Positions 1 through 64,000 of a stretch of DNA of 64,000 nt are shown piece after piece. Numbering within the stretch: position 1 is the stretch's first letter; each line of letters begins with the position of its first letter. Source of the DNA: Nitrospira sp. (lineage in GTDB: Bacteria > Nitrospirota > Nitrospiria > Nitrospirales > Nitrospiraceae); NCBI GenBank assembly GCA_018242725.1, contig JAFEBI010000004.1, positions 310,001 to 374,000 of the forward strand. Reading direction: 5' to 3'. The notes beneath the pieces were generated by a model. The model was not told the origin of the DNA. It worked only from the letters and a program-made list of their open reading frames with translations, and ran no database searches. The position numbers and the translations under genes are program-made.

Positions 1-155
1 TCCTCTTCTTCCTCAATGTCCTCGATCCCTTCGTAGCTCATTTCTGAGAACGAAGCCGACGCTTTCTCACAGGCCGTCTCGACCATTTCCTCGGCATCTT
101 CGGCTGAATCAGCATCGACCACAAACTTCACAGTGATTGCATACCGCTGTTCCAC
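1..155 (-). CDS. small acidic hypothetical protein, C-terminus outside window
   Basis: The reading frame starts at a GTG at 155 with a clear AAAGGAG ribosome site six bases upstream, and runs off the left edge after 51 codons. The visible N-terminus begins MEQRYAITVKFVVDADSAED, then turns strongly acidic (a run of Glu near the edge). A short beta-alpha pattern, roughly YAITVKFVVDA followed by a helix, is all that can be seen. I do not recognise the family. It lies 170 bases downstream of the PilZ gene on the same strand. The ribosome site and uninterrupted frame support a real gene. Confidence 0.55.
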   Translation of the reverse strand, partial: MEQRYAITVKFVVDADSAEDAEEMVETACEKASASFSEMSYEGIEDIEEEE

Positions 156-327
156 TCTCAACTCCTTTCTCTAATACCCTGCCCGATACCCCGTGATCGA
201 GGCACCGCATGACCTCGTACTTTCTGACAGTTGTGGTGGCTGTGTCAACCGTTTGTGAGTCGCGAAGAGACAAGCCGCGTGTAGGAACAGACACGGCTGG
301 AATGCATCAACAAAGGAGATGAGGAGG

Positions 328-711
328 TTACTCGTCCGCTTCGAGATCGGTGAGCACCGATGTCAGCTTGACCAACTCGTCTGGAGCAATGCGCGAAAAT
401 GCGAGTCCGAAGCTGTTTGTACCAACCCACCGCACGATTGCTTCGTCTACCCGTAACGGCCAGTCAAGTCCCGGGATGTGGAGACGGCATTCGAATTTCT
501 CGCCTTGCTCCACCTTCATATCGCTTTCAATCTTGCAGCCGCCAGCAGAAATATCTACTGTTCGCCCATGCCCTTCCTGTTGATTCCCAGAAAACGTGCT
601 GCGAAACTGGGCAGTGAACCGCGGTTGAACTCGACGCTCATCCGGCCCTGGATGTTCCTGGATCAATTCAACGTCTTTCGATTTGAACAATGAACTCAGC
701 TTTTTCACCAC
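328..711 (-). CDS. PilZ domain protein (probable c-di-GMP receptor)
   Basis: PilZ domains bind cyclic di-GMP through an RxxxR motif and a (D/N)xSxxG motif. Both are visible here: RRVQPR, then DISAGG about 30 residues later, followed by the beta-barrel pattern ending FGLAFSRI. The protein is about 127 residues, a single-domain PilZ, with no membrane segment. I place the start at GTG 711 because GAGGA lies seven bases upstream. A TTG at 750 gives a 13-residue longer form with a weaker site. It lies between pal upstream and the small acidic ORF downstream on the same strand. Ligand binding is inferred from the motifs; the output target cannot be read. Confidence 0.8.
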   Translation of the reverse strand: MVKKLSSLFKSKDVELIQEHPGPDERRVQPRFTAQFRSTFSGNQQEGHGRTVDISAGGCKIESDMKVEQGEKFECRLHIPGLDWPLRVDEAIVRWVGTNSFGLAFSRIAPDELVKLTSVLTDLEADE

Positions 712-786
712 GGATGATTCCTCATCGAGCCGCTCGCCCAGCAAGATCAAGGCGTACCTTGCCCGCCAGTCCCCAGAAACCGTTTC

Positions 787-1440
787 TTACTTCGTCGACA
801 ACAACATGTGTCCCCGTCGATTTTGCTGATAGCAGGATTCCTGTCGCTCGCTGCAAAACGGCCGTTCCTTCCCATACGACACAATCGCGAGCTGATTGGG
901 ACTGACCCCTGCTTCCTGCAAGTAGTTGCGCGCCGCTTTGGCACGTTTGTCGCCGAGGACCATATTGTAGTCGCTCGTCCCTCGCTCATCACAATGGCCC
1001 TCGATCTTGAGCACTACTCCAGGATGATCTTTCAGATAATGTGCATCGAGATTGAGCGACTCCATGCCTGTTTCGGATAATGTCCATTGGTCATACCCAA
1101 AGAACACATCCTGCAACCCAGCTTCGACAGCAGCTCGTTCTTCTTTCGTCAACTCCGCTTGCTGTCGCACCGTAACACTTGCTGGGTTCAGACTCGTTGA
1201 ATGTCCACCTTGGCCACTTGCTTGGCCAGCCGGCGAAAGGCGCTCCTCACTGGGATTGCGAGAAAACCCCTTGAGCTCGCCGCTTGAGCCTCCTCCTGAA
1301 ATAGTCGGAGTCTTTGAACTAGTGCTTCCGGACCCTCCTTCGCTCTCGGACTGCACCCATTTCTTGCTGCACCCCTGGTTCGACAAGAAAAGAATTCCCA
1401 CGGCCACTACCACCCCCAACTTCACCACTTCTCTAGTCAT
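787..1440 (-). CDS. pal: Pal-like peptidoglycan-associated lipoprotein
   Basis: 217 residues. The N-terminus is a lipoprotein-type signal (hydrophobic VVVAVGILFL, then a Cys at residue 24), though the residues before the Cys (SNQG) do not fit the usual lipobox well. A Ser/Gly-rich linker follows, then a C-terminal OmpA/Pal domain from about residue 110. The domain has the Pal hallmarks GHCDERGTSDYN and LGDKRAKAARNYL, which contact diaminopimelate in peptidoglycan. The role is tethering the outer membrane to peptidoglycan with the Tol system. The start has a good GGAGAAAGG ribosome site. No tol genes are visible in this window. Confidence 0.88.
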   Translation of the reverse strand: MTREVVKLGVVVAVGILFLSNQGCSKKWVQSESEGGSGSTSSKTPTISGGGSSGELKGFSRNPSEERLSPAGQASGQGGHSTSLNPASVTVRQQAELTKEERAAVEAGLQDVFFGYDQWTLSETGMESLNLDAHYLKDHPGVVLKIEGHCDERGTSDYNMVLGDKRAKAARNYLQEAGVSPNQLAIVSYGKERPFCSERQESCYQQNRRGHMLLSTK

Positions 1441-1777
1441 AGCCTTTCTCCTCTTATGCTCTTCTAAACTTGCAATTCAGCCCCGTCGTCTATTCATGGC
1501 CACTTGACGCAGGAATGATTTCAGAATGCGTCTTCACTCTGCCTGCAAGTATAATTTTCACTGATGATGATAAAGTGATGCAGTAACGGCAGTTTAGCCT
1601 ATTGCCGACAGGATGCCTAACAATTTTTCATATCTGGCCGGATGACTCGGTCAGTAGGGAATGAGCTCTCGAATATGAGTAGAAATGGGATGGGCCGGAG
1701 AGAAGAAACCGTTTGATTAACGAGGCGCACACGGATCAGTCGACCCAATCAGCTATTCTGACAGACCATCGTCCTGG
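1441..1777. other. intergenic stretch upstream of pal
   Basis: No convincing coding region or RNA was found in these 337 bases. The pal promoter should lie here on the minus strand. A TATACT-like hexamer is present near 1546-1551, but no good partner hexamer stands at the right distance, so no promoter is called. Confidence 0.4.
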
Positions 1778-1918
1778 TCAGCGAGAGCCGTTACGGTCAG
1801 CCCAACGGACAGGTCGCAACACGGCTCCCATTCCAGCGATCGCGCAGATAAACAACAGCATGGCCAGAGCAATCACCAGGAAAAATGCCGCTCTCATGTC
1901 GTGCAAAACAGGGATCAT
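1778..1918 (-). CDS. 46-residue single-pass membrane protein
   Basis: A very short frame starting at ATG 1918 behind an excellent GAGGAGGGA ribosome site. It has one strong membrane segment at about residues 11-36 (AAFFLVIALAMLLFICAIAG) and a short basic C-terminal tail (RPVRWADRNGSR), so the N-terminus is probably outside. I do not recognise a family. It directly follows the 37-residue zinc-ribbon ORF on the same strand with a 27-base gap, so the two may be co-transcribed. The ribosome site and the clean hydrophobic pattern support translation. Confidence 0.6.
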   Translation of the reverse strand: MIPVLHDMRAAFFLVIALAMLLFICAIAGMGAVLRPVRWADRNGSR

Positions 1919-1945
1919 GCCACGTCCCTCCTCTTGCTCGATACG

Positions 1946-2059
1946 TCAACTACGCCATCCACAGACACAAACCCATGGACTCATTGGATTGACTTTCTGA
2001 AGGGATCGCCCGCAACAAGGACATTGCCGCGTCCACACTTGCCTCACTTGCTGACTCAC
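1946..2059 (-). CDS. tiny zinc-ribbon protein (37 residues)
   Basis: The frame opens at GTG 2059 and closes at TGA 1946. It carries a compact zinc-ribbon pattern: CPCCGRSL, then WVCVCGW 15 residues later. This is the CPxCGxxL...WxCxxCG arrangement of rubredoxin-type knuckles. The ribosome site is weak (TAGG), and other GTG starts lie within the next eight codons. It precedes the 46-residue membrane ORF. The cysteine spacing is the main evidence; function is unknown. Confidence 0.45.
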   Translation of the reverse strand: MSQQVRQVWTRQCPCCGRSLQKVNPMSPWVCVCGWRS

Positions 2060-2510
2060 GCCTATAAAGCAACCCGCGCTTTCTGACTGCTATATCGGAA
2101 AAACCAGCGCACGGGATTACCCGATCTCCGTTAAGTGTAGATCACGCTGAGCACATGGTCCATACCGCTTCCCGTTGGGACCAACCTCGACATGACCACA
2201 ACCTATTGTAAACGCTGTAGAACCTTGGAACGTACTTGGTGCGTCAATAGAAATTCACCAACCGATGATACAGCTGAAAGCATCAATCTAGCGTACTCCA
2301 TCGGACGTTACACAGGCACAGGAGAGAAAATCAAGGCAAGATTTCCCCAACGCTGCTACCTCTGGGCAACTGACACATGCGATAGGCAACTCATTGCGCC
2401 ATGTTCGATGCAGGATCCGATCTTCTCCCTGACTCTGACCTGGCCAATCTGAGGCAAGAGAAGAAGCCTGTGGCCGCAATTGGAAACCAATCCTGCTCCA
2501 CACACGGTGG
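2060..2510. other. intergenic stretch, no gene recognised
   Basis: These 451 bases lie between the response-regulator gene and the tiny zinc-ribbon ORF. Short open frames exist on both strands, but none has a ribosome site, recognisable motif or protein-like composition. No tRNA, obvious terminator or repeat was found. Confidence 0.4.
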
Positions 2511-2873
2511 CTAATGCAGCAATTCATACTGCACGGCGCGAAGTAACATGGAGAGATCTAACGGTTTTGCAAAAGTCTGCCGTGCCCCGAGGAGTCTAGC
2601 CGTCTGCAATTCATCTGGAGAGTGCCCGCTCATGGCAATGACCTTCACATCCAGAAACGCGCGGGTTAGTTCCAAGATGAGATCCAACCCATTCATTTCA
2701 GGCATCTCCAAGTCCGTAATGACCAGATCCATGGGTTTCGCATGGAACTGCTCAAGCCCTTCTCGGCCATTGGCAGCCTCGTAGGTTTGATACCCGGCAT
2801 CCTCGAGGATCTGCGCCAACAACACTCGCACCGACACATCATCCTCGATCACCAGAATCGTGCGTGGCGTCAT
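2511..2873 (-). CDS. single-domain response regulator (CheY-like receiver)
   Basis: A receiver domain with no output domain, 120 residues. Seen in order: the acidic pair (VIEDD), the phospho-acceptor Asp (LVITDLEMPEMNG), the Ser/Thr of the switch (AMSGHS) and the conserved Lys (FAKPLD). I choose ATG 2873 because AAAGGA stands seven bases before it. A longer start at 2924 overlaps the stop of the upstream zinc-ribbon gene as TGATG, so translational coupling is an alternative. No histidine kinase is adjacent, so its partner is unknown. It probably acts by protein-protein contact. Confidence 0.85.
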   Translation of the reverse strand: MTPRTILVIEDDVSVRVLLAQILEDAGYQTYEAANGREGLEQFHAKPMDLVITDLEMPEMNGLDLILELTRAFLDVKVIAMSGHSPDELQTARLLGARQTFAKPLDLSMLLRAVQYELLH

Positions 2874-2923
2874 CCCCATATCCTTTCTGTGCTCTACAAC
2901 TCGCTCTACATATACCGGCTTCA

Positions 2924-3160
2924 TCAGGCAGCCAACGATTCCATTTCCTCCGAAGCCCAGTCCAGGTTGAACACTTCGTGAGCAGGCACCGTCTCCATCA
3001 CCGCTTTGGCAGATAACTGACGGTGGTGCTGAATGACGGCATCATCCCGATGACCACAATTGACACAGCGAGTGCTCAGGTTCCACATTTCGCCATACCC
3101 CCCCTCCATATCAATCATATGCTCTTTCAGCATCAACCCTTGGCAACGTGTGCATTTCAT
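2924..3160 (-). CDS. small zinc-ribbon protein
   Basis: 78 residues with a strong AGGAGGGA ribosome site before ATG 3160. The N-terminal half is a zinc ribbon: CTRCQG near residue 3, then CVNCGH near residue 32. The C-terminal half is acidic and helical without motifs. It sits directly upstream of the response regulator, with stop and alternative start overlapping by one base. Its N-terminus (MKCTRCQGLM) closely resembles the 62-residue protein at 14907-15095, so the two are probably members of one small family. Function is unknown; such ribbons often mediate protein or nucleic-acid contacts. Confidence 0.7.
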   Translation of the reverse strand: MKCTRCQGLMLKEHMIDMEGGYGEMWNLSTRCVNCGHRDDAVIQHHRQLSAKAVMETVPAHEVFNLDWASEEMESLAA

Positions 3161-3654
3161 CGCCACTCCCTCCTGTTTGGTGACTACATCCTGGTTAAGA
3201 GAACTGTACCAGGGAGGATGATTCCAACTAGATCTGAAGGAGTTACTTCGAACGGGGGGAGGGAGAATAGGGAGACGGGTCCCCACCGCTTGACAGCCGT
3301 TGTCCGTTTTACGACTTCGATGAAATTTGTTGAACTCGCTGTGCTGAAGTAGTTTTGCAGTGGCTATGAAGACTGAAAACCTATACTCTCGAAACGAGCG
3401 AGCCACTGACCAGTTACGAACCATTAGGGAAGCTGTGAGGGTTCGAAGATGGACAGTTTGAGGAGTGGATGGCTCCGTTCTGCGCTAGACGATGGAGGGA
3501 ACTGTACGGACACCTGATCCCTGGAACCAATCGGCAGGTGGTGGATTAACTCGGCAAACCAGATATTCGAATCTGGGATGGGATCAGCTTTGCAACCCTC
3601 GCATACTCAAGACGGTCAGATGAGATCGTCGGGGCGGAGAGCTTGTTGAATCTA
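3161..3654. other. intergenic stretch with a possible transposase scrap
   Basis: Mostly featureless. On the plus strand, about 3449-3550, a frame reads FEEWMAPFCARRW and then LYGHLIPGTNRQVVD before a stop. This vaguely recalls the start of IS701/IS4-type transposases, but it is too short to call. The region lies just 3' of tRNA-Arg, a common place for mobile-element debris. No intact gene is present. Confidence 0.3.
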
Positions 3655-3731
<77 letters not shown>

Positions 3732-3802
3732 AACCAGACTCAACATGAATCATGTTCAGGCAAGACTTGTCAAGGTTGAGTGAAGCCGGTGGAGCCATTG
3801 CC

Positions 3803-4303
3803 TTACCATTGCGCTAGAATTTCATCCGCAATTTGTGTGACGGACTTTCCCACCGTCTCAATCGTCTCATCAGCAGCAGCTTGATACTTCGGCAAACGCT
3901 CCCGTAGCACATCCTGAATCTCATCCACAAACGATTTGGTTCCGGTAAGCGAAGGTCGTTGCGTATCGGACCCGATCCGCTTGGCAATGGTCTCAACTGA
4001 GGCAGTCAACCAGAACAATCTTCCTGTGCGTTTTAGCACCTCGACATTTTGTGGTCGAAGGATAGCACCCCCGCCAGTATCAATCACCACCCCATCCTTA
4101 CTGGCCAGATCTTGGCAGATCTTACTCTCAAGGTCACGAAAGTACTCCCAGCCATGTTGTTCAACAATTTGGGGAATGGTTTGCCCGGCCAACTTCACAA
4201 TTTCGGTATCGGTGGAGAGCAGTTCTCGACCGAGGTGGGCCGCCACAATCTTCCCGACCGTGCTCTTCCCCGTTCCACGATAGCCGATCAGCACGACGTT
4301 CAT
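3803..4303 (-). CDS. aroK: shikimate kinase
   Basis: Phosphorylates the 3-hydroxyl of shikimate with ATP, in the cytoplasm, in the chorismate pathway. The 166 residues are normal for the family. Seen: Walker A GYRGTGKST at residues 7-15, the STDTE substrate motif, FRDLE, the DTGGG loop, and the lid region with RPSL. The start overlaps the aroE stop as ATGA, so the two are translationally coupled. The gene order aroE-aroK puts two consecutive-pathway enzymes together. Confidence 0.95.
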   Translation of the reverse strand: MNVVLIGYRGTGKSTVGKIVAAHLGRELLSTDTEIVKLAGQTIPQIVEQHGWEYFRDLESKICQDLASKDGVVIDTGGGAILRPQNVEVLKRTGRLFWLTASVETIAKRIGSDTQRPSLTGTKSFVDEIQDVLRERLPKYQAAADETIETVGKSVTQIADEILAQW

Positions 4304-5166
4304 TGGAAATGAGACTCTAAGACAGTCCGCATCACTGCAACCGGAGCGGCTTGATTGGTCCAGAGTTCAAATTGCGTAACGGCCTGATTGAGAAACATCT
4401 CTAACCCGGGAATCGTCTTGCATCCAGCGAGTTTGGCATCTTTCAGCAGCTGCGTTTCCCGTGGGTTATAGACGATGTCCATGACCGTAAGCCCCGAGTG
4501 CAGCAACGACACTGGCACACAAGTCGTATCGGATTTTGGAGACATGCCGACGGGAGTGCAATGAATCAGGACGTGCGCATCTGGAAGAACCTGACGAAGG
4601 GCGGCCACATCGAGATGAAGGTCCTCTACCGTAGCCACTCCCAGAGAACGAATATCGTCAGCCAAGCGACTTCGCTCCGAATCCTCAATACCCAGCAACG
4701 TCAGGTTCTCCACGCCAGACTCAGCAGCCAGCGCAACGGCAATCGCCCGCGCGGCCCCTCCGGAGCCAAGTACCACAATGCGTCGTCCCTTCAGTTCGAC
4801 TCCGCCTTCACGTAGCGCCCGCAATGCACCGGTCGCATCGGTGTTATACCCGGCTAGCTCCCCCTTATCGGCCACAATGGTATTGATTGCACCAATCCGC
4901 TTGGCCGTCGGTTCCACATGGTCAAGGAACTGCATCGCCGCGACTTTGTGAGGAATCGTCACACTTGCCCCGCGGAAATTTCCCAGAGCACGAAGCCCTT
5001 TAACGGCATCGCCGATGGTATCCACCTGCCATGCCAGATAGACAAAGTTAAGCCCTAATGTTCTAAACGCCGCATTGTGAATAGCCGGCGACAGCGAATG
5101 GCCAACCGGCTTTCCGAGCACACCACAAAATTGTGTCTTCGTATCGATATCCATTGGGTGATTCAC
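4300..5166 (-). CDS. aroE: shikimate dehydrogenase (NADP+)
   Basis: Reduces 3-dehydroshikimate to shikimate. 288 residues. The substrate-side domain has LSPAIHNAAF and the catalytic Lys in SVTIPHK. The nucleotide domain has NTDATGALRAL, the VLGSGGAARA loop, and PVGMSP near the C-terminus. The first start is GTG 5166; an in-frame ATG at 5154 is an equally good candidate. Four bases overlap aroK downstream. All expected residues are present, so it should be active. Confidence 0.95.
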   Translation of the reverse strand: MNHPMDIDTKTQFCGVLGKPVGHSLSPAIHNAAFRTLGLNFVYLAWQVDTIGDAVKGLRALGNFRGASVTIPHKVAAMQFLDHVEPTAKRIGAINTIVADKGELAGYNTDATGALRALREGGVELKGRRIVVLGSGGAARAIAVALAAESGVENLTLLGIEDSERSRLADDIRSLGVATVEDLHLDVAALRQVLPDAHVLIHCTPVGMSPKSDTTCVPVSLLHSGLTVMDIVYNPRETQLLKDAKLAGCKTIPGLEMFLNQAVTQFELWTNQAAPVAVMRTVLESHFQ

Positions 5167-5200
5167 TCTGAGCGCCTACTCCTGTTCAACCAGGAAACCT

Positions 5201-5962
5201 TTAACTTTTGTTGACGGTCATGCCCCCGTCAATAGGGAACGTTCCCCCGGTAACCCACGCAGCCTCATCCGACGCAAGATACAGCACCATATTCGCTACT
5301 TCTTCCGGCATTCCGACTCGTCGAATCGCGTACTGCGCGAGAATGGGTTGTAGTCTATCGGGATCGGCCATCAGGGAAGCCGCCATCGGCGTATGAATCA
5401 GACCGGGATTCACCACATTGCACCGGATACCTTCCTTCGCGTACTCGATCGCGAGGGCACGCGTCAGCGCATCAAGGGCACCTTTGGATGCCGTATAGGC
5501 GGCCAATCCGGAAAGCCCGACGAGACTGGCAATTGATGAGATATTCACGATCGCACCTCGTCCTTGTCTCTGCATATGAGGGAGAACCGCTCGTGTCATG
5601 CGAAACACTCCGGTCACGTTGATATCCAACATCTTGGCCCACGTCGCATCGTCGGTTTCATGGAGACGTTTCCCAAAATCCCCGACTCCCGCATTATTGA
5701 CCAGCACGTCGATCCGGCCAAAACTGTCCAGCGTCCGACGAACCACATCCTGCACATGGCTCTCATCAGTCACGGATCCGGCCACTCCGAGTACTTTAGC
5801 CTTATTCAATCGGATCACGCTGGCGACACGATCCAACTCCTGTTGCCGACGCCCGGTAATGACGATCGATGCGCCCTCGTCGGCAAAACGTTTGGCAATC
5901 GCTTCACCGATCCCAGCGTTTCCTCCGGTTACGACGGCCACCTTGCCTTCTAACCTATTCAT
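5201..5962 (-). CDS. short-chain dehydrogenase/reductase, FabG-like
   Basis: A classical SDR of 253 residues. Seen: the cofactor loop TGGNAGIG near residue 12, NNAG near residue 90, the catalytic Ser of NISSIA followed by YTASK, and the C-terminal PIDGGMTV typical of FabG-like enzymes. The Arg-rich segment after beta 2 (TGRRQQEL) favours NADP(H). The ATGA overlap with trmI upstream indicates one transcript. The substrate cannot be read from sequence: 3-oxoacyl-ACP reductase or another oxidoreductase is possible. No other fatty-acid genes are near, so I leave the symbol blank. Confidence 0.85.
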   Translation of the reverse strand: MNRLEGKVAVVTGGNAGIGEAIAKRFADEGASIVITGRRQQELDRVASVIRLNKAKVLGVAGSVTDESHVQDVVRRTLDSFGRIDVLVNNAGVGDFGKRLHETDDATWAKMLDINVTGVFRMTRAVLPHMQRQGRGAIVNISSIASLVGLSGLAAYTASKGALDALTRALAIEYAKEGIRCNVVNPGLIHTPMAASLMADPDRLQPILAQYAIRRVGMPEEVANMVLYLASDEAAWVTGGTFPIDGGMTVNKS

Positions 5963-6843
5963 GTCTCCTGCTCCTCTTCCGCTTCTCCGGACACAGTTCC
6001 TGACTCTTCGATGGTGGGTCTGGATTTGTTCGCCGCGGGACCCAACAATCCGGGCTCCACCTTGCGCGCCACCGTGATGAATCCTGAATGGGCAACCATA
6101 CGATGATCCGGCCTTACACTCCGGCCTTGTATGGACCAGGTCCGCAGTAATGTCTCAAAGGTTTCAATCATCCCAAACACGGTCGCCCGTTCGAGCGCTT
6201 CAACCGTTTGCATTACTTGAGGGATCGTTGGGACAAAACTCAAATAGATGCCGCCGGATCGAAGAGCGTTGACGGCATGCGGGATCACCTGCCATGGTTC
6301 CGGCAGATCAAGCACAACCCGATCAAACGGCACCTGATCGTCCGGTAGGTCGATGCCTTCATAGGCGCTTTTCCTGAAACAGCGCAAGTTGGCAGGGTTC
6401 ATATAGCGAGTGATATTGGTCTGTGCCGTCTGCGAGAAGTCTTCCCGGATGTCATACGTCACGACCAAGCCGCTTGGCCCCACCGCGCGTAAGAGGGCCA
6501 TGGTCATGGCTCCTGAACCGGTTCCCGCCTCAAACACGCGAGCCCCGGGATGGACATCCGCCCACATCGGGATAATGGCAAGATCCTTGGGATAGAGGAC
6601 CTGAGCCCCTCTCGGCATCTTGAGCACATAGTCGCCAAAAGTCGGTTTGAGCGCCACCATCTTCTTTCCGCCGGAAAGTGTCACGATGGACCCGTCAGGA
6701 CGGCCGATGAGCGCGTCATGGGCGATTCGTTGCCCGCTGAATTGGTATGTTTCTCCCGCCTTCAGTGTGAGGGCATACTGCCGTCTTTTTTGATCGACGA
6801 GATGGATGCGGTCGCCGTTGGCAAGCTGAGACATGGCGCGCAT
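5959..6843 (-). CDS. trmI: tRNA (adenine-58-N1)-methyltransferase TrmI
   Basis: Methylates A58 in the T-loop of tRNAs with S-adenosylmethionine. 294 residues. The N-terminal beta domain (GDRIHLVDQKRRQYALTL) is followed by YPKDLAIIP, the SAM loop VFEAGTGSGAMTMAL, VVLDLPEPW, and the C-terminal HSGFITVARK. These are the standard TrmI marks. The roughly 35-residue acidic tail beyond the domain is probably disordered. It overlaps the SDR gene by four bases and is divergent from nfeD. ATG 6843 is taken as start; ATG 6834 is an alternative. Confidence 0.92.
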   Translation of the reverse strand: MRAMSQLANGDRIHLVDQKRRQYALTLKAGETYQFSGQRIAHDALIGRPDGSIVTLSGGKKMVALKPTFGDYVLKMPRGAQVLYPKDLAIIPMWADVHPGARVFEAGTGSGAMTMALLRAVGPSGLVVTYDIREDFSQTAQTNITRYMNPANLRCFRKSAYEGIDLPDDQVPFDRVVLDLPEPWQVIPHAVNALRSGGIYLSFVPTIPQVMQTVEALERATVFGMIETFETLLRTWSIQGRSVRPDHRMVAHSGFITVARKVEPGLLGPAANKSRPTIEESGTVSGEAEEEQET

Positions 6844-6940
6844 TCTAGGAGGTTCCTTCCTCGGTTTGCAACCAATGGCCCTTCCTTGACAGGGCAGTGA
6901 GGGGCTCGTAAGATCTTCTTATCCTTAGATACTTCCGACA

Positions 6941-8269
6941 ATGTTTCTTCATAGTCGGCACAGGAGCTGTTCACGTTGGCCTAGCCTCACAACAGCGATT
7001 GTGAGTCTTGGTGTAGCCCTCTGTCCGATTCTCTCTCTCAGTCCCGCTCACGGTAGTGAGATCGTAGTGGCAACCTATGAAGGGGTCATTAACCCCGTCG
7101 CGGCGGAGTACCTGCACGATGCCCTCACATCCGCTCAATCGTCCGGTGCACAAGCCCTCATCTTGAAACTGGACACGCCCGGAGGGTTGGACACCTCCAT
7201 GCGCCTGATGATCAAAGATATGACCGCCTCCACTACTCCTGTCATCGTATTCGTTGCTCCTTCGGGAGGTCGTGCCGCCTCTGCCGGCGTCTTTATCACG
7301 ATGGCCGCTCATGTCGCGGCAATGGCTCCAGGAACCAATATCGGAGCCGCCCACCCCGTCGCTATGGGCGGCGGTGAAATGGACAATACGATGAAGGAAA
7401 AGGTGGAGAACGACGCCGTGGCGTATATCAAAAGCATCGCGGACCAACGCGGGCGCAATGCCTCCTGGGCCGAAGAGGCGGTTCGTAAAAGCGTGTCCGT
7501 CACAGAACAAGAGGCGATCACGCGTAAGATCATCGACATCGTCGCTGAGAACATACCTGCGCTGTTGAGACAATTAAACGGCAGAAAGGTCAGCCTTCCA
7601 ACCGGCTCGACCACACTCTCGACCAACGACGTGACGCTTCATGAATTCCCCATGGGGACACGGCTCGAGTTGCTCAAAATCCTGAGTGACCCAAACATCG
7701 CCTATCTCCTGATGTCGATCGGGACGATCGGGATCATGGCTGAGCTCTACAGCCCCGGGGCAATCTTGCCCGGCATCATCGGTGCCATCAGTTTGATTCT
7801 GGCCTTCTACTCACTCCAATCGCTTCCTGTAAACTATGCCGGAGCCTTACTGGTCATCCTCGGCGTGGTGTTTCTGCTGCTCGAAATCTCAGTCACCAGC
7901 TATGGACTCCTGGCCCTGGGTGGCGTTACGGCGATGACCTTGGGTGGCCTCTTGCTAATCAAGAGCGATGCACCCTACCTGCACGTATCCTTGACGTTCC
8001 TCTTGCCGACGGTCCTGACCGCCGGTGGCTTGATCGGAACAGTGGTGTGGATGGCCCTCAAGAGTGGTCGGAGCAAACCGGTCACCGGAGCAGAGGGAAT
8101 GATTGGTTCGATCGGAATCGCCAAGACAGACGTGAACCCACGCGGCCAGATCACGGTCCATGGAGAACTTTGGGAAGCAATCAGTCAGCATCCGATTCGA
8201 CAAGGAGAGACGGCGGAGGTGGTGTCGGTCGAGGGATTGACCGTGACTGTAACTCCACCTCATCGATAA
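6941..8269 (+). CDS. nfeD: NfeD-type membrane-bound ClpP-class serine protease
   Basis: 442 residues in the full-length NfeD layout. A signal peptide or N-terminal anchor covers 1-39. A ClpP/SppA-like protease domain covers about 40-220, with the nucleophile Ser114 in RAASAG and a candidate catalytic Lys at 152-154. Four hydrophobic segments follow at about 245-370, then a soluble OB-fold from about 385 to the end (GMIGSIGIAKTDVNPRGQ onward). The archaeal homologue cleaves stomatin tails; this is family knowledge. The slipin gene 25 bases downstream is the classic partner. The start at 6941 lacks a good ribosome site. Confidence 0.9.
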   Translation: MFLHSRHRSCSRWPSLTTAIVSLGVALCPILSLSPAHGSEIVVATYEGVINPVAAEYLHDALTSAQSSGAQALILKLDTPGGLDTSMRLMIKDMTASTTPVIVFVAPSGGRAASAGVFITMAAHVAAMAPGTNIGAAHPVAMGGGEMDNTMKEKVENDAVAYIKSIADQRGRNASWAEEAVRKSVSVTEQEAITRKIIDIVAENIPALLRQLNGRKVSLPTGSTTLSTNDVTLHEFPMGTRLELLKILSDPNIAYLLMSIGTIGIMAELYSPGAILPGIIGAISLILAFYSLQSLPVNYAGALLVILGVVFLLLEISVTSYGLLALGGVTAMTLGGLLLIKSDAPYLHVSLTFLLPTVLTAGGLIGTVVWMALKSGRSKPVTGAEGMIGSIGIAKTDVNPRGQITVHGELWEAISQHPIRQGETAEVVSVEGLTVTVTPPHR

Positions 8270-8293
8270 CCCGTCCGAAGACAAGGAGCTGCT

Positions 8294-9040
8294 ATGTCAT
8301 TACTGGTCCCGCTTGTCTTACTCGGCCTCTTGTTCTATGCCAGCTTTAAACGCGTCATGGAGTATGAACGGCTCGTGGTGTTTGTCCTTGGCAAGTTCCA
8401 CACAGTCAAAGGCCCGGGGATCAGATTGGTGATTCCAGGGCTGCAGCAGATGGTCCGAGTAAATCTCCAAACCGTCACCATGGAAGTTCCCTCCCAGGAT
8501 GTGATCACGCGCGACAATATTTCGGTGAAGGTGAACGCCGTCATTTTTCTCAGGGTGGTAGATCCGCAACGTGCGGTCTTGGCGGTTCAGGACTACCTCT
8601 ACTCTACTTCCCAAGTCGCGCAAACCACCTTGCGCAGCGTGCTGGGGCAGAGCCAGTTCGATGACTTGCTGTCGAAGCGCGACGACATCAACGCCGAACT
8701 CCAACGCATCATCGATCTGCAGACCGAACCATGGGGAGTGAAGGTCGCAGCCGTTGAGGTGAAGAATGTCGATATTCCACAAGACATGCAACGGGCCATC
8801 GCCCGACAAGCCGAGGCCGAACGAGAGCGCCGTGCCAAAATCATCCATGCTGAGGGAGAATTTCAAGCCGCACAGAAACTCGCCGAGGCCGCCAACGTAA
8901 TCGGGCAGAATCCAGCCGCCCTTCAACTCCGTTATCTCCAAACGCTGGTGGAAATCGCCGCTGAAAAGAATTCTACGACGATCTTTCCGATTCCCATCGA
9001 TACGCTTGCCCCTTTCATAAAGGGTCTCTTATCGAAATAG
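8294..9040 (+). CDS. slipin / stomatin-like band 7 membrane protein
   Basis: 248 residues. It has an N-terminal membrane hairpin ([15 protein letters not shown]), then a band 7/SPFH domain ([31 protein letters not shown]) and a long C-terminal helix rich in Ala, Glu and Arg ([19 protein letters not shown]) for oligomerisation. Slipins assemble into membrane-associated rings. The AAGGAG site six bases before ATG supports the start. NfeD and slipin side by side is a well-known conserved pair in which the protease is thought to process the slipin. Confidence 0.92.
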
Positions 9041-9142
9041 TGTGGCGTTCCGGCAGAGAACTGATGCGAATTCCACATAGATGCCGCATTTCTGCGACAG
9101 TTACCTCTGATCCTTCTCATTAACCAACATTAATCTTTTTGA

Positions 9143-9215
9143 CTTATCGGGCTGATCCCCACATCCCATTCTCATCTTCCAGCCAGCATCTCTTTTGCTT
9201 ATTTTGACCGATAAG
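9143..9215. promoter_or_regulatory. spaced inverted repeat in the sigma-factor leader
   Basis: CTTATCGG at 9143-9150 and its exact complement CCGATAAG at 9208-9215 are 57 bases apart. Each is preceded by TTTTGAC. They lie 90-160 bases upstream of the sigma-factor start. This could be a pair of operator half-sites or the base of a leader hairpin. It may also be chance, since the arms are only 8 bp. Confidence 0.3.
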
Positions 9216-9302
9216 TACGGACTGACGTAGATGAATCTTCTCGATGAAACTGGGCTCTAACTAACAGAGGATGACGTTCAACCTCAGAGGAAGGGTGACA
9301 CC

Positions 9303-10559
9303 ATGAAAGAAGAATTGCGTGTCGAGGAAGATATAGCAGCACAACAGAAGTTTGCCTCCGATGTTGATGCCGATGATGCCAGGGCAAGCGGGATGCTGGG
9401 CCGAATCGGCCGCGGCGAGAGTATGGGCTCCGGTTCGAAGGGAAAATCCCGACCGGCCATGCGGACAAATCAGACGACCAGCCCATTCCTCTTGGAATCG
9501 TTATACTTCCGCTCATTCGGCGAGCGAGGGCTTCTGTCGCGTGAAGAAGAAATCCTGATCGCCAAGCGGGTGGATCAAGGAACCAGACGCATTCGAGTTG
9601 CTTTACGGCAAGCCATTAAAATTTTGCTCAAGGCTCGACGAATTCCTGTTTGTGAGAACAGCGCAAGGGTGCTCCAATCGATTCGACGATTGAGTGGCCT
9701 GTCTGCCACCGCGTTGGACAGTGCGGAGCAAGCTTTGGATGCCGTTCTTCATCCTTCAGGCTCAAGCCTTCATCCTCCGGCTACCATTGTGAAACCACTA
9801 GAGGCAGTGCTCAGTGAAATACGCACTGCACGAGTGATTTTGGAACAAGGCAAGGATGAGCTTGTGCGGTGTAATCTTCGATTGGTCGTCGACGTCGCCA
9901 AACATTACACCGGTCGAGGGTTGAGCTTGCTGGATCTCGTGCAAGAGGGCAACATTGGGCTGATGAAGGCGGCGGAACGATACCAATACCGAAAAGGGTT
10001 CAAGTTCAGCACGTACGCGACTTGGTGGATTCGTCAAGGCATTACTCGGTCCCTTGCAGACCAATCTCGAACAATACGCGTCCCGGTTCATCAAACTGAA
10101 GCTTCGCATCGTATTCTTCGAGTGATGCGGAAACTGTGCCAGCAATTGGGCCGACCGGCCCGTTTAGAGGAAGTTGCTCATACGCTCCGCATGCGCCCCG
10201 AGCGACTGCGAGAGACGGTACAGGCCTTCCAGGAACCGGTGGCCCTAGAGACGCCGATTGGTGATGGGGATACCCAGTTTGGCGATGTCATTCCGGATCA
10301 CCAAGCCGTTCCACCGGACGCCAATGTGAATCGAAGTGAGCTGACGGAACAACTGGATCGTATTTTGAACATACTCACCCCTCGTGAACAGACGGTGATC
10401 AGACTACGTTTCGGTATAGGGTATGACGAAGCCTGTACCCTTGAACAGGTGGGGCAAAGCCTGTCTGTCACACGAGAACGGATTCGTCAGATTGAAGCAA
10501 AAGCGTTGAAGAAGCTAAAGACTCCCGCGATTAAGGAACTGTTCGCAGCGATTAGGTAG
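9303..10559 (+). CDS. sigma-70 family RNA polymerase sigma factor (group 1/2)
   Basis: 418 residues. Region 1.2 starts near residue 65 (FLLESLYFRSFGERGLLSREEE). A non-conserved insert covers about 105-175. Region 2 is textbook: NLRLVVDVAKHY, LVQEGNIGLMKAAE and FSTYATWWIRQ for core binding, -10 recognition and melting. Region 3 is TEASHRILRVMRKL, and region 4 ends with the helix-turn-helix around LSVTRERIRQIEAKALKKL. The N-terminal 60 residues do not look like region 1.1, so this is more likely an RpoS/RpoH-like alternative factor than the housekeeping RpoD. The start has a GAGGAAGGG site. Confidence 0.88.
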   Translation: MKEELRVEEDIAAQQKFASDVDADDARASGMLGRIGRGESMGSGSKGKSRPAMRTNQTTSPFLLESLYFRSFGERGLLSREEEILIAKRVDQGTRRIRVALRQAIKILLKARRIPVCENSARVLQSIRRLSGLSATALDSAEQALDAVLHPSGSSLHPPATIVKPLEAVLSEIRTARVILEQGKDELVRCNLRLVVDVAKHYTGRGLSLLDLVQEGNIGLMKAAERYQYRKGFKFSTYATWWIRQGITRSLADQSRTIRVPVHQTEASHRILRVMRKLCQQLGRPARLEEVAHTLRMRPERLRETVQAFQEPVALETPIGDGDTQFGDVIPDHQAVPPDANVNRSELTEQLDRILNILTPREQTVIRLRFGIGYDEACTLEQVGQSLSVTRERIRQIEAKALKKLKTPAIKELFAAIR

Positions 10560-10627
10560 ACGTTGAAGTGTGCAAGAACTGAGAAAGAGGTTTTAGAGTA
10601 GTTCAGTTCACGATACAGCCTGGCTTC

Positions 10628-10672
10628 CCTCCGCATGGTGAGTTATGCCAGAATAACTCCACCATGCGGAGG
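10628..10672. terminator. long hairpin, possible terminator or palindromic repeat
   Basis: Arms 10628-10640 and 10660-10672 are perfect complements (13 bp). A second 6-bp stem (AGTTAT/ATAACT) continues inward to a six-base loop, with one bulged C at 10659. This 19-bp stem lies between the sigma-factor gene and lipB. No T-run follows on either strand, so a classical rho-independent terminator is doubtful. It may be an intergenic palindromic repeat or transcript-stabilising hairpin. Confidence 0.5.
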
Positions 10673-10798
10673 CCTGGTATTCTCCCATCCCCCGCCACTG
10701 CTCGGCATCTGTATGGACCTGACTGTTTTTCAACAGGACACCGCTCTTTAAAGTCATACCACCGTATGATTCATACCACTCCCGGAAGGACCCCACGG

Positions 10799-11479
10799 AT
10801 GAGTAGTCACCTGACGCAGGAAGGTGTGGTTCGTCTTTTCTCCACACCAGTCCCCTACCTTGCAGGATGGGACCTACAATGTCGCCTGCACGAGGAGCGC
10901 CTCCTCGGCCTGCAACCAGACACTGTTCTCATCCTGGAACACCAGCCCGTCTATACACTGGGACGACGGACCCGACAATCGGATTGGGGTGGAAATGAAA
11001 TGGCATTATGTCAATCCGGCGCGGAGCTGCATCGGGTGAATCGTGGCGGTTCGGTAACGTATCACGGTCCCGGACAAGTTGTGGCGTACCCCATTCTCAA
11101 GGTTGATCGCCATGCTACAGGACCGAAACAGCTCGTCCGACTATTGGAAGATGTCGTGATTCGGTTACTCCGTTCCTGGGATATCACCGGTTGTCGTCTC
11201 GATGGCAAGCCTGGCGTTTGGGTGATGGCCCCAACACCTCGGAAAATTGCCTTCATCGGAATACGGATCGAGCATGGGGTCACCTTGCATGGCTTGGCCA
11301 TCAACGTCAATCTCGATCTGAGTCCATTTCACCGAATCCATCCCTGTGGACTGACCGACTGTCTGGTCACATCGATGGCAGTGCTGCGTCATACTTCGAT
11401 CTCAGTTGATGTCGTCAAGCAGGTCCTGGCTCAAACTTTCATGGAAGTGTTTTCTCTTTCTGAAATCAGTGCAGAATGA
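10799..11479 (+). CDS. lipB: octanoyl-[ACP]:protein N-octanoyltransferase (lipoate biosynthesis)
   Basis: Transfers octanoyl from ACP to lipoyl domains of 2-oxoacid dehydrogenases and GcvH. 226 residues. Seen: LILEHQPVYTLGRR, RVNRGGSVTYHGPGQ, the catalytic Lys in the RKIAFIGIRI segment, HGLAINVN, and the catalytic Cys in HPCGL. ATG 10799 is chosen because GGAAGGA lies eight bases before it; the frame is open further upstream, where it runs into the long hairpin. No lipA is visible nearby. Confidence 0.93.
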   Translation: MSSHLTQEGVVRLFSTPVPYLAGWDLQCRLHEERLLGLQPDTVLILEHQPVYTLGRRTRQSDWGGNEMALCQSGAELHRVNRGGSVTYHGPGQVVAYPILKVDRHATGPKQLVRLLEDVVIRLLRSWDITGCRLDGKPGVWVMAPTPRKIAFIGIRIEHGVTLHGLAINVNLDLSPFHRIHPCGLTDCLVTSMAVLRHTSISVDVVKQVLAQTFMEVFSLSEISAE

Positions 11480-11524
11480 TAATCCAATCTACAAGTGTCG
11501 ATGGATCGCCCTCAAAGGAGGCCC

Positions 11525-12775
11525 ATGCAGGAGCTTGATACACCAACCTTCCGTTTAGCTGTAGCCCAGTTCGATCACGCAGCGGAGTCCATGAGCCTTG
11601 ATACCAACCTCCGTGAGCGACTGAAACTCCCCCAACGCTCCCTCGTGGTCAGTCTCCCCGTGCGAATGGACGACGGACATGTGGAGGTCTTTACCGGTTA
11701 CCGTGTTCAACATGATTCCTCGCGAGGGCCTTCGAAGGGAGGCGTGCGTTACCATCCGGATGTGAGTCTTGGCGAAGTGGCCGCCCTTGCCATGTGGATG
11801 ACATGGAAATGTGCCCTCGCCGGACTTCCCTACGGTGGAGCAAAAGGTGGGGTGCGGGTGAATCCCAAGAGTCTTTCACCCGGTGAACTTCAGCGGTTGA
11901 CCCGACGATATGCTGCGGAAATTTTCCCGCTGATTGGGCCCGACAAGGATGTCCCGGCTCCTGATGTCGGCACCGATGCGCAGATCATGGCCTGGATGAT
12001 GGATACCTATAGCCAGCAGGTCGGCTATGCGGTTCCAGGAGTCGTCACCGGTAAACCGCTTTCTATCGGCGGGAGTCTTGGCCGTGAGGAAGCCACCGGC
12101 CGAGGTGTGGTGTATGTCACATTGGAGGCCTTGCGCCATCTCAACCTACCGATTGAGGCTACGACCGTAGTCGTGCAGGGATTTGGCAATGTTGGCTCAC
12201 ACACCGCTCGGATCATGCAGCAACATGGCGCGCGCGTGATCGCTGTCAGTGATGTCTCCGGTGGAATCTACAATCCCAAGGGACTGGATATCATGCAGCT
12301 GATGCGGCGCGACCTCCGCCAACCTCTGCATCAGACCAAACTTGGAGACGCCATCACGAATGAGGAATTGCTTCAATTGAATTGCACCGTCCTTGTTCCT
12401 GCCGCCCTGTCGGAACAAATCACTGGCAAGAATGCTGATCGCCTGAAGTGCCGTATCCTTTCCGAGGGTGCAAACGGTCCGACGACCCTGGAGGCCGACC
12501 GTATCCTGGCCGACAAGGGCATTTTTGTAATCCCGGATATTCTCGCCAATTCGGGGGGCGTCATCGTCTCCTATTTTGAGTGGGTGCAAGACCTGCAGCG
12601 TTTTTTCTGGAGTGCAGCCGATATCCAAAGTCGTCTGCAAGACATCATTACCTCTGCCTTTCACCGTACCCTTCGGTTCTCCAGCGATCGCCGCGTTTCG
12701 GTGAGGATGGCGGCGCTCATGAGCGGGATCGACCAGGTTGCCCAAGCACATCTCCAACGAGGGCTCTATCCCTGA
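11525..12775 (+). CDS. gdhA: glutamate dehydrogenase (Glu/Leu/Phe/Val dehydrogenase family)
   Basis: Interconverts glutamate and 2-oxoglutarate plus ammonium. 416 residues, the usual hexameric GDH length. Seen: GPSKGGVRYHP, the catalytic loop LPYGGAKGG, PAPDVGTD, GREEATGRG, the cofactor loop VQGFGNVGSHTA, and a C-terminal PDILANSGGVIVSYFEW. ATG 11525 follows AAAGGAG by four bases; GTG 11495 and ATG 11501 would add up to ten residues. It follows lipB by 45 bases. Coenzyme preference (NAD or NADP) is not settled by what I can see. Confidence 0.93.
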   Translation: MQELDTPTFRLAVAQFDHAAESMSLDTNLRERLKLPQRSLVVSLPVRMDDGHVEVFTGYRVQHDSSRGPSKGGVRYHPDVSLGEVAALAMWMTWKCALAGLPYGGAKGGVRVNPKSLSPGELQRLTRRYAAEIFPLIGPDKDVPAPDVGTDAQIMAWMMDTYSQQVGYAVPGVVTGKPLSIGGSLGREEATGRGVVYVTLEALRHLNLPIEATTVVVQGFGNVGSHTARIMQQHGARVIAVSDVSGGIYNPKGLDIMQLMRRDLRQPLHQTKLGDAITNEELLQLNCTVLVPAALSEQITGKNADRLKCRILSEGANGPTTLEADRILADKGIFVIPDILANSGGVIVSYFEWVQDLQRFFWSAADIQSRLQDIITSAFHRTLRFSSDRRVSVRMAALMSGIDQVAQAHLQRGLYP

Positions 12776-12890
12776 GCAAGCATTTTGTTCGCAAGGCCCC
12801 TTTTCATTTCCTCGCGTATGGCTTGCTCCTGGCCCTATCATTGCGTTAGGGTTTGAACCTCTAGCCGGTTGATCGAATAAGGAACCGCTT

Positions 12891-13184
12891 GTGGATCGTA
12901 CCGCCATTATTAGTGCGTGGGAACTACATTGCGCCGACGGCTGGCCGCAGTTTTCAAGCCCACATCAGGGTCCGTTAATGACCATCGACACTGTGATTGG
13001 TGGTTGTGTCGTCTACTATCTCGACAGCTCCGACGGTCTCGATGATCAGCGGCTTGCCATTTTGAAAGACTGTCTGGATGACTTAGATAACTTAACTGAG
13101 GAGCTCGACGCCGAGTGCCGGCCTTACTTTCTTCGACTTCGACAGCTCGGAAGTCTGCTGCTGCATACAAGCCCTACGTCATGA
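12891..13184 (+). CDS. hypothetical protein, 97 residues
   Basis: Starts at GTG 12891 with AAGGAA seven bases upstream. It has a short beta segment (DTVIGGCVVYYLD), then an acidic helix region (LDDQRLAILKDCLDDLDNLTEEL). No signal peptide, membrane segment or known motif. The composition is protein-like and the ribosome site is good, but the family is unknown. It stands alone between gdhA and the exported protein at 13316. Confidence 0.6.
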   Translation: MDRTAIISAWELHCADGWPQFSSPHQGPLMTIDTVIGGCVVYYLDSSDGLDDQRLAILKDCLDDLDNLTEELDAECRPYFLRLRQLGSLLLHTSPTS

Positions 13185-13228
13185 CCCACAGAAACTGTAG
13201 AAATGGACACGGTTCAGGAGGGACTTTC

Positions 13229-13258
13229 TTGCAGATACGGGCGATGATTCGCTACAAT
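13229..13258 (+). promoter_or_regulatory. possible promoter for the exported protein at 13316
   Basis: TTGCAG at 13229-13234 and TACAAT at 13253-13258 are separated by 18 bases. The -10 hexamer is good (five of six) and the -35 poor (three of six). It ends 58 bases before the downstream start codon. Position and -10 support it; the weak -35 keeps confidence low. Confidence 0.35.
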
Positions 13259-13315
13259 TTATTCGAGATGTTTGTTGCGTCGAACTCCTGACGACAGATT
13301 CGGCTCCCTGGCTCT

Positions 13316-13873
13316 ATGAGAGAAAGTGACCACACCATGCACAGGACTCGGTATCATTTCGTACTCGTCGCATTCATCAGCCTTCTGTCCATCTCCTCCT
13401 TCGTTCGAGCTGAACCTTATGAATTAAGCGAGCATGACATCACCGAACCGAAGGCTATTTCCAGCAGCACAGTGTCCCTCTTTGGTGTCAAACTCGGCGA
13501 TCCCGAGGGAAAAGCTCTTGAGACCCTTGAGACGCTGGTGAATCGGAAGGCTCTTGGAATTAAAGTTGAACAGGAAGCCACCTTTATCTTCCTGCTTGAT
13601 CAACGCAAACCGACTGGTCCAATGGCCGGCGTACGGATCCAGGACGGCAAGGTCGATCTATTGTTCATCAATAACCGTTTTGCCCACCGGACAAGGGGGA
13701 TCTTTCGCAATGTCCTCAATAGCGAAAGTCCTGACGACATCAGAAAGTTACTGGGCAAAGAAGAATATGGCGATGAAAACGTGATGGGGGCCGTTATGGC
13801 CTACGACACACAGGGGTTCCTCGTGAACTACCTGGGGAAAGATATCAATATCGAGTTTACTCTCCCCCGCTAG
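13316..13873 (+). CDS. exported hypothetical protein
   Basis: 185 residues with a clear signal peptide: basic start (MHRTRYH from residue 8), hydrophobic FVLVAFISLLSISSF, and an Ala-type cleavage site near VRAEP. The mature part begins acidic, then has FGVKLGDPEGKALETLE, which resembles the first helix-turn of small periplasmic domains that sense ligands or proteins. Later segments alternate strands and helices (GVRIQDGKVDLLFINNRF). No cysteines or lipobox. Family unknown. ATG 13337 may be the true start, since it sits directly before the basic signal region. Confidence 0.72.
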   Translation: MRESDHTMHRTRYHFVLVAFISLLSISSFVRAEPYELSEHDITEPKAISSSTVSLFGVKLGDPEGKALETLETLVNRKALGIKVEQEATFIFLLDQRKPTGPMAGVRIQDGKVDLLFINNRFAHRTRGIFRNVLNSESPDDIRKLLGKEEYGDENVMGAVMAYDTQGFLVNYLGKDINIEFTLPR

Positions 13874-13959
13874 CGCCTACCACGAGCTTCAGATTCTTCC
13901 ATGAAGGAGTTGGTTAACCCCTTCGACATTTTGGAAATGATTGAACGCTACAGAAGCGC

Positions 13960-14892
13960 TTATTGGATTGGATGAGTGAGGCGAAACCCGTAATCGATCA
14001 GACTCTTTGCGGTTGTCCATCGACGATTCGAATTCAGAATAACAAGTAATAAATCACTACCGTTTTGCGAAACCTTTGCGATCAGGCACCGGCCCGCCTT
14101 GGACGTAAAGCCAGTCTTCACGCCTTCCACGCCGGGAATCCGACCGAGCAGCCGATTCGTATTGTGCAAGACATAGGCGCGATAGCCGCTGATCGGCGTA
14201 ATGATCTCCCGCTCTGCCTTCACCAGATTTCGGAAGGTGGCATTTCGCATGGCCACTTCACTGAGTTTGGCGAGATCTTCCGCCGTTGAGTAGTGATTTG
14301 GGCCATCAAACCCACATCCGTTACTGAAATGCGTGTCTGACAATCCAAGCGCCGCCGCCTTGGCATTCATCAACATGACAAACTGTTCTTCGTCGCCACC
14401 GACGTGTTCGACAGCCGCTAAACAGGCGTCATTCGCCGAGACCATCATCATGGCCTTCAGCAGGTCCCCCAGGCGGAACACTTCGCCGACTTTGATCCGT
14501 AAATGCGTCTTTGGTGCCCTCGCGGCATTCTTGCTGACGGTTGCCAGCTCGTCGAGCCGGGCTCTCTCTAGAATCACCAACGCCGACATAATCTTGGTCA
14601 AACTGGCAGGCGAAAGGCGCTTCTCAGTGTCATGTTCAAAGAGTACGCGCCCCGATCGTAACTCTTTGAGGAGAATGCTATGGGCTGGGATACGCTTCCA
14701 GTGCAGTGCGTGAGGAGCGTAAGTGATTGATCGATCTGCGTCCTGAGTGCTATGTGGGATTCTCGCCTGGGCCAGAAGGGGGGAGACGGCATTCCAGAGA
14801 AATGCGACTACGATCAGAAGTGTGACCCGATAGAAGTCACATCTGCTGTTCCACAGATGATAAGGAGGCCGGATATGATCCTCTCGTGCCAA
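13960..14892 (-). CDS. D-alanyl-D-alanine carboxypeptidase (penicillin-binding protein, S11)
   Basis: Removes the terminal D-Ala from peptidoglycan pentapeptides in the periplasm. 310 residues. An N-terminal signal or anchor is present (VTLLIVVAFLWNAVSPLLAQA). The three active-site motifs are all visible: SxxK in SPASLTKIMSA, SxN in VSANDACLA, and KTG in GVKTGFTSKAG. It stops soon after the catalytic domain and lacks the long C-terminal beta domain and amphipathic helix of DacA, so it is a short S11 form. It is the last of a set of minus-strand genes at 13.9-16.6 kb. Confidence 0.9.
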   Translation of the reverse strand: MAREDHIRPPYHLWNSRCDFYRVTLLIVVAFLWNAVSPLLAQARIPHSTQDADRSITYAPHALHWKRIPAHSILLKELRSGRVLFEHDTEKRLSPASLTKIMSALVILERARLDELATVSKNAARAPKTHLRIKVGEVFRLGDLLKAMMMVSANDACLAAVEHVGGDEEQFVMLMNAKAAALGLSDTHFSNGCGFDGPNHYSTAEDLAKLSEVAMRNATFRNLVKAEREIITPISGYRAYVLHNTNRLLGRIPGVEGVKTGFTSKAGRCLIAKVSQNGSDLLLVILNSNRRWTTAKSLIDYGFRLTHPIQ

Positions 14893-14906
14893 ATACCACC
14901 GCCTCG

Positions 14907-15095
14907 CTAAAACATGAATGATTCCCGAACCTTATCACCTTTTCTCCCGCTATCAATGACTTTGTGAAAGAATCGAAGAAGATCTGCCAGGTCAATCCAG
15001 AATCCGCAGTTGAGGCATCGAGCATAAATTCTGCGATTGAGGAGGGTATAGTGGCGTTCGACCATCATAAACCCTCTGCACTTGAGGCATTGCAT
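14907..15095 (-). CDS. small zinc-ribbon protein, paralogue of 2924-3160
   Basis: 62 residues. CLKCRG near residue 3 and CLNCGF near residue 28 form a two-knuckle zinc ribbon. The start MQCLKCRGFM parallels MKCTRCQGLM of the 78-residue protein at 2924-3160. The tail is basic and helical (LLRFFHKVIDSGRKGDKV). AGGA lies about nine bases before ATG 15095. Function unknown. It lies between the D,D-carboxypeptidase and a small membrane protein. Confidence 0.6.
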   Translation of the reverse strand: MQCLKCRGFMMVERHYTLLNRRIYARCLNCGFWIDLADLLRFFHKVIDSGRKGDKVRESFMF

Positions 15096-15116
15096 ACATG
15101 TCCTGCTCTCTCTAAG

Positions 15117-15323
15117 TTATCGAATTCGATTCATAATCAATGCGACACATCCGGCAAGCAGTCCTCCACCTAGAAGGGTAGTCCCGAAATAGACGAACAC
15201 GTTCGTCCCTCCGGAAGGCTGGGTCCCTTCCCATAAGTCGCGAACCCCACCCTGAACCATCAAGACTGACAGTGTCAGCAGAGCCCCTATCATGAACCAC
15301 CATGCGAAGGATCGAAGCGCCAT
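15117..15323 (-). CDS. small two-span membrane protein
   Basis: 68 residues with two hydrophobic segments, at about 5-24 (SFAWWFMIGALLTLSVLMVQ) and 42-64 (NVFVYFGTTLLGGGLLAGCVALIM), joined by a polar loop with Trp. The ribosome site is weak. I do not recognise a family. The hydrophobic pattern and compact spacing to its neighbours make it a likely gene. Confidence 0.5.
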   Translation of the reverse strand: MALRSFAWWFMIGALLTLSVLMVQGGVRDLWEGTQPSGGTNVFVYFGTTLLGGGLLAGCVALIMNRIR

Positions 15324-15416
15324 TCTTCTGCTCGTAAATCGTGCTTTCTCCGGCCTTTTTCAACTCTAGCGAAGGGCTCCTAAGCTGTCAAGAAATAGCC
15401 TGAGACCGCTCGTGGT

Positions 15417-16619
15417 TCACCCCTTTGGATCAGACCGGACGACGGGCTTGAGCCCACGATGAAGAAAGATAGACACGCTGCCGCTTCCATTGTCTGCAAT
15501 CGCGAGCCCAGGTTCCTCGCTTCCTGACGTGGTGACATGGAACGAACAGAGCGCAAACGGACCGAACTTCGTCCGATAGTTTCTCGGGGGATAGTGAAAG
15601 GTTCCATCGCCTTTCCCGAATAGAATCGACAGATCGTTCGATTGGATATTCACGATTGCCACATCGACCAGCTGATCACCGTTAAAATCCCTGGCAAGAC
15701 CAAAATTTGGACCAGCATCCGCACCGGCATCCTTCCCTGGCCGAAACGTCGCATTCCCGTTTCCCAAAAAAGTCGTGAAGCTATCCTGTTCTCCATTGAT
15801 AACCAGCAGATCGCTATTGTGGTCGTTATTGAAATCTCCAAAACTCACCCCCAACGGCCGCCTGCCAGTGGAATAGTCCTTGGGGTCTCGAAACGTCCCA
15901 TCCCCGTTCCCGAGCCAGACGGACACCGCATTGGACATCGGCCCCCCGTTGGTGACGACGAGATCGATCTTGCCATCGCCGTTGAGATCGGACAGAGCCA
16001 CGGAGGTCGGAGTATCTCCATGCTCATATTGCGCTCCATGTCGCAATTCGCCCTTTCCATTTCCAAGAAACACTTTCACCTTGTCGTTTCGAAGGGCCAC
16101 GGCAAGATCGACATGATGATCGCCATTCACGTCTTCCGCAGCGAGTGACACCGGGCTGCGATGGACCGGATACCGAGCTCCTTCTTCAAATTTTCCGTTC
16201 CCGCGGCCAAGCAGCAGCGCAACTTCATCCCCGCCTGAGCACGCTAAAGCGACATCAGCATGTCCGTCTTCATTAAAGTCATTCAGGGCAAGAGCGCGTG
16301 GTTCCTGGCAAACATGAACCTGCATTTGGTCTTTGAATGTGCCGTCGCCGTTACCGAGTAAAATGGAAACGGTATTGCTCGAAATATTCGTTGTGATCAG
16401 ATCGGTAAACGAGTCGTGATTGAGATCACCGGTCGTAATCGTCGTTGGGTTCTTACCAACGGAGTAACTCGCAAAATAGTAGAACGGATCAGGTGGGAGG
16501 TACGGTTCCGTCTTGGAACAACCCCACAAGCTGATCCCCATGAAGACACAGAGGCCCACCACACTAAAAATAGATCTGACTACATCGCACATCATTTGTG
16601 TACAAACCGCGTTACTCAT
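15417..16619 (-). CDS. FG-GAP/VCBS-repeat lipoprotein
   Basis: 400 residues. A signal sequence ends at a lipobox-like ISLWGC near residue 34. The rest is a string of about seven repeats of roughly 45 residues. Each has a calcium-type loop such as DLNHDSFTDL, DFNEDGHADV, DLNGDGKIDL or DFNNDHNSDL, followed by VSILLGNGDGTF-like strands. These repeats form a seven-bladed beta-propeller like integrin alpha subunits. It is probably anchored in the outer or cytoplasmic membrane and faces outward. Binding or scaffolding is inferred; there is no enzymatic motif. Confidence 0.85.
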   Translation of the reverse strand: MSNAVCTQMMCDVVRSIFSVVGLCVFMGISLWGCSKTEPYLPPDPFYYFASYSVGKNPTTITTGDLNHDSFTDLITTNISSNTVSILLGNGDGTFKDQMQVHVCQEPRALALNDFNEDGHADVALACSGGDEVALLLGRGNGKFEEGARYPVHRSPVSLAAEDVNGDHHVDLAVALRNDKVKVFLGNGKGELRHGAQYEHGDTPTSVALSDLNGDGKIDLVVTNGGPMSNAVSVWLGNGDGTFRDPKDYSTGRRPLGVSFGDFNNDHNSDLLVINGEQDSFTTFLGNGNATFRPGKDAGADAGPNFGLARDFNGDQLVDVAIVNIQSNDLSILFGKGDGTFHYPPRNYRTKFGPFALCSFHVTTSGSEEPGLAIADNGSGSVSIFLHRGLKPVVRSDPKG

Positions 16620-16878
16620 ATCGTGTCAGAACCTTCAGGACACTCTATGAGTTGATGACTTTCTCTTTTGACCCTTTTCAGAATGTGAGGCCGTGGAGGA
16701 AGACTGATGCCATTCTGAAGATCTGTCTATCAGACTAGTTGCTGACCAGCTGCCCCTACCAGGCGCCCCAGTATACAGATGCCCTATTCGGACCCGCAAT
16801 CTGCAATAGGCTTTAGCCAGCCTTTGAATTTTGGCAGCCATTTACGGTAAGATCGACGGATATTTCTTGGAGGATCTC

Positions 16879-17199
16879 ATGAGCAAGATGATGAATATCG
16901 ACATCACGATGTATGGAATTGCTGAAGTTCTGAATTGGTGCCATGATCGGAACAAGGGACGAGTTCCCGGCGTCGATACGGCTGGCTTTAAGAAAATGCA
17001 AGAGTTGTTGGCCCAGAAGCCTCAGTCCGGCGATTATTTCACTCTCGACCAGTTCTGGAAAAAGAAGGTCAGCTTGCCGTTAACTGAAGACGAAGTGGCG
17101 ACGATTGATCGGTGTCTCTACGATATCCCCAATTTTGACAATGAGCCACTCCCCCAAATCCGTCATAAATTCTGGCCACAAGAAACAGCGGCACACTAG
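16879..17199 (+). CDS. hypothetical cytosolic protein, 106 residues
   Basis: ATG 16879 has a strong GGAGG six bases upstream, so I prefer it to an upstream ATG 48 bases earlier. The protein is soluble and helical (MYGIAEVLNWCHDRNKGRVPG, FKKMQELLAQKP), with a C-terminal LPQIRHKFWPQE. No known motif and no signal. It lies between divergent and convergent neighbours, so it is a single-gene transcript. Confidence 0.65.
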   Translation: MSKMMNIDITMYGIAEVLNWCHDRNKGRVPGVDTAGFKKMQELLAQKPQSGDYFTLDQFWKKKVSLPLTEDEVATIDRCLYDIPNFDNEPLPQIRHKFWPQETAAH

Positions 17200-17483
17200 T
17201 CAAATCCAGATTCATCGGGCGAAACAAGGTGCCACTCTCGTGGCGCCTCACCTGACCAATCTTTCTCCCCTACTGGGTAGCGTGACTGCCCCTTCTTCGT
17301 TCAGTAATGCCAACTCGATAAGAGAGTGCCGATAAGCCCAAACAAAGTCTATTCACTCTCTTCCTCTCCACACGACAAACCAGCTCAAGGATTTACGGAG
17401 AAAACGCCAATGTTCTCGGCGTAGTACTCGATATTGGAGAACGGAAGGTAAAAAATGACTACCCGCCGGACGTATCCTTAAGA

Positions 17484-18479
17484 CTACAGGGGACCTTCCC
17501 CTTTGAGATACTTCCGAAAACGATCCATGAGCTCAGCTCCCAGCGTCCCACCTTCAGGTTTCTTCGTGGTCGGATCGGCAAAGTGGCCGCGGATCTCTTG
17601 GAGGCGTTTTTCTGCTTGGTCATTACTCTGCAGGCGTTTGGTCTTCTTGAGCGCCGTTTCAAATGCGTCAAATGTTAACTCTTGATAGCCGAATGAGCGA
17701 ATACGTTTGACGGCTTTCATCATGGCCTGATTTCGAAATGTCGTCAAATGACCGGAGTCGATCTCTTTCAATCCGAGCTTACGCGCTCTCCGCTCTGCGG
17801 CTTTTCTGATTCCACTTCGGACAAAATCCGGAGATGTCTGAAGCCGTTTCCAGGCGTCGTCCGTCCAACCAATTTTGGCCTGCGGCGCATCCCAGACCTC
17901 GCGTAGCGTTGATTCATCAATACGCGTGAGCTGCTTCTCTCTGGCGAGGTCTTCGGTATCACGCTTCAGCATGTCCGTCACGAAGTCTAACGCAATGGGC
18001 GGGGAGCCTTTGAGTTTGTCTTGAAGCAACGCCAAAGCATTCTCCGTCCACTCCATCGAAGGCTTGTCCTCTTCACGAGGATCACCGAGCGCCTCGACTT
18101 TTTCAAACAACTCGACGTTCACTTCGAGATGCCCTCGCTCCTTAGCGATCTCCTCCGCAATTTGTTTGATCATGGCCTGCATGAATTCCGGCACGGTGGC
18201 CAACCGATCCTTTGCCGCGGCCGTCCATGGGAGCCGTCCTTGCTCCACCGCTTCAGCGGCCGCCGTCATGCCGGCTTCACCGCCCATTCCTCCCATCATC
18301 TGCCCCTTAAATCGCTCGAGAACTTCTTCTGTAATCTCTTCATAGCCCAATTCCCTGGCTTTTTTTTCGGCTAACCGACGAACCATACCACGAAGAAAAA
18401 TCGGCGCGCGTTCCATGCGCTTGAGCGCGCCGTCGGTCCACCGGATATCCGTCGCTGCAAACTGGGATGAGTCTGACAT
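17484..18479 (-). CDS. multi-domain PCP_red-type protein (four tandem domains)
   Basis: 331 residues from ATG 18479 (GAGGA nine bases upstream). Longer readings run into the HU gene. The protein is built from repeats of the small domain that ends the light-independent protochlorophyllide reductase subunit B (PCP_red): W-T-x-x-A-x-x-R-(6)-P-x-F-(10)-A-E-x-x-A-(6)-I. Copies lie at about 12-58 (IRWTDGALKRMERAPIFLRG), 84-127, 142-195 (divergent) and 203-250 (IGWTDDAWKRLQTSPDFVRS). No nitrogenase-like catalytic part and no cysteine cluster is present. It lies 32 bases behind the HU/IHF gene at the end of the aromatic-rpsA cluster. Function unknown. Confidence 0.75.
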   Translation of the reverse strand: MSDSSQFAATDIRWTDGALKRMERAPIFLRGMVRRLAEKKARELGYEEITEEVLERFKGQMMGGMGGEAGMTAAAEAVEQGRLPWTAAAKDRLATVPEFMQAMIKQIAEEIAKERGHLEVNVELFEKVEALGDPREEDKPSMEWTENALALLQDKLKGSPPIALDFVTDMLKRDTEDLAREKQLTRIDESTLREVWDAPQAKIGWTDDAWKRLQTSPDFVRSGIRKAAERRARKLGLKEIDSGHLTTFRNQAMMKAVKRIRSFGYQELTFDAFETALKKTKRLQSNDQAEKRLQEIRGHFADPTTKKPEGGTLGAELMDRFRKYLKGEGPL

Positions 18480-18511
18480 CGATCTAAATCCTCGTGAGAG
18501 AACCTTGGTAT

Positions 18512-18790
18512 CTATTGATTGAGTAACTCTTTGATCTCTTTGCCGGCTTTGAAAAATGGAACTCGCTTGGCCGGAACGGCAACGGTCTCTCCGGTCTTGG
18601 GATTCCGCCCTTCTTTCATTCGCCGAGCGCGCAAGCGAAAGCTGCCGAATCCCCGAATTTCCGTCTTGTCCCCATTTTTCAGTGAGTCTCGCACGCAATC
18701 AAATATCGTATTGACCACGACTTCTGCCTGCCGCTTGGTCAATGTGGTCACTTGCTCCGAGACTTTCTCGATAATTTGCGCTTTCGTCAT
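18512..18790 (-). CDS. HU/IHF-family DNA-binding protein
   Basis: 92 residues, the normal length. It starts MTKAQIIEKVSEQVTTLTKR. The DNA-contact arm includes FGSFRLRARRMKEGRNPKTG and ends PFFKAGKEIKELL. The arm and the position behind rpsA are like IHF beta (himD/ihfB), which follows rpsA in many bacteria. HU is the other option. It bends DNA as a dimer. A second HU-type gene lies at 50741-51013. Confidence 0.9.
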   Translation of the reverse strand: MTKAQIIEKVSEQVTTLTKRQAEVVVNTIFDCVRDSLKNGDKTEIRGFGSFRLRARRMKEGRNPKTGETVAVPAKRVPFFKAGKEIKELLNQ

Positions 18791-18835
18791 GTCGCTTCCC
18801 TCCGCTCGATGATCACCGCATATTTAATGACATAG

Positions 18836-19738
18836 CTAAAATGCCATTAAGTATTTCAAGCTGACACCTGGCTGCATATCTAATTTGGGGAACATCATGC
18901 TCAATTTCGAATCCAGCATTTCACGGAGAGAAAAACGACGGCGTGGTTCGACAATCTTGGGTTCTCCCTGGATCCCTACCACCTCTGCTGCCAACTGAAT
19001 GGCATCGTCCAAGTCTCCAAGTTCATCCACTAGCTTCGCCTCTTTGGCCTGGCGACCGGTGAAGATTCGGCCATCCGCCAGAGCTTGAGCCGTTCGTAGT
19101 TCCAGCGATCGGCCTTCTGCCACCGCTTCGATAAATTGCCTATGAACGTCATCCATCACCCCTTGGAGCAAGCCCCTCTCCTCGGAGCTCATCTTGCGAA
19201 GGGGGGATCCTACATCCTTAAACTTTCCACTCTTGATGACGACTCCTTCCACCCCGATTTTCTGCAGCAACCCTTCCACATTGGCGGTTTCCATGATGAC
19301 ACCGATGCTTCCGGTCAAGGTCCCGGGATTCGCGACGATCCGATCCGTCGCTGCGGCAATGTAATACCCCCCTGACGCCGCCACACTCCCCATCGAAGCG
19401 ATGACCGCCTTGTTGGACTTGTTCCGTACTCGCTTGACTGCATCATAGATTTCCTGAGATGGCACCACACCACCCCCTGGCGTATCAATCCGAAGAACGA
19501 TCGCTTTGATGGAAGGGTTTTCGCTGAAACGTTTCAGTTCGGTGACGGTCGTTTGAGAATCCATGATGACGCCTTCAACACGGATCAAGGCAATCCGATC
19601 TTCACTTGATAAGTCAAGGTCAGGATAAAGGAAATTCATCAGTACCATCGCGCCCACCCCTGCCGCAAAGAGCCACACGACTTTGCGAAACAGATGGCGT
19701 TTGGGTGGGCGCACGTCCTGTGTCACATCATCCGCCAT
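18836..19738 (-). CDS. sppA: signal peptide peptidase SppA (short form)
   Basis: 300 residues with one N-terminal membrane span (VVWLFAAGVGAMVLMNFLY). The S49 protease domain has LRIDTPGGGVVPSQEI, the nucleophile Ser in GSVAASGGYYIA, NPGTLTGSIGVI, and the catalytic Lys region VIKSGKFKDVGSP. It degrades cleaved signal peptides in the membrane. It sits 29 bases behind rpsA. The short 36-kDa form has a single protease domain per chain and forms oligomers. Confidence 0.93.
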   Translation of the reverse strand: MADDVTQDVRPPKRHLFRKVVWLFAAGVGAMVLMNFLYPDLDLSSEDRIALIRVEGVIMDSQTTVTELKRFSENPSIKAIVLRIDTPGGGVVPSQEIYDAVKRVRNKSNKAVIASMGSVAASGGYYIAAATDRIVANPGTLTGSIGVIMETANVEGLLQKIGVEGVVIKSGKFKDVGSPLRKMSSEERGLLQGVMDDVHRQFIEAVAEGRSLELRTAQALADGRIFTGRQAKEAKLVDELGDLDDAIQLAAEVVGIQGEPKIVEPRRRFSLREMLDSKLSMMFPKLDMQPGVSLKYLMAF

Positions 19739-19767
19739 AGTACTAACCAGTCTGGTTTAGAGAACCC

Positions 19768-21483
19768 CTATTCTTGATCGTCGGCTTGCGCACGCTTCCG
19801 GCTCTGCTTGACAGCCCGACCGAGGCTTTGATCAATAGCGCCCTGCGACGAGTGATAGTCGTCGACCTGCTTGCGCTCCCAATCCAGTTGATGATCGCGA
19901 AGGCTGAGCGCGATCTTGCGTTCTTCCCGATCGACTTTAATTATCTTCGCTGTCAGGTCCTCCTGCAACTTAAACTTTTCTTCCAACTTCTGGGAAGAAT
20001 CCAGACCGGATTCGCTGACATGAATCAACCCTTCCACACCACCGTCAAGTTCAACGAAAATCCCGAAATCGGCGACTTTCGACACCTTGCCGGTCACCGA
20101 GTCGCCGACGTGATACCGCGATGGAATCACCTCGTCCCACGGATCACGCGTCAACTGCTTATAGCCGAGTGAGAGCCGTTCCTTCTCCTTGTCGATGCGT
20201 AGGACAATCGCCTCGACCTTTTGCGCTTTCTTGAAGAGTTCGGAAGGATGTTTGATGTGCTTCGTCCAGGACATATCGGAAATATGGATCAACCCATCGA
20301 TACCTTCCTCCAGTCCGACAAAGACTCCAAAATCCGTGAGACTCTTCACTTTCCCTTCGATGCGGGTCCCGATCGGATACTTCCCTTCGATCATATCCCA
20401 AGGATTCGGGGCCGTCTGTTTCATACCCAAGGAAATCTTCCGGCTCGCCGGATCGACATTAAGCACGGCGGCTTCGACTTGGTCTCCAACCGCCACAACG
20501 CGAGACGGATGCCGGACTTCATGTGTCCACGACATCTCGGAGACGTGTACCAACCCCTCCACACCCGGTTCGAGCTCTACAAATGCGCCGTAATCAGTCA
20601 AACTCACGACCCGACCACGCACTCTGGTCCCAATGGGATACTTGCCGGCAACATTGGTCCAGGGGTCAGCGCTCTTTTGCTTAAGGCCCAGAGAAATACG
20701 TCCGGTCTCGCGATCGTACTTCAATACCGTCACTTCCACTTTGTCGCCGACGGTGAACAGTTCCGACGGGTGTCCGACTCGCCCCCACGACATATCAGTA
20801 ATGTGGAGCAATCCGTCGATCCCACCAAGATCAATAAATGATCCGTAATCGGTAATATTTTTCACGGTCCCCTGGATCAACTGACCTTCCTTGAGGTTTG
20901 CCAGCGTCGTCTGCCGTTTCTTATCACGAGTTTCTTCCAGCAAGACACGGCGTGACACCACCACATTTCCTCGTCGGTGATTGATCTTGATGATCTTGAG
21001 GGGGAACGTTTTTCCTACAAGCCCATCCAAATCGCGCACGGGATGAAGATCGATCTGCGAGCCTGGCAGAAACGCTTTGACGCCGATGTCCACCATCATC
21101 CCGCCCTTGATGCGGGATACGATCTTGCCTTCGATACTCTTTTCGTCCTTGTACATCTTCTCGAGCTCTTCCCAAATCTTCATCTTGTCGGCTTTTTCTT
21201 TGGAAAGCACGAGATTGCCGTCTGCGTCTTCACATTCTTCGATATAAACTTGGAGCCGATCCCCGATCTTGAGATTTGCCAAGTCGTCCGACGAGAATTG
21301 ATCGTTCGGGATCATGCCTTCCGACTTGTACCCGATATCAACGATGACCTTGTCCTTGGTCAGAGCCACCACTCGCCCTTCGGTAATGGTGCCCTCTTCT
21401 AGGTTGCGAAAGGTTTCTTCATACAACGCCGCCAAGGCATTGCGGTCTAACTGCGCGTCGCTACTGTTGGATACCGTACCCAT
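19768..21483 (-). CDS. rpsA: 30S ribosomal protein S1
   Basis: 571 residues with six S1 RNA-binding domains in a row. Each is recognisable by patterns such as VVALTKDKVIVDIGYKSEG, GGMMVDIGVKAFLPGSQI, ITDYGSFIDLGGIDGLLH, LTDYGAFVELEPGVEGLVH, LTDFGVFVGLEEGIDGLIH and VADFGIFVELDGGVEGLIH. S1 brings mRNA to the 30S subunit. The gene order cmk-plsC-rpsA is a variation of the common cmk-rpsA order. Confidence 0.96.
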   Translation of the reverse strand: MGTVSNSSDAQLDRNALAALYEETFRNLEEGTITEGRVVALTKDKVIVDIGYKSEGMIPNDQFSSDDLANLKIGDRLQVYIEECEDADGNLVLSKEKADKMKIWEELEKMYKDEKSIEGKIVSRIKGGMMVDIGVKAFLPGSQIDLHPVRDLDGLVGKTFPLKIIKINHRRGNVVVSRRVLLEETRDKKRQTTLANLKEGQLIQGTVKNITDYGSFIDLGGIDGLLHITDMSWGRVGHPSELFTVGDKVEVTVLKYDRETGRISLGLKQKSADPWTNVAGKYPIGTRVRGRVVSLTDYGAFVELEPGVEGLVHVSEMSWTHEVRHPSRVVAVGDQVEAAVLNVDPASRKISLGMKQTAPNPWDMIEGKYPIGTRIEGKVKSLTDFGVFVGLEEGIDGLIHISDMSWTKHIKHPSELFKKAQKVEAIVLRIDKEKERLSLGYKQLTRDPWDEVIPSRYHVGDSVTGKVSKVADFGIFVELDGGVEGLIHVSESGLDSSQKLEEKFKLQEDLTAKIIKVDREERKIALSLRDHQLDWERKQVDDYHSSQGAIDQSLGRAVKQSRKRAQADDQE

Positions 21484-21538
21484 ATGAACATCCTACTCTT
21501 CCGACTCTCGCCGGGTGCTGATGGTGAAGTCGCCTGGC

Positions 21539-22231
21539 TCACTCAGCGTTGTGAGCGTCGGCGGTCGACCTATTCGGTGCATCGCTCCCCACATCGTCCT
21601 TCCTTGTTGGAATGGGAACTTCCCCCAAGGCTGCGATCTGTTCGATCACCGTACGGCTGACCAGTTGATAGAACTGCTTTGTTTCTGCTCTTTCTTTCTG
21701 CTTTCCCGCATCAAACGTGATAGGGGCTCCAAGCCGAACCGTCACGGGACGCCACCGAGGCCACGAGGCCCCCGGAGGCAGGACGTCGAAGGTCCCTCTC
21801 AAATACGCTGGAACTACCGGACATCCCGTCTGTGACACGATCACACCGATACCAGCCTTGGGCTGTCGAAGGTGACCATCCTGCGTGCGCCCTCCCTCAG
21901 GAAAAATAACCACCACGTGACCGGCCCGAATCAGGTTGATGGCCTTCCCGAACGCCTCACGATCCAGACGGCCCAGCTTCACCGGAATCCACCCCAACGA
22001 TTGCAACAGACCGCTCAACACCGGGATGGGAAACAAGTCGTGACGCCCCAGATACCAGGCCCTTCGATTCATCCCGCAGCCAAGGAGCGGAATATCGAGA
22101 TAACTCGCATGGTTGGCGGCAACCAACATTCCTCCGGTGGGAGGAACCTGGCCTTCAACCCGGTACCGAAAACAGAGCCAGGCGACGCTGCGCGCCAGGA
22201 CCCACAACAATCCGTAGACGATCCCGCTCAC
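21539..22231 (-). CDS. plsC: 1-acyl-sn-glycerol-3-phosphate acyltransferase (PlsC family)
   Basis: Adds the second acyl chain to lysophosphatidic acid at the membrane. 230 residues. The family motifs are NHASYLD (HX4D, catalytic His and Asp), the GRHDLF motif II region, FPEGGRT (motif III) and VVPAYLRG (motif IV). One N-terminal hydrophobic segment anchors it. It overlaps cmk by four bases (ATGA). The C-terminal 40 residues are basic and without motifs. Confidence 0.92.
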   Translation of the reverse strand: MSGIVYGLLWVLARSVAWLCFRYRVEGQVPPTGGMLVAANHASYLDIPLLGCGMNRRAWYLGRHDLFPIPVLSGLLQSLGWIPVKLGRLDREAFGKAINLIRAGHVVVIFPEGGRTQDGHLRQPKAGIGVIVSQTGCPVVPAYLRGTFDVLPPGASWPRWRPVTVRLGAPITFDAGKQKERAETKQFYQLVSRTVIEQIAALGEVPIPTRKDDVGSDAPNRSTADAHNAE

Positions 22232-22887
22232 AACCCAATCGACACAGCCGCGATCATCTGCTCCACGACCTGATCGGGACTGAGGGTAGAGGTGTCGATG
22301 AATCGTGCATCCATTGCAGGAACCAATGGGGCGACGGAACGTGTCCGATCTCGCTGGTCTCGTGTCGATAGATCATGGGACGTGGTTTCAATCGATTCCC
22401 CCCGGCCAGCAGCGACCAACTCACGGTGCCGTCGTGCCACTCGAACATCAGCGTCGGCTTCGAGGAAAAATTTGAACGAGGCCGTGGGAAAGACCTTGGT
22501 CCCGATATCACGACCTTCTGCTACCACGGATCCTCCTTGGCCGATCTGACGTTGGATCGGCAGCAGCCATTCACGAACGGCCGGAATAGCGGACACAATT
22601 GAAGCGGCGGCCGTTACTTCTGGGGTACGCAGTTGTCCAGTCACCTCGAAACCATCGACTAACACCTGCATCGCACCCTGGTGGGACCGCATATGGATCG
22701 AGGTGGTTGACAAGAGGGCGGTCACCTGAGCATGGTCTGTAGGACGAACCCTCGACTGCAAGGTTTTCCATGCGACAGCCCGATAGAGCGCCCCGGTATC
22801 GAGATAGAGATACCCCAGCCGACTCGCCAGTAATTTAGCTACAGTGCTCTTCCCCACTCCGGCCGGCCCATCAATCGCAATAATCAC
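22228..22887 (-). CDS. cmk: cytidylate kinase
   Basis: Phosphorylates CMP and dCMP with ATP. 219 residues. Walker A is GPAGVGKST at residues 6-14. LYLDTGALYRAVAW follows, then the GRDIGTKVFP segment, the RDQRDRTR lid with its arginines, and DTSTLSPDQVV at the end. It is coupled to plsC by overlap and follows aroA by 23 bases. Confidence 0.95.
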   Translation of the reverse strand: MIIAIDGPAGVGKSTVAKLLASRLGYLYLDTGALYRAVAWKTLQSRVRPTDHAQVTALLSTTSIHMRSHQGAMQVLVDGFEVTGQLRTPEVTAAASIVSAIPAVREWLLPIQRQIGQGGSVVAEGRDIGTKVFPTASFKFFLEADADVRVARRHRELVAAGRGESIETTSHDLSTRDQRDRTRSVAPLVPAMDARFIDTSTLSPDQVVEQMIAAVSIGL

Positions 22888-22910
22888 TTAACCCTCATCC
22901 CTTCACGCTC

Positions 22911-24233
22911 TCACGAGGAATGGGTCAACAGCTCCGCGAGCACCGCTTCAAAATTTGGGAATGACGTCTCGACGCAACCAGTATCGGCTATCGTCATCCC
23001 TTGCTCCGCCGTCAACCCACCAATGGCTAAGGACATCGCCACCCGGTGATCCCCATGGCTCTGAGCATTGCTGGAAGCCTGTAATCGCCCGTTTTCTCCC
23101 CCCCGACCTAAACCGCGAATCACCATACCGTCGGGTCGTTCTTCGATCAACGCTCCCATGGCCGTCAACTCTCGACTCATGGTGGTAATTCGATCACTCT
23201 CTTTGACCCGTAATTCTTCCGCACCGGAAATGATGGTGTCTCCTTCCGCAACCGCAGCCGCCACGCACAGGATCGGAAATTCATCGATCGTTTTGGGGAT
23301 GAGGTCAGGGCTGATCGTCACCCCCTTCAAGGCGGCAGACTGCACATGCAAATCCCCGACTGGTTCTCCAGCCGCTTCGCGCAAACCCAGTACCTGAATA
23401 TCGGCCCCCATTTTTCTCATGACGTCGATCAGGCCTGTCCTGGTTTCGTTCATCCCGACATTCCGAATGGTGACGTCGGATCCTGGGACGATCGTCGCGC
23501 CGACCAAAAAGAAGGCCGCAGCCGAGAAATCACCGGGAACCGTCACATCCACCCCTCGCCATCCAACGGACGGCCTCCCATCTAAAACCAGCGCTCCCTC
23601 TTCCTGTCTGAGCGGAATACCAAAAAATTGAAACATCCGCTCCGTATGGTCTCGTGACAACCGTGGCTCTCTATAGCGAGTCCGGCCTTGAGCAAAGAGA
23701 CCGGCGAGAAGAAGCGACGACTTGATCTGGGCACTCGCCACGGAAGAGCGGTAGTCGATTCCATGAAGACCTGCGCCTGTAATCGCTACGGGGGCTAATT
23801 CCCCTCCCTTTCGGCCGGCAATGACCGCACCCATCTCGCGCAACGGTTTGACGACCCGCCCCATGGGACGGCGTCGGATCGATTCATCGCCGGTGAGGAC
23901 GGAGAAGAAATCTTGACCGGCCAACAGGCCCGCCAGCAGTCGAATACCGGTCCCGGAATTTCCGCAATCGATCGGTCCACTCGGCTCAGTCAACCCCCAA
24001 AACCCCTTCCCGCAGACAGTCAATTCGCTCGGTGTCTCTGTAATGGGAATCCCGAGTGCCCGAAACGCCCTCATCGTGTTCAGGCAATCTTCACCTCGAC
24101 AGTATCCGGCAATAGTGCTCGTCCCTTCCGCCAATGCCGTGAGAATGATCGCCCGATGGGTGAGAGATTTGTCGCCGGGAACGCTCGTGGTTCCCTTGAG
24201 TGGACGGCCAGGGTTGATGGTCAACGATGTCAT
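22911..24233 (-). CDS. aroA: 3-phosphoshikimate 1-carboxyvinyltransferase (EPSP synthase)
   Basis: Joins shikimate 3-phosphate and phosphoenolpyruvate. 440 residues. Seen: GDKSLTHRA near residue 20, the NSGTGIRLLAGLLAGQ loop (the LxGNxGTxxR-type PEP site), SSVASAQIKSSLLLAG, and the C-terminal DHRVAMS. The NSGTGIR form differs from the Gly-Asn-Ala-Gly-Thr type of E. coli, which fits class II enzymes; that assignment is inference. It overlaps tyrA by four bases. Confidence 0.95.
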   Translation of the reverse strand: MTSLTINPGRPLKGTTSVPGDKSLTHRAIILTALAEGTSTIAGYCRGEDCLNTMRAFRALGIPITETPSELTVCGKGFWGLTEPSGPIDCGNSGTGIRLLAGLLAGQDFFSVLTGDESIRRRPMGRVVKPLREMGAVIAGRKGGELAPVAITGAGLHGIDYRSSVASAQIKSSLLLAGLFAQGRTRYREPRLSRDHTERMFQFFGIPLRQEEGALVLDGRPSVGWRGVDVTVPGDFSAAAFFLVGATIVPGSDVTIRNVGMNETRTGLIDVMRKMGADIQVLGLREAAGEPVGDLHVQSAALKGVTISPDLIPKTIDEFPILCVAAAVAEGDTIISGAEELRVKESDRITTMSRELTAMGALIEERPDGMVIRGLGRGGENGRLQASSNAQSHGDHRVAMSLAIGGLTAEQGMTIADTGCVETSFPNFEAVLAELLTHSS

Positions 24234-25123
24234 GAGTGTCGCACAGCCGAGCTCGCAAGTTTTTCGCGTTCGCCTTTTGCCCGTTCGAGTGTTTTTTCGA
24301 TACCGGCCGCGTCACCGGCCTTAATCAGCTGCTTCAATTCTTCCAAGGCTCGTGTATACCGGTCGATATACGCCACCACGTTCTCTCGGTTCCACAGGAA
24401 AATATCTCGCCACATTTCCGGAGAACTCGCCGCTATTCTCGTCGTATCCCGCAATCCCCCTCCAGAGTGGGCGGCAAGATCCAGCAATGGCAACTCATGA
24501 TCCCGAAGCTCAGACAAGGCATTCATGAGCGCAAAGGCGGCCACATGGGGCAAGTGACTGACGGCACCCAGAATTTGATCGTGGAGGTGAGGGTCCATCG
24601 TCAACATGATCGACCCGGTTTCTTCCCACAACTGTCGCACCCGGCCCAGCGCGGTGGCATCAGTCCGTTTCGTGGGCGTCAAAATACAGCGTGCCCCTTT
24701 GAACAGTTGATCGGAACCGGCGGCAACCCCTGTTTTCTCTTTTCCTGCAATGGGATGCGCCCCGACAAAATGCACCCCGGCAGGCATCGCGGCTTCCGAC
24801 CGTTCGACCAAGGTCCCTTTCACACTCCCCACATCACTGACGATGGATCCAGGGGCGAGGCAATGGGCCCATTCCTGCAGATGGCGTTCATAGGTATCAA
24901 CAGGCGTGGCCAGAACGACTAAATCCGCTCCCCGTACCCCCTCTTGGGGATCAGCTACATATCGATCGATCGCGCCCAACGCAACGGCGGTCTTGAGATT
25001 TTCCACTCGACGACCAATGCCGATTACGTGATCGGCTAAGGCCCTGCGGCGGAGGATCATGCCGAGCGATCCACCGATCAGCCCGACCCCAACAATGGCG
25101 ACGTGTCTAAAGTGGACCGGCAT
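24230..25123 (-). CDS. tyrA: prephenate/arogenate dehydrogenase
   Basis: Oxidative decarboxylation of prephenate or arogenate toward tyrosine. 297 residues. The NAD-binding loop is VGVGLIGGSLGM near residue 11. ATPVDTYERH, VSDVGSVKG, FVGAHPIAGKEKTG (catalytic His) and LSHLPHVAAF follow. There is no fused chorismate mutase or ACT domain. It is coupled to aroA and seven bases behind aroF. Substrate preference cannot be decided here. Confidence 0.93.
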   Translation of the reverse strand: MPVHFRHVAIVGVGLIGGSLGMILRRRALADHVIGIGRRVENLKTAVALGAIDRYVADPQEGVRGADLVVLATPVDTYERHLQEWAHCLAPGSIVSDVGSVKGTLVERSEAAMPAGVHFVGAHPIAGKEKTGVAAGSDQLFKGARCILTPTKRTDATALGRVRQLWEETGSIMLTMDPHLHDQILGAVSHLPHVAAFALMNALSELRDHELPLLDLAAHSGGGLRDTTRIAASSPEMWRDIFLWNRENVVAYIDRYTRALEELKQLIKAGDAAGIEKTLERAKGEREKLASSAVRHS

Positions 25124-25130
25124 CGAGATG

Positions 25131-26144
25131 TTACAACTCTCTTCCCACGGCTTTCGCGATATTCTTCAGATCCCCCATCAACGTCTTGAATTTCGACGGC
25201 TTGATCGATTCTTCCCCGTCACAAAGCGCGCATTCCGGATTTGAATGGACCTCAATGAGCAGCCCATCCGCGCCGGCGGCGACCGCCGCTTTGGACATCG
25301 GCGCCACCAGATCCCACTTGCCTGTGGCATGGCTGGGATCCACGATGACCGGGAGGTGAGAAAGCTCTTTCAATGTGGGAATGGCCGCCAGATCCAAGGT
25401 ATTACGGTACTGTGTCTCGAACGTGCGAATACCACGCTCGCACAACATCACGTTCTGATTTCCGCGGGACATAATATATTCAGCCGACAGGAGGAATTCT
25501 TTGATCGTGGCCGACAACCCTCGTTTCAGGAGCACGGGCTTGTCGTAGGCTCCGACTTCTTTCAGCAGTTCAAAGTTCTGCATGTTTCGAGCACCGATCT
25601 GGATGATATCCGCCTTTTCTAAAAACAGCTCGATATCACGAGTATCCAAGATTTCACTGACCACCGGTAAACCCGTTTGCTTTCTCGCCTCGACGAGGTA
25701 GTCCAAGCCTTCCCGCCCCAGCCCTTGAAACGAATAGGGCGACGTCCGTGGTTTATAGGCCCCACCACGCAGAATTGAGGCGCCTGACGCTTTGACTTCA
25801 TGGGCAATCCCGACCGTCAGTTCGAGTCGCTCCACTGCACAGGGACCAGCCATAATCGCGAGCTTCTTGGCACCGACTTTGACACCTCCGACATCAATGA
25901 TCGTCGGCTCTTTTTTAAACTCGCGACTGACAAGCTTCCAAGGGGCCAAGATGGGCAAGACGCTTTCGACACCTGGAAGTGCCGTCAACGGCTGATTGTG
26001 CAAGATACGATCGTCGCCGATGACCCCGATGATGGTGCGCTCCTGGCCCGTCGAGATTTGTGATTTGAGGCCAAGATCCCGCAATCGATCGATAATATGA
26101 TCGACCTCGCTCTCCGATGCTTCCGGTTTCAATACGATGATCAT
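25131..26144 (-). CDS. aroF: 3-deoxy-7-phosphoheptulonate (DAHP) synthase, AroF type I-beta
   Basis: First step of the chorismate pathway. 337 residues. An N-terminal ferredoxin-like regulatory domain (about 1-70: MIIVLKPEASESEVDHIID, GVIGDDRI) precedes the catalytic barrel. The barrel has IMAGPCAVER, LRGGAYKPRTSPYSFQG, QIGARNMQNFELL, KPVLLKRG, and the metal site PSHATGK plus EVHSNPE. The N-terminal domain is the kind that gives feedback control by Phe or Tyr in Thermotoga-type enzymes (family knowledge). Confidence 0.95.
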   Translation of the reverse strand: MIIVLKPEASESEVDHIIDRLRDLGLKSQISTGQERTIIGVIGDDRILHNQPLTALPGVESVLPILAPWKLVSREFKKEPTIIDVGGVKVGAKKLAIMAGPCAVERLELTVGIAHEVKASGASILRGGAYKPRTSPYSFQGLGREGLDYLVEARKQTGLPVVSEILDTRDIELFLEKADIIQIGARNMQNFELLKEVGAYDKPVLLKRGLSATIKEFLLSAEYIMSRGNQNVMLCERGIRTFETQYRNTLDLAAIPTLKELSHLPVIVDPSHATGKWDLVAPMSKAAVAAGADGLLIEVHSNPECALCDGEESIKPSKFKTLMGDLKNIAKAVGREL

Positions 26145-26162
26145 AATTCCCTCTTACGACTC

Positions 26163-27248
26163 TTATCTACCGCCACCTAAGACCTTGCCGAGCGCCTGAA
26201 GGAAGGCGGTATTTTCGTCGGGTTGGCCGATGGTGACACGCAACATGGTTCCCTCGATATGCCGCGCAATAATGCCTTCTCGCAGGAGCGCGTCAAACAC
26301 TCCGCGTCCATCCTGCTTGGCATCAAAGTAGAGAAAATTGGTTTCCGTCGGAATCGGTACAAGCCCGAGTGCCCGCAGCCCCTGCCCTACCTGTTCGATC
26401 CCGGCGGCATTGACCGCTCGACTCTTCGCTACATGCTCGTCATCACTCAAGGCAGCCAACGCGGCTTTCTGGGCGAGACTATTGGCATTAAATGGAGGCC
26501 GAACGCGATTCAAGTAATCGATGACTTCCGGCGTGCTGATGCCATACCCGATTCGTAATCCGGCTAGCCCATAAATCTTCGAGAAGGTCCTCAGGACAAT
26601 CGCATTTCGTCCCTGCTTCACATAGGCCAGCGCATCTGGAAATTGCGGATGCCGGACATACTCATAATACGCTTCGTCGAACACCACAATCACATCGTCC
26701 GACACTCGTGCCATCAACCGTTCGACCGCTTCCGCCGGCACCATCGTACCGGTGGGATTATTGGGATTGCAGAGAAACAACAATCGCGTTCGCGGTGTAA
26801 TCGCCTGGACCATTGACTCAAGGTCGTGCGTCCAATCGACGAGAGGGACGATCACCGGCCTTCCGTGGACGGCCGTGACCTCCATCTTATAGATCACGAA
26901 TGTGTGATCCGCCATCACGGCTTCATCGCCAGGCGCCAGAAACGTTCTGGCGAGCAGACCGATGATCTCATCGGACCCGTTCCCGAGGATGACATGCTCT
27001 TGGGTCACTTCCCATCGATCGGCAAGCGCCCGGCGCAGTTGATACGCACCCCCGTCGGGATAGCGATGGAGCGTATCCTGCGCGCCACTGAGAGCCGCCA
27101 CGGCTTTCGGTGACGGTCCTAACGGATTCTCGTTGGAGGCAAGCTTGATCACGCGAGTAAGCCCGAGCTCCCGTTGAAGCTCATCAATCGGCTTCCCGGG
27201 TACGTATGGACTGAGCGATCGAATATCCGGATGGACCTGGAGTGGCAT
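26163..27248 (-). CDS. hisC: histidinol-phosphate / aromatic aminotransferase
   Basis: PLP aminotransferase of class I/II, 361 residues. Seen: SNENPLGPSP near the start, NGSDEIIGLL, FLCNPNNPTGTMV, VVFDEAYYEY, the PLP-binding Lys in RTFSKIYGLAGLRIGYG, and the Arg near the end (LRVTIG). Sequence type is HisC. Its place between pheA and aroF suggests that here it transaminates phenylpyruvate, hydroxyphenylpyruvate or prephenate, possibly in addition to imidazole acetol phosphate. Confidence 0.9.
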   Translation of the reverse strand: MPLQVHPDIRSLSPYVPGKPIDELQRELGLTRVIKLASNENPLGPSPKAVAALSGAQDTLHRYPDGGAYQLRRALADRWEVTQEHVILGNGSDEIIGLLARTFLAPGDEAVMADHTFVIYKMEVTAVHGRPVIVPLVDWTHDLESMVQAITPRTRLLFLCNPNNPTGTMVPAEAVERLMARVSDDVIVVFDEAYYEYVRHPQFPDALAYVKQGRNAIVLRTFSKIYGLAGLRIGYGISTPEVIDYLNRVRPPFNANSLAQKAALAALSDDEHVAKSRAVNAAGIEQVGQGLRALGLVPIPTETNFLYFDAKQDGRGVFDALLREGIIARHIEGTMLRVTIGQPDENTAFLQALGKVLGGGR

Positions 27249-27250
27249 AA

Positions 27251-28327
27251 TTAATTATGAGCCGGGTAGGAGCCCAAGATCTTCATAAACAGACAGCGGC
27301 CCTTCACTTCTTCTACGGCTTTGTTGACCCGATCGTCACTGATATGACCTTCGACATCCACAAAGAAAATATATTCCCAGGCTTTGCGCTGAGAGGGACG
27401 CGACTCGATCTTTGTCATGCTAATGCCATAGGAGGCGAAGGGACGAAGCAGATCGTAGAGGGCTCCGACTTTATCCTTCACCGACAGCATCAACGACGTT
27501 TTATCTTTCCCCGTCTGTTCAGACGGCTTTTGAGACAGCACCAGGAAGCGGGTGAAGTTATTCAGGTTGTCTTCGATCCGGGCTTTGATCACTTTTAAGC
27601 CATAAAGTTGACCAGCCAACTCGGACGCGATGGCGGCGGAAGTCGGATCATCGACGCACATTTCGGCGGCGCGGGCCGTACTCGCCACCTCCACCGTAGG
27701 AACATGAGGGAGGTTGGTCTCAAGCCAGTTCCGACACTGGGCCAAGGCATGGGGATGTGATTGAATCTTCTTCACATCTTCCACAAGACCTGATTTCGAC
27801 AATAGGTGATGGGAGACTTCTTGAAGAACCTCGCCATAGATTCGCAAATTGGAATCGATAAACATGTCGAGGGTATGATTGACCACCCCTTCCGTCGTGT
27901 TCTCGATCGGCACCACCCCAAAATTAGCTCGACCTCGCTCAACTTCGCTGAAGACCTCTTTAATGCTCTGCACCGGCACATATTGGACGGATGATCCGAA
28001 TTTCTGCATGCAGGCCATATGGGTAAAGGTGGCCCTTGGTCCTAGATACGCAACCCGTTGGGGGGCCTCAAGCGACAGAGATGCCGACATGATTTCCCGA
28101 TAGACGGACCGAATGGCCTCGCTTGGGAAAGGACCGGTATTGAGCTTGGTAAGCCGTTGAATGATTTCAGCTTCCCGGCCAGCGGTATGGAGGTTGGCAC
28201 CCGCGTCCTTCTCTTTTTTCAACCGCCCGATTTCGAGAACGCTTTTTGAGCGTTCATTCAGAAGCCGAATGATTTCGTCATCGATCCTATCGATTTCCTT
28301 ACGGTATTCTGGCATGTCCTTGGGCAT
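27251..28327 (-). CDS. pheA: bifunctional chorismate mutase / prephenate dehydratase (P-protein)
   Basis: Makes phenylpyruvate from chorismate in two steps. 358 residues from ATG 28327. The chorismate mutase helix bundle covers about 1-90 (YRKEIDRIDDEIIRLLNERS). Prephenate dehydratase covers about 90-270 (VAYLGPRATFTH, the TTEGVVNHTLD loop, SHPHALAQCR). A C-terminal ACT domain (LSVKDKVGALYDLL, KIESRPSQRKAWEYIFFVD) gives phenylalanine feedback. The open frame extends 42 codons further upstream without a usable ribosome site. It is the first gene of the pheA-hisC-aroF-tyrA-aroA run. Confidence 0.93.
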   Translation of the reverse strand: MPKDMPEYRKEIDRIDDEIIRLLNERSKSVLEIGRLKKEKDAGANLHTAGREAEIIQRLTKLNTGPFPSEAIRSVYREIMSASLSLEAPQRVAYLGPRATFTHMACMQKFGSSVQYVPVQSIKEVFSEVERGRANFGVVPIENTTEGVVNHTLDMFIDSNLRIYGEVLQEVSHHLLSKSGLVEDVKKIQSHPHALAQCRNWLETNLPHVPTVEVASTARAAEMCVDDPTSAAIASELAGQLYGLKVIKARIEDNLNNFTRFLVLSQKPSEQTGKDKTSLMLSVKDKVGALYDLLRPFASYGISMTKIESRPSQRKAWEYIFFVDVEGHISDDRVNKAVEEVKGRCLFMKILGSYPAHN

Positions 28328-28491
28328 ACGGCGTCTCGTTTCAAACACCCGTTCACAGGAGGGCTTCCTCATCCCTTTATAGGGACAGGGATCGTTGAGA
28401 CAAGTGGGGAATTCTACAGGATCGGTGGAAACTATTGCAAGAACAGCTGGCACCTGCGAAAAGTACCCGAGAGTGTGGAACGTGCCCGAGC

Positions 28492-29496
28492 TTACATCAG
28501 CAAATGAAATGGTCTCTTGAAATGGTCGTACGCTGACTTCGTCACCTGACGGCCACGCCCTGTACGGTCCAAGAAACCTGCCTGAATGAGATAGGGTTCG
28601 TACACATCCTCGATCGTGCCCTTATCCTCTTGAACAGCAGCCGCTAAGGACTCCACCCCAACCGGCCCGCCATTGAACTTCTCGATAATGGTGAGGAGAA
28701 TTTTTCGGTCCATGTCGTCGAACCCGGCCTCGTCAATCCCGAGCCACACCAACCCCTCTTGCGCAACCTCTTTGGTAATGCGGCCATCGGCCTTAATTTG
28801 GGCGTAGTCCCTGATGCGTTTGATAAGCCGATTGACGATTCGTGGCGTGCCTCGCGCCCGACGCGAAATTTCCGCTGCACCAGCGCGATCAATCCCCACC
28901 CCCAAGACACCGGCTGATCTCACAACAATGGCCTCCAACTCGGATGGCTCGTAGAACTCCAGCCGGTAGACCAATCCAAAGCGATCACGGAGAGGGGAGG
29001 TGAGGGAACCAGCCCTCGTCGTGGCTCCCACCAAGGTAAACGGCGGAAGATCGAGTTTCACGGTCCTGGTAGCTGGACCTTGTCCGACAACCAGGTCCAG
29101 CTGGAAATCCTCCATCGCCGGATAGAGCGCCTCCTCCACGGATGCAGGGAGTCGATGAATTTCATCGATGAACAACACATCATGTTCTTGAAGATTGGTC
29201 AGTACTGCCGCAAGATCGCCGGCATGAGCGAGCACCAACCCTGAGGTTGAGCGCAGCGCCGCTCCCATTTCCCGCGCAATGATATGTGCAATGGTCGTCT
29301 TGCCGAGTCCAGGCGGGCCGTAAAAAATGGCATGGTCGAGCGATTCTCCTCGCTGCCGAGCCGCTTCGATGCAAATCCGAAGCGACTCCTTCATCTTCTC
29401 CTGGCCGACATACTCGTCGAGCGTCTGGGGACGCAGGACATGTTCCAGACCTCGCTCCTCGTCCGTTGCGCGATTGGTAACCAGCCGTTCGGTCAT
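28492..29496 (-). CDS. ruvB: Holliday junction branch-migration ATPase RuvB
   Basis: 334 residues from ATG 29496. Seen: [14 protein letters not shown], Walker [14 protein letters not shown], Walker [10 protein letters not shown], sensor 1 [21 protein letters not shown], the arginine finger region, sensor 2 [15 protein letters not shown], and the C-terminal winged helix ending GRQVT. It drives branch migration as hexamers loaded by RuvA. It begins 16 bases after a secreted Cys-rich protein that separates it from ruvA. Confidence 0.95.
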
Positions 29497-29512
29497 AACC
29501 TGACACTCACAT

Positions 29513-29989
29513 CTATTTGGTCTGATACTTCGGAGGTGGTGGTAAAGCCCCATGTCCAGGCTGTGCGGCGCTCCCACAATCAGGAGGACAGGATTTATAC
29601 CCTTGGGTGGAATCGGGGAAGTGGCTCTCCATTCTCTTCAACTGGCATTGTGTAAGCCGCCCGCCACCATCGTTCCCGCAGCGCGCAGGGAGAGAGGAAC
29701 TGCCGACCTCCGCATACCCATCGGGGCAGACCCCGCAGACCCCCAGCATGTTCGCTCCAAGCGGCACACACTGCACGAGCACTCCATCACTGTCCTTGCA
29801 AATCTCTTGAGATTCCGTCACGCCGGTCGTCGCATAGCCGTCCGGACATTTCCCGCAGGTCATTCGGATGCTTTTGGGTTCCGAGGATTCCTCCGCAAGG
29901 CTCTCAGAGAGCAAGAGGGGAGTAAACGACGTCCCCATCATCGCACAGCACAGGATGAGCCTGGCAGTCCTCCTAGAAGACGGCATCAT
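29513..29989 (-). CDS. exported Cys-rich protein between ruvA and ruvB
   Basis: 158 residues with a signal peptide (basic [17 protein letters not shown], cleavage near SLAEES). The mature part has two tandem Cys-rich units of about 45 residues. Each begins CG(K/V)CPDGYA and ends with paired cysteines ([27 protein letters not shown]). A third segment, SCPPDCGSA, is followed by a Pro-rich tail. Ten mature cysteines suggest disulfides outside the cytoplasm. The stop is 16 bases before ruvB and the start 3 bases after ruvA, so it is locked into the ruv operon. No function is recognised. Confidence 0.75.
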
Positions 29990-29991
29990 GG

Positions 29992-30600
29992 TTACCCCCT
30001 TGCTAATTCCTTGAGCCCTTCTCGAATCAGCTCCTTCAGCGCCGGAGAGCCTGAGACCTCTTTCGTCACCCGCATTAGGGCTGCTTTGGCATCTTGAGCG
30101 CGGTAGCCCAAGTGTACCAGAGCGGACAGCGCATCCTCGAAGAGATCATCGAATTCTGCAGGCTCTGCTGCGGAAGAACGGGGGTGGATACCTTGGATCT
30201 TACCGACCTTGTCCTTGAGCTCAAGCGCGAGACGCCCGGCCGACTTCTTGCCGATTCCCGGAACGGTCTCCAGCTTCTCGGTATCCGCAATCTGGATCGC
30301 ATGAACCAAATCTGTAACCGATAAACTCGACAGCACGCTGAGCGCCAATTTAGGGCCGATTCCGGAGACGCTGGTCAACAGCAAAAAGGCCTCCTTCTCG
30401 CTCTGCGAGAGAAAGCCGAACAGCTGGATCGCATCCTCCCGAAGATGCGTATGAATATGCAGCGCCGTACTGTCGTCGAGGTTTGGAAGCGAGTAATAGG
30501 TACTGAGGGGGATATGAACTTCGTACCCGACCCCCTGCACATCAAGCGTCAGATGGGTGGGCGCTTTGACTGCTAACCGCCCCGTGAGAAAGGCGATCAT
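29992..30600 (-). CDS. ruvA: Holliday junction DNA helicase subunit RuvA
   Basis: 202 residues. Seen: the N-terminal OB-fold (MIAFLTGRLAVKAP, GVGYEVHIPL), tandem helix-hairpin-helix motifs (SVSGIGPKLALSVLS and VPGIGKKSAGRLALELKDK), and the C-terminal domain III (ALSALVHLGYRAQDAKAAL) that binds RuvB. It holds the four-way junction as tetramers. No ruvC lies between this gene and yebC, where many bacteria keep it. Confidence 0.95.
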   Translation of the reverse strand: MIAFLTGRLAVKAPTHLTLDVQGVGYEVHIPLSTYYSLPNLDDSTALHIHTHLREDAIQLFGFLSQSEKEAFLLLTSVSGIGPKLALSVLSSLSVTDLVHAIQIADTEKLETVPGIGKKSAGRLALELKDKVGKIQGIHPRSSAAEPAEFDDLFEDALSALVHLGYRAQDAKAALMRVTKEVSGSPALKELIREGLKELARG

Positions 30601-30648
30601 CTCGTCTCGTTATCCGAAGACAAGTGCCATATGAGAGTCACTGGAGCA

Positions 30649-31407
30649 TCAGCCCGCCGCAGTCGCGGCCACTTTCTCCATGACGTCATCCGGAATATCG
30701 AAGTTCGCGTGAACCTTTTGTACATCATCGTGCTCGTCCAGAATTTCCATCAATTTCAGCATTTGTTCGGCCGACTTCTCTTCGAGTCTGATGGTATTCT
30801 GAGGGACGTACGTGACTTCCGCCAGTGTGGTCTCAATCTTTGCGTCAGCCAACGCCTTTTTGACGGCTTCAAATTCGTGTGGCCCGGTAATGATCTCGAT
30901 CGATTTCTCGCCGGTCTTCACGTCTTCCGCTCCGGCATCAAGGGCCAAGGAGAGCAAGGTATCCTCGTCGACCTTTCCTGGTTCGATCGTCAGGAGACCC
31001 TTCTTGTGAAACTGCCACGCGACGGCACCAGCCTCAGCCATGTTGCCATGATTCTTGGTCAACAGACTCCGGATCTCCGCCACGGTTCGATTCCGATTAT
31101 CACTCGTAATATCCAAGAGAAGCGCGGTTCCTCCGGGCCCATAGCCTTCCAACGAAAACTCTTCGTAGGTCACGCCGGGCAGCTCTCCGGTGCCGCGCTG
31201 AATCGCCTTCTTCAAGGTATCGCCCGGCATGTTGGCTTCCTTCGCCTTGGCAATGGCCAGACGAAGTCGTGGGTTCCCGTCCGGATCCCCGCCCGAACGG
31301 GCGGCGATCGTCACCTCACGAATAATTCTGGTAAAGATCTTCCCACGCTTGGCGTCCTGAGCCCCTTTGTGGCGCTTGATCGTCGCCCAATGACTATGTC
31401 CACCCAT
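30649..31407 (-). CDS. YebC/PmpR family (TACO1-like) regulatory protein
   Basis: 252 residues with the full signature start GGHSHWATIKRHKGAQDAKRG, then GGDPDGNPRLRLAIAKAKE, YGPGGTALLLDITSDNRNRT, and an acidic C-terminal domain with LDEHDDVQKVHANFDIPD. Family members act as DNA-binding regulators or as translation factors for problem sequences (family knowledge). Gene order yebC-(ruvC)-ruvA-ruvB is conserved, and here ruvC is missing. Confidence 0.93.
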   Translation of the reverse strand: MGGHSHWATIKRHKGAQDAKRGKIFTRIIREVTIAARSGGDPDGNPRLRLAIAKAKEANMPGDTLKKAIQRGTGELPGVTYEEFSLEGYGPGGTALLLDITSDNRNRTVAEIRSLLTKNHGNMAEAGAVAWQFHKKGLLTIEPGKVDEDTLLSLALDAGAEDVKTGEKSIEIITGPHEFEAVKKALADAKIETTLAEVTYVPQNTIRLEEKSAEQMLKLMEILDEHDDVQKVHANFDIPDDVMEKVAATAAG

Positions 31408-31622
31408 GTGTGTCCTCCTCTATCCAGCCCTACTCTCAGCCGGTTAGAGATGCGTGATAGAGCACGAATGACCTGTGAACGGTTAGAGGTAGCACAGGCC
31501 TCAGAAAGGTGTCAAATCTCACCGGTCTCCGAAGCCATCCGGTTGGGGGCTCTTCAGAATACATCCGCAGTAAGAGGATCGGCAGAAGCGGGAACTACGA
31601 CATACGGCCGCACGACTTTAGG

Positions 31623-32378
31623 CTACTCAAAATACACAAGCAGTTGAAGACCCATGACGACCACGCAGGTCGCCCACGCCACTTCCCAGCGTTTCATTGT
31701 CTTTTCCGAGGTACTGGATACCCATGCCATCATGGCACTCGAGACGGCTGCACCAATACCGAGAGTGCCGAGAAGGGTATGGTGCAACTCGATGATGTGA
31801 TTCGTCGGATGATTCCCGTGCGAGTGAACAAAGAGCAGCAGGGCGCCTAGAAACCCGAGGATAAGCAAAGGAACCGCCCACCCAGGATGCCAGGCCCAAC
31901 TGATTCGACGCAGCGCCTCAGTTATTGCAGCGGCACTCGAAAAGAATCCGTAGAATTTATGCTGAAGAATTTCAGGATCCTGGCCGGAGAAGGTCTGTGC
32001 GAACGTGAGTGACCCGATCGGCCAGGCCGCATGATCACTCCAAATTAAGAGATACACCCCGAGGACTCCGAGCGCGCCCGGCAACACCAAGCGAGTCCAG
32101 CCCGGTACCGGATACTGCAACGCATGCCCCAACTCCGCCAGGCCAAACAGCAGAACGAATAATCCAGCGAACCGATGGTTGAACTCAGAATAGGCGACCC
32201 CTTGGATCGACCCTTCCCACGTATCCCCATCCTGTTCACGATGCGACCCATGGTTCTGGTGGACTGGAGGAGAAATTACAGAGTGTTCCCAAGATGATTG
32301 GGCAGAAATAGTGCCGCCCGAGGAGGAAAACGCAACCGTCAGCAGCAGTACAGACAGCAGAGGAGCCCGCCACTTCAT
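31623..32378 (-). CDS. histidine-rich multi-span membrane protein
   Basis: 251 residues from ATG 32378. An upstream ATG at 32426 would fall inside a terminator hairpin, so I reject it. A signal-like span is followed by about six membrane spans. Histidines cluster at predicted membrane edges: QNHGSH, EFNHRFAG, WSDHAAWP, LQHKFYG and HSHGNHPTNHIIELHH. This pattern suggests metal (copper or iron) or heme binding, as in CopD-like or cytochrome-like proteins, but no family motif decides it. It is the only gene on its transcript. Confidence 0.68.
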   Translation of the reverse strand: MKWRAPLLSVLLLTVAFSSSGGTISAQSSWEHSVISPPVHQNHGSHREQDGDTWEGSIQGVAYSEFNHRFAGLFVLLFGLAELGHALQYPVPGWTRLVLPGALGVLGVYLLIWSDHAAWPIGSLTFAQTFSGQDPEILQHKFYGFFSSAAAITEALRRISWAWHPGWAVPLLILGFLGALLLFVHSHGNHPTNHIIELHHTLLGTLGIGAAVSSAMMAWVSSTSEKTMKRWEVAWATCVVVMGLQLLVYFE

Positions 32379-32417
32379 GCCATCGCACCATTGACCGAAC
32401 GACCGTACAACAGAGGA

Positions 32418-32449
32418 AAGGCCCATCCAGACGGCCGGATGGGCCTTTC
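32418..32449 (-). terminator. rho-independent terminator of the 32475-33197 gene
   Basis: Arms 32418-32429 and 32438-32449 are perfect 12-bp complements (AAAGGCCCATCC/GGATGGGCCTTT) with an eight-base loop. Read on the minus strand the hairpin follows the zinc-ribbon/PCP_red gene stop by 25 bases and ends in TTT. The T-tract is short. Confidence 0.7.
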
Positions 32450-32474
32450 GCTTCCTGAGAGAACCAGATTGTTC

Positions 32475-33197
32475 TTACATGAACTTCATGAACTTATCTT
32501 TGGCTTCGTCCATCACCTGTGCCGTGATGGTGGATTCTCCACGTTCCTTGGCCATCCGCTCCACCTCTTTGCGGGCCATGGGACGAATGAAGTCAGGAAT
32601 ATTTTCCAACCGCTGCTCGGCTTCGCGTGACCAGGTCATACCCTCAGGGGAGTAATTCTTCGAGTCATCCATCACTTGTAGCGTGATCGACGTAAATCCC
32701 TGCTTGCGGGCATAGCCCTCCACACTCGCTTGCACCATCGGCTTCACAAAGGCTGGAAGCCGATCAAGCTTCTCTTTAGCATCGGGAGTCCATGTGAATT
32801 CAGAAGGCCCGCCATTGGCTGGCTTACCGGAGTTAGTCAGGCCCATTTCCGCCACCATCGCGGAGAATGGACAGCCACTCGCCTTCTCAGGAGCCTTCGC
32901 CGGCGAGGCCGCAGTTGCCGCCACGGCTGGTGCAGCAGGACTCGGCTTCGTCGAGGCAGCTGCTTGGCCATTTCCCGCTACCGCCCGTAACCCTTCCATA
33001 GAGGCTGCCGGCTCCGCCTTTGCCCCCAACTTCAGCCCCAGCGAATTCATCATGTTCGTTTCACCGGCATTCGTGACCATCGAAAACTTCGCATTACACG
33101 AAGGGCAGGCAAAGAAAACACCAAGCGAGCCTTCCTCCGGCTTCTCCACCTTTTCGAGACTCATATATGTTTCACAGTTCAAACAGACAAATTTCAT
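32475..33197 (-). CDS. zinc-ribbon protein with two PCP_red-type domains
   Basis: 240 residues, start supported by GAGGAG. The N-terminus is a zinc ribbon (CLNC near residue 5, CPSC near residue 31). A low-complexity Ala/Pro linker follows, with a single CPF motif near residue 109. Two copies of the PCP_red-type domain complete it: about 132-180 (FTWTPDAKEKLDRLPAFVKP, ending ITLQVMDDSK) and 187-238 (MTWSREAEQRLENIPDFIRP, ending ITAQVMDEAK). The same domain is repeated four times in the protein at 17484-18479. No catalytic nitrogenase-like part. Function unknown; the ribbon hints at regulation or a scaffold. Confidence 0.75.
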   Translation of the reverse strand: MKFVCLNCETYMSLEKVEKPEEGSLGVFFACPSCNAKFSMVTNAGETNMMNSLGLKLGAKAEPAASMEGLRAVAGNGQAAASTKPSPAAPAVAATAASPAKAPEKASGCPFSAMVAEMGLTNSGKPANGGPSEFTWTPDAKEKLDRLPAFVKPMVQASVEGYARKQGFTSITLQVMDDSKNYSPEGMTWSREAEQRLENIPDFIRPMARKEVERMAKERGESTITAQVMDEAKDKFMKFM

Positions 33198-33356
33198 ACA
33201 GACTCCTCACCACCCTCGTCAGGTGGTTGTGACAGCGTTTCAAGCCTATGACATAACAAAACCTACGCTATCACAAGGATTTTGAGGGAGTCAAACCGGT
33301 CAACTGGTGAGAATGTACGAGTTGCGCCGACGTGATCTTACAGATTGTGCATCGTC

Positions 33357-33386
33357 TTGATGCCGTGATCACCCCTGCGGTATGGT
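33357..33386 (+). promoter_or_regulatory. possible promoter of the TIR-TPR operon
   Basis: TTGATG at 33357-33362 and TATGGT at 33381-33386 are 18 bases apart. Both hexamers are four-of-six matches to the sigma-70 consensus. The ATG at 33418 follows 31 bases later, with AGGA eight bases before it. Confidence 0.35.
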
Positions 33387-33417
33387 ACCGACACGTTGCT
33401 CTACGTAGGATGCCCTT

Positions 33418-34380
33418 ATGCCCAGCGCCTTCCTCAGTTACTCTCGCGAAGATCTCGCCCTCATTGAACAGCTCGAAGCGCGCCTCAAGGCTTCATCTCC
33501 TAACATTTCCATCTGGCGCGACCAGGAAAAGATCTACGGTGGGCAGAAATGGCCGAAGGTCTTGGGGGAGGCCATCGCCCATCAGGACGTGTTTCTCCTC
33601 GCCTGGTCAAAAAACTCAGTGGCCTCGCACTTCGTCGAGTTCGAATGGTGTACGGCCCTCGCGCTCAAGAAGACGATCGTACCCTGTCTCTTAGATAGCA
33701 CCGCACTACCACCGTCACTGACGGCAACGAACGCAGTCGCCATCAATGATGACCCCTCGAAGCTCGTCACAGCCCTCACTGGAGCTCACCCCGTCGCAGA
33801 TGTCGTCCGGCGGGCTGAAATCCGTAACAAACTGGACCAGATCACGGATACCGAACCAAGAGAGGTTTTGAAAGCCGCGAAGACGCTGTTCGACCAACGA
33901 GGCTGGACGGTACAGGGAAATGTCATACAGGGGGAGTGCGTCACCGTCCATATGGGCGAAGGAGCCGCACCAGCCGCGAAAGGCCTCGCTGAGAAATGGC
34001 AGACCTGGGTTGGCACCCTCGTCGGAATACTCACAGCAGTGACTCTGATGTCTGAGCTGCCAGCAAAGATAAAACCTGTACCCCCTCCGCCATCCGGCCC
34101 TACAACACCTAAGATAGAATCAAACAAGCCAAAGCTCCAAACACTGGTCGGCGCGATACGGACTGCCGGCGACGATCCACTTGACGAGGTGCAGGTCTCG
34201 CTTCCACGGTTCAACCTCACGACCACCACCGACAAATTCGGCCAATTTCGTTTCCGGGTGATGACATCTGAACAAGAGACTGTCGCCCTTCTGGCTCAGA
34301 AACCAGGCTACCAGCCCTATGAAGCCGATGTAACTCTAGGAAACCCAGCGCTGGGATTCACCATGAGAAAGAAGCCATGA
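33418..34380 (+). CDS. membrane-anchored TIR-domain protein with an extracytoplasmic beta-sandwich
   Basis: 320 residues. The N-terminal TIR domain (TIR_2 type), about 3-120, shows FLSYSREDLALIEQLEARL, DQEKIYGGQKW, FLLAWSKNSVASHFV, the probable catalytic Glu76 in EFEW, and IVPCLLD. TIR domains with this Glu are often NAD+ glycohydrolases (family knowledge). A short segment with GNVIQGECVTVHMGEG follows at about 167-183. One membrane span lies at about 194-213 (TWVGTLVGILTAVTLM), then a Pro-rich linker. A CarboxypepD_reg-like domain at about 242-317 (LVGAIRTAGDDPLDEVQV, LTTTTDKFGQFRF) should lie outside the cytoplasm. Its stop overlaps the start of the giant repeat protein by four bases, so they are made together. 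Confidence 0.85.
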   Translation: MPSAFLSYSREDLALIEQLEARLKASSPNISIWRDQEKIYGGQKWPKVLGEAIAHQDVFLLAWSKNSVASHFVEFEWCTALALKKTIVPCLLDSTALPPSLTATNAVAINDDPSKLVTALTGAHPVADVVRRAEIRNKLDQITDTEPREVLKAAKTLFDQRGWTVQGNVIQGECVTVHMGEGAAPAAKGLAEKWQTWVGTLVGILTAVTLMSELPAKIKPVPPPPSGPTTPKIESNKPKLQTLVGAIRTAGDDPLDEVQVSLPRFNLTTTTDKFGQFRFRVMTSEQETVALLAQKPGYQPYEADVTLGNPALGFTMRKKP

Positions 34381-37300
34381 CTCGACAATTCCTTATAACA
34401 AGTGCACTGTGTTGCCTTCTTGTTCCCAGCACATCCCTGGCAAAGGATCGCTTTCTACAAGGACGCGTGCTCCTCGTGGGTGAACAGGATGAACTAAAGC
34501 CGCTGCCCGGCCAAGACGTAATCCTCGTCGAGTCTGGTGATAGGACACGAACCAAAGAAGGTGGCCAGTTTCGGCTCTTTCTGAAAGAGCTCTATAAGCC
34601 CGGCACACGAATCACGCTGACCGTAGAAAAGAATGGTTATAGGATCCAATATCCGTTGGATGGGGAAGCGCGTGTCCCCGACGACCTGGAAAAGGAGCTA
34701 GTTGACGTCCGGCTGCTCCCTGTCGGTTCAAAAAAATTCTGGTCTGCGGACCGCATCGAGAAATTCATCAAAGACACCGCGGACAAGTCCAAAGAGCAGG
34801 TCCGTCCGAAAGGCAAACCCGAGGAGATCGATTTCAGCCGCTACATTAAAGACTGGGCCGTGAAGTATGGCTTCAGCGCACAACAAGCGAAGACCGAGAT
34901 CGATAAGTGGGCGGCAGAGGCTGAACAGCGAAACGATCCCTATGAGCTGGGCTTAGCTGCCTATGTGAAAAAGAATTTTGGCGAGGCAGGTAAGCACTTC
35001 GAAGCGTCCGCTACGGAAAAGGTTCGCCGCATCCAGGAAGCCACAGCTACCGCCCAGGAGCTAACAGAGGAGGCCTCCTATGATTTTAGGCTCGCAGGTG
35101 AGGCCCACATCAATAATTATCAATTCGACCAGGCATTGATTGCCTTTCGAAAAGCTTTAGACCTTATCTCACCGGAAAAACAGCCATTGCTCTGGGCAAG
35201 CACGACCGCCCTAGTGGGAACAGCATCTCAGCAGATAGGGATTCGTGCCAAGGCAGACAGCATCCATCAGCATCTGCACCAGGCCGTCGAATCCTACAAA
35301 GCCGCACTCACAGTCTTCACAAAAGATGTCTACCCACAAGAATGGGCTGACACACAAGACTTACTTGGTACTGTACTTTGGGAGCAAGCCCAGCGCACCA
35401 GCGGCGAGGCCGGGACCCTGCTGGTCCCTCAGGCGATTGCGGCCTTCAAGTCAGCACTCACGGTCCGCACGAAAAAGGCTCTGCCACAAGAGTGGGCCAT
35501 GACGCAGAACAACCTCAGCCTCGTCCTGTGGCAACAAAGCATTCACACCAGCCGTGAGGCCAGCACTCAACAGCTCGCGCGGGCGGTTGCGGCCCTCAAG
35601 TCAGCACTCACGGTCTTCACAAAAGACGAGCTCCCACAAGAGTGGGCCATGGCGCAAAACAACCTCGGCTTCATTCTGTGGCAACAAAGCACTCACACAA
35701 GCCGTAAGAACGGTGCTCGCTTGCTCCCCCAAGCCGTCGCAGCCTTCAAGGCAGCGCTCACAGTCCACACAGAAGAGGCGCTCCCACAAGAGTGGGCGAG
35801 GACCCAGCTAGCCCTCGGCCTTGCCTTGCAGACCCAAGGCCGGCAGACCAGCGGGGAGGCCGGCACCCAGCTCCTCGCCCAAGCCGTCGAGGCCTACCGT
35901 GCCGCCCTCACGGTCTACACAAAAGACGCGCTCCCACAACAGTGGGCGACGACACAACTCACCCTCGGCCTCGTCCTGCAGGCTCAAGGCGAGCGCACCA
36001 GCGGGGAGGCCGGCAGCCAGCTCCTCACCCAAGCCATCGAGGCCAACCAGGCCGCGCTCACGGTCAACACAAAAGACGCGCTCCCACAACAATGGGCGGC
36101 GACACAACTCACCCTCGGCCTCGTCCTGCAAACCCAAGGTGAGCGCATTAGCGGCGAGGCCAGCACCCGCTTACTCGCCCAGGCCGTTGATGCCTTCAAG
36201 TTAGCCCTCACAGTCTTCACAAAGGGCACGTTCCCTCAACAATGGATAGCGCTGCAGATCGCCCTTGGTAGCGTCTCGCAAAGCCAAGGCCAGCGCACCA
36301 GTGGCGAGGCCAGCACCCAGCTCCTTGCCCAGGCTGCCGAGGCTTACCGATCAGCCCTCACAGTTTACACAAAGGCGGCGCTTCCGCAAGACTGGGCCAA
36401 GACGCAAAACAGACTCGGCAGCGTGCTGTGGAACCAAGGCACTCGCACCAGCGGGGAGGCCGGCACTCAGCTCCTCGCCCAGGCCATCGAAGCCTACAAG
36501 GCTGCGCTCACGGTCTACACAAAAGATGCGCTCCCACAACAGTGGGCGGCGACCCAGATCGCCCTCGGCCTCGTCCTGCAGACTCAAGGTGAGCGCACCA
36601 GCGGCGAGAGCGGCACCCAGTTGCTTGCCCAGGCCATTGATGCCTACAAGGCCGCCCTCAGAGTTTATACGAAAACGACGCGCTCACAAGACTGGGCAAA
36701 GACACAGGCTGCTCTCGGCTTCGTCATGCAGATCCAAGGCCGACGCACTGGTGGCGAGACCGGCACCCGCCTGCTTGCCCAGGCCATTGATGCCTACAAG
36801 GCCGCCCTCACGGTTTATGTGAAAGACGCGCTCCCGCAAGACTGGGCAAAGACACAGGCCGCCCTCGGCTTCATCCTGGAGACCCAAAGCCGGCACACTG
36901 ACGGCGAGGCTGGCACCCGCTTGCTTGCCCAGGCCATTGATGCCTACAAGGCCGCCCTCGTGATCTACACGAAAGGTGGGTCCCCACAAGATTGGGCTGA
37001 GACACAAGACTTGTTCGGCACTGCACTGTGGAACCAAGGCAGCCGCACCAGTGGTGAGGCCGGCACTCAGCTCCTTGCCCAGGCTGCCGAGGCTTACCGC
37101 GCCGCACTCACTATCCGAACGAAAGAGGCGCTCCCGCAAGCCTGCGCATGTACCCTGAACAACCTCGGTCGCGTCCTAATGGACCAAGGCACCCGCACTA
37201 GTGGCGAAGCTGGCGTTCAACTCCTCGCCCAAGCCGTCGAGACCTATCGTGCCGCCCTCACCATCCGCACGAAAGAAGCGCTCCCGAAACAGTGGGCAGA

Positions 37301-38750
37301 AACGCAAAGTTATCTAGGCAGCGCGCTAACGAACCAAGGCCAGCGCACCAGTGGCGAGGCCGGCACCCAGCTCCTTGCCCAGGCTGCCGAGGCTTACGGC
37401 GCCGCCCTCACGGTTCTAACGAAAGAGGAGCTCCCGGAACAGTGGGCAGGAACCAAGCTTAGTCTAGGAAATGTATACCTCGATCAGGGACGCGCTGTTC
37501 CAAAGCCGGAAGCTGCTCCCTTCTTCCACAACGCGATCACTGCCTACAACGAGGCCTTGTCCGTCTACACTAAGGAGGCGTTCCCTAAAGATTGGGCTAG
37601 CACCTACTCCAACATCGGCCTTGTATTACGTGCCCAGGGCACACGGGCTGAAGGAGAGGAGAGCCTCCGTCTCCTGGCCAACGCTGAGGCTGCGTACCGT
37701 GAGGCGTTGACGGTCTACACGAGAGATGAGATCCCGAAACAGTGGGCGATAACGCAAACCAGTCTCGGCAATGTAATTATGGACCAAGGCACCCGCACCA
37801 GTGGCGAGGCCGGCACCAAACTCCTCGCCCAGGCGGCCGAGGCCTATCGCGCTGCCCTCACCGTCCGTACCAAAGAGGCGTTTCCGGAAGACTGCGCATG
37901 CACTCTGAATAATCTCGGCAACGTGCTGCACGCCCAAGGCACCCGCACCGAGGGCGCGGCGGGCACGCAGTTACTCGCCGAATCCGTCGACGCATATCGC
38001 GCCGCGCTCACGGCTCGCACTAAAGAAACACGCCCGCAACAGCGGGCCGCGACCCAACTGGACCTTGGCGCTGTGCTAAGTGACCTAGGACACCGGGCCG
38101 CCGGGACTGACAGTCTGCGCCTGCTCCAGGCTGCCGTGGCCGCATACCGTGACGCGCTTACCGTCTATACACAGGCAGCATTTCCGCAAGAGTGGGCGAG
38201 CACCCAGACGAACCTCGGCGCTGCGTTAAGCGACCAAGGCATACGCACAGACGGGAAGGCTAGCATGCGTCTCCTTGCTCAAGCTGCTGAGGCTTTTGAT
38301 GCGGCTCTGACGGTCTACACAAAAAAAGAACTTCCGCAGCAATGGGCCATGACCTCCGGGAATCTCACAGAGGCGTTATTCCTCAGCGGTCAATTTGTCA
38401 AAACGAAAGAGCAGCTAGCGATGTTACTTGGGCATGAGGGCCTGAGGCTATCTGAAACGGGGGCATTGTGGTTCATCTCAATCGCTAATTCCATAGGACT
38501 CGGCGACCGCAAGCAGACTCTCGACGACTTCGAGATAATCTCCCGTGTTCTGAACGAGCAGAGTCCCGACTTCGCACTAACGTGGGACTTTAGCTCGATA
38601 AAAATATCACTCTCAAAGCATCACGTGTTTGCCAAGCATCGGCAATGGCTGCTACATCTCGTCGAGACATTCCAGAGCGGTCGGCGGAATGAAATGCTTG
38701 CTGCAGTCCAAAACGGTAGCGAAGCTTTCAGAAAGACTGCGAAGCCCTAG
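34377..38750 (+). CDS. giant exported TPR-like repeat protein (1457 residues)
   Basis: A signal peptide (FLITSALCCLLVPSTSLAKD) is followed by a CarboxypepD_reg-like beta domain at about 25-115 (LQGRVLLVGEQDELKPLPGQ, RTKEGGQFRLFL). This is the same fold type as the C-terminus of the upstream TIR protein. A helical linker with degenerate TPRs covers about 130-297. Residues 298-1347 are 21 units of exactly 50 residues, consensus (Q/R)LLAQAxEAYxAALTVYTKxA then LPQxWAxTQxxLGxVLxxQGxRTSGEAGT. This is a TPR-related helical hairpin plus an insertion loop. A 110-residue non-repeat end follows. It has no enzymatic motif. ATGA overlap with the TIR gene suggests a two-component complex. Confidence 0.85.
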   Translation: MTRQFLITSALCCLLVPSTSLAKDRFLQGRVLLVGEQDELKPLPGQDVILVESGDRTRTKEGGQFRLFLKELYKPGTRITLTVEKNGYRIQYPLDGEARVPDDLEKELVDVRLLPVGSKKFWSADRIEKFIKDTADKSKEQVRPKGKPEEIDFSRYIKDWAVKYGFSAQQAKTEIDKWAAEAEQRNDPYELGLAAYVKKNFGEAGKHFEASATEKVRRIQEATATAQELTEEASYDFRLAGEAHINNYQFDQALIAFRKALDLISPEKQPLLWASTTALVGTASQQIGIRAKADSIHQHLHQAVESYKAALTVFTKDVYPQEWADTQDLLGTVLWEQAQRTSGEAGTLLVPQAIAAFKSALTVRTKKALPQEWAMTQNNLSLVLWQQSIHTSREASTQQLARAVAALKSALTVFTKDELPQEWAMAQNNLGFILWQQSTHTSRKNGARLLPQAVAAFKAALTVHTEEALPQEWARTQLALGLALQTQGRQTSGEAGTQLLAQAVEAYRAALTVYTKDALPQQWATTQLTLGLVLQAQGERTSGEAGSQLLTQAIEANQAALTVNTKDALPQQWAATQLTLGLVLQTQGERISGEASTRLLAQAVDAFKLALTVFTKGTFPQQWIALQIALGSVSQSQGQRTSGEASTQLLAQAAEAYRSALTVYTKAALPQDWAKTQNRLGSVLWNQGTRTSGEAGTQLLAQAIEAYKAALTVYTKDALPQQWAATQIALGLVLQTQGERTSGESGTQLLAQAIDAYKAALRVYTKTTRSQDWAKTQAALGFVMQIQGRRTGGETGTRLLAQAIDAYKAALTVYVKDALPQDWAKTQAALGFILETQSRHTDGEAGTRLLAQAIDAYKAALVIYTKGGSPQDWAETQDLFGTALWNQGSRTSGEAGTQLLAQAAEAYRAALTIRTKEALPQACACTLNNLGRVLMDQGTRTSGEAGVQLLAQAVETYRAALTIRTKEALPKQWAETQSYLGSALTNQGQRTSGEAGTQLLAQAAEAYGAALTVLTKEELPEQWAGTKLSLGNVYLDQGRAVPKPEAAPFFHNAITAYNEALSVYTKEAFPKDWASTYSNIGLVLRAQGTRAEGEESLRLLANAEAAYREALTVYTRDEIPKQWAITQTSLGNVIMDQGTRTSGEAGTKLLAQAAEAYRAALTVRTKEAFPEDCACTLNNLGNVLHAQGTRTEGAAGTQLLAESVDAYRAALTARTKETRPQQRAATQLDLGAVLSDLGHRAAGTDSLRLLQAAVAAYRDALTVYTQAAFPQEWASTQTNLGAALSDQGIRTDGKASMRLLAQAAEAFDAALTVYTKKELPQQWAMTSGNLTEALFLSGQFVKTKEQLAMLLGHEGLRLSETGALWFISIANSIGLGDRKQTLDDFEIISRVLNEQSPDFALTWDFSSIKISLSKHHVFAKHRQWLLHLVETFQSGRRNEMLAAVQNGSEAFRKTAKP
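35268..38417 (+). repeat. 21 tandem 150-bp units coding the 50-residue TPR-like repeats
   Basis: Every unit starts in exact 150-bp register from 35268 (unit 1) to 38268 (unit 21). The DNA itself is alike: the segment coding TSGEAGTQLLAQA recurs with few changes in units 5, 8-9 and 13-14 among others. Units 1-3, 10 and 15-16 are more diverged, and the middle units most alike. This points to recent homogenisation by recombination or slippage, so copy number may vary between strains. Confidence 0.9.
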
Positions 38751-39137
38751 GTTGAACGGGGAATCTTTGCCCCACGTGTGACTCCGCCAGCGCAGGGCCA
38801 CCCCAGTCTTTGTAACTCCTATAGGTTTTCTGAAAATCGGGTTTGCTGAGGATGCGCACGACGTCGATGCGAGTTCCGGATCGTTTGAAAAGGAAATATG
38901 GGGTCGTGTCTTGTTTATTCCGATAGCTCCCCTACCAACGTAGCCACGTTGCCGCCCCACTGCAGACCACCCGGCAACGCAGTTGTACACCCTGCGTAAT
39001 TGGACTTTGCACACCCCGATGTTTGCGATGGTTCCAGCGGTTAACCTGCGTTGCTCTGGTAGTGTGTTCACAACCAATCTGCTAGTATCAAAAACTGTGC
39101 TGTAGCTTGAGGGCAGTGTCATAACCACGATGTCTTG
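38751..39137. other. intergenic stretch between convergent operons
   Basis: No intact gene. On the minus strand, near 38800-38920, one frame reads YFLFKRSGTRIDVVRIL, which recalls the end of ParE/RelE-type toxins, but stops surround it. It may be toxin debris or chance. No tRNA or clear terminator was found. Confidence 0.3.
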
Positions 39138-39260
39138 CAGGTTGTTCAAAAAGGCCTCCCAGCGAGGCCGCAGCGAGTGAATGGCCGAAGCGTACCCTCT
39201 GGGGTACGTTGAGGGTCTGAACGGTGCGAGAACAAAGCTGGAGGACTTTTAAACAGCCTG
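39138..39260. repeat. palindromic element, copy 1
   Basis: The two ends are near-complementary over about 25 bases (39138-39163 against 39237-39260), with an inner perfect stem CGTACCC/GGGTACG at 39191-39208 allowing one G-T shift. The left arm contains CAGCGAGGCCGCAGCGAG and the right arm GAGAACAAAGCTG. Both motifs recur in the element at 44059-44179. It ends immediately before the stop codon of the helix-hairpin-helix gene. This looks like a dispersed intergenic palindrome (REP/MITE type). Confidence 0.75.
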
Positions 39261-41255
39261 TTAGTGTGTCTCCGGCGTGGTACTCGGAGGCTGATCGTCG
39301 CCGAGCCACTGCTTATACTTCTTATAGTGCTCGACCTTTGCGCTGCGCACCAAGTTTTCTTGTTGGATCCGCCCCTCAAAGTTTGGTAGGAGGAATTCAA
39401 ATTTGTCGATGTCCGCTTGTTTCCAGGTCGCCACCTGACTGAACCAGAAGACGCCTCGGTTGTGCAGAAATTGTTCTAACGCCGGCCCGACCCCATCGAT
39501 CTGTTTCAAGTCATCGGGCGACTCTCCAACCGCTTGCCCCTCTTCTGACGGCCCAGTGGCACTCGCATGGTCGCGATCTCCTACGTGCTCACTCACTTGG
39601 GCGGTTGGCGCCACCCCATTCTGTTGCGTAGGAGTCTCGATCTCCGTCTCTATACTCTGTTCCCAAGCTTGTGAGGACGCAGCTTGGATCTCAGCCATCT
39701 GTCCAGGCAGGTCGAGGCTCTCTCTCGGGGGCTCGCCGTCGCCGAGCCACTGCTTATATTTCTTGTAGTGCTCGACCTGCGCACTGCGCACCCAGTTTTC
39801 CCGTTGGATCCGCCCTCCAAAGTTGGGCAAGAGGAATTCGAATTTGTCGATATCCGCTGGGCTCCAGGTCGCCACCTGCCGGAACCAGAAGACGCCCCGT
39901 TTGTGGAGAAACCGTTCTAACGCCGGACCGACCCCGCGGATATATTTCAGATCATCAGGCAACGCTTTATCTGTTTCTCTCTCATCCGCTTGCTCGACAG
40001 TGTCAGCCTGACCCAGGTCCCCCGCTGGTTCGCTGATCGTTTCACCCACCGCAGCTCCACTCTTCAGGACAATCTCCTCAGTGGAAGTCTCAGCCACTTT
40101 CACCTCAGCCTGTAAAGATGCAGCTTGGATCTCAGCCATCTGTCCAGGCAGGTCGAGGCTCTCACCTGGGGACTCGCCGTCGCCGAGCCACTCCTGATAC
40201 TTCTTGTAGTGCTCGACCTGCGCACTGCGCACCCAGTTTTCCCGTTGGATCCTCCCTCCAAAGTTGGGCAGGAGGAATTCGAATTTGTCGATATCTACTG
40301 GGCTCCAGGTCGCCACCTGCCGGAACCAGAAGACGCCCCGTTTGTGGAGAAACCGTTCTAACGCCGGCCCAACCCCTCGGATGTGTTTCAGATCATCAGG
40401 CGAAGCTCCGACCGCTTCTCCCTCAACCGTCTGCTCACTGACACTGGCTTGGTTGGATTCCGCAGCGCGCTCACTGACCTGTGCGGGTGGTTCCTCTCTA
40501 TATTGTTCTACGGGAGTCTCTGGCCGCTTCTCGGCGACCTTCTCACCGACCTGCAGCAACAGGTCCCGGAGCTCAGCCATCTGCGAACGAAGATCGGCGA
40601 TGACGGCCACTTCGCCTTCGAGCGCCTTGATCCGGGCCAGGTGCTCTGGATTGTCGGCCGGCACCACCACACGCTCTTCGATACTCTTCACTCCTGCTTG
40701 CGAAGAAGCGGTTTGGGCCTGTGCGATCTGTGCTAAAAAACCAGCAATGACGACAATCTCTTCTTCCACCGCCTTGATCCGGGCCAGATGCTCCGGATTG
40801 TCGACCGGCACCACTACTCGCTCTTCGACGCTCCTCCCCCCAACCTGCGACGCAACGGTTTGAAACTGCGCAATCTGCGGGAGCAGCCCGGCAATCATGG
40901 CCACCTCGCCTTCCAACGCCTTGATCCTAGCCAGGTACTCCTGATTGTCGACCGGCCGATCTACGACTTTCTCCACGGTCTTTTCAATCGGCACCTCTAC
41001 GCGCTTCTCAATGATCTTCTCGACCGGCACCTCAACATGTTTCACCACTACGCGTTCGACCGGTACCTCCACCCGCTTCTCAACCGTTCGAACTTCCGGC
41101 GGTTGATTGGTGAGCATGGTGACCTTCGTCCTGAGGCGGTCCAGCTCACGACGCTTTTCATCCATTACTGGCCCCAGCACCATGCCCTTGATCCCCCACC
41201 CAAGGCATCCTGCTCCCACCAACGTCCAGAACCAGCATGCCCAGCTACCAGACAT
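39261..41255 (-). CDS. membrane-anchored coiled-coil protein with three helix-hairpin-helix modules
   Basis: 664 residues. A membrane anchor lies at about 5-30 (WFWTLVGAGCLGWGIKGMVL). Then come 12-residue Val/Glu/Pro repeats (RVEVPVE, HVEVPVE, RVEVPIE) and three 49-residue coiled-coil units with NPEHLARIKALEGEV. Finally three modules start at residues 287, 434 and 581, exactly 147 residues apart. Each has DDLK-I-GVGPALE-FLH-RGVFWF-QVATW, then DIDKFEFLLPNF and VEHYKKY. This is the H3TH-like domain found in predicted FEN1-like proteins and in many envelope proteins. The OmpA-like gene starts the same transcript. Nuclease activity is not supported, since no catalytic residues are visible. Confidence 0.8.
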   Translation of the reverse strand: MSGSWACWFWTLVGAGCLGWGIKGMVLGPVMDEKRRELDRLRTKVTMLTNQPPEVRTVEKRVEVPVERVVVKHVEVPVEKIIEKRVEVPIEKTVEKVVDRPVDNQEYLARIKALEGEVAMIAGLLPQIAQFQTVASQVGGRSVEERVVVPVDNPEHLARIKAVEEEIVVIAGFLAQIAQAQTASSQAGVKSIEERVVVPADNPEHLARIKALEGEVAVIADLRSQMAELRDLLLQVGEKVAEKRPETPVEQYREEPPAQVSERAAESNQASVSEQTVEGEAVGASPDDLKHIRGVGPALERFLHKRGVFWFRQVATWSPVDIDKFEFLLPNFGGRIQRENWVRSAQVEHYKKYQEWLGDGESPGESLDLPGQMAEIQAASLQAEVKVAETSTEEIVLKSGAAVGETISEPAGDLGQADTVEQADERETDKALPDDLKYIRGVGPALERFLHKRGVFWFRQVATWSPADIDKFEFLLPNFGGRIQRENWVRSAQVEHYKKYKQWLGDGEPPRESLDLPGQMAEIQAASSQAWEQSIETEIETPTQQNGVAPTAQVSEHVGDRDHASATGPSEEGQAVGESPDDLKQIDGVGPALEQFLHNRGVFWFSQVATWKQADIDKFEFLLPNFEGRIQQENLVRSAKVEHYKKYKQWLGDDQPPSTTPETH

Positions 41256-41260
41256 GACGA

Positions 41261-41815
41261 CTATTCTCCCGTGGTTCCGATGAACAATTCGATTCTTCGG
41301 TTTTGCCGGTGCCCCTCATTGGTGACACTCTCAGCGATCAATGGTGATGCGTCGTGCCCTTTGGGAATCAGCCGTTCAGCTGCGATTCCCTGTGCGACCA
41401 AATACTCGACGACGGCGTTGGCACGCTGTTCCGAGAGCATCTGATTCGCACGCTCCGGTCCACTGTTGTCCGTCTGACTGTTGACTTCAACGGTCACCGT
41501 TGGGTCTTCGCGTAACATCGCGACCACGCCATTCAAGACGACTTTCCCGTCCGACAGAAGGGTCGGGCTGTTAATTCGGAATGGAATCGCCTTACCGATC
41601 AGCAGGTCATCATTCTTTTTTTTCGCCGGCGCAGAGACCGGCGGTGGCGGCACCTGAATGTTTTTCGAAGCCGGTGGAACATTCTCAGCGGGGTGCTCCA
41701 GTGTAACCGGTGGAGATGACGTCACCGCCCCTTTCCCACAGAAAAAGAACGTCATCCCAAGGATGACTACCCCAAGAATTACCAAAAACGGATCTTTGCC
41801 CTGCATGACCATCAC
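41261..41815 (-). CDS. OmpA-family membrane-anchored peptidoglycan-binding protein
   Basis: 184 residues. The N-terminal span (FLVILGVVILGMTFFFCG) is followed by a Pro-rich linker (VPPPPVSAPAKKK). A C-terminal OmpA domain covers about 75-180: FRINSPTLLSDGKVVLNGVV, VNSQTDNSG, ANQMLSEQRANAVVEYL, HRQNRRIELFI. The hydrophobic stretch ends in FFCGKG, so it could be either a lipoprotein signal or a plain anchor. The stop is 5 bases before the coiled-coil/HhH gene, so the two are one operon and probably one envelope complex. Confidence 0.85.
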   Translation of the reverse strand: MMVMQGKDPFLVILGVVILGMTFFFCGKGAVTSSPPVTLEHPAENVPPASKNIQVPPPPVSAPAKKKNDDLLIGKAIPFRINSPTLLSDGKVVLNGVVAMLREDPTVTVEVNSQTDNSGPERANQMLSEQRANAVVEYLVAQGIAAERLIPKGHDASPLIAESVTNEGHRQNRRIELFIGTTGE

Positions 41816-42019
41816 TTTGGCCTAAGGAGAATAAATGAGTATGCCACAACAGAATATTGGTATATAGCAAGGCCGTCAAGAGGCCTGCCTTGCGCTATCG
41901 CCTGAAGGGCGTGAAACTCACGTCTTGGGTGTCCCCCACCGATTGTGGATTGGGGTTACGCCTTGTTTCACACGGTCTGATGAGGAGGCCAACGACTTTA
42001 TCGCGCTGCCATAGGAATG

Positions 42020-42138
42020 AACGCCTGACGCCAGTTCCCCCAGGTATTTCAATTCTTCAACAAGACTCGCCATGGCCGGCCAAAATCTGTACGCGGCTTC
42101 GTCTCTTCTGCTGTCTTGTTTACATGAGAGGCAATGAC
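42020..42138 (-). pseudogene. decayed copy of the cysNC 3' end
   Basis: On the minus strand the frame reads VIASHVNKTAEETKPRTDF, which matches [18 protein letters not shown] of the CysNC C-terminus. After a frameshift MASLVEELKYLGELASGV matches its final helix ([18 protein letters not shown]). The copy lies directly behind the intact gene, in the 377-base gap before the OmpA-like gene. It is too diverged and broken to be functional. The rest of the gap (41816-42019) holds nothing I recognise. Confidence 0.55.
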
Positions 42139-42192
42139 AGAATCAGAACGGATCGATGATCAGCGTATTCGAGTCCGTCGGCCAGCGCTGAG

Positions 42193-44037
42193 CTAAATCG
42201 AATATTGAAAGACCGGCTTGGCACCGATGGCCTGAGCCAAGACACCGCGGCGTTTCAATTCATCCAAGATCCTCGCGGTGGCGGCGTCGAAGTCCGTGGG
42301 GCCTGTCAGGAGAACATCCGTATTGGGTGGAGGCTCCTCTGCGGTCTTGCTCATATGCACCGCAATGACCGGCGCAGGATGGACAAGAGTTCTAATAGCT
42401 TCTAAGGCTTCATGATAGGCCAGGCCGAACGGATTGGTTGTCGAGACGACAATGAGACCGGTGTCTATGAGAAGCCGTGCGACTTCGCCGTAACGCCGAG
42501 CCATCTCTGTCGTCTGTCCACGCTCTTCCTCGCTGAGATCCGCATCAAGTCCCCGGCGAAGATTTTCGCCGTCCAAGAGATACGCGTGGCGCCCATCAGC
42601 CACGAGGCGCCCTTCGAGTTTTCTAGCCAAGAATGATTTACCTGTGTGCCGTCCGCCGGTAATTAAGACGATTGCCGCCCGGTGGCCGTACTGTTGAGCA
42701 CGATCTTCCACCGTGACTTCACCCTTTACCCAGGCAAAGTCACGCCGACGGGCCTCTTCGCGGAGAAACTCCTGATCGTCATGGACCAATTCGGTCACGA
42801 TACCGCCGCCGGCGATGTCGTATTCATCGACGAGGACGAAACGCCCTGTCGCTTCGAAGGAGGATGAGAGATCGAAGGCGACCGGGGTCTTCGTACGCAA
42901 GGTCAGTTCAGCCACCTGATTCTTATTGACCATGTGACTACCCTGTTGCTGGGCGAGATCCATCGTATCGATAATGCGGTGGATCGAAGCCACCTCGCAG
43001 TCCACTTCTTTCGTGGCCACCCGCAACAGATACTTACGCCCTTTCTCCAAGGGCCGCTTCCCCAGCCAAAACAAGTTGGCGCGAAATGCCGTGGAAACAG
43101 ACGGAAGGCTCTCTTGATGCGAGGCGATTTCGCCACGTTCCACAAAGATCTGCTCATCCAACGTCACGCCGATCGATTGTCCTGCTTGGCCTTCGGTCGG
43201 TTGCGGCTCGATATTGAACGCTTCCACCGTCCGGACATTCGCGCGTTTGTTTGAAGGCGAGAAGACTACGTGATCGCCCACTTTGATGCGACCAGCGGTG
43301 ATGCGACCGGTGATGATCCTGCGCGCATCGAACTTATAGACATCTTGCACCGGCAAACGGAGAGGCTGCTCCGAACGAGCGGCTTCCTTCTTGAACGCAC
43401 CGAGTGTATCCAGGACGGTAGGGCCGCTGTACCATGACATCTGCTTGCTGCGATTGACGATATTGTCGCCGAGCTTGGCGCTCACCGGGATGAACTCCGC
43501 CGGCACGGCTTTGAACTGCCCCAAAAATTCCCGATACTCTTTTTCAATCCCCTCGAAGACGTCCTGCCGATAGCCCACCAGGTCCATCTTGTTGACCACG
43601 ACCGCAAACTGGCGGACACCCAGCAGCGACAACAGATAGCCGTGTTTCTTTGATTGCTCTTTGACTCCTTCCAGCGCATCGATCAGCAACAAGGCCGCCT
43701 CAGCTCGGGCTGCTCCGGAAATCATGTTCTTCAAAAACTCTTTGTGCCCTGGAGCATCGATGATGATGTACTGCCGCCCCTTCCACATGAAAAACGTTCG
43801 GGCCGTGTCGATCGTAATCCCCTGCTCTTGTTCCTCCAGAAAGGCGTCGAAGAGGAAGGCGTACTCAAACTCCTTGCCCTGCTGCTTGCAGATGGCCTGC
43901 ACCTTTTCCAATTTGCCATCCGGCAATGAATTGGTATCGGCATACAGCCGGCCCAACAATGTCGACTTCCCATGATCCACATGCCCGACGATGACGATAT
44001 TGAGATTTTCCGATGGCTTCGTTGATTGCGTCGTCAT
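42193..44037 (-). CDS. cysN: sulfate adenylyltransferase large subunit fused to an APS-kinase-like domain (CysNC)
   Basis: 614 residues from ATG 44037 (AAGGAG 11 bases before). An upstream ATG at 44067 lies inside a palindromic repeat and is less likely. The GTPase domain has [29 protein letters not shown] and [10 protein letters not shown], then two beta-barrels. With CysD it makes APS from sulfate and ATP, driven by GTP. The last 170 residues resemble APS kinase: a P-loop ([10 protein letters not shown]), [10 protein letters not shown], and [15 protein letters not shown]. However, the usual SPF-R substrate segment reads [10 protein letters not shown], so kinase activity is uncertain. cysD lies upstream. 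Confidence 0.9.
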
Positions 44038-44058
44038 GATTTCTGAAACTCCTTCACC

Positions 44059-44179
44059 GATGCTCAAAATGATCGTTCAGCAAGGCCGCAGGGAGCGAGG
44101 TTCCGGAGGCGTACGAGTCGGTACGTCGACGGAACCGAGCGACCGAGAACGAAGCTGACGATCATTTTCAGCATCGGGG
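44059..44179. repeat. palindromic element, copy 2, between cysD and cysN
   Basis: The ends pair over about 24 bases (CCGATGCTCAAAATGATCG at 44059 against CGATCATTTTCAGCATCGG ending 44179), with a further inner stem GGTTCCG/CGGAACC. It shares CAGCAAGGCCGCAGGGAG and GAGAACGAAGCTG with copy 1 at 39138-39260, while the outer arms differ. It fills the cysD-cysN gap almost completely. Read as RNA it would form a long hairpin between two cistrons. Confidence 0.8.
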
Positions 44180-44180
44180 C

Positions 44181-44978
44181 TCACATGTACCCGTCTTTTC
44201 GTAAGAGTTCCATTCCGCGGCCTTCGTCCTGCGCTCGTCCCGAGCGTTCAGCTACGGTCGTATGCCGCAGTTCTTCGATGATGTCGTCCACGGTCTTTGC
44301 AGTGGATTTGATCGGCGTCGTACAGGGCGCGCAACCGAGGCTGCGATAGCGCGTCCCATCACCTTTGTCGAGATATAGATCGATGAAGGGAATATTTTCG
44401 AACTTGATATATTCCCAGATGTTGATTTCCGTCCAATCCAGCAACGGGTGAATGCGAATGTGCGTGCCAGGCGGAAAGGTTGTCTTGTATTGGTCCCAGA
44501 GCTCCGGTGGCTGATCCCGAAAATCCCAGTCTCCATGCTTATCTCGTGGCGAGAAATAGCGCTCCTTAGCCCTCGTTCCTTCCTCATCGGCACGGACCCC
44601 AAGGATGACCCCGGTATAGCCCTTATGTTCCAGCAGTTGTTTGAGGCCGTTCGTCTTCAGCGCCGTGCAACAGACCACGCGACCCATCGTGTGGTTCATT
44701 CCTGCCGCCAACGCTTCTTTATTTTGGCCGACAACCAAATCCAATCGCCACTCGCGCGCGAGACGGTCGCGATATTCGATCATCGCCGGAATCTTGTAGC
44801 TGGTATCGACATGGAGCAGTGGAAACGGCACATGCCCGAAGAAGGCCTTTCGCGCGAGCCACAGGAGCACCGTGGAATCCTTGCCCATCGACCAGAGCAT
44901 GGCGAGATTGTTGAAATGCTTGTAGGCTTCTCGCAGAATGTAGACGCTTTGATCTTCCAGCTGACGCAGGTGTTTCAT
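44181..44978 (-). CDS. cysD: sulfate adenylyltransferase small subunit
   Basis: 265 residues, ATP-pyrophosphatase family. Seen: [19 protein letters not shown] (PP-loop), [17 protein letters not shown], and [39 protein letters not shown] and [10 protein letters not shown] follow. The ending is RSGRAQDEG and a short tail. It forms the ATP sulfurylase with CysN. It sits between the TrpD-like gene and cysN, with a palindromic repeat just behind it. Confidence 0.95.
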
Positions 44979-45004
44979 GACCTCTGTTCTTTCCTGTTCT
45001 TGTT

Positions 45005-46045
45005 CTACGCTACCACCGACTGTTTCACGAGATCCTCCAGCTTGCGGGCCGCAGCGCCTCCCTCAATCGCGGCACGCGCCACCGGGAAACAGGCAGCAAA
45101 CGATGAGCCTTTTCCAGCCGCATACAGTAACATCGCCGCATTCATCAGCACCCAGTCCTTTTGACCGCCTTGCACACGATTCTGCAGTATCCCACGGAGG
45201 AGATCTGCTTCCTTCTCACGCTGGTCCGGCTGAAATCCTGCCATCTCGCGGGAGGGAGCAAAGGCCAGGCCGAAATCCTTTGGCGCCACTCCGACCGGAG
45301 TAATCCGGTCCTCTCGCAGTTCCAATACTCTCGTTGCCATCGAGGCCGACAACTCCGGGTCGCCCTCGACTCCCCGCACAACCAGAGCATGGGGACAGCC
45401 AAGGATACGTAAGGCTTCGGCTGTCTTTTCAAAATGAGGGGGATGCGACAACCCCACCACTTGCACCTTCGCCCGAGCCGGATTGAGTAGTCTTGCAATA
45501 GGATGGAACACATTCCTGACGCCAAGCGTCTGGCGCATTTCGAGAAAACGATAGATCGGTGGGTGGTAGAGTCCGATGTCCAAATACGCGAAGCGGTTTC
45601 GGTTCACCTCTTCGGCAACCTGTTTGGGTTCGGCATCCACACGAATCCCTAGCGCTTTTAACACTCCGGCCGCGCCAGGCCGCCCAGGGATTCCATCGTA
45701 GCCATGCATCAAGACTGTTGCCCCGGCTGCGGTCGCCACGATTGAGGCCGCGACAATCGCGTGAAAGGTGTCTTGTTTCCCGGCGTAGGTCGGCACATCC
45801 ACGACGGCCGACTCCCGTGAGACCGCAAGCGGTGGCACATATTGCCGAGCGGCGGCGGTCAACCCCGCCAACTCCGTGACGGACTCCATTTTGAATCGCA
45901 TGGCGATGAGGAATGCCCCGACTTGAGCCGGGGTTGCTTCACCCTCGACTAAGGCCTTCATCGCTTGCTTACACTCGTCCCACGTCAGGTCTTTTGACGC
46001 TTTGGGGCCTTTGGCAATTTTTGCGAGGATTTCGTGAAATGGCAT
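45005..46045 (-). CDS. TrpD-like glycosyl/phosphoribosyl transferase family 3 protein
   Basis: 346 residues from ATG 46045, one base after the cysH stop; ATG 46081 would overlap cysH. It has the anthranilate phosphoribosyltransferase fold pattern: helical N-terminus ([24 protein letters not shown]), [30 protein letters not shown], and [34 protein letters not shown]. The classic TrpD loop GTGGD is replaced by VPTYAGK. This matches the TrpD2/YbiB branch, members of which bind nucleic acid rather than make Trp (family knowledge). Its place inside a sulfate operon is unusual and unexplained. Confidence 0.8.
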
Positions 46046-46046
46046 G

Positions 46047-46766
46047 TTACGACTTGTGAAGCCCGCACTCGGTTTTGGCATTACCCTGCCAACGGCCTGA
46101 TCGAGGATCTTCCCCCGGCATCACTGGTTTCGTGCAATGGGTGCAGCCAATGCTGGGGTAATTCTGATCATGCAGTGCATTGTAGGGAACCTCGTAGATC
46201 TTGATGTAGGTCCAGACATCGGTCCAGCTCCATCGCGCCAGTGGGTTGACCTTGACCAACTTGAATTTGTCGTCCCATTCGATCAAGCCGGCGTTGGCTC
46301 TCGACGGGGCTTGATCGCGTCTAATTCCGGTGATCCATGCGTCGTACCCCTGCAGCACACGAGTCAATGGCTCGACCTTTCTCAACTGACAGCACTGATC
46401 AGCTCCAGCCTTGGTCGCCCAGAGCGCTTCTCCATACTGCCGGGCCTGCTGCTCAGGCGTCAGTAACGATTTTCCCAGAATCACCTGTGCCGGCTTTAGC
46501 TGATACCTTTCGATGATCCGATCCCGCGTGGCATAGGTTTCAGCAAATAAAAAATCGGTATCGAGGTAGAACAACGGCACCGAGAGATTGATGCGATGTA
46601 CCATGTCGACGAGAACCACGTCCTCAGCCCCGAAGCTGCACGCGAGGACAATTTTCCCGTATCGCTCGATGGCCGCTGTCAGGACATCCTGCGGTTGCTT
46701 CGTTTCAAACGAGGCGCCCCAAGCCTGAAGTTCTACGAGCTGTTCGGACCGGCCACTCACTGTCAC
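46047..46766 (-). CDS. cysH: assimilatory adenylylsulfate (APS) reductase
   Basis: 239 residues from GTG 46766, which has GGAGGTAGG upstream; a longer TTG start is less likely. The PP-loop fold has VLACSFGAEDVVLVD and FYLDTDFLFAETY. The 4Fe-4S cysteines typical of APS-specific enzymes are present: the CC pair in DQCCQLRKVEPL and CTHC further on. The catalytic C-terminus is ECGLHKS. It reduces APS to sulfite with thioredoxin. PAPS-specific enzymes lack the CC...CxxC cysteines, so APS is the likely substrate. It lies 16 bases behind the sulfite reductase gene. Confidence 0.93.
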   Translation of the reverse strand: MTVSGRSEQLVELQAWGASFETKQPQDVLTAAIERYGKIVLACSFGAEDVVLVDMVHRINLSVPLFYLDTDFLFAETYATRDRIIERYQLKPAQVILGKSLLTPEQQARQYGEALWATKAGADQCCQLRKVEPLTRVLQGYDAWITGIRRDQAPSRANAGLIEWDDKFKLVKVNPLARWSWTDVWTYIKIYEVPYNALHDQNYPSIGCTHCTKPVMPGEDPRSGRWQGNAKTECGLHKS

Positions 46767-46782
46767 GGTAGACCTACCTCCG

Positions 46783-49287
46783 TTACCCTTCGACCTTTTC
46801 AACCAGAATCCGATAGTGCGACGCTTCCGCCTCCAAGGCCTCTTGGATCAATACCTTATGCCCGTCATTCTTGAGGCTCATCGGCACGTTCTTGATCGGC
46901 TCTCCCGCATCTAACCAGACTTCCAGTTTTTCACCCGCATCCATCATTTCGAGCTTTAACTTGGTCTTCACATAGTTCATCGGGCAGGCGACACCGCGCA
47001 GATCGTAGACCGGCGCGCCGGTCGGAGCCGGAGTTGCCAGCTTCACTTCGGTGGCGATTGGAGCTGCCACCGCGGCAACTTCTTTTACAGGGGCCACCGT
47101 CTCTTGGACCGGAGCAAGCTTCAAATCTTTCCCCATCTGTTCCGTTGCGGCACGGCAAGCCTCGACGAAGCCTTTGGCAAATGCCATCTTCTCACGAGCC
47201 GAATCACCGGTCGTATCCTTCGGACCGAGATCACCGACCTTCTTATTGAGTTCGCGATACTGCGCAGGGATGACCCCTTTCTGCGCAATCCGACCGTCAA
47301 ATTCAATGAAGGTTTCTGAGTCAGTCGACGGCTCAAGCCCTTCGGTCACCAACATCGCCTTGGCGGCAGCCAACACGGCGCGATACGATTTATTGACCGA
47401 CACAGAATACTGATGCTTCTCGACCAGTAACTTGGCTTGATACAGCTCTTGATCCGCCTCGAGAATGCCGTTTTCAATCATTTCCAGCGCGCCGCCGGCA
47501 CATTCACCTGGACCGAGATCCTCCAGAATAAACTCATCTTCCCCTTCCCAGTCGTAATAGAAGGTGGCATCCTCTTCGTAAGACGGGACGATCGTGTAGG
47601 GAATCAATTCGTCCTTCAGCTTGGTCTTTCCCGCACGGGCAATGAACTTCGGCAGGCCCTCATTCGCCTGACGATCACGCCGATACACGTCGATCAAATG
47701 GGAGAGTGCCGCCGGAACGGCTTTCGCCGGCAACTTCACGATCATCTGACCGATCTTGGCCGCGCCATTGACCGACCCGCCGAGGTGCAATTCATAGTGC
47801 GGCGCCACATGTTCGCCGATTCGCTTACCAACCCCATGCAACCCGATCGTGGAGATATGGTGCTGAGCGCAGGAATTGTGGCACCCACTGATTTTGATAT
47901 CCACGCCCGCCAAATCTTCCGGTACCCGCCCGGCAGGAAATACCTCGGCCAAGGCTCTGGCCAACCCTTTGGATGACGTGATGCCCAGCCCACAGGTATC
48001 GGTTCCTGGACAGGCGATGATGTCTTCGACGAGTTCAGCGCCGGGATCAGCCAATCCGTGAGACGCCAAGTCCTCATAGAGAGACGAGATCCTATCAGCG
48101 GGGATCCACCGGATCACCAGGTTCTGGTTGATCGTGGTGCGAAGATTCCCGTTGGAGTACCGTTCGGCCAGATCCGCGACAAAGAAGAGTTGTTGCGAAG
48201 TGATATCGCCCATAAAGAGCTTGATCGCTGCCGTCACATAGCCATCCTGTTTTTGCCGGACCACATTGGTCCGCTTCCACATCTCAAATGGGGTTTCTTG
48301 GCCGACCGGATGCGTTCCATTTCCGTTTCCATTTCCATTGGCAGCACCGTTGCGGGTCGGCATGATGAGGGCTGGAGGTGTATCTTCATAGGGCAGCAAC
48401 GCGATAGCGCCATTGTTCGGAAGCGCATGCCCCATTGAAACGTAGGCGGCCTCCCATCGTCGCTTGAATTCATCAAAACCCAGTTTGTCGATCACAAACT
48501 TCATGCGAGCCTTATTCCGGTTTTTCCGATTGCCAAGCGTATCGAACACCTTGATGACGGCCTCGATACTGGGAATCAGCTCCTCCATCGGAGTGAACTC
48601 TCTGAGCAGCTGGGCAATCCGAGGCATGGAACCCAACCCGCCACCCGCAACCATGCGAAATCCGATGACCCCGTCCGCGCGCTTCACCGCCAACAAGCCG
48701 ATGTCGTGAATCGGCGTGAGGGCACAATCGTGCGCGCAACCGGAAAACGCGATCTTAAACTTGCGCGGTAGACTTTGATTCAAGGGATTCCGCAGTAGGT
48801 GGTAGGCGACCGTCTTTGCGTATGGAGTCACATCAAACACTTCGCCTTGGCACACGCCGGCCAGATGGCAGGCCGTCACATTTCGTACGGTATTCGCGCA
48901 AGCCTCACGAGTGGTCAGGCCGACTTCAGCAAGACCTCGCATGATGGTCGGCACATCTTTCAACTCGACAAAGTGCAGCTGAATGTCTTGCCTGGTTGTG
49001 ACATGACCGACGCCCGTCGCATAGCGGTCGGCTAATTCCGCCACGCGGCGGAGTTGGTTCGCCGTAATGCCGCCGAACGGAATCTTGACCCGCACCATCT
49101 GGACTCCGGGCTGGCGCTGACCATAAATGCCATACTGTAATCGGAACGGCTTGAAGAGGTCCGTCGAGACGTCTCCCGCCAACGTCCGCATGGCTTCGAC
49201 TTCAAAGGTTTCAATTTCCTCAAGAATGGCGGACGGAATCGGTTGTGTTTCAATATGGGGGATAGCAAGAGATACCGTGTCGTTCAT
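46783..49287 (-). CDS. siroheme sulfite (nitrite/sulfite) reductase fused to a helical domain and TusA
   Basis: 834 residues, start supported by AAGGAG. Two reductase repeats cover about 45-300 and 330-560. The first has C140, C146, C184 and C188; the second C426, C432, C469 and C473. Both have the CX5C...CX3C pattern that ties 4Fe-4S to siroheme, whereas usual single-chain enzymes keep it only in the C-terminal half. A Gly/Asn-rich linker (about 313-326) joins them. A helical, HEPN-like segment follows at about 605-720. A TusA-like domain ends the chain (YDLRGVACPMNYVKTK, Cys768), a sulfur-carrier type. Operon context favours sulfite over nitrite. Confidence 0.88.
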   Translation of the reverse strand: MNDTVSLAIPHIETQPIPSAILEEIETFEVEAMRTLAGDVSTDLFKPFRLQYGIYGQRQPGVQMVRVKIPFGGITANQLRRVAELADRYATGVGHVTTRQDIQLHFVELKDVPTIMRGLAEVGLTTREACANTVRNVTACHLAGVCQGEVFDVTPYAKTVAYHLLRNPLNQSLPRKFKIAFSGCAHDCALTPIHDIGLLAVKRADGVIGFRMVAGGGLGSMPRIAQLLREFTPMEELIPSIEAVIKVFDTLGNRKNRNKARMKFVIDKLGFDEFKRRWEAAYVSMGHALPNNGAIALLPYEDTPPALIMPTRNGAANGNGNGNGTHPVGQETPFEMWKRTNVVRQKQDGYVTAAIKLFMGDITSQQLFFVADLAERYSNGNLRTTINQNLVIRWIPADRISSLYEDLASHGLADPGAELVEDIIACPGTDTCGLGITSSKGLARALAEVFPAGRVPEDLAGVDIKISGCHNSCAQHHISTIGLHGVGKRIGEHVAPHYELHLGGSVNGAAKIGQMIVKLPAKAVPAALSHLIDVYRRDRQANEGLPKFIARAGKTKLKDELIPYTIVPSYEEDATFYYDWEGEDEFILEDLGPGECAGGALEMIENGILEADQELYQAKLLVEKHQYSVSVNKSYRAVLAAAKAMLVTEGLEPSTDSETFIEFDGRIAQKGVIPAQYRELNKKVGDLGPKDTTGDSAREKMAFAKGFVEACRAATEQMGKDLKLAPVQETVAPVKEVAAVAAPIATEVKLATPAPTGAPVYDLRGVACPMNYVKTKLKLEMMDAGEKLEVWLDAGEPIKNVPMSLKNDGHKVLIQEALEAEASHYRILVEKVEG

Positions 49288-49328
49288 GGGTCACTCCTTA
49301 GTCGCCTGGGAGAAGAAGCCTTTTCGAA

Positions 49329-49778
49329 TCAGATGTGGTACATGGGGCTGCGTTGTGCGTCCACGAGCCGCTGGCGTGCCGCCAACTGTTCAACCGTGAT
49401 GCCCTCGAGGACTTTCCGCTCAGCCTGTTGAAGCTGATCGCAGACATCGTCCAGAAGGAGGTCGGATTTTCCAAGGTGGCGCTGTCGAGGCAGCGGATTG
49501 ACGCCCGACCGATGAAAAACCGGTCCTTCAAGGGACTCGAATATCTCGGCAAGCGACAGATTCTCTGGCTTCTGCGACAGCAGGTACCCACCCTGCGCTC
49601 CGCGGTGGCTTTCGACCAAGCCGGCATTCTTCATGGCATGAAGGACCTGTTCAAGGAAACGAAGCGGAATGCCCTGTCGTCTTGAAACAGCCTTCGCTTG
49701 AATCGGAGCTTCTTTCGCATGGATGGCCAGGTCAATGGCTGCCAGAATTCCATAGCTGACACGCTTGGACATTTTCAT
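49329..49778 (-). CDS. Rrf2-family transcriptional regulator (CymR-like)
   Basis: 149 residues. The winged helix-turn-helix is typical: YGILAAIDLAIH, IPLRFLEQVLHAMKNAGLVESHRGAQGGYLL and LSLAEIFESLEGP. Only one cysteine is present, so an Fe-S cluster of the IscR type is unlikely and a CymR-like sensor of cysteine status is more plausible. It is the first gene of the sulfate assimilation operon and lies directly behind a promoter and an inverted repeat, so it probably represses its own operon. Confidence 0.85.
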   Translation of the reverse strand: MKMSKRVSYGILAAIDLAIHAKEAPIQAKAVSRRQGIPLRFLEQVLHAMKNAGLVESHRGAQGGYLLSQKPENLSLAEIFESLEGPVFHRSGVNPLPRQRHLGKSDLLLDDVCDQLQQAERKVLEGITVEQLAARQRLVDAQRSPMYHI

Positions 49779-49785
49779 TCTTTAC

Positions 49786-49801
49786 AATTCCTGTAGGAAT
49801 T
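49786..49801 (-). promoter_or_regulatory. candidate Rrf2/CymR operator
   Basis: AATTCC and GGAATT (49786-49791 and 49796-49801) are perfect inverted half-sites around a four-base centre. The site begins about ten bases downstream of the -10 hexamer, covering the expected transcription start region. A bound repressor there would block the operon. Confidence 0.45.
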
Positions 49802-49811
49802 AGAGACCGAT

Positions 49812-49841
49812 ACTTTACCTGCCTGATCAGAGAGCTGTCAA
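49812..49841 (-). promoter_or_regulatory. sigma-70 promoter of the sulfate assimilation operon
   Basis: On the minus strand TTGACA (49836-49841, perfect consensus) and TAAAGT (49812-49817, four of six) are 18 bases apart. The Rrf2 start codon follows 34 bases after the -10. It is the best-looking promoter in the window. Confidence 0.6.
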
Positions 49842-50082
49842 GGTTGATCCTTTGCAACAACCTCGCGACCGACCAGCCATCTAAGTATTTGCACCTTTCG
49901 ACCTTGCGCGATAACCGTCTCACACGGCCACGCCTCTGACGATCTCCAACCCCTTGCAATTTTATCGTTTTCCGCACATTGCGGCCTTATCGACGCTGTC
50001 CGGCAGAAGGCCCTGGCCGAAAATCAGATTGACATCAATTCTGCCCCGGGCAATAATCCGCGCTCTTCTACAGGGTGCCTTC

Positions 50083-50673
50083 ATGCCAGCATCACCACCG
50101 ACATATAATATTGTATTGCTTACGACGGATCCGGCCATCCATGCGCAGGTCCAACAGATCTTTATGGACTCTTCCATCTGCCTGTTCCCTGATGCCGCCG
50201 CCTTTCAAAGAGCACCATCGAACCATCAGCAAGTGGATGTCCTCATCGAGGAATTATCCGATACCCAAGGACCTGTCGCTCTACGGCCCGAACATCTTGA
50301 TCTCACTCAGACCCTTTTTATTCAAGGCTCACGCGCGGTCTTACAACAAACCTTGACGATGATCCAAACCATGGTCGCACCAGTCGGCCCCCAGTTGAAC
50401 AACGCCCGGGAAGGGTCTCTGGAAAATTATTTGGAAGTGAAAATGGGTGAATTCGTCAAGGGGATGCGCAACGGGGCCGCAAGGAACCTTCACCCCATCC
50501 TCATCTCCGCCGTGGAGCGTCCGCTCATCACATCGGCGCTACAAGAAACGCGAGGCAACCAGATTCAGGCGGCCGAGTTGCTCGGACTGAACCGGAATAC
50601 GTTGCGAAAAAAGATCGTGAATCTGCATATTCCGCTGAAACAGACCAAGTTGAAGGCGAATCGTAGTGCGTGA
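50083..50673 (+). CDS. Fis-type helix-turn-helix protein with a receiver-like N-terminus
   Basis: 196 residues from ATG 50083 (AGGGTG upstream). The C-terminus is a Fis-family helix-turn-helix: ALQETRGNQIQAAELLGLNRNTLRKKI, then a basic tail. The N-terminal 100 residues have alternating strands and helices (YNIVLLTTDPAIHAQVQQIF, QVDVLIEEL) like a degenerate receiver domain, but no phospho-Asp pattern. Family-wide such proteins are nucleoid or regulatory. It lies 67 bases before the HU gene. Confidence 0.78.
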   Translation: MPASPPTYNIVLLTTDPAIHAQVQQIFMDSSICLFPDAAAFQRAPSNHQQVDVLIEELSDTQGPVALRPEHLDLTQTLFIQGSRAVLQQTLTMIQTMVAPVGPQLNNAREGSLENYLEVKMGEFVKGMRNGAARNLHPILISAVERPLITSALQETRGNQIQAAELLGLNRNTLRKKIVNLHIPLKQTKLKANRSA

Positions 50674-50740
50674 GTGTGCCAATGCGGTGTCACCGGAGTC
50701 ATTTTCTCCATTTCTTCACTACCCATTAAGGAGGGACATG

Positions 50741-51013
50741 ATGACAAAGGAAGAGCTGATCGCGAAGATGGCCGCTTCGGCTGGAATTACCAAAGTCGCG
50801 GCGGGAACTGCCCTTGAAGCATTCACCGGCGCAGTGACCTCCTCACTGAAGAAGGGGCAACGTGTCTCTCTTGTCAATTTTGGCACTTTCACGATTTCCA
50901 AGCGGAAAGCGCGCATGGGAAGGAACCCCAGAACAGGCGAGTCACTCCGGATTCCGGCGGCGAAAGTGCCAAAGTTTTCAGCCGGAAAAGAGCTTCGCAT
51001 CGCAGTAAAGTAG
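50741..51013 (+). CDS. hup: HU family DNA-binding protein
   Basis: 90 residues. Two adjacent ATGs (50738, 50741) follow AAGGAGG; the second has better spacing. It has the HU pattern TKEELIAKMAASAGITK, VNFGTFTISKRKARMGRNPRTGE, and a C-terminal VPKFSAGKELRIAVK. It bends and compacts DNA as a dimer. It is distinct from the HU/IHF protein at 18512-18790 and is followed by its own terminator. Confidence 0.93.
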   Translation: MTKEELIAKMAASAGITKVAAGTALEAFTGAVTSSLKKGQRVSLVNFGTFTISKRKARMGRNPRTGESLRIPAAKVPKFSAGKELRIAVK

Positions 51014-51040
51014 ATTTTTCCGGGGGTGCCGACGATAGGA

Positions 51041-51099
51041 GAAAGAGAAGGTGGTGGCTCCTTCAGTTCCCTGAAGGGCGACTGTCTTCTCTTTCGTTT
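51041..51099 (+). terminator. terminator behind the HU gene
   Basis: GAAAGAGAAG (51041-51050) pairs with CTTCTCTTTC (51086-51095). A smaller hairpin (CCTTCAG/CTGAAGG) sits inside, and GTTTT follows. It separates the HU transcript from tRNA-Val. Confidence 0.6.
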
Positions 51100-51101
51100 T
51101 C

Positions 51102-51126
51102 TTGACAGTGTCCTCGGGGCTATATT
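51102..51126 (+). promoter_or_regulatory. possible tRNA-Val promoter
   Basis: A perfect TTGACA at 51102-51107 is followed by TATATTAG from 51121. Spacing to TATTAG at 51123-51128 would be 15, and to TATATT only 13, both shorter than ideal. The tRNA starts 22 bases after TATATT, which fits. Confidence is limited by the spacing. Confidence 0.45.
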
Positions 51127-51147
51127 AGCATGCCTCCTCTTCTTGAT

Positions 51148-51222
51148 AGGCGCGTAGCTCAGGGGGAGAGCGCTACCTTGACACGGTAGAGGTCGACGGT
51201 TCAAGACCGTCCGCGCCTACCA
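51148..51222 (+). tRNA. tRNA-Val, anticodon GAC
   Basis: The acceptor AGGCGCG pairs perfectly with CGCGCCT. The D-stem is GCTC/GAGC, and the anticodon stem CTACC/GGTAG with loop TTGACAC gives anticodon GAC (codons GTC, GTT). The T-stem GACGG/CCGTC has loop TTCAAGA. The discriminator is A and CCA is encoded at 51220-51222. It precedes thrS. Confidence 0.95.
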
Positions 51223-51307
51223 TAGTTGAAATGAACGGATGCGTTTGTTTTTGCCGACGCACTGCGTCTGTGTTTTTCCTCGTGCTCCCGGTTGTGTATT
51301 AGACTCG

Positions 51308-53236
51308 ATGAAGATCGCGCTCAAGGACGGCCACAATACCGATACTAAAGCTGGCGACACTGTAGGAACCGCCCTTTCGGCATTGGGGGTGGCGGGACCG
51401 GATGTGCTCGCGGCCAAGGTGGATGGGGCTGTCGTGGACCTATCACGACCTCTTGCTGGTGGTGGACTCATCGAGCCGCTTCGGTTTGATAGTGCGGAAG
51501 GTCGGGAGGTCTACCGCCACAGCAGTACCCATATCATGGCTCAAGCGGTGAAAGAGCTGTTCCCTTCAGCCCAACTAACGATCGGTCCTGCCTTGGACGA
51601 TAGTTTCTACTATGACTTCGCCTTCGACCGTCCCTTCACGCCGGAAGATCTGGAAAAGATCGAAGCTCGTGCAGCCGATATCATTCACCGCAACCTCCCC
51701 ATTACACGGAGAGAATTCTCGAAGCAGGAGGCCATCGATTTTTTCACGGCTCGTGGTGAACAGTACAAGGTGGAGTTGATTCAAGGATTTCCCGATCATG
51801 AGCCGATCACCGCGTATACGCAGGGTGATTTCGTGGATCTCTGCCGAGGTCCCCATCTCCCGACAACAGGCCACATCGGTGCCCTCAAGCTGCTTAATAT
51901 CGCCGGCGCCTACTGGCGCGGAGACGAGCGGAATCCGATGTTGCAGCGAATCTATGGAACCTCTTTTCCGACTAAAGCCGAAGTCGATACCTATTTGGCC
52001 AGGTTGGAAGAGATTAAGCGTCGCGATCACCGAAAAGTCGGGAAAGAACTGGATTTGATCAGTATTCAGGATGAAATCGGCCCTGGTCTCGTGCTCTGGC
52101 ATCCAAAGGGGGCGGTAGTCCGTTTGTTGATTGAAAACTTTTGGCGCGAGCAACATATTCGCGATGGGTACAACCTGGTCTACTCCCCGCATACGGCCCG
52201 CCTTGATCTTTGGAAAACCAGCGGACACCTCGATTACTATCGGGAAAACATGTTTCCCTCCATGAAGCTGGAGGGCAGCGAGTATCAACTCAAGCCGATG
52301 AATTGCCCGTACCACATCATGATCTATCAGTCTCACCTGCGAAGCTATCGAGATCTCCCCATTCGCTATGGTGAGCTTGGTACCGTCTACCGGTACGAAC
52401 GAACCGGGGTCCTCCACGGCCTCATGCGAGTGCGCGGATTCACGCAGGATGATGCTCACCTTTTCTGCCGGCCCGATCAGATGGAAGCAGAAGTCAGCCG
52501 GGTGCTGGACTTTACGTTTTTTGTGCTTCAGACATTTGGATTTACTGAATTCGAAGTGTTTCTCTCCACGCGACCGAAGGAATCGGTCGGCGGGGATGAG
52601 CATTGGACGTTGGCTACCAACGCTTTGGAAGCCGCTCTGAAGAGTCGCCGGATTGCTTTTCAACTGGATCCGGGAGGCGGGGCGTTTTATGGCCCCAAGA
52701 TCGACATTAAGATCAAAGACGCATTAGGCCGTTCATGGCAATGTTCCACGGTCCAGGTGGATTTCAACAATCCCGAGCGGTTTGACCTGAGCTATATCGG
52801 AGAGGACGGGAAAGCCCATCGCCCGATCATGATCCATCGCGCCTTGATGGGATCGATTGAACGATTCTTCGGCATTCTGATTGAGCATTATGGTGGCGCC
52901 TTTCCGACATGGTTGGCACCCGTACAGGCAGTGGTCATCAACATCACTGATCAGCAACAGGACTATGTCCGTGCCGTTACGGCGCAATTAAAAGCAGCTG
53001 GCTTCCGAGCCGAAGCGGATCTTCGAAATGAAAAGATCGGATTCAAGATTCGGGAAGCTGAAAAAGCGAAAACCCCCTTCATGCTGGTGGCCGGGAATCG
53101 AGAAGTCCAGAATGGAACACTCTCGGTCCGAGGTCGAAGTGGGGCCACGTTGGGCACTATGACGGTGACTGAGATCGTGAATCTGTTGCAATCTGAACTC
53201 AAGCAGACACAGCGCGAGCTTCAACACACCCACTAA
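51308..53236 (+). CDS. thrS: threonyl-tRNA synthetase
   Basis: 642 residues from ATG 51308. The TGS domain is KIALKDGHNTDTKAGDTV. The editing domain has YRHSSTHIMAQAVKELFP. The class II core shows motif 1, the zinc-site Cys in KPMNCPYHIMIYQ, motif 2 in RYERTGVLHGLMRVRGFTQDD, and motif 3 RALMGSIERFFGILIEH. The C-terminal anticodon-binding domain follows (IGFKIREAEKAKTPFMLV). No convincing ribosome site precedes this ATG, and the open frame begins 69 bases earlier, so the start is the weakest part of the call. Confidence 0.94.
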   Translation: MKIALKDGHNTDTKAGDTVGTALSALGVAGPDVLAAKVDGAVVDLSRPLAGGGLIEPLRFDSAEGREVYRHSSTHIMAQAVKELFPSAQLTIGPALDDSFYYDFAFDRPFTPEDLEKIEARAADIIHRNLPITRREFSKQEAIDFFTARGEQYKVELIQGFPDHEPITAYTQGDFVDLCRGPHLPTTGHIGALKLLNIAGAYWRGDERNPMLQRIYGTSFPTKAEVDTYLARLEEIKRRDHRKVGKELDLISIQDEIGPGLVLWHPKGAVVRLLIENFWREQHIRDGYNLVYSPHTARLDLWKTSGHLDYYRENMFPSMKLEGSEYQLKPMNCPYHIMIYQSHLRSYRDLPIRYGELGTVYRYERTGVLHGLMRVRGFTQDDAHLFCRPDQMEAEVSRVLDFTFFVLQTFGFTEFEVFLSTRPKESVGGDEHWTLATNALEAALKSRRIAFQLDPGGGAFYGPKIDIKIKDALGRSWQCSTVQVDFNNPERFDLSYIGEDGKAHRPIMIHRALMGSIERFFGILIEHYGGAFPTWLAPVQAVVINITDQQQDYVRAVTAQLKAAGFRAEADLRNEKIGFKIREAEKAKTPFMLVAGNREVQNGTLSVRGRSGATLGTMTVTEIVNLLQSELKQTQRELQHTH

Positions 53237-53249
53237 AGAGAGGTGGCCT

Positions 53250-53759
53250 ATCGTCCCCAAATTACGTGTGAATCGTGAAATTCGAGTCCGAGAAGTTCGT
53301 GTCATTGGTCCAGAGGGAGAACAGCTCGGTATCCTTCAGACAGCGGATGCCTTTCGCCAGGCCCAAGAGACTGGCCACGATTTGGTAGAGGTCGCTCCTA
53401 CTTCGGTCCCTCCAGTCTGTAGAATTATGGACTTTGGGAAGTACAAGTATGAGCTGAGCAAAAAGGATCATCAAAACCGGCGTCACCAAAAGTCCACGCA
53501 GGTGAAGGAAATCAAGTTGCGCCCACGGACTGATAAGCACGATCTTGAAATCAAAGTCCGACAGATGAAAACGTTCCTCGAAGAGGGCAACAAGACCAAA
53601 GTCACCCTCACCTATCGCGGGCGAGAAATGGCGAACCAAGAGATGGGCCGTGCCGTGATGAATTCCGTCATCGAACAGTTGGCCCAAGCCGGCACGATCG
53701 AGTATGCTCCTCGCATGGAGGGCCGTAGTTTGATCATGATTGTCGCTCCAAAACATTGA
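53250..53759 (+). CDS. infC: translation initiation factor IF-3, probable AUC start
   Basis: Binds the 30S subunit and enforces start-codon choice. 169 residues from ATC 53250. I choose it because GAGAGG lies exactly six bases upstream, while the next in-frame GTG (53268) has no ribosome site. From ATC the protein begins with (Met)VPKLRVNREIR, as expected for IF-3. Further marks are VRVIGPEGEQLGI, PPVCRIMDFGKYKYE and the C-terminal KEIKLRPRTDKHD. Non-canonical start codons on infC allow IF-3 to repress itself (known from E. coli). Gene order infC-rpmI-rplT is standard. Confidence 0.9.
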   Translation: MVPKLRVNREIRVREVRVIGPEGEQLGILQTADAFRQAQETGHDLVEVAPTSVPPVCRIMDFGKYKYELSKKDHQNRRHQKSTQVKEIKLRPRTDKHDLEIKVRQMKTFLEEGNKTKVTLTYRGREMANQEMGRAVMNSVIEQLAQAGTIEYAPRMEGRSLIMIVAPKH

Positions 53760-53792
53760 CGGACAGCGTAGCTCAACAAAAGGAATTTCGAC

Positions 53793-53987
53793 ATGAAAAT
53801 GAAGACGCATTCAGGGACGAGCAAACGATTTACCAAAACGGGAAGCGGTAAGATTGTGCGCCGCAAGGCAGGCAAGCGGCACATCCTGACCAGCAAGCGG
53901 CACGACCGGAAGCGACGCCTGAGCGGAACCGCAGTGGTGGATCCCACGGTTGTTCTTACATTGAATCGACTCTTGCCGTATGCATAG
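53793..53987 (+). CDS. rpmI: 50S ribosomal protein L35
   Basis: 64 residues. [20 protein letters not shown], then the basic [20 protein letters not shown] and RLLPYA. Typical L35 size and sequence. AAAGGA lies upstream. It lies between infC and rplT, which is the conserved order. Confidence 0.96.
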
Positions 53988-54039
53988 ACGGCGATTGTGC
54001 AGTGTTGTGAATTTTAAGATCTCAAAGGAGTACTGAACC

Positions 54040-54408
54040 ATGCCTCGCGCAAAAGGTGGACCAAAAACGAGAGCTCGACGGAAGAAACGGATCAAGCTGG
54101 CGTCAGGCCAGTACGGCGGGAAAAGCCGATTGTTCCGTTCGGCGACGGAAAGCGTTGATAAAGGTTTAACCTACGCCTACACCGGTCGCAAGAACCGGAA
54201 GCGGGATTTCCGGCAATTGTGGATCGCCCGCATCAGTGCTGCGGTGCGGAATCACGGACTGACCTATAACCGGTTTATTAACGCCCTCAAGAAAGCCAAT
54301 GTGCTGTTGGATCGTAAGGTTCTCTCGGACATGGCCATCAAGGACGCCACCGGGTTTGAGAAATTGGTCGGTTTAGCGAAGCAACACATGACGCCAGTCG
54401 CGGCATAA
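54040..54408 (+). CDS. rplT: 50S ribosomal protein L20
   Basis: 122 residues, full length: MPRAKGGPKTRARRKKRIKL, GRKNRKRDFRQLWIARISAA, NRFINALKKANVLLDRKVLS. L20 is needed early in 50S assembly and represses its own operon in some bacteria. A terminator follows. A partial second copy of its 3' end lies 3.1 kb further on (57556-57729). The bacterial pheST genes that often follow are replaced here by a foreign island and then by archaeal-type pheT and pheS on the other strand. Confidence 0.96.
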   Translation: MPRAKGGPKTRARRKKRIKLASGQYGGKSRLFRSATESVDKGLTYAYTGRKNRKRDFRQLWIARISAAVRNHGLTYNRFINALKKANVLLDRKVLSDMAIKDATGFEKLVGLAKQHMTPVAA

Positions 54409-54451
54409 GCGCTGAAACTCGGCGTATAATAGCTCACGACATACGATGACG

Positions 54452-54490
54452 AAACGGGGGGCGACAACTAGTTTGTCGTCCCCCGTTTTT
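54452..54490 (+). terminator. terminator behind rplT
   Basis: AAACGGGGGGCGACAA pairs with TTGTCGTCCCCCGTTT around a short loop, and the T-run TTTTT-A-TTT follows. A strong rho-independent terminator ending the infC-rpmI-rplT transcript. Confidence 0.88.
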
Positions 54491-54645
54491 ATTTGAGCGA
54501 GATTTTTGTCTTTATTTCTAGGGTATTCGTAAAAGCGTGTGGGCGCCAGAGGATGGCATGAGTATCACATCACCACATAAGACCGTAAAAGTGTGCTGAA
54601 GAGATGCCACCGTGATCCAGATTCGTCAGGAATAGTTGAAGCCTC

Positions 54646-54910
54646 TTGCCAGCAAGTCCATCTGGAGGGGGAAACACCGGAAGAGGCCGCGATTGCATTG
54701 TTCAGGTCAAGAGCATCGACGACTACGCTGATGTTCAGGCCCTTGTCTCGCGAGTTGGCGATGAGGAGCTTCGCGAAGCCCTGACACACGCGCAGCAGGT
54801 CAATTCAACGAGCGCGGGCCTATTGGCACTATCGCCTTGGCCTGTCAAGCGTGAATCATGTTCAGGCCTTGCCTGTGCGGAAGCTTGAGGGTATAAGCTA
54901 TAAAGATTCC
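54646..54910 (+). pseudogene. frameshifted remnant, possibly nucleotidyltransferase-like
   Basis: One frame reads IVQVKSIDDYADVQALVSRV and DEELREALTHAQ. Another continues with RAYWHYRLGLSSVNHVQALP and VRKLEG up to a stop at 54910. Together they look like the C-terminal end of one protein broken by a frameshift. The pattern loosely recalls AbiEii-type nucleotidyltransferase C-termini, but I cannot confirm it. It sits at the left end of the island behind rplT. Confidence 0.35.
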
Positions 54911-54913
54911 TAG

Positions 54914-56143
54914 ATGAAACACAGCATGAAGACATTTAATTGGGTATTGCTTGCCTGCATCGGCGCACTTATTTCCCCGGTGGGGGCGTTTGCCTTTGGC
55001 GTGGTGCTGCAATACGAAGGCGACGTCGACGATCGGGTGATTTACTTTGCAAATCGAATGATTTTGAATCGCACGCCCCCGGAGCAAGTCATGGGCCCGA
55101 TAGAAATCCGCGAGATCGACGTGACCGCCGTCTACGAGAACGCGAACAAGCCCGAGTTCGTGCGTATGAAATTGCAGTTCCAGTGTTCGAACGCTTTTTC
55201 GATGGACATGTCCAGCCGGAAAATCACGGAAAGCAAGAACAAGGTGCGGGCCGGTGATCCCGTCACCTTTCGCATCGGACCGGGCAGTTACAAGTTGCGG
55301 CGTTCCGATCTGAAAACCGAACCCGTGGCGGCCAGCGACTGGAAAACCTCGAACGCGCCGATGCTCTCGAAAGCCGGCACCATCGCCTGCAATGACATCG
55401 AATTCGATAAGGCTTTGGGCGCCTCCATCAAGGGCGGCGATTTCGATTTCGACGGCTTTGGTAAGCGCATCAGCAAGCTCGGCTTGCCGCCGGATTTGGC
55501 CCTGATCGGCCAAACCCTTCCCTCGGAATTTCTGGAAATGGCCTGGTCGGATTTCTGGTGGGACAAGGTGCTTGCCAAGAAACGCCCGGACCCCAGTGGG
55601 AAATGGGGCCAGCGACTTTCCGAAGCCGACAAGCAGGCCGCCATGGAAAAGCTGAAGCAAAAGCAGCAGGAGCTGGAGTCGGGCACCGCGTCGATGCGAG
55701 CCAGTCTGCTGGAGAGCATCAAGAAGACCGATGCGGAAATGAAAGCCGATCTGGAAACGGCCGAGAACGCCGATAAACATCCGGATGGCTCAAAGATGAA
55801 CAAACGCGAAACCAAACTGGCCAAGGTCTTTCGCGGCCGCCCCGAGCAGGAAGTCGTCGACGTCATGGGCAACCCTGATCGTTTCAACCAGGTCGCGGGC
55901 ACGCGATTCATGCGCTATTCCGCATCGTGGGAGCAACCGGGTGTCACGGCCTACGGCGCGCAGGGTGTGATTGGCGGCGATCCCGGTGGTTATGCCCAGT
56001 GTTTCGCCGAATTCAGCTTCCGACAGAACGACAAGGGGGAGTGGCGCGTGGATGACATTCTTGTCAGAGGGGATTACGGGGGAGAAAGAGGTGGGAGCCG
56101 GCTCGGAGGCGTTTGTGACGACGCCATTCGGCCCAAGCGCTGA
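54914..56143 (+). CDS. exported coiled-coil protein, island-borne
   Basis: 409 residues. The signal peptide is FNWVLLACIGALISPVGAFA (ATG 54914 or 54926). A beta-rich part covers about 30-180. At 225-275 there is a charged coiled coil (EADKQAAMEKLKQKQQELES). The C-terminal part, about 295-400, begins VFRGRPEQEVVDVMGNPDRF, similar in pattern to SmpA/BamE-like small outer-membrane domains, and ends in strands with GEWRVDDILVRG. Base composition is richer in GCC/CGC codons than in the flanking ribosomal genes. I do not recognise the whole protein. It is the only apparently intact gene of the island. Confidence 0.65.
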   Translation: MKHSMKTFNWVLLACIGALISPVGAFAFGVVLQYEGDVDDRVIYFANRMILNRTPPEQVMGPIEIREIDVTAVYENANKPEFVRMKLQFQCSNAFSMDMSSRKITESKNKVRAGDPVTFRIGPGSYKLRRSDLKTEPVAASDWKTSNAPMLSKAGTIACNDIEFDKALGASIKGGDFDFDGFGKRISKLGLPPDLALIGQTLPSEFLEMAWSDFWWDKVLAKKRPDPSGKWGQRLSEADKQAAMEKLKQKQQELESGTASMRASLLESIKKTDAEMKADLETAENADKHPDGSKMNKRETKLAKVFRGRPEQEVVDVMGNPDRFNQVAGTRFMRYSASWEQPGVTAYGAQGVIGGDPGGYAQCFAEFSFRQNDKGEWRVDDILVRGDYGGERGGSRLGGVCDDAIRPKR

Positions 56144-56230
56144 TCAACACACCGATGCCATGCAGCAGCGGATGCCGTATTAATCCAAGCTGCCACTGCG
56201 AAGCGTCGAAAGACACGAGGTGATTTAGCG

Positions 56231-56897
56231 ATGATGAAAGCGGCAATGTTTGCAGCGAGTCTGATGCTGGGCGGCGGAGGTGGGCGGTGAGTCTTTCGAT
56301 GTACTTTCCTCCGTCATGGAAACCCACAAGAAGGAATATAACGCCAAGGACATCCTCGAGTCGAGCAAGGAAGAGGCAATCCGATACCGGGAGAAATTGA
56401 TTGCCGGCTATTGGGAATTCATGCAGGTCAACTCACAGGCCAAACCCGGCGAATATTGCGCGGCGGCGTTTCTGCGCGGCAAGCACGTCAAGCACGAACG
56501 CGTCGACAACGTCTCGGATGGGATCGCGGTCACCCTGTTCGGCCCCGGCGGCAACTATCGGGGCGCGCTGCTCGGTTTCTCTCCTCTTGGCGACGATCAT
56601 GGATTTCCCAAACTCAAGAGCGGTAAACCGGTGCTGGTGACCTTGAAACAGGGCAACATCAAGCCGGCCACCTTGAATGCCATTTACACGGAAATGAGCC
56701 CGACCGCGCCGCCGCTGCTGGTGTTCGCGGTGCCGAGTATCGAAGCCTTGATGGGCGGGATGGAGGACGATTGGCATTTCGAGGTCATTTACGAAGGCAA
56801 GTCGATTGCCGACATCACCTGGCACGGCGGAATCAAGGCGCGCGATCAACTGAAGCAATGTTTGGCCGGCCAACCTTTCAACGACAAAAGCCATTGA
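56231..56897 (+). pseudogene. exported protein gene with a frameshift in its signal peptide
   Basis: ATG 56231 opens a signal peptide (MMKAAMFAASLMLGG) that runs into a G-rich tract and stops at 56290. The next frame takes over at 56280 (GESFDVLSSVMETHKKEYNA) and stays open for about 200 residues to 56897. A one-base shift in the tract would join them. The body is acidic and strand-rich (YCAAAFLRGKHVKHERVDN, KPVLVTLKQGNIKPATLNA) and the family is unknown. It may be a recent pseudogene, a sequencing error, or phase-variable. Island-borne. Confidence 0.5.
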
Positions 56898-56914
56898 CAG
56901 GACTACCCCCTGCG

Positions 56915-57230
56915 ATGATCGCTTATTTACAACCCGTACGGTTGAATCGAACGATGTCACCGACCTCTGCCCGCCGTAGCTGCACGCATCAAAACATTCT
57001 CACGGCACTACCGCGTCGATTTCCGCAGGACCGCGAGAAGCTCCTACTGGATGAACCACTGCGGTATGAAGCAGAGGGCTTCGAGATGTACTGCGAGCTG
57101 CAAGACGCATTCTTCCCGGTGGATGAACACGCCGCCTCCCTGATCATCCTGCATGAGTTTGCCGAGCCGTTGGTTGCAAGGGCAGTACGACTACGGCGAT
57201 CACCTCTTTGAATACATGCGGCGGGCCTGA
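56915..57230 (+). pseudogene. frameshifted hypothetical remnant
   Basis: The first frame reads ILTALPRRFPQDREKLLLDE, then FEMYCELQDAFFPVDEHAAS and LIILHEFAEPL. After a one-base shift near 57175 it continues as GQYDYGDHLFEYMRRA and a stop at 57228. The join is sensible, so it is probably one broken gene. No family is recognised. It abuts the ISL3 remnant. Confidence 0.4.
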
Positions 57231-57232
57231 CC

Positions 57233-57484
57233 ATGCCCGTCAATATCCTGAACCTCCTTCAGTACCGGGTGCTGCGAGTTGAGGAAGCCGATCACGACTA
57301 CCACGTCACCGCCGAGCCGATAAACGTGACCTCGGCCTACCCGCATTGCCAATTCGACCGGCTGAGTTCGTGAGGCACCCGCGAGCAGGTGTTCAAGGGC
57401 TTGCCCATGCGCGGCAAGCACGTAACAGAGCTGGTCAACCAACTGCTCAAAAACGATCTCGAACTGCTGGAAGCCTTCCTTTAA
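57233..57484 (+). pseudogene. ISL3-family transposase N-terminal remnant
   Basis: The frame from ATG 57233 reads NILNLLQYRVLRVEEADHDY and ends its first part with YPHCQFDRLSS, then an in-frame TGA. It continues GTREQVFKGLPMRGKHV. This is the start of an ISL3 transposase (NILNLPQY...VLRVEE...YHV...CPHC...R.Q.F.DLPM.GK.V), and even one zinc-finger Cys is changed to Tyr. After that the sequence diverges and stops at 57484. It is inactive and truncated. Confidence 0.75.
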
Positions 57485-57555
57485 CATTCCTCTTCTCGGG
57501 TCATCCCCCAGCATCTCCGATTCGGAACAGGTTCTTATTTCATAATCTTCTTCCT

Positions 57556-57729
57556 ATCAGCGCTGCCGTCCTGGCGCAGGTGTTGACCTATGGCTGGTTT
57601 ATGAACGCCCTCAGGAAAGCCAATGTGCTGTTGGATCGTAAGGTTCTCTCGGACATGGCCATCAAGGACGCCATCGGGTTTGAGAAATTGGTCGGCTTAG
57701 CCAAGCAGCATGTGCCCGCAGCGGCTTAG
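57556..57729 (+). pseudogene. duplicated 3' end of rplT
   Basis: 57 residues (ISAAVLAQVLTYGWFMNALR, KANVLLDRKVLSDMAIKDA and on to the stop) match the C-terminal half of the intact L20 at 54040-54408. Over about 100 bases the DNA differs at only a handful of sites, while the first 40 bases are more diverged. It marks the right end of the island. It lacks the N-terminal RNA-binding half, so it cannot replace L20. Confidence 0.85.
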
Positions 57730-57762
57730 ACTAGCCGTTCAGCCTCTATCAGAGACGGAACC

Positions 57763-57793
57763 AAGGGGGAGCAACATCCGGTTGCTCCCCCTT
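57763..57793. terminator. bidirectional hairpin between the island and pheT
   Basis: AAGGGGGAGCAAC (57763-57775) and GTTGCTCCCCCTT (57781-57793) are perfect complements with a five-base loop. It can end both the plus-strand island and the minus-strand pheT transcript. The T-tract is weak on both sides. Confidence 0.65.
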
Positions 57794-57854
57794 GATAATT
57801 TGCAGTGCCTGGGATCGGATGAGGCTCAACCGACCGATGTCTGGTCTCTGTGGG

Positions 57855-59573
57855 TCAGGCTTGACCGATCAGCTGCGAGAGGTTGAGGTCGAAGGCTACA
57901 ACCGGCATGGCGATCTGCCAACGCTCGAGCACTTCTGGATGGATCTCCCCGATGATGCCGATGGCCTTATCTTCGATCAGGATGCGCCCTGCACGGCCTT
58001 CCAGGAACGAGGGATGCGGGACCGGTTCCAACCGATACTCCTTCCCTAAGTGATAAAACAGCGTATCCAGGCAGGAATGAATCTCCGAAAAATGCGCAGA
58101 GGCATGGGCAATCACTGCGCCTAAGACGGTCTCGGTCCGAGACCCCACCTCGTGAGCGGCGTCCGGAATAGCAACATCCCCGGCCTCGAACAGCCGATGA
58201 GGATAGAAGGCGCGGCTTGAAGCGGCTTCAATACGCAACAGCGAGGGCACCATCCACTGCCGTAGGCAGGAGAAGCTCAACGTCATCACATTGTCGACCT
58301 TCACTGTCTGCCCCCATTCCGTCTCGTCAATTCGCATATGCCCAGAATACTGTTCCGGTGAACCAAGGATATTGGAAATAATCTCCTGAAAGCCTAACCC
58401 TACCATCAACTCGCGGGCGCGATCGGAGACTTGTTCAATACGAGATAACCCACCGACTGTAAATTGTGCCGGCATGACCGGCGTAAACTCCGCATAGCCA
58501 CGGCTCATTGCAACGTCCTCTACCACATCCATCGTGTGCATCAAATCCTGACGATAGGGCGGCAGTTTGACCCGAACAGAGCCCTTCCCAGCCGACACCT
58601 CATATCCGTAGTCCTCAAGCGCTTGCTTGACGACCTTGATGCCAAGCTCTTGACCAAGCGCGTGCTCAATCGTCGGAATTGGAATCGTCTTGCTCTTCCT
58701 CAAATCTTTAGGCGTGGTCACGCGTTTGCCCAGCGAGGTACGTTTGGAGTACTCCACAATGATCGGCTCGATCGTCGCCCCGCGGTCGGCAAGGTTGGTC
58801 GAAAAAATGTTCAAGGTCAATACCACCATCGGCAGGTCCGTCCCGGTGACTTCGACGAACAGCTGATCATCACCCACCTGCACTTCCCCGACCTCCCGGC
58901 TATTGATGATCGGCGGGAAGGACAGTAGTTGGTTGGCCGCGTCTCGCAGGATCGGAACCAGGTTCGCTCCCGCCAGGATTCCCCCATATTCCACCCCCTT
59001 GGGGTGGACCATGAGCATCTCCGCCAGGGTCATCACGGTCTCCATTCCCAACGGAGTAAAGCGAGTCTCACCGGGTTTCACCAATTCATAGGTCACAGGG
59101 AAGGTAATCTTGGGGAGTTGATAGATGCCGATAGAAACCGTTTTTCGTTTATGACCGAAGATCTCGGCCAATTTTTCCTGTGTTTGAATCAACTGGGCCA
59201 ACCCTTTGGACGTCACCTGATACCCCCTAGCCGCACAGGCGGCCACATAGGGACGAACCTGTTCCATGCCAGGCTTCACGATGACCTTTGCTTTGGGCTT
59301 GACCTTCTCGGTCAAGAAGGGATATGGCGTCATCTTCCCCTGCTGCTTGATCCGAATCTGTCGTGCGATACCCTCGCAACACCACAAATCCGGTCGATTG
59401 CTGTCCTGCAGCTCGACGCGCAATTCTCCGGTCTCGGGATTGTGGCCCTTGAGCTCACCCTTGACGAGCATCAACCACTCTTCCACTTGCTCAATCGAGA
59501 CCGGGCGATTTGTGGTACGAGCTCCCGTCAACAGAGATTCAAAATCATCTTTAAAAATGGTGATCGTGGGCAT
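57855..59573 (-). CDS. pheT: phenylalanyl-tRNA synthetase beta chain, archaeal/eukaryotic type
   Basis: 572 residues, as in archaeal PheT and far below the roughly 790 of bacterial PheT. The N-terminal part (MPTITIFKDDFESLL, ELQDSNRPDLWCCEGIARQI) is archaeal-like. The B3/4 part has QVTSKGLAQLIQTQEKLAE and HPKGVEYGGIL. B5 has PPYRQDLMHTMDVVEDVAMS. The last part is the catalytic-like domain (LLRIEAASSRAFYPHRLFEAGDV) and IIGEIHPEVLERW. There is no N-terminal EMAP/tRNA-binding domain and no C-terminal anticodon-binding B8 domain of the bacterial form. It lies 8 bases behind pheS. Confidence 0.93.
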   Translation of the reverse strand: MPTITIFKDDFESLLTGARTTNRPVSIEQVEEWLMLVKGELKGHNPETGELRVELQDSNRPDLWCCEGIARQIRIKQQGKMTPYPFLTEKVKPKAKVIVKPGMEQVRPYVAACAARGYQVTSKGLAQLIQTQEKLAEIFGHKRKTVSIGIYQLPKITFPVTYELVKPGETRFTPLGMETVMTLAEMLMVHPKGVEYGGILAGANLVPILRDAANQLLSFPPIINSREVGEVQVGDDQLFVEVTGTDLPMVVLTLNIFSTNLADRGATIEPIIVEYSKRTSLGKRVTTPKDLRKSKTIPIPTIEHALGQELGIKVVKQALEDYGYEVSAGKGSVRVKLPPYRQDLMHTMDVVEDVAMSRGYAEFTPVMPAQFTVGGLSRIEQVSDRARELMVGLGFQEIISNILGSPEQYSGHMRIDETEWGQTVKVDNVMTLSFSCLRQWMVPSLLRIEAASSRAFYPHRLFEAGDVAIPDAAHEVGSRTETVLGAVIAHASAHFSEIHSCLDTLFYHLGKEYRLEPVPHPSFLEGRAGRILIEDKAIGIIGEIHPEVLERWQIAMPVVAFDLNLSQLIGQA

Positions 59574-59581
59574 GGCGGCAA

Positions 59582-61147
59582 CTAGAACAATCCTCGGGTG
59601 GTCCGAATCAACTCCAAATTATCCGTGAAAAGCTCTCGAATATCGTGAATCCCGAGAGCCACCATCGCCATCCGATCCAGCCCGAGTCCCCAGGCAATCA
59701 CAGGTGCTGTGACGCCGAGCGGTACGGTCACTTCCGGCCGGAATAGCCCGGCTCCCCCAAGTTCCATCCAACCCAAACGCGGGTGGCGAACGTGGAGCTC
59801 AACCGATGGCTCGGTAAAGGGGAAGTACGCGGGCAAGAACTTGACCTCTTTCGCTTGTGCCACCTCATGGGCGAACAAATTAAGCAGCCCCAAAAGCGTA
59901 CGGAAGTTGATGTCCTCCCCGAGCACGATCCCTTCGACTTGAAAAAAGTCCGTCGCGTGGGTGGCATCGACTTGGTCATACCGAAAACATCGGGCAATCG
60001 AAAAGTACTTCCCTGGGATGTTGGGCGAGGCCGCCAACGTACGCGCTGAAACCGCCGTCCCCTGGCTGCGCAACACCAAACGTTTGGCGCGCTGCAAATC
60101 AAACGCATAGCCCCACCCGGAGGAGCCCGTCTTTCCACCGTTTTCATGCACGTTGCCGACCTTCGACAGGATGGATTCGTCAGCCATGGCGGCATGGGTC
60201 GGTTGTTTGACGAAATACACGTCATGAATGTCGCGAGCCGGGTGGAATTGCGGCATGAACAACGCGTCCATGTTCCAAAACTCAGTCTCCACCAAGGCTC
60301 CACGCATCTCTTGGAAGCCCATACTCACAAGCTTGGCTTTGACGGTATCGAGAAACTCTCGATACGGATGCTTTTTCCCAGTTCCGACACGTGGCGCTCG
60401 AAGACTGATGGTGTACTTCCGGAATCGCTTCTGGCGCCAACTGCCGTCCTTGAGCAGCTCCGGACTCAGTTGTGAGACCTCCTCTACCAGTCCTTGGTTC
60501 ATCAATTGCTCAACGGCGCTGGTCCCAGAAGGGGACAAGACAAAGGAACGTGTCACACGTTCATCGACTCGGAAAGGCTCCTTGGCGTTCCCACGCTTCA
60601 CCGAGTAGTCTTCGATCAGTTGTTGCCGCTCTGGTGAAAAGCTTGCTAGTTCCCGAGAAGACTCGTGAACCTCCTCCAAGAGAGGCCGAAGCGCTTCGGC
60701 AGTCGGGCTCGAACGTCCGGTCGTCTCAATGCACCCGCCCTGGATGATCAGCAAGACGCCTTCCTTTTTCAACCGTCCCACGGCTTTGCTGACATCGGAA
60801 GGATCCAATCCCGGTTGGGTCTGGAGATCGCCGATCGTAAGTCGCTTTCCCGTGCCGGCCGCGTCGCGTGCGGATGCCAAAATGCGTTCGATCGGGGCGG
60901 CCGTTTGATAATACTCTTCTCCAATTTTTGTCAGCGAGACAACCGGCGTGACGATCTCGGCCTGGATCTCGATCAAGGCCTTTGCTAAGAGCCACTCAAC
61001 CGCCATACTGAGTTGAGACGGCTCCAATTCCGCGGCAATGGCTAATTCTTCGCTCTTGAGTGCGACGGCAGGCTGACGCGCACTCAAGGTCATCAAGACT
61101 TTGATCTCGAGGGGATGCAGACTGTCGATGATGTTGGAGATTTCCAC
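59582..61147 (-). CDS. pheS: phenylalanyl-tRNA synthetase alpha chain, archaeal/eukaryotic type
   Basis: 521 residues, against about 340 in bacterial PheS. The extra N-terminal 200 residues are winged-helix-like units (LHPLEIKVLMTLSARQ, PSQLSMAVEWLLAKALIEIQ, SDVSKAVGRLKKEGVLLI), as in archaeal and eukaryotic PheS. The catalytic core has HPYREFLDTVKAKLVSMGFQE, FHPARDIHDVYF, motif 2 (YFSIARCFRYDQVDATHATDF), and WMELGGAGLFRPEV. Motif 3 is AWGLGLDRMAMV. With PheT it makes an alpha2beta2 enzyme that charges tRNA-Phe. It follows rpe by 10 bases. Confidence 0.95.
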   Translation of the reverse strand: MEISNIIDSLHPLEIKVLMTLSARQPAVALKSEELAIAAELEPSQLSMAVEWLLAKALIEIQAEIVTPVVSLTKIGEEYYQTAAPIERILASARDAAGTGKRLTIGDLQTQPGLDPSDVSKAVGRLKKEGVLLIIQGGCIETTGRSSPTAEALRPLLEEVHESSRELASFSPERQQLIEDYSVKRGNAKEPFRVDERVTRSFVLSPSGTSAVEQLMNQGLVEEVSQLSPELLKDGSWRQKRFRKYTISLRAPRVGTGKKHPYREFLDTVKAKLVSMGFQEMRGALVETEFWNMDALFMPQFHPARDIHDVYFVKQPTHAAMADESILSKVGNVHENGGKTGSSGWGYAFDLQRAKRLVLRSQGTAVSARTLAASPNIPGKYFSIARCFRYDQVDATHATDFFQVEGIVLGEDINFRTLLGLLNLFAHEVAQAKEVKFLPAYFPFTEPSVELHVRHPRLGWMELGGAGLFRPEVTVPLGVTAPVIAWGLGLDRMAMVALGIHDIRELFTDNLELIRTTRGLF

Positions 61148-61157
61148 CCTCAGTGAC

Positions 61158-61859
61158 CTATCGATGGACTGCCGCAGGCGGCGTGGATGTATCGGCTGTC
61201 TGGGCGGCTGCCCGCAAGGCTGCGATCGTCGCCTTGTAGTCGTGATGAGAGAAGATTGCTGACCCTGCGACCAACGTCGTTGCGCCGGCGGCCACGATCT
61301 CCCTCGTATTGTCCACCTTCACCCCACCATCGACTTCGAGCAGTGCGTGGCTGTTGATCCGATCCAGCATGGCCCGCGCGTCGGCGATTTTCTTGAGGAC
61401 CGACGGGATGAATTTCTGCCCACCGAACCCCGGATTGACGGACATGACCAAGACGAGATCCACATCGCTCAGGATGTCGTGCAGAAAGGAAACGGGAGTG
61501 GCCGGATTCAGGGTCACCCCAGCCTTGACCCCTCGTTCCTTGATCGACTGAATAGTACGATGGAGATGCGGACAGGCCTCAACATGCACGGTCAGATAGT
61601 CGGCCCCGGCGTCTACAAATTCAGGAATGAAGGCATCCGCATTGGTGATCATGAGATGGACATCAAGCGGGAGCTTCGTGACTTTCTTCAGGCTTTCAAC
61701 GATGGGTGGCCCCACGGTCAGGTTGGGCACGAAATGGCCGTCCATCACATCCACGTGCAAGAGATCGGCGCCGGCCTGTTCCACGGCGGCGATTTCTTCC
61801 GCCAGCCTAGCAAAATCAGCAGAGAGAATCGATGGTGCAATGCGAATCGGTTGCGCCAT
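61158..61859 (-). CDS. rpe: ribulose-phosphate 3-epimerase
   Basis: Interconverts ribulose 5-phosphate and xylulose 5-phosphate. 233 residues. Seen: IAPSILSADFARL, LLHVDVMDGHFVPN (metal His and Asp), LDVHLMI, MSVNPGFGGQKFIPS, LEVDGGV and the phosphate loop VAGSAIF. Its start overlaps the rsmB stop by one base (TAATG), so it is translated after rsmB. Confidence 0.95.
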   Translation of the reverse strand: MAQPIRIAPSILSADFARLAEEIAAVEQAGADLLHVDVMDGHFVPNLTVGPPIVESLKKVTKLPLDVHLMITNADAFIPEFVDAGADYLTVHVEACPHLHRTIQSIKERGVKAGVTLNPATPVSFLHDILSDVDLVLVMSVNPGFGGQKFIPSVLKKIADARAMLDRINSHALLEVDGGVKVDNTREIVAAGATTLVAGSAIFSHHDYKATIAALRAAAQTADTSTPPAAVHR

Positions 61860-63271
61860 TAGCTCATGTTCCTCAGACGAACGGCATAGAATCCGTCCAT
61901 TCCAACGCGATTACACATGGTGGAGAGCGCCCCCTGTTCCGTCACAAAAGGAAGCGCAGCGGGAGGCAGCCAGGGAGCCACGGATTCACGTATCCATCCT
62001 GGATAGGCCTTGCAAAACCGGTTGATAACCTCTTCGGTCTCCTCCGTTTCTGTCGAGCAGGTACTATAGACCAGCACCCCGCCGGGCCGCAAGCAGGGAG
62101 CGACCGATCCAAGGATCTGACCCTGCAGTAGCTGATGTCGAGCGAGTGCGGATTCCTGTCGCTGACCTTTCGATTCCGGATGGCGCCGTAAGACGCCAAG
62201 TCCACTGCACGGGGCATCGACCAGAATGCTGTCGAATATGGGCAATCCTGCATGACGAGACACCGTACGGTCAATCGGCCAGTCGGACGGTCGCCTCGCG
62301 TCACCCACGATCGGAACAATACAGTGCAACCCCAGCCTTCGACAATTGCCCCTGAGCAGTTCCAGTCGCGAGGGCTTGAGATCCAACGCGACAATCGCTC
62401 CCCGATCCCCCATAAGCTCGGCAAGATGAGTGGCCTTCCCTCCAGGAGCGGCACAAACGTCCAAAATCGACTCACCGGGCTGCGGGGCAAGGATCGATGG
62501 AATCAGTTGTGCGGCCTCATCTTCGACATAGTAGTCACCGGCTTCAAATCCTGGGAGCAAGGTAACATCCTGCCCCTTCTCCAGCTTGACTCCCACTGAG
62601 CTGATGGCCGTTGGATGGGCCGTGATTCCTGCTTTCGCGAACTGTTCGAGGAGACTCTCTCTCGTCTGTCGAATCCGGTTGACCCGAAGAGTGATTGAGG
62701 GGACCACGCTCGCTGCCTGACAAGCTAACTCTGCCTCTGTATATGCCAGACGTGCCAGCCACCGCTGACTCAGCCACAAAGGGATACCGTAGCTGATCGA
62801 TAGATACTCCGTCGGATGGATCGCTGGATCCGGCAAGTTCGGTACGGGCAACCGAATGAGATTGCGCAAGACCGCGTTCACGAGCGCACTCCAATCCCGG
62901 CTCAGCTGTTGTGTAGAGGCCTTGGCCAGCTCAACAGTTTCATGGACCGCTGCCGATGCGGGGATACGATCGAGAAAGAGAAGTTGATAGGCGCCGATCC
63001 GAAGCAGCATCTGGACCAACGCCGGAAGCCGATGAAGGGGCTTGGTGAGCACTGCGCTCAGTCGCCAGTCGAGAGTCTCCTGCCTTCGAAGCACCCCGTA
63101 GACGAGCTCCATGATCAACGAACGATCACGCGGGTCTGACACCGACTTCACCCGTTGATCCATCACTTCCTCAAGAGCACGATCATGTCGCTGGCTTGCG
63201 AGAAGGATCGATAGTACGACAGACCGTGGTGAATATTTGGCGGAATTCAGTGACTTGCTGGTACCTGGCAT
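61859..63271 (-). CDS. rsmB: 16S rRNA (cytosine-967-C5)-methyltransferase RsmB
   Basis: 470 residues. The N-terminal NusB-like RNA-binding domain covers about 15-160 (LMELVYGVLRRQETLDWRL, AVHETVELAK). The SAM-dependent domain has ILDVCAAPGGKATHLAELMG and VALDLKPSRLELL. The catalytic cysteines stand in VDAPCSGLG and VYSTCSTE. It modifies C967 in 16S rRNA. The order fmt-rsmB-rpe is widespread; def is not in view. Confidence 0.95.
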   Translation of the reverse strand: MPGTSKSLNSAKYSPRSVVLSILLASQRHDRALEEVMDQRVKSVSDPRDRSLIMELVYGVLRRQETLDWRLSAVLTKPLHRLPALVQMLLRIGAYQLLFLDRIPASAAVHETVELAKASTQQLSRDWSALVNAVLRNLIRLPVPNLPDPAIHPTEYLSISYGIPLWLSQRWLARLAYTEAELACQAASVVPSITLRVNRIRQTRESLLEQFAKAGITAHPTAISSVGVKLEKGQDVTLLPGFEAGDYYVEDEAAQLIPSILAPQPGESILDVCAAPGGKATHLAELMGDRGAIVALDLKPSRLELLRGNCRRLGLHCIVPIVGDARRPSDWPIDRTVSRHAGLPIFDSILVDAPCSGLGVLRRHPESKGQRQESALARHQLLQGQILGSVAPCLRPGGVLVYSTCSTETEETEEVINRFCKAYPGWIRESVAPWLPPAALPFVTEQGALSTMCNRVGMDGFYAVRLRNMS

Positions 63272-63303
63272 AGGATGTTGACGAAATCGAGTCGAGGGAA
63301 AGC

Positions 63304-64000
63304 TTACCCGAGCGGAGTCGTTGGTGAGGGGCCCAACTGGTGCCCGACCGCCACCCGATGACCGGCCAGAAATTGGGCCACCGCCATGCGTTTCGAATTA
63401 GCCGTCTGAATTTCGCGGATCTCAAGGAGCCCCTCGCCCGTCGCCACCAAGATCGATTGCTTATTGACCGCGACGATCGTCCCTGGTGTATCAGTAGTGC
63501 CACTCGGCTGTGTGATCGCCTTCCAAATGTTCCACCGCTCATCACCCAGAAACGTATAGGCTCCCGGCCAGGGAGACAGCCCTCGCACCCGATTGACCAG
63601 AGACGTGGCACTGAGCGTCCAGTCGATGAGCCCATCTTCCTTTTTCAGGAGCGGAGCCATCGTCGCCTGATGACCGTCTTGCTTTGTCGGCACCAATGTT
63701 CCGCTTTTTAATTGTGTAAGCGTGTCGATGAGCAGGCGCCCACCCAGCGCAGCTAGGCGTGGTGCCAATGTGCCGGCCGTATCCTCAGGCAGAATCTCCA
63801 ACTTCTCCTGGAGCAACATGGCACCGGTATCCATGCCTTCGTCCATGAGCATCGTCGTAATACCCGTCTCGGTCTCCCCATTGATGACGGCCCATTGCAC
63901 CGGAGCAGCCCCCCGATATTTCGGCAAAAGCGACCCATGCACATTCACACAACCCATCGGAGGAAGCTGAAGAATCGGTGCGTGCAAAATGCGACCATAC
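63304..64000 (-). CDS. fmt: methionyl-tRNA formyltransferase, N-terminus outside window
   Basis: Puts formyl on Met-tRNA-fMet using formyl-tetrahydrofolate. About 232 residues are visible; the first roughly 80 lie beyond the right edge. The catalytic segment reads YGRIL at the edge, then GCVNVHGSLLPKYRGAAPVQ (catalytic Asn and His), ETGITTMLMDEGMDTGAML, KEDGLIDW, the NRVRGLSPWPGA linker, and the C-terminal OB-fold ending AVAQFLAGHRVAVG. It precedes rsmB by 32 bases. Confidence 0.95.
   Translation of the reverse strand, partial: YGRILHAPILQLPPMGCVNVHGSLLPKYRGAAPVQWAVINGETETGITTMLMDEGMDTGAMLLQEKLEILPEDTAGTLAPRLAALGGRLLIDTLTQLKSGTLVPTKQDGHQATMAPLLKKEDGLIDWTLSATSLVNRVRGLSPWPGAYTFLGDERWNIWKAITQPSGTTDTPGTIVAVNKQSILVATGEGLLEIREIQTANSKRMAVAQFLAGHRVAVGHQLGPSPTTPLG

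Follow-up and report, generated by a model that had tools for sequence, protein, structure and literature searches.

A two-gene cassette of Nitrospira coding for a TIR protein and an exported TPR protein with a predicted membrane-spanning, Toll-like-receptor-like layout

The window analysed here, i.e., the whole stretch of 64,000 nucleotides from Nitrospira sp. (contig JAFEBI010000004.1, positions 310,001–374,000), carries two adjacent genes in the same orientation, whose features are collected in Table 1. An ORF check of the window returned 33418–34380(+), coding for a TIR protein of 320 aa, and 34377–38750(+), coding for an exported TPR protein of 1457 aa. The four-base overlap between the stop of the first gene and the start of the second, already described in the original prediction made on this DNA, reads ATGA and recurs in several homologous pairs, including one from Bacteroidota (L078).

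Table 1. Features of the TIR/TPR locus (positions in the window)
Feature	Position	Strand	Basis
Accessory cassette, ~5.96 kb, absent at the same site in sister genomes	33300..39257	.	
TIR protein (TIR, helical linker, hairpin, membrane span, outer sandwich)	33418..34380	+	
TIR domain, aa 1–120, predicted cytoplasmic	33418..33777	+	TIR_2 profile; AF2 fold
E76 codon, predicted catalytic glutamate	33643..33645	+	GAA; invariance and SARM1 alignment
Linker, helices and hairpin motif WTVQGNVIQGECVTVHMG	33778..33987	+	
Single membrane span, ~aa 191–216, predicted N-in/C-out	33988..34065	+	Hydropathy in 19 homologues, charge bias
Outer transthyretin-like/CarboxypepD_reg domain, aa 239–315	34132..34362	+	
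ATGA stop/start overlap of the two genes	34377..34380	+	Sequence
Exported TPR protein, 1457 aa	34377..38750	+	
Signal peptide, aa 1–22, Sec type, no lipobox	34377..34442	+	Sequence
Head, second beta-sandwich, aa 26–115	34452..34721	+	Homology to L033 model
TPR solenoid, 50-aa units, aa 270 to ~aa 1319	35184..38333	+	
C-terminal tail, conserved among full-length members	38334..38747	+	

At the N-terminus of the TIR protein, residues 5–110 matched the Pfam family TIR_2 with 63.4 bits (cut-off 28). By structure comparison the AF2 fold of this domain matched the TIRs of ThsB, SARM1, SPARTA and AbTir (Z 11–14), the model being of middling quality, with pLDDT of ~72–83 over most of the domain and low values at residues 37–43, in the BB-loop region. 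Glu76 is unchanged in 19 TIR domains of the family, spanning two phyla, and was aligned with the catalytic glutamate of SARM1 ('KDWVHKEIVTAL'). The two marks of NADase-type TIR proteins, the fold by profile and a catalytic Glu in helix C, were both found, as foreseen by the original prediction of a TIR domain with a probable catalytic Glu76, and we lean towards predicting that the domain is a regulated NADase.

The linker following the TIR domain, with its WTVQGNVIQGECVTVHMG motif, is common to TIR-NACHT proteins and to other TIR-TM relatives in Nitrospira, while some distant pairs are devoid of it. The hydropathy of the putative membrane span (Kyte-Doolittle) is weak in the window copy (1.53) and ranges from 1.6 to 2.9 at the matching place in 18 homologues; AF2 placed a helix, at low confidence, at residues 191–211. 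Lys and Arg are commoner on the N side of the span (53 vs 34), which fits an N-in orientation. The outer sandwich, modelled with pLDDT of 80–96, scored 30.6 bits with the Pfam family CarboxypepD_reg, just under the cut-off of 32.3, and its structural matches included the NTE domain of SusC (Z 12.4) and human carboxypeptidase D (Z 12.2). The membrane span and outer beta-sandwich originally proposed are both retained, the former on hydropathy in 19 homologues and the latter now assigned to the transthyretin-like/CarboxypepD_reg fold.

The second gene codes for the exported repeat protein of 1457 residues that had been anticipated, with a signal peptide and ~22 TPR units, each of exactly 50 aa, followed by a tail. 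The signal peptide reads MTRQFLITSALCCLLVPSTSLA and is followed by KD, and a hydrophobic export-type segment starts every intact homologue. In the homologue L033, AF2 strands were found at residues 26–115, i.e., in the head, and a distant homologue weakly matched CarbopepD_reg_2; this second, N-terminal sandwich was absent from the original description. The TPR fold of L033 matched the TPR domain of LGN with Z up to 27. A match to CAP12-PCTIR (20.1 bits, under cut-off) was discounted, as it sits within the TPR repeats.

The number of TPR repeats ranges from 2 to 22 across members, and variation within the unit is concentrated on one face of helix A (entropy periodicity of 100 degrees, P=0.00045), with none in helix B. 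This variable face comprises positions 6, 9, 10, 13, 16, 17 and 20, and its pN/pS is 1.03 against 0.39 for the rest, the positions having been first chosen on the window protein itself; in held-out proteins the effect was weaker (0.78 vs 0.37), and it was missing from some distant members and from Bacteroidota. A recognition surface of this kind, coupled to a TIR domain acting as death effector, might act in telling self from non-self, or in contact recognition, within biofilms and flocs rather than in phage defence, in the manner of kin discrimination or contact killing. Nitrospira live in flocs and biofilms, and the variable face and the changing repeat number would be in keeping with such a role, as would the fungal hetero-incompatibility proteins, whose variable sensors are TPR or WD repeats (PMC10907252). 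No secretion or contact system adjoins the pair, however, and we regard contact recognition as rather unlikely.

A profile of the exported head found the TPR protein in 24 of the 270 genomes of the host's class, and in all 24 the TIR gene lies directly upstream on the same strand; the TPR protein was never seen without TIR among the 270. TIR members devoid of the exported head carry a different C-terminus (NACHT with several TMs, as in a relative of the TIR module fused to NACHT, L048, or other TM sensors) or are fragments. A Bacteroidota MAG contig holds both genes, overlapping, and represents a cross-phylum copy, while no more pairs came up at E 1e-20 among 395 genomes sampled from the Bacteroidota class. 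Since 19 homologous pairs are intact or near-intact, with dN/dS of 0.04–0.5 in most comparisons, the pair is not due to chance. The two genes very probably form an obligate two-gene transmembrane unit. Six or so of the 24 copies, about a quarter, are broken by stops or frameshifts, often in both genes, and the pair has been gained and lost, as might be expected of a selfish or decaying accessory cassette with no present role; the low dN/dS of most intact pairs and the retention of both genes across phyla make this reading very improbable.

The same pattern of occurrence bears on the sign of the control. The exported TPR protein might constantly hold the TIR domain off, the opposite of a sensor that switches it on, so that TIR would become free to kill once the TPR protein is lost, cleaved or sequestered through the action of a phage or of a rival's protease or through damage to the envelope. 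The overlapping genes with the effector first, the TPR protein that never occurs without TIR, the damaged loci often hit in both genes and the toxin-antitoxin genes found at the same site would all suit such a guard. On the contrary, a range of 2 to 22 repeats and a variable face suit recognition better than a fixed inhibitor, and some TIR members survive without a TPR gene, with other C-termini; inhibition is in our opinion an unlikely, though not negligible, explanation.

Co-divergence ties together the parts of the two proteins that would face each other outside. Among 11 Nitrospira pairs, divergence of the outer sandwich followed that of the head (Mantel r=0.94), also when controlling for TIR (partial r=0.925, P=0.0002), whereas TIR versus head, controlling for the sandwich, gave 0.07 (n.s.). 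The corresponding sandwich-head values across all 19 pairs were 0.89 and 0.84, and part of the co-divergence could come from DNA adjacency and from recombination near the span-coding stretch. In one genome (G070) the two proteins are naturally fused in one chain, in the order TIR-span-sandwich-TPR-tail, which would leave the TPR across the membrane from the TIR domain; no other fusion was found. As far as sequences can tell, co-divergence and natural fusion together support that the outer parts of the two proteins are linked, physically or in function, and these parts probably bind each other.

With respect to sister genomes, the pair is a clean insertion in the window. One of them (G087, L125) aligns to window positions 30001–33299 and again from 39258 on, with just 425 bp between, and in another (G128) ~138 bp separate 33299 from 39268. 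Patchy occurrence and empty sites amount to accessory, mobile behaviour, and the usual site is a hotspot beside ettA, which HipA and MNT-HEPN also occupy. The cassette ends were searched for terminal repeats and no convincing direct or inverted pair was found. At the right end lies a palindromic interspersed repeat of ~125 bp (39134–39260), of which the genome has ~29 other, partial copies; it was rejected as the cassette carrier, not being next to the pair in other genomes. No copy was confirmed in viral contigs, none was found in the phage collection, and the plasmid collection held no copy of the pair and one partial TIR only, from Methylomagnum.

The flanks of the pairs are mostly housekeeping genes, with HipA, MNT-HEPN (a PDC-S09 candidate), MNT and PIN toxin-type genes near some copies. 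A defence-family scan of the flanking proteins detected no established multi-gene anti-phage system adjoining the pairs; the ABC ATPase EttA matched mad3 and mad8, which was taken as generic. The placement in defence islands proposed as a check with the original prediction is hence weak, toxin-type genes sharing the site and no complete known system lying in the flanks. Confinement to housekeeping envelope operons, the outcome that would have spoken against a defence role, was not observed either: the pairs are stand-alone cassettes at changing sites. A housekeeping-operon reading was rejected, as the neighbours vary by site and the copy in the window is an insertion. Periplasmic scaffolds do commonly contain transthyretin-like and TPR domains, and a non-enzymatic TIR domain might connect a TPR scaffold outside with a partner in the cytoplasm, in envelope housekeeping or signalling; considering the patchy distribution (24/270), the changing sites outside envelope operons and a Glu76 invariant over two phyla, we find this improbable.

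The pair did not coincide with known TIR-containing or related systems. The TIR domain is weakly ThsB-like (20.7 bits), and among 98 flanking proteins there was no ThsA family at E 1e-10 and no CD-NTase family. A SAVED_TIR match was confined to the TIR part and a Pfam scan showed no SAVED domain, as in CBASS/TIR-SAVED, nor, in either protein, an NTPase domain, as in STAND/NLR-like systems (Avs, bNACHT). PADLOC and NCBIfam gave weak matches only, all to the TIR part. A profile of the full-length TIR protein found no match in the PDB, and a TIR-only profile was required; with it the nearest solved sequence relative was Cat1 (PDB 9mud, E=3e-7), a CRISPR-associated, CRISPR-linked TIR filament whose alignment to the pair is limited to the TIR part. 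A PDB entry named 'tetratricopeptide repeat protein' (9m0n) has a weakly TIR-like N-terminus (E 0.39). SpbK, AbTir, TIR-STING, SPARTA and Thoeris ThsB share with the pair the TIR fold and an identically placed catalytic Glu, but none of them couples a membrane-spanning TIR to an exported TPR protein. Bacterial TIR NADase defence proteins are generally described as working with cytoplasmic sensors, and bacterial TIR immunity as responding to signals that are produced or encountered within the cell.

Membrane-associated arrangements have been proposed before. EACC1 is a proposed two-gene conflict system with a single conserved span, in which a membrane sensor triggers an effector (PMC7159879, 2020); it resembles the pair in all these respects, but there the partner carries the effector, a caspase or cyclase, domains that a Pfam scan found in neither of our proteins, and that work describes no TIR-span-sandwich protein and no exported TPR partner. 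Predicted conflict-system sensors located in the periplasm or secreted are DGR-diversified (PMC10907252), being retroelement-diversified C-type lectins and NTPase based, whereas the pair has TPR and no NTPase. The periplasmic domain of the anti-phage complex Zorya must contact the cell wall (PMC11890865), and Zorya, unlike the pair, has an ion-driven ZorAB motor, a nuclease effector and no TIR. The genome of the window also codes for a TIR-Cadherin-like-TM-FGE protein (G000, L060:7431-9899) that, like the TIR protein, combines TIR with one span and a C-terminal domain expected to lie outside, although as a single protein whose outer part is an FGE-sulfatase domain. Searches of the literature for TIR with carboxypeptidase-regulatory and TPR domains, or for periplasmic TIR defence, left the pair undescribed, which is weak evidence because subscription papers and preprints were mostly uncovered. 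The novelty originally claimed needs to be moderated in view of EACC1 and the periplasmic conflict sensors, although this particular pair was not among the proposals in the literature searched.

Animal Toll-like receptors consist of an outer solenoid ectodomain, one span and an inner TIR. The pair would be like them in having TIR inside, one span and a solenoid outside, and its TIR fold resembles TLR-type TIRs; it differs in having TPR instead of leucine-rich repeats, two proteins and a TIR-first order. It does not belong to the Toll-like receptors, no leucine-rich-repeat ectodomain being on the same chain and the TPR being a separate gene. A Toll-like-receptor-like layout is supported by predicted topology, charge bias and fusion, and the likeness is an analogy, with no descent claimed.

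The membrane-spanning sensor-effector system originally put forward is supported in part, namely in the spanning architecture, the exported partner, the obligate pairing (24/24), the predicted catalytic Glu and the tie between the outer domains. It is on our reading a roughly even call whether the two genes form a membrane-spanning conflict system in which TIR is the effector of a split receptor, and the odds are similar that the purpose is to counter phage or rivals, by immunity or by self-killing. In the mechanism we propose, the two sandwich domains would dock to each other in the periplasm, and the TPR protein would thereby act as ectodomain of the split receptor. An external or periplasmic protein, from a phage, a rival cell or a damaged envelope, would be bound by the variable solenoid face, and binding would cluster or rearrange the receptors until the TIR domains meet inside. 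Such a meeting would matter, as the active site of TIR NADases forms only upon contact between TIR domains; in SpbK, TIR self-association activates the NADase (PMC12847820). The assembled TIRs would then cleave NAD+, or produce an ADP-ribose signal, and the cell would be stopped or killed. Taken as a whole, a bacterial split Toll-like receptor, with an extracytoplasmic TPR protein of diversifying face docking via matched transthyretin-like domains on a membrane-spanning TIR NADase and triggering it from outside the cytoplasm, is a tentative proposal.

One Nitrospira TIR-linker module is joined to several C-termini (span and sandwich, NACHT with multiple spans, other spans), thus offering a natural series for how inputs swap on one effector. 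If the proposal is true, an exported sensor wired through the membrane to TIR would let the cell respond while an invader enters or even earlier, envelope-stage sensing would be a mode of TIR immunity, and bacteria would possess, built from different parts, a layout known elsewhere from the Toll-like receptors of animals.

Both open reading frames of the pair lie at the coordinates originally given, and the TIR and TPR genes overlap by the four bases ATGA. In the TIR protein, a helical linker carrying the motif WTVQGNVIQGECVTVHMG leads from the TIR domain to a membrane span, after which come a stretch rich in proline and the C-terminal sandwich. An AlphaFold2 model, built with 13 family members, gave a pLDDT of about 72-83 over most of the TIR domain (low at residues 37-43) and of 80-96 over the sandwich. 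By structure comparison, the modelled TIR domain matched the TIRs of ThsB, SARM1, SPARTA and AbTir (Z 11-13), and the sandwich was transthyretin-like, with matches to the SusC NTE (Z 12.4), carboxypeptidase D (12.2) and teneurin (11.9). Comparison of 19 family TIR domains, from Nitrospira, a second Nitrospirales family and one Bacteroidota MAG, revealed no variation at E76, nor at F5, S7, Y8, W33, D35, G42, W45, P46, W63, S64, S70, E74 and W77. The family TIR profile, whose matches among solved structures included Cat1, SARM1 and AbTir, aligned E76 with the Glu of SARM1 KDWVHKEIVTAL, the known catalytic residue. The TIR domain thus has the enzyme-type pocket residue, in accordance, at the sequence level, with the probable catalytic role originally predicted for Glu76.

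Coordinates of the gene pair, its relatives and neighbouring features (window positions unless a locus is named)
Feature	Coordinates	Strand	Remarks
TIR protein	33418-34380	+	320 aa; TIR_2 63.4 bits
E76 codon	33643-33645	+	
Membrane span of TIR protein	near aa 191-216		one span
Exported TPR protein	34377-38750	+	1457 aa
Palindromic interspersed repeat	39134-39260		about 125 bp
OmpA-domain gene and 664-aa protein	39261-41815	-	664-aa protein with repeated helix-hairpin-helix units and VEKRVEVPVE-type repeats
Intact pair	L078:5165-8814		Bacteroidota contig, Flammeovirgaceae MAG; same overlap, all domains
Fusion in genome G070	L036:8835-10883		single 682-aa ORF: TIR, span, truncated sandwich, TPR units, tail
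TIR-linker module, NACHT, about ten spans	L048:6657-9566; L049:2143-5103, 12785-15745		NACHT-like region in L049
Two tandem exported-type TPR genes	L047:27-3587		genome G127; behind a frameshifted TIR gene
E2-like and ThiF-like gene pair	L116:12980-14736		at ettA spot
Second membrane-spanning TIR protein	L060:7431-9899	-	predicted span aa 451-469

The exported partner begins with a signal peptide and a head sandwich, continues through helical hairpins and a series of TPR units, each exactly 50 aa long (the window protein has about 22, relatives 2 to 10), and ends in a tail. A close relative of 842 aa (L033) was modelled at a pLDDT of 88.6, and its solenoid matched the TPR domain of LGN, a peptide-binding solenoid, with a Z of 27. 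Variation was concentrated at positions 6, 9, 10, 13, 16, 17 and 20, forming one face of helix A, the helix that lines the inner groove of TPR proteins, and was periodic in helix A (P=0.00045) but not in helix B (P=0.45). At these seven positions pN/pS was 1.03, versus 0.39 elsewhere; in held-out proteins the values were 0.78 and 0.37, with a strong signal in Nitrospira and none in several of the distant relatives. The solenoid therefore looks like a recognition surface. Between genomes, the domains were under purifying selection in most comparisons (dN/dS 0.04-0.5).

Distance matrices of the outer sandwich and of the partner's head were strongly correlated among 11 Nitrospira pairs (Mantel r=0.94, P=0.0002; partial r=0.925 given the TIR domain), as well as among all 19 pairs (0.89; partial 0.84). 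Since the correlation of the sandwich with its own TIR domain was only 0.48 and that between TIR domain and head, with the sandwich accounted for, was 0.07 (n.s., same 11 pairs), the sandwich tracks a domain of the partner protein more closely than its own TIR. The simplest reason would be that sandwich and head bind physically, with the caveat that the two are neighbours in the DNA, so that recombination breaking close to the span would also shift both as a block. A TIR domain inside and a sandwich outside is the best reading of the sequences, given the Lys/Arg bias around the span (53 on the N-terminal versus 34 on the C-terminal side in 19 homologues), the lack of a signal peptide in the TIR protein, the co-variation of the exported partner with the region C-terminal to the span, and also the fusion found in G070. 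The window's span is the weakest of the homologue set. The fusion, which comes from one genome and may have arisen by deletion, sets the TPR units beyond the span, as a receptor would need.

Of 175 genomes in the family, 26 had a TIR relative, as did 31 of 236 in the order; the exported head was present in 24 of the 270 class genomes. In all 24 the TIR gene lay directly upstream on the same strand, with no case of an exported protein lacking it. The converse fails: in some genomes the TIR module carries a different C-terminus, namely NACHT and many spans (L048, L049), a different outer domain after the span (L046) or another C-terminus after the span (L051). The locus joining the TIR-linker module to NACHT or a NACHT-like region is duplicated in genome G006. 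All matches among 396 sampled genomes of the window's phylum fell inside its order. The intact pair on the Bacteroidota contig lies among genes of Bacteroidota appearance, and no other pair was retrieved from 395 sampled genomes of the MAG's class.

In the window the pair occupies an insertion: the sister genome G087 aligns over 30001-33299 and resumes from 39258, with 425 bp between, and the sister G128 has about 138 bp at this site and its own pair elsewhere. The repeat bordering the window's site (folding z -4.6, about 29 further partial genome copies) is MITE- or REP-like. The adjacent 664-aa protein seems variable in repeat number, since it aligns to sister genomes in multiple, shifted blocks. 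Most other Nitrospira copies occupy a second fixed spot, adjoining the ABC-F gene ettA, where pair-less genomes carry FAD monooxygenase, methyltransferase and E2/ThiF-like genes; HipA and MNT-HEPN toxin-antitoxin genes also occur there. This neighbourhood (e.g. L043, L044, L056, L116) is a small hotspot of HipA, MNT-HEPN, TIR proteins and the E2-like/ThiF-like pair. In the second Nitrospirales family and on the Bacteroidota contig the neighbours are unrelated. Scoring of location in defence islands, proposed as a check of the immune role, gave no sign of a classical island: PADLOC detected no established system among 98 flanking proteins. Flanking MNT proteins matched the candidate family PDC-S09; EttA matches to mad3/mad8 were read as generic ABC matches. 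The changing sites, the insertion and the absence of established systems among these flanking proteins indicate that the pair is accessory and portable and probably lies outside classical defence islands.

On the features tested, the pair does not belong to Thoeris, CBASS, STAND/NLR or EACC1 systems. Its layout is similar to that of a Toll-like receptor, from which it differs by the TPR, the two genes and the TIR-first order, and the likeness is one of analogy only. Another membrane-spanning TIR protein of the window's genome (L060) combines TIR, two Cadherin-like sandwich domains and an FGE-sulfatase domain that, lying after the span, would face outside. The arrangement had been proposed to be new: no description of a TIR/exported-TPR gene pair was found in the searchable literature, but outward sensing is not a wholly new idea, since predictions already existed of membrane-associated conflict systems made of two genes (PMC7159879) and of conflict sensors in the periplasm (PMC10907252). 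In SpbK and others, TIR self-association is an established means of activation (PMC12847820). In the pair, control may be by an activating sensor or by loss of an inhibitor, and the trigger may be a phage, a rival or envelope damage. In the Nitrospira pair, the sandwich domains of the two proteins would dock into a split receptor, a ligand at the TPR face would cluster it, and the TIR domains would then associate inside the cell and cleave NAD+.
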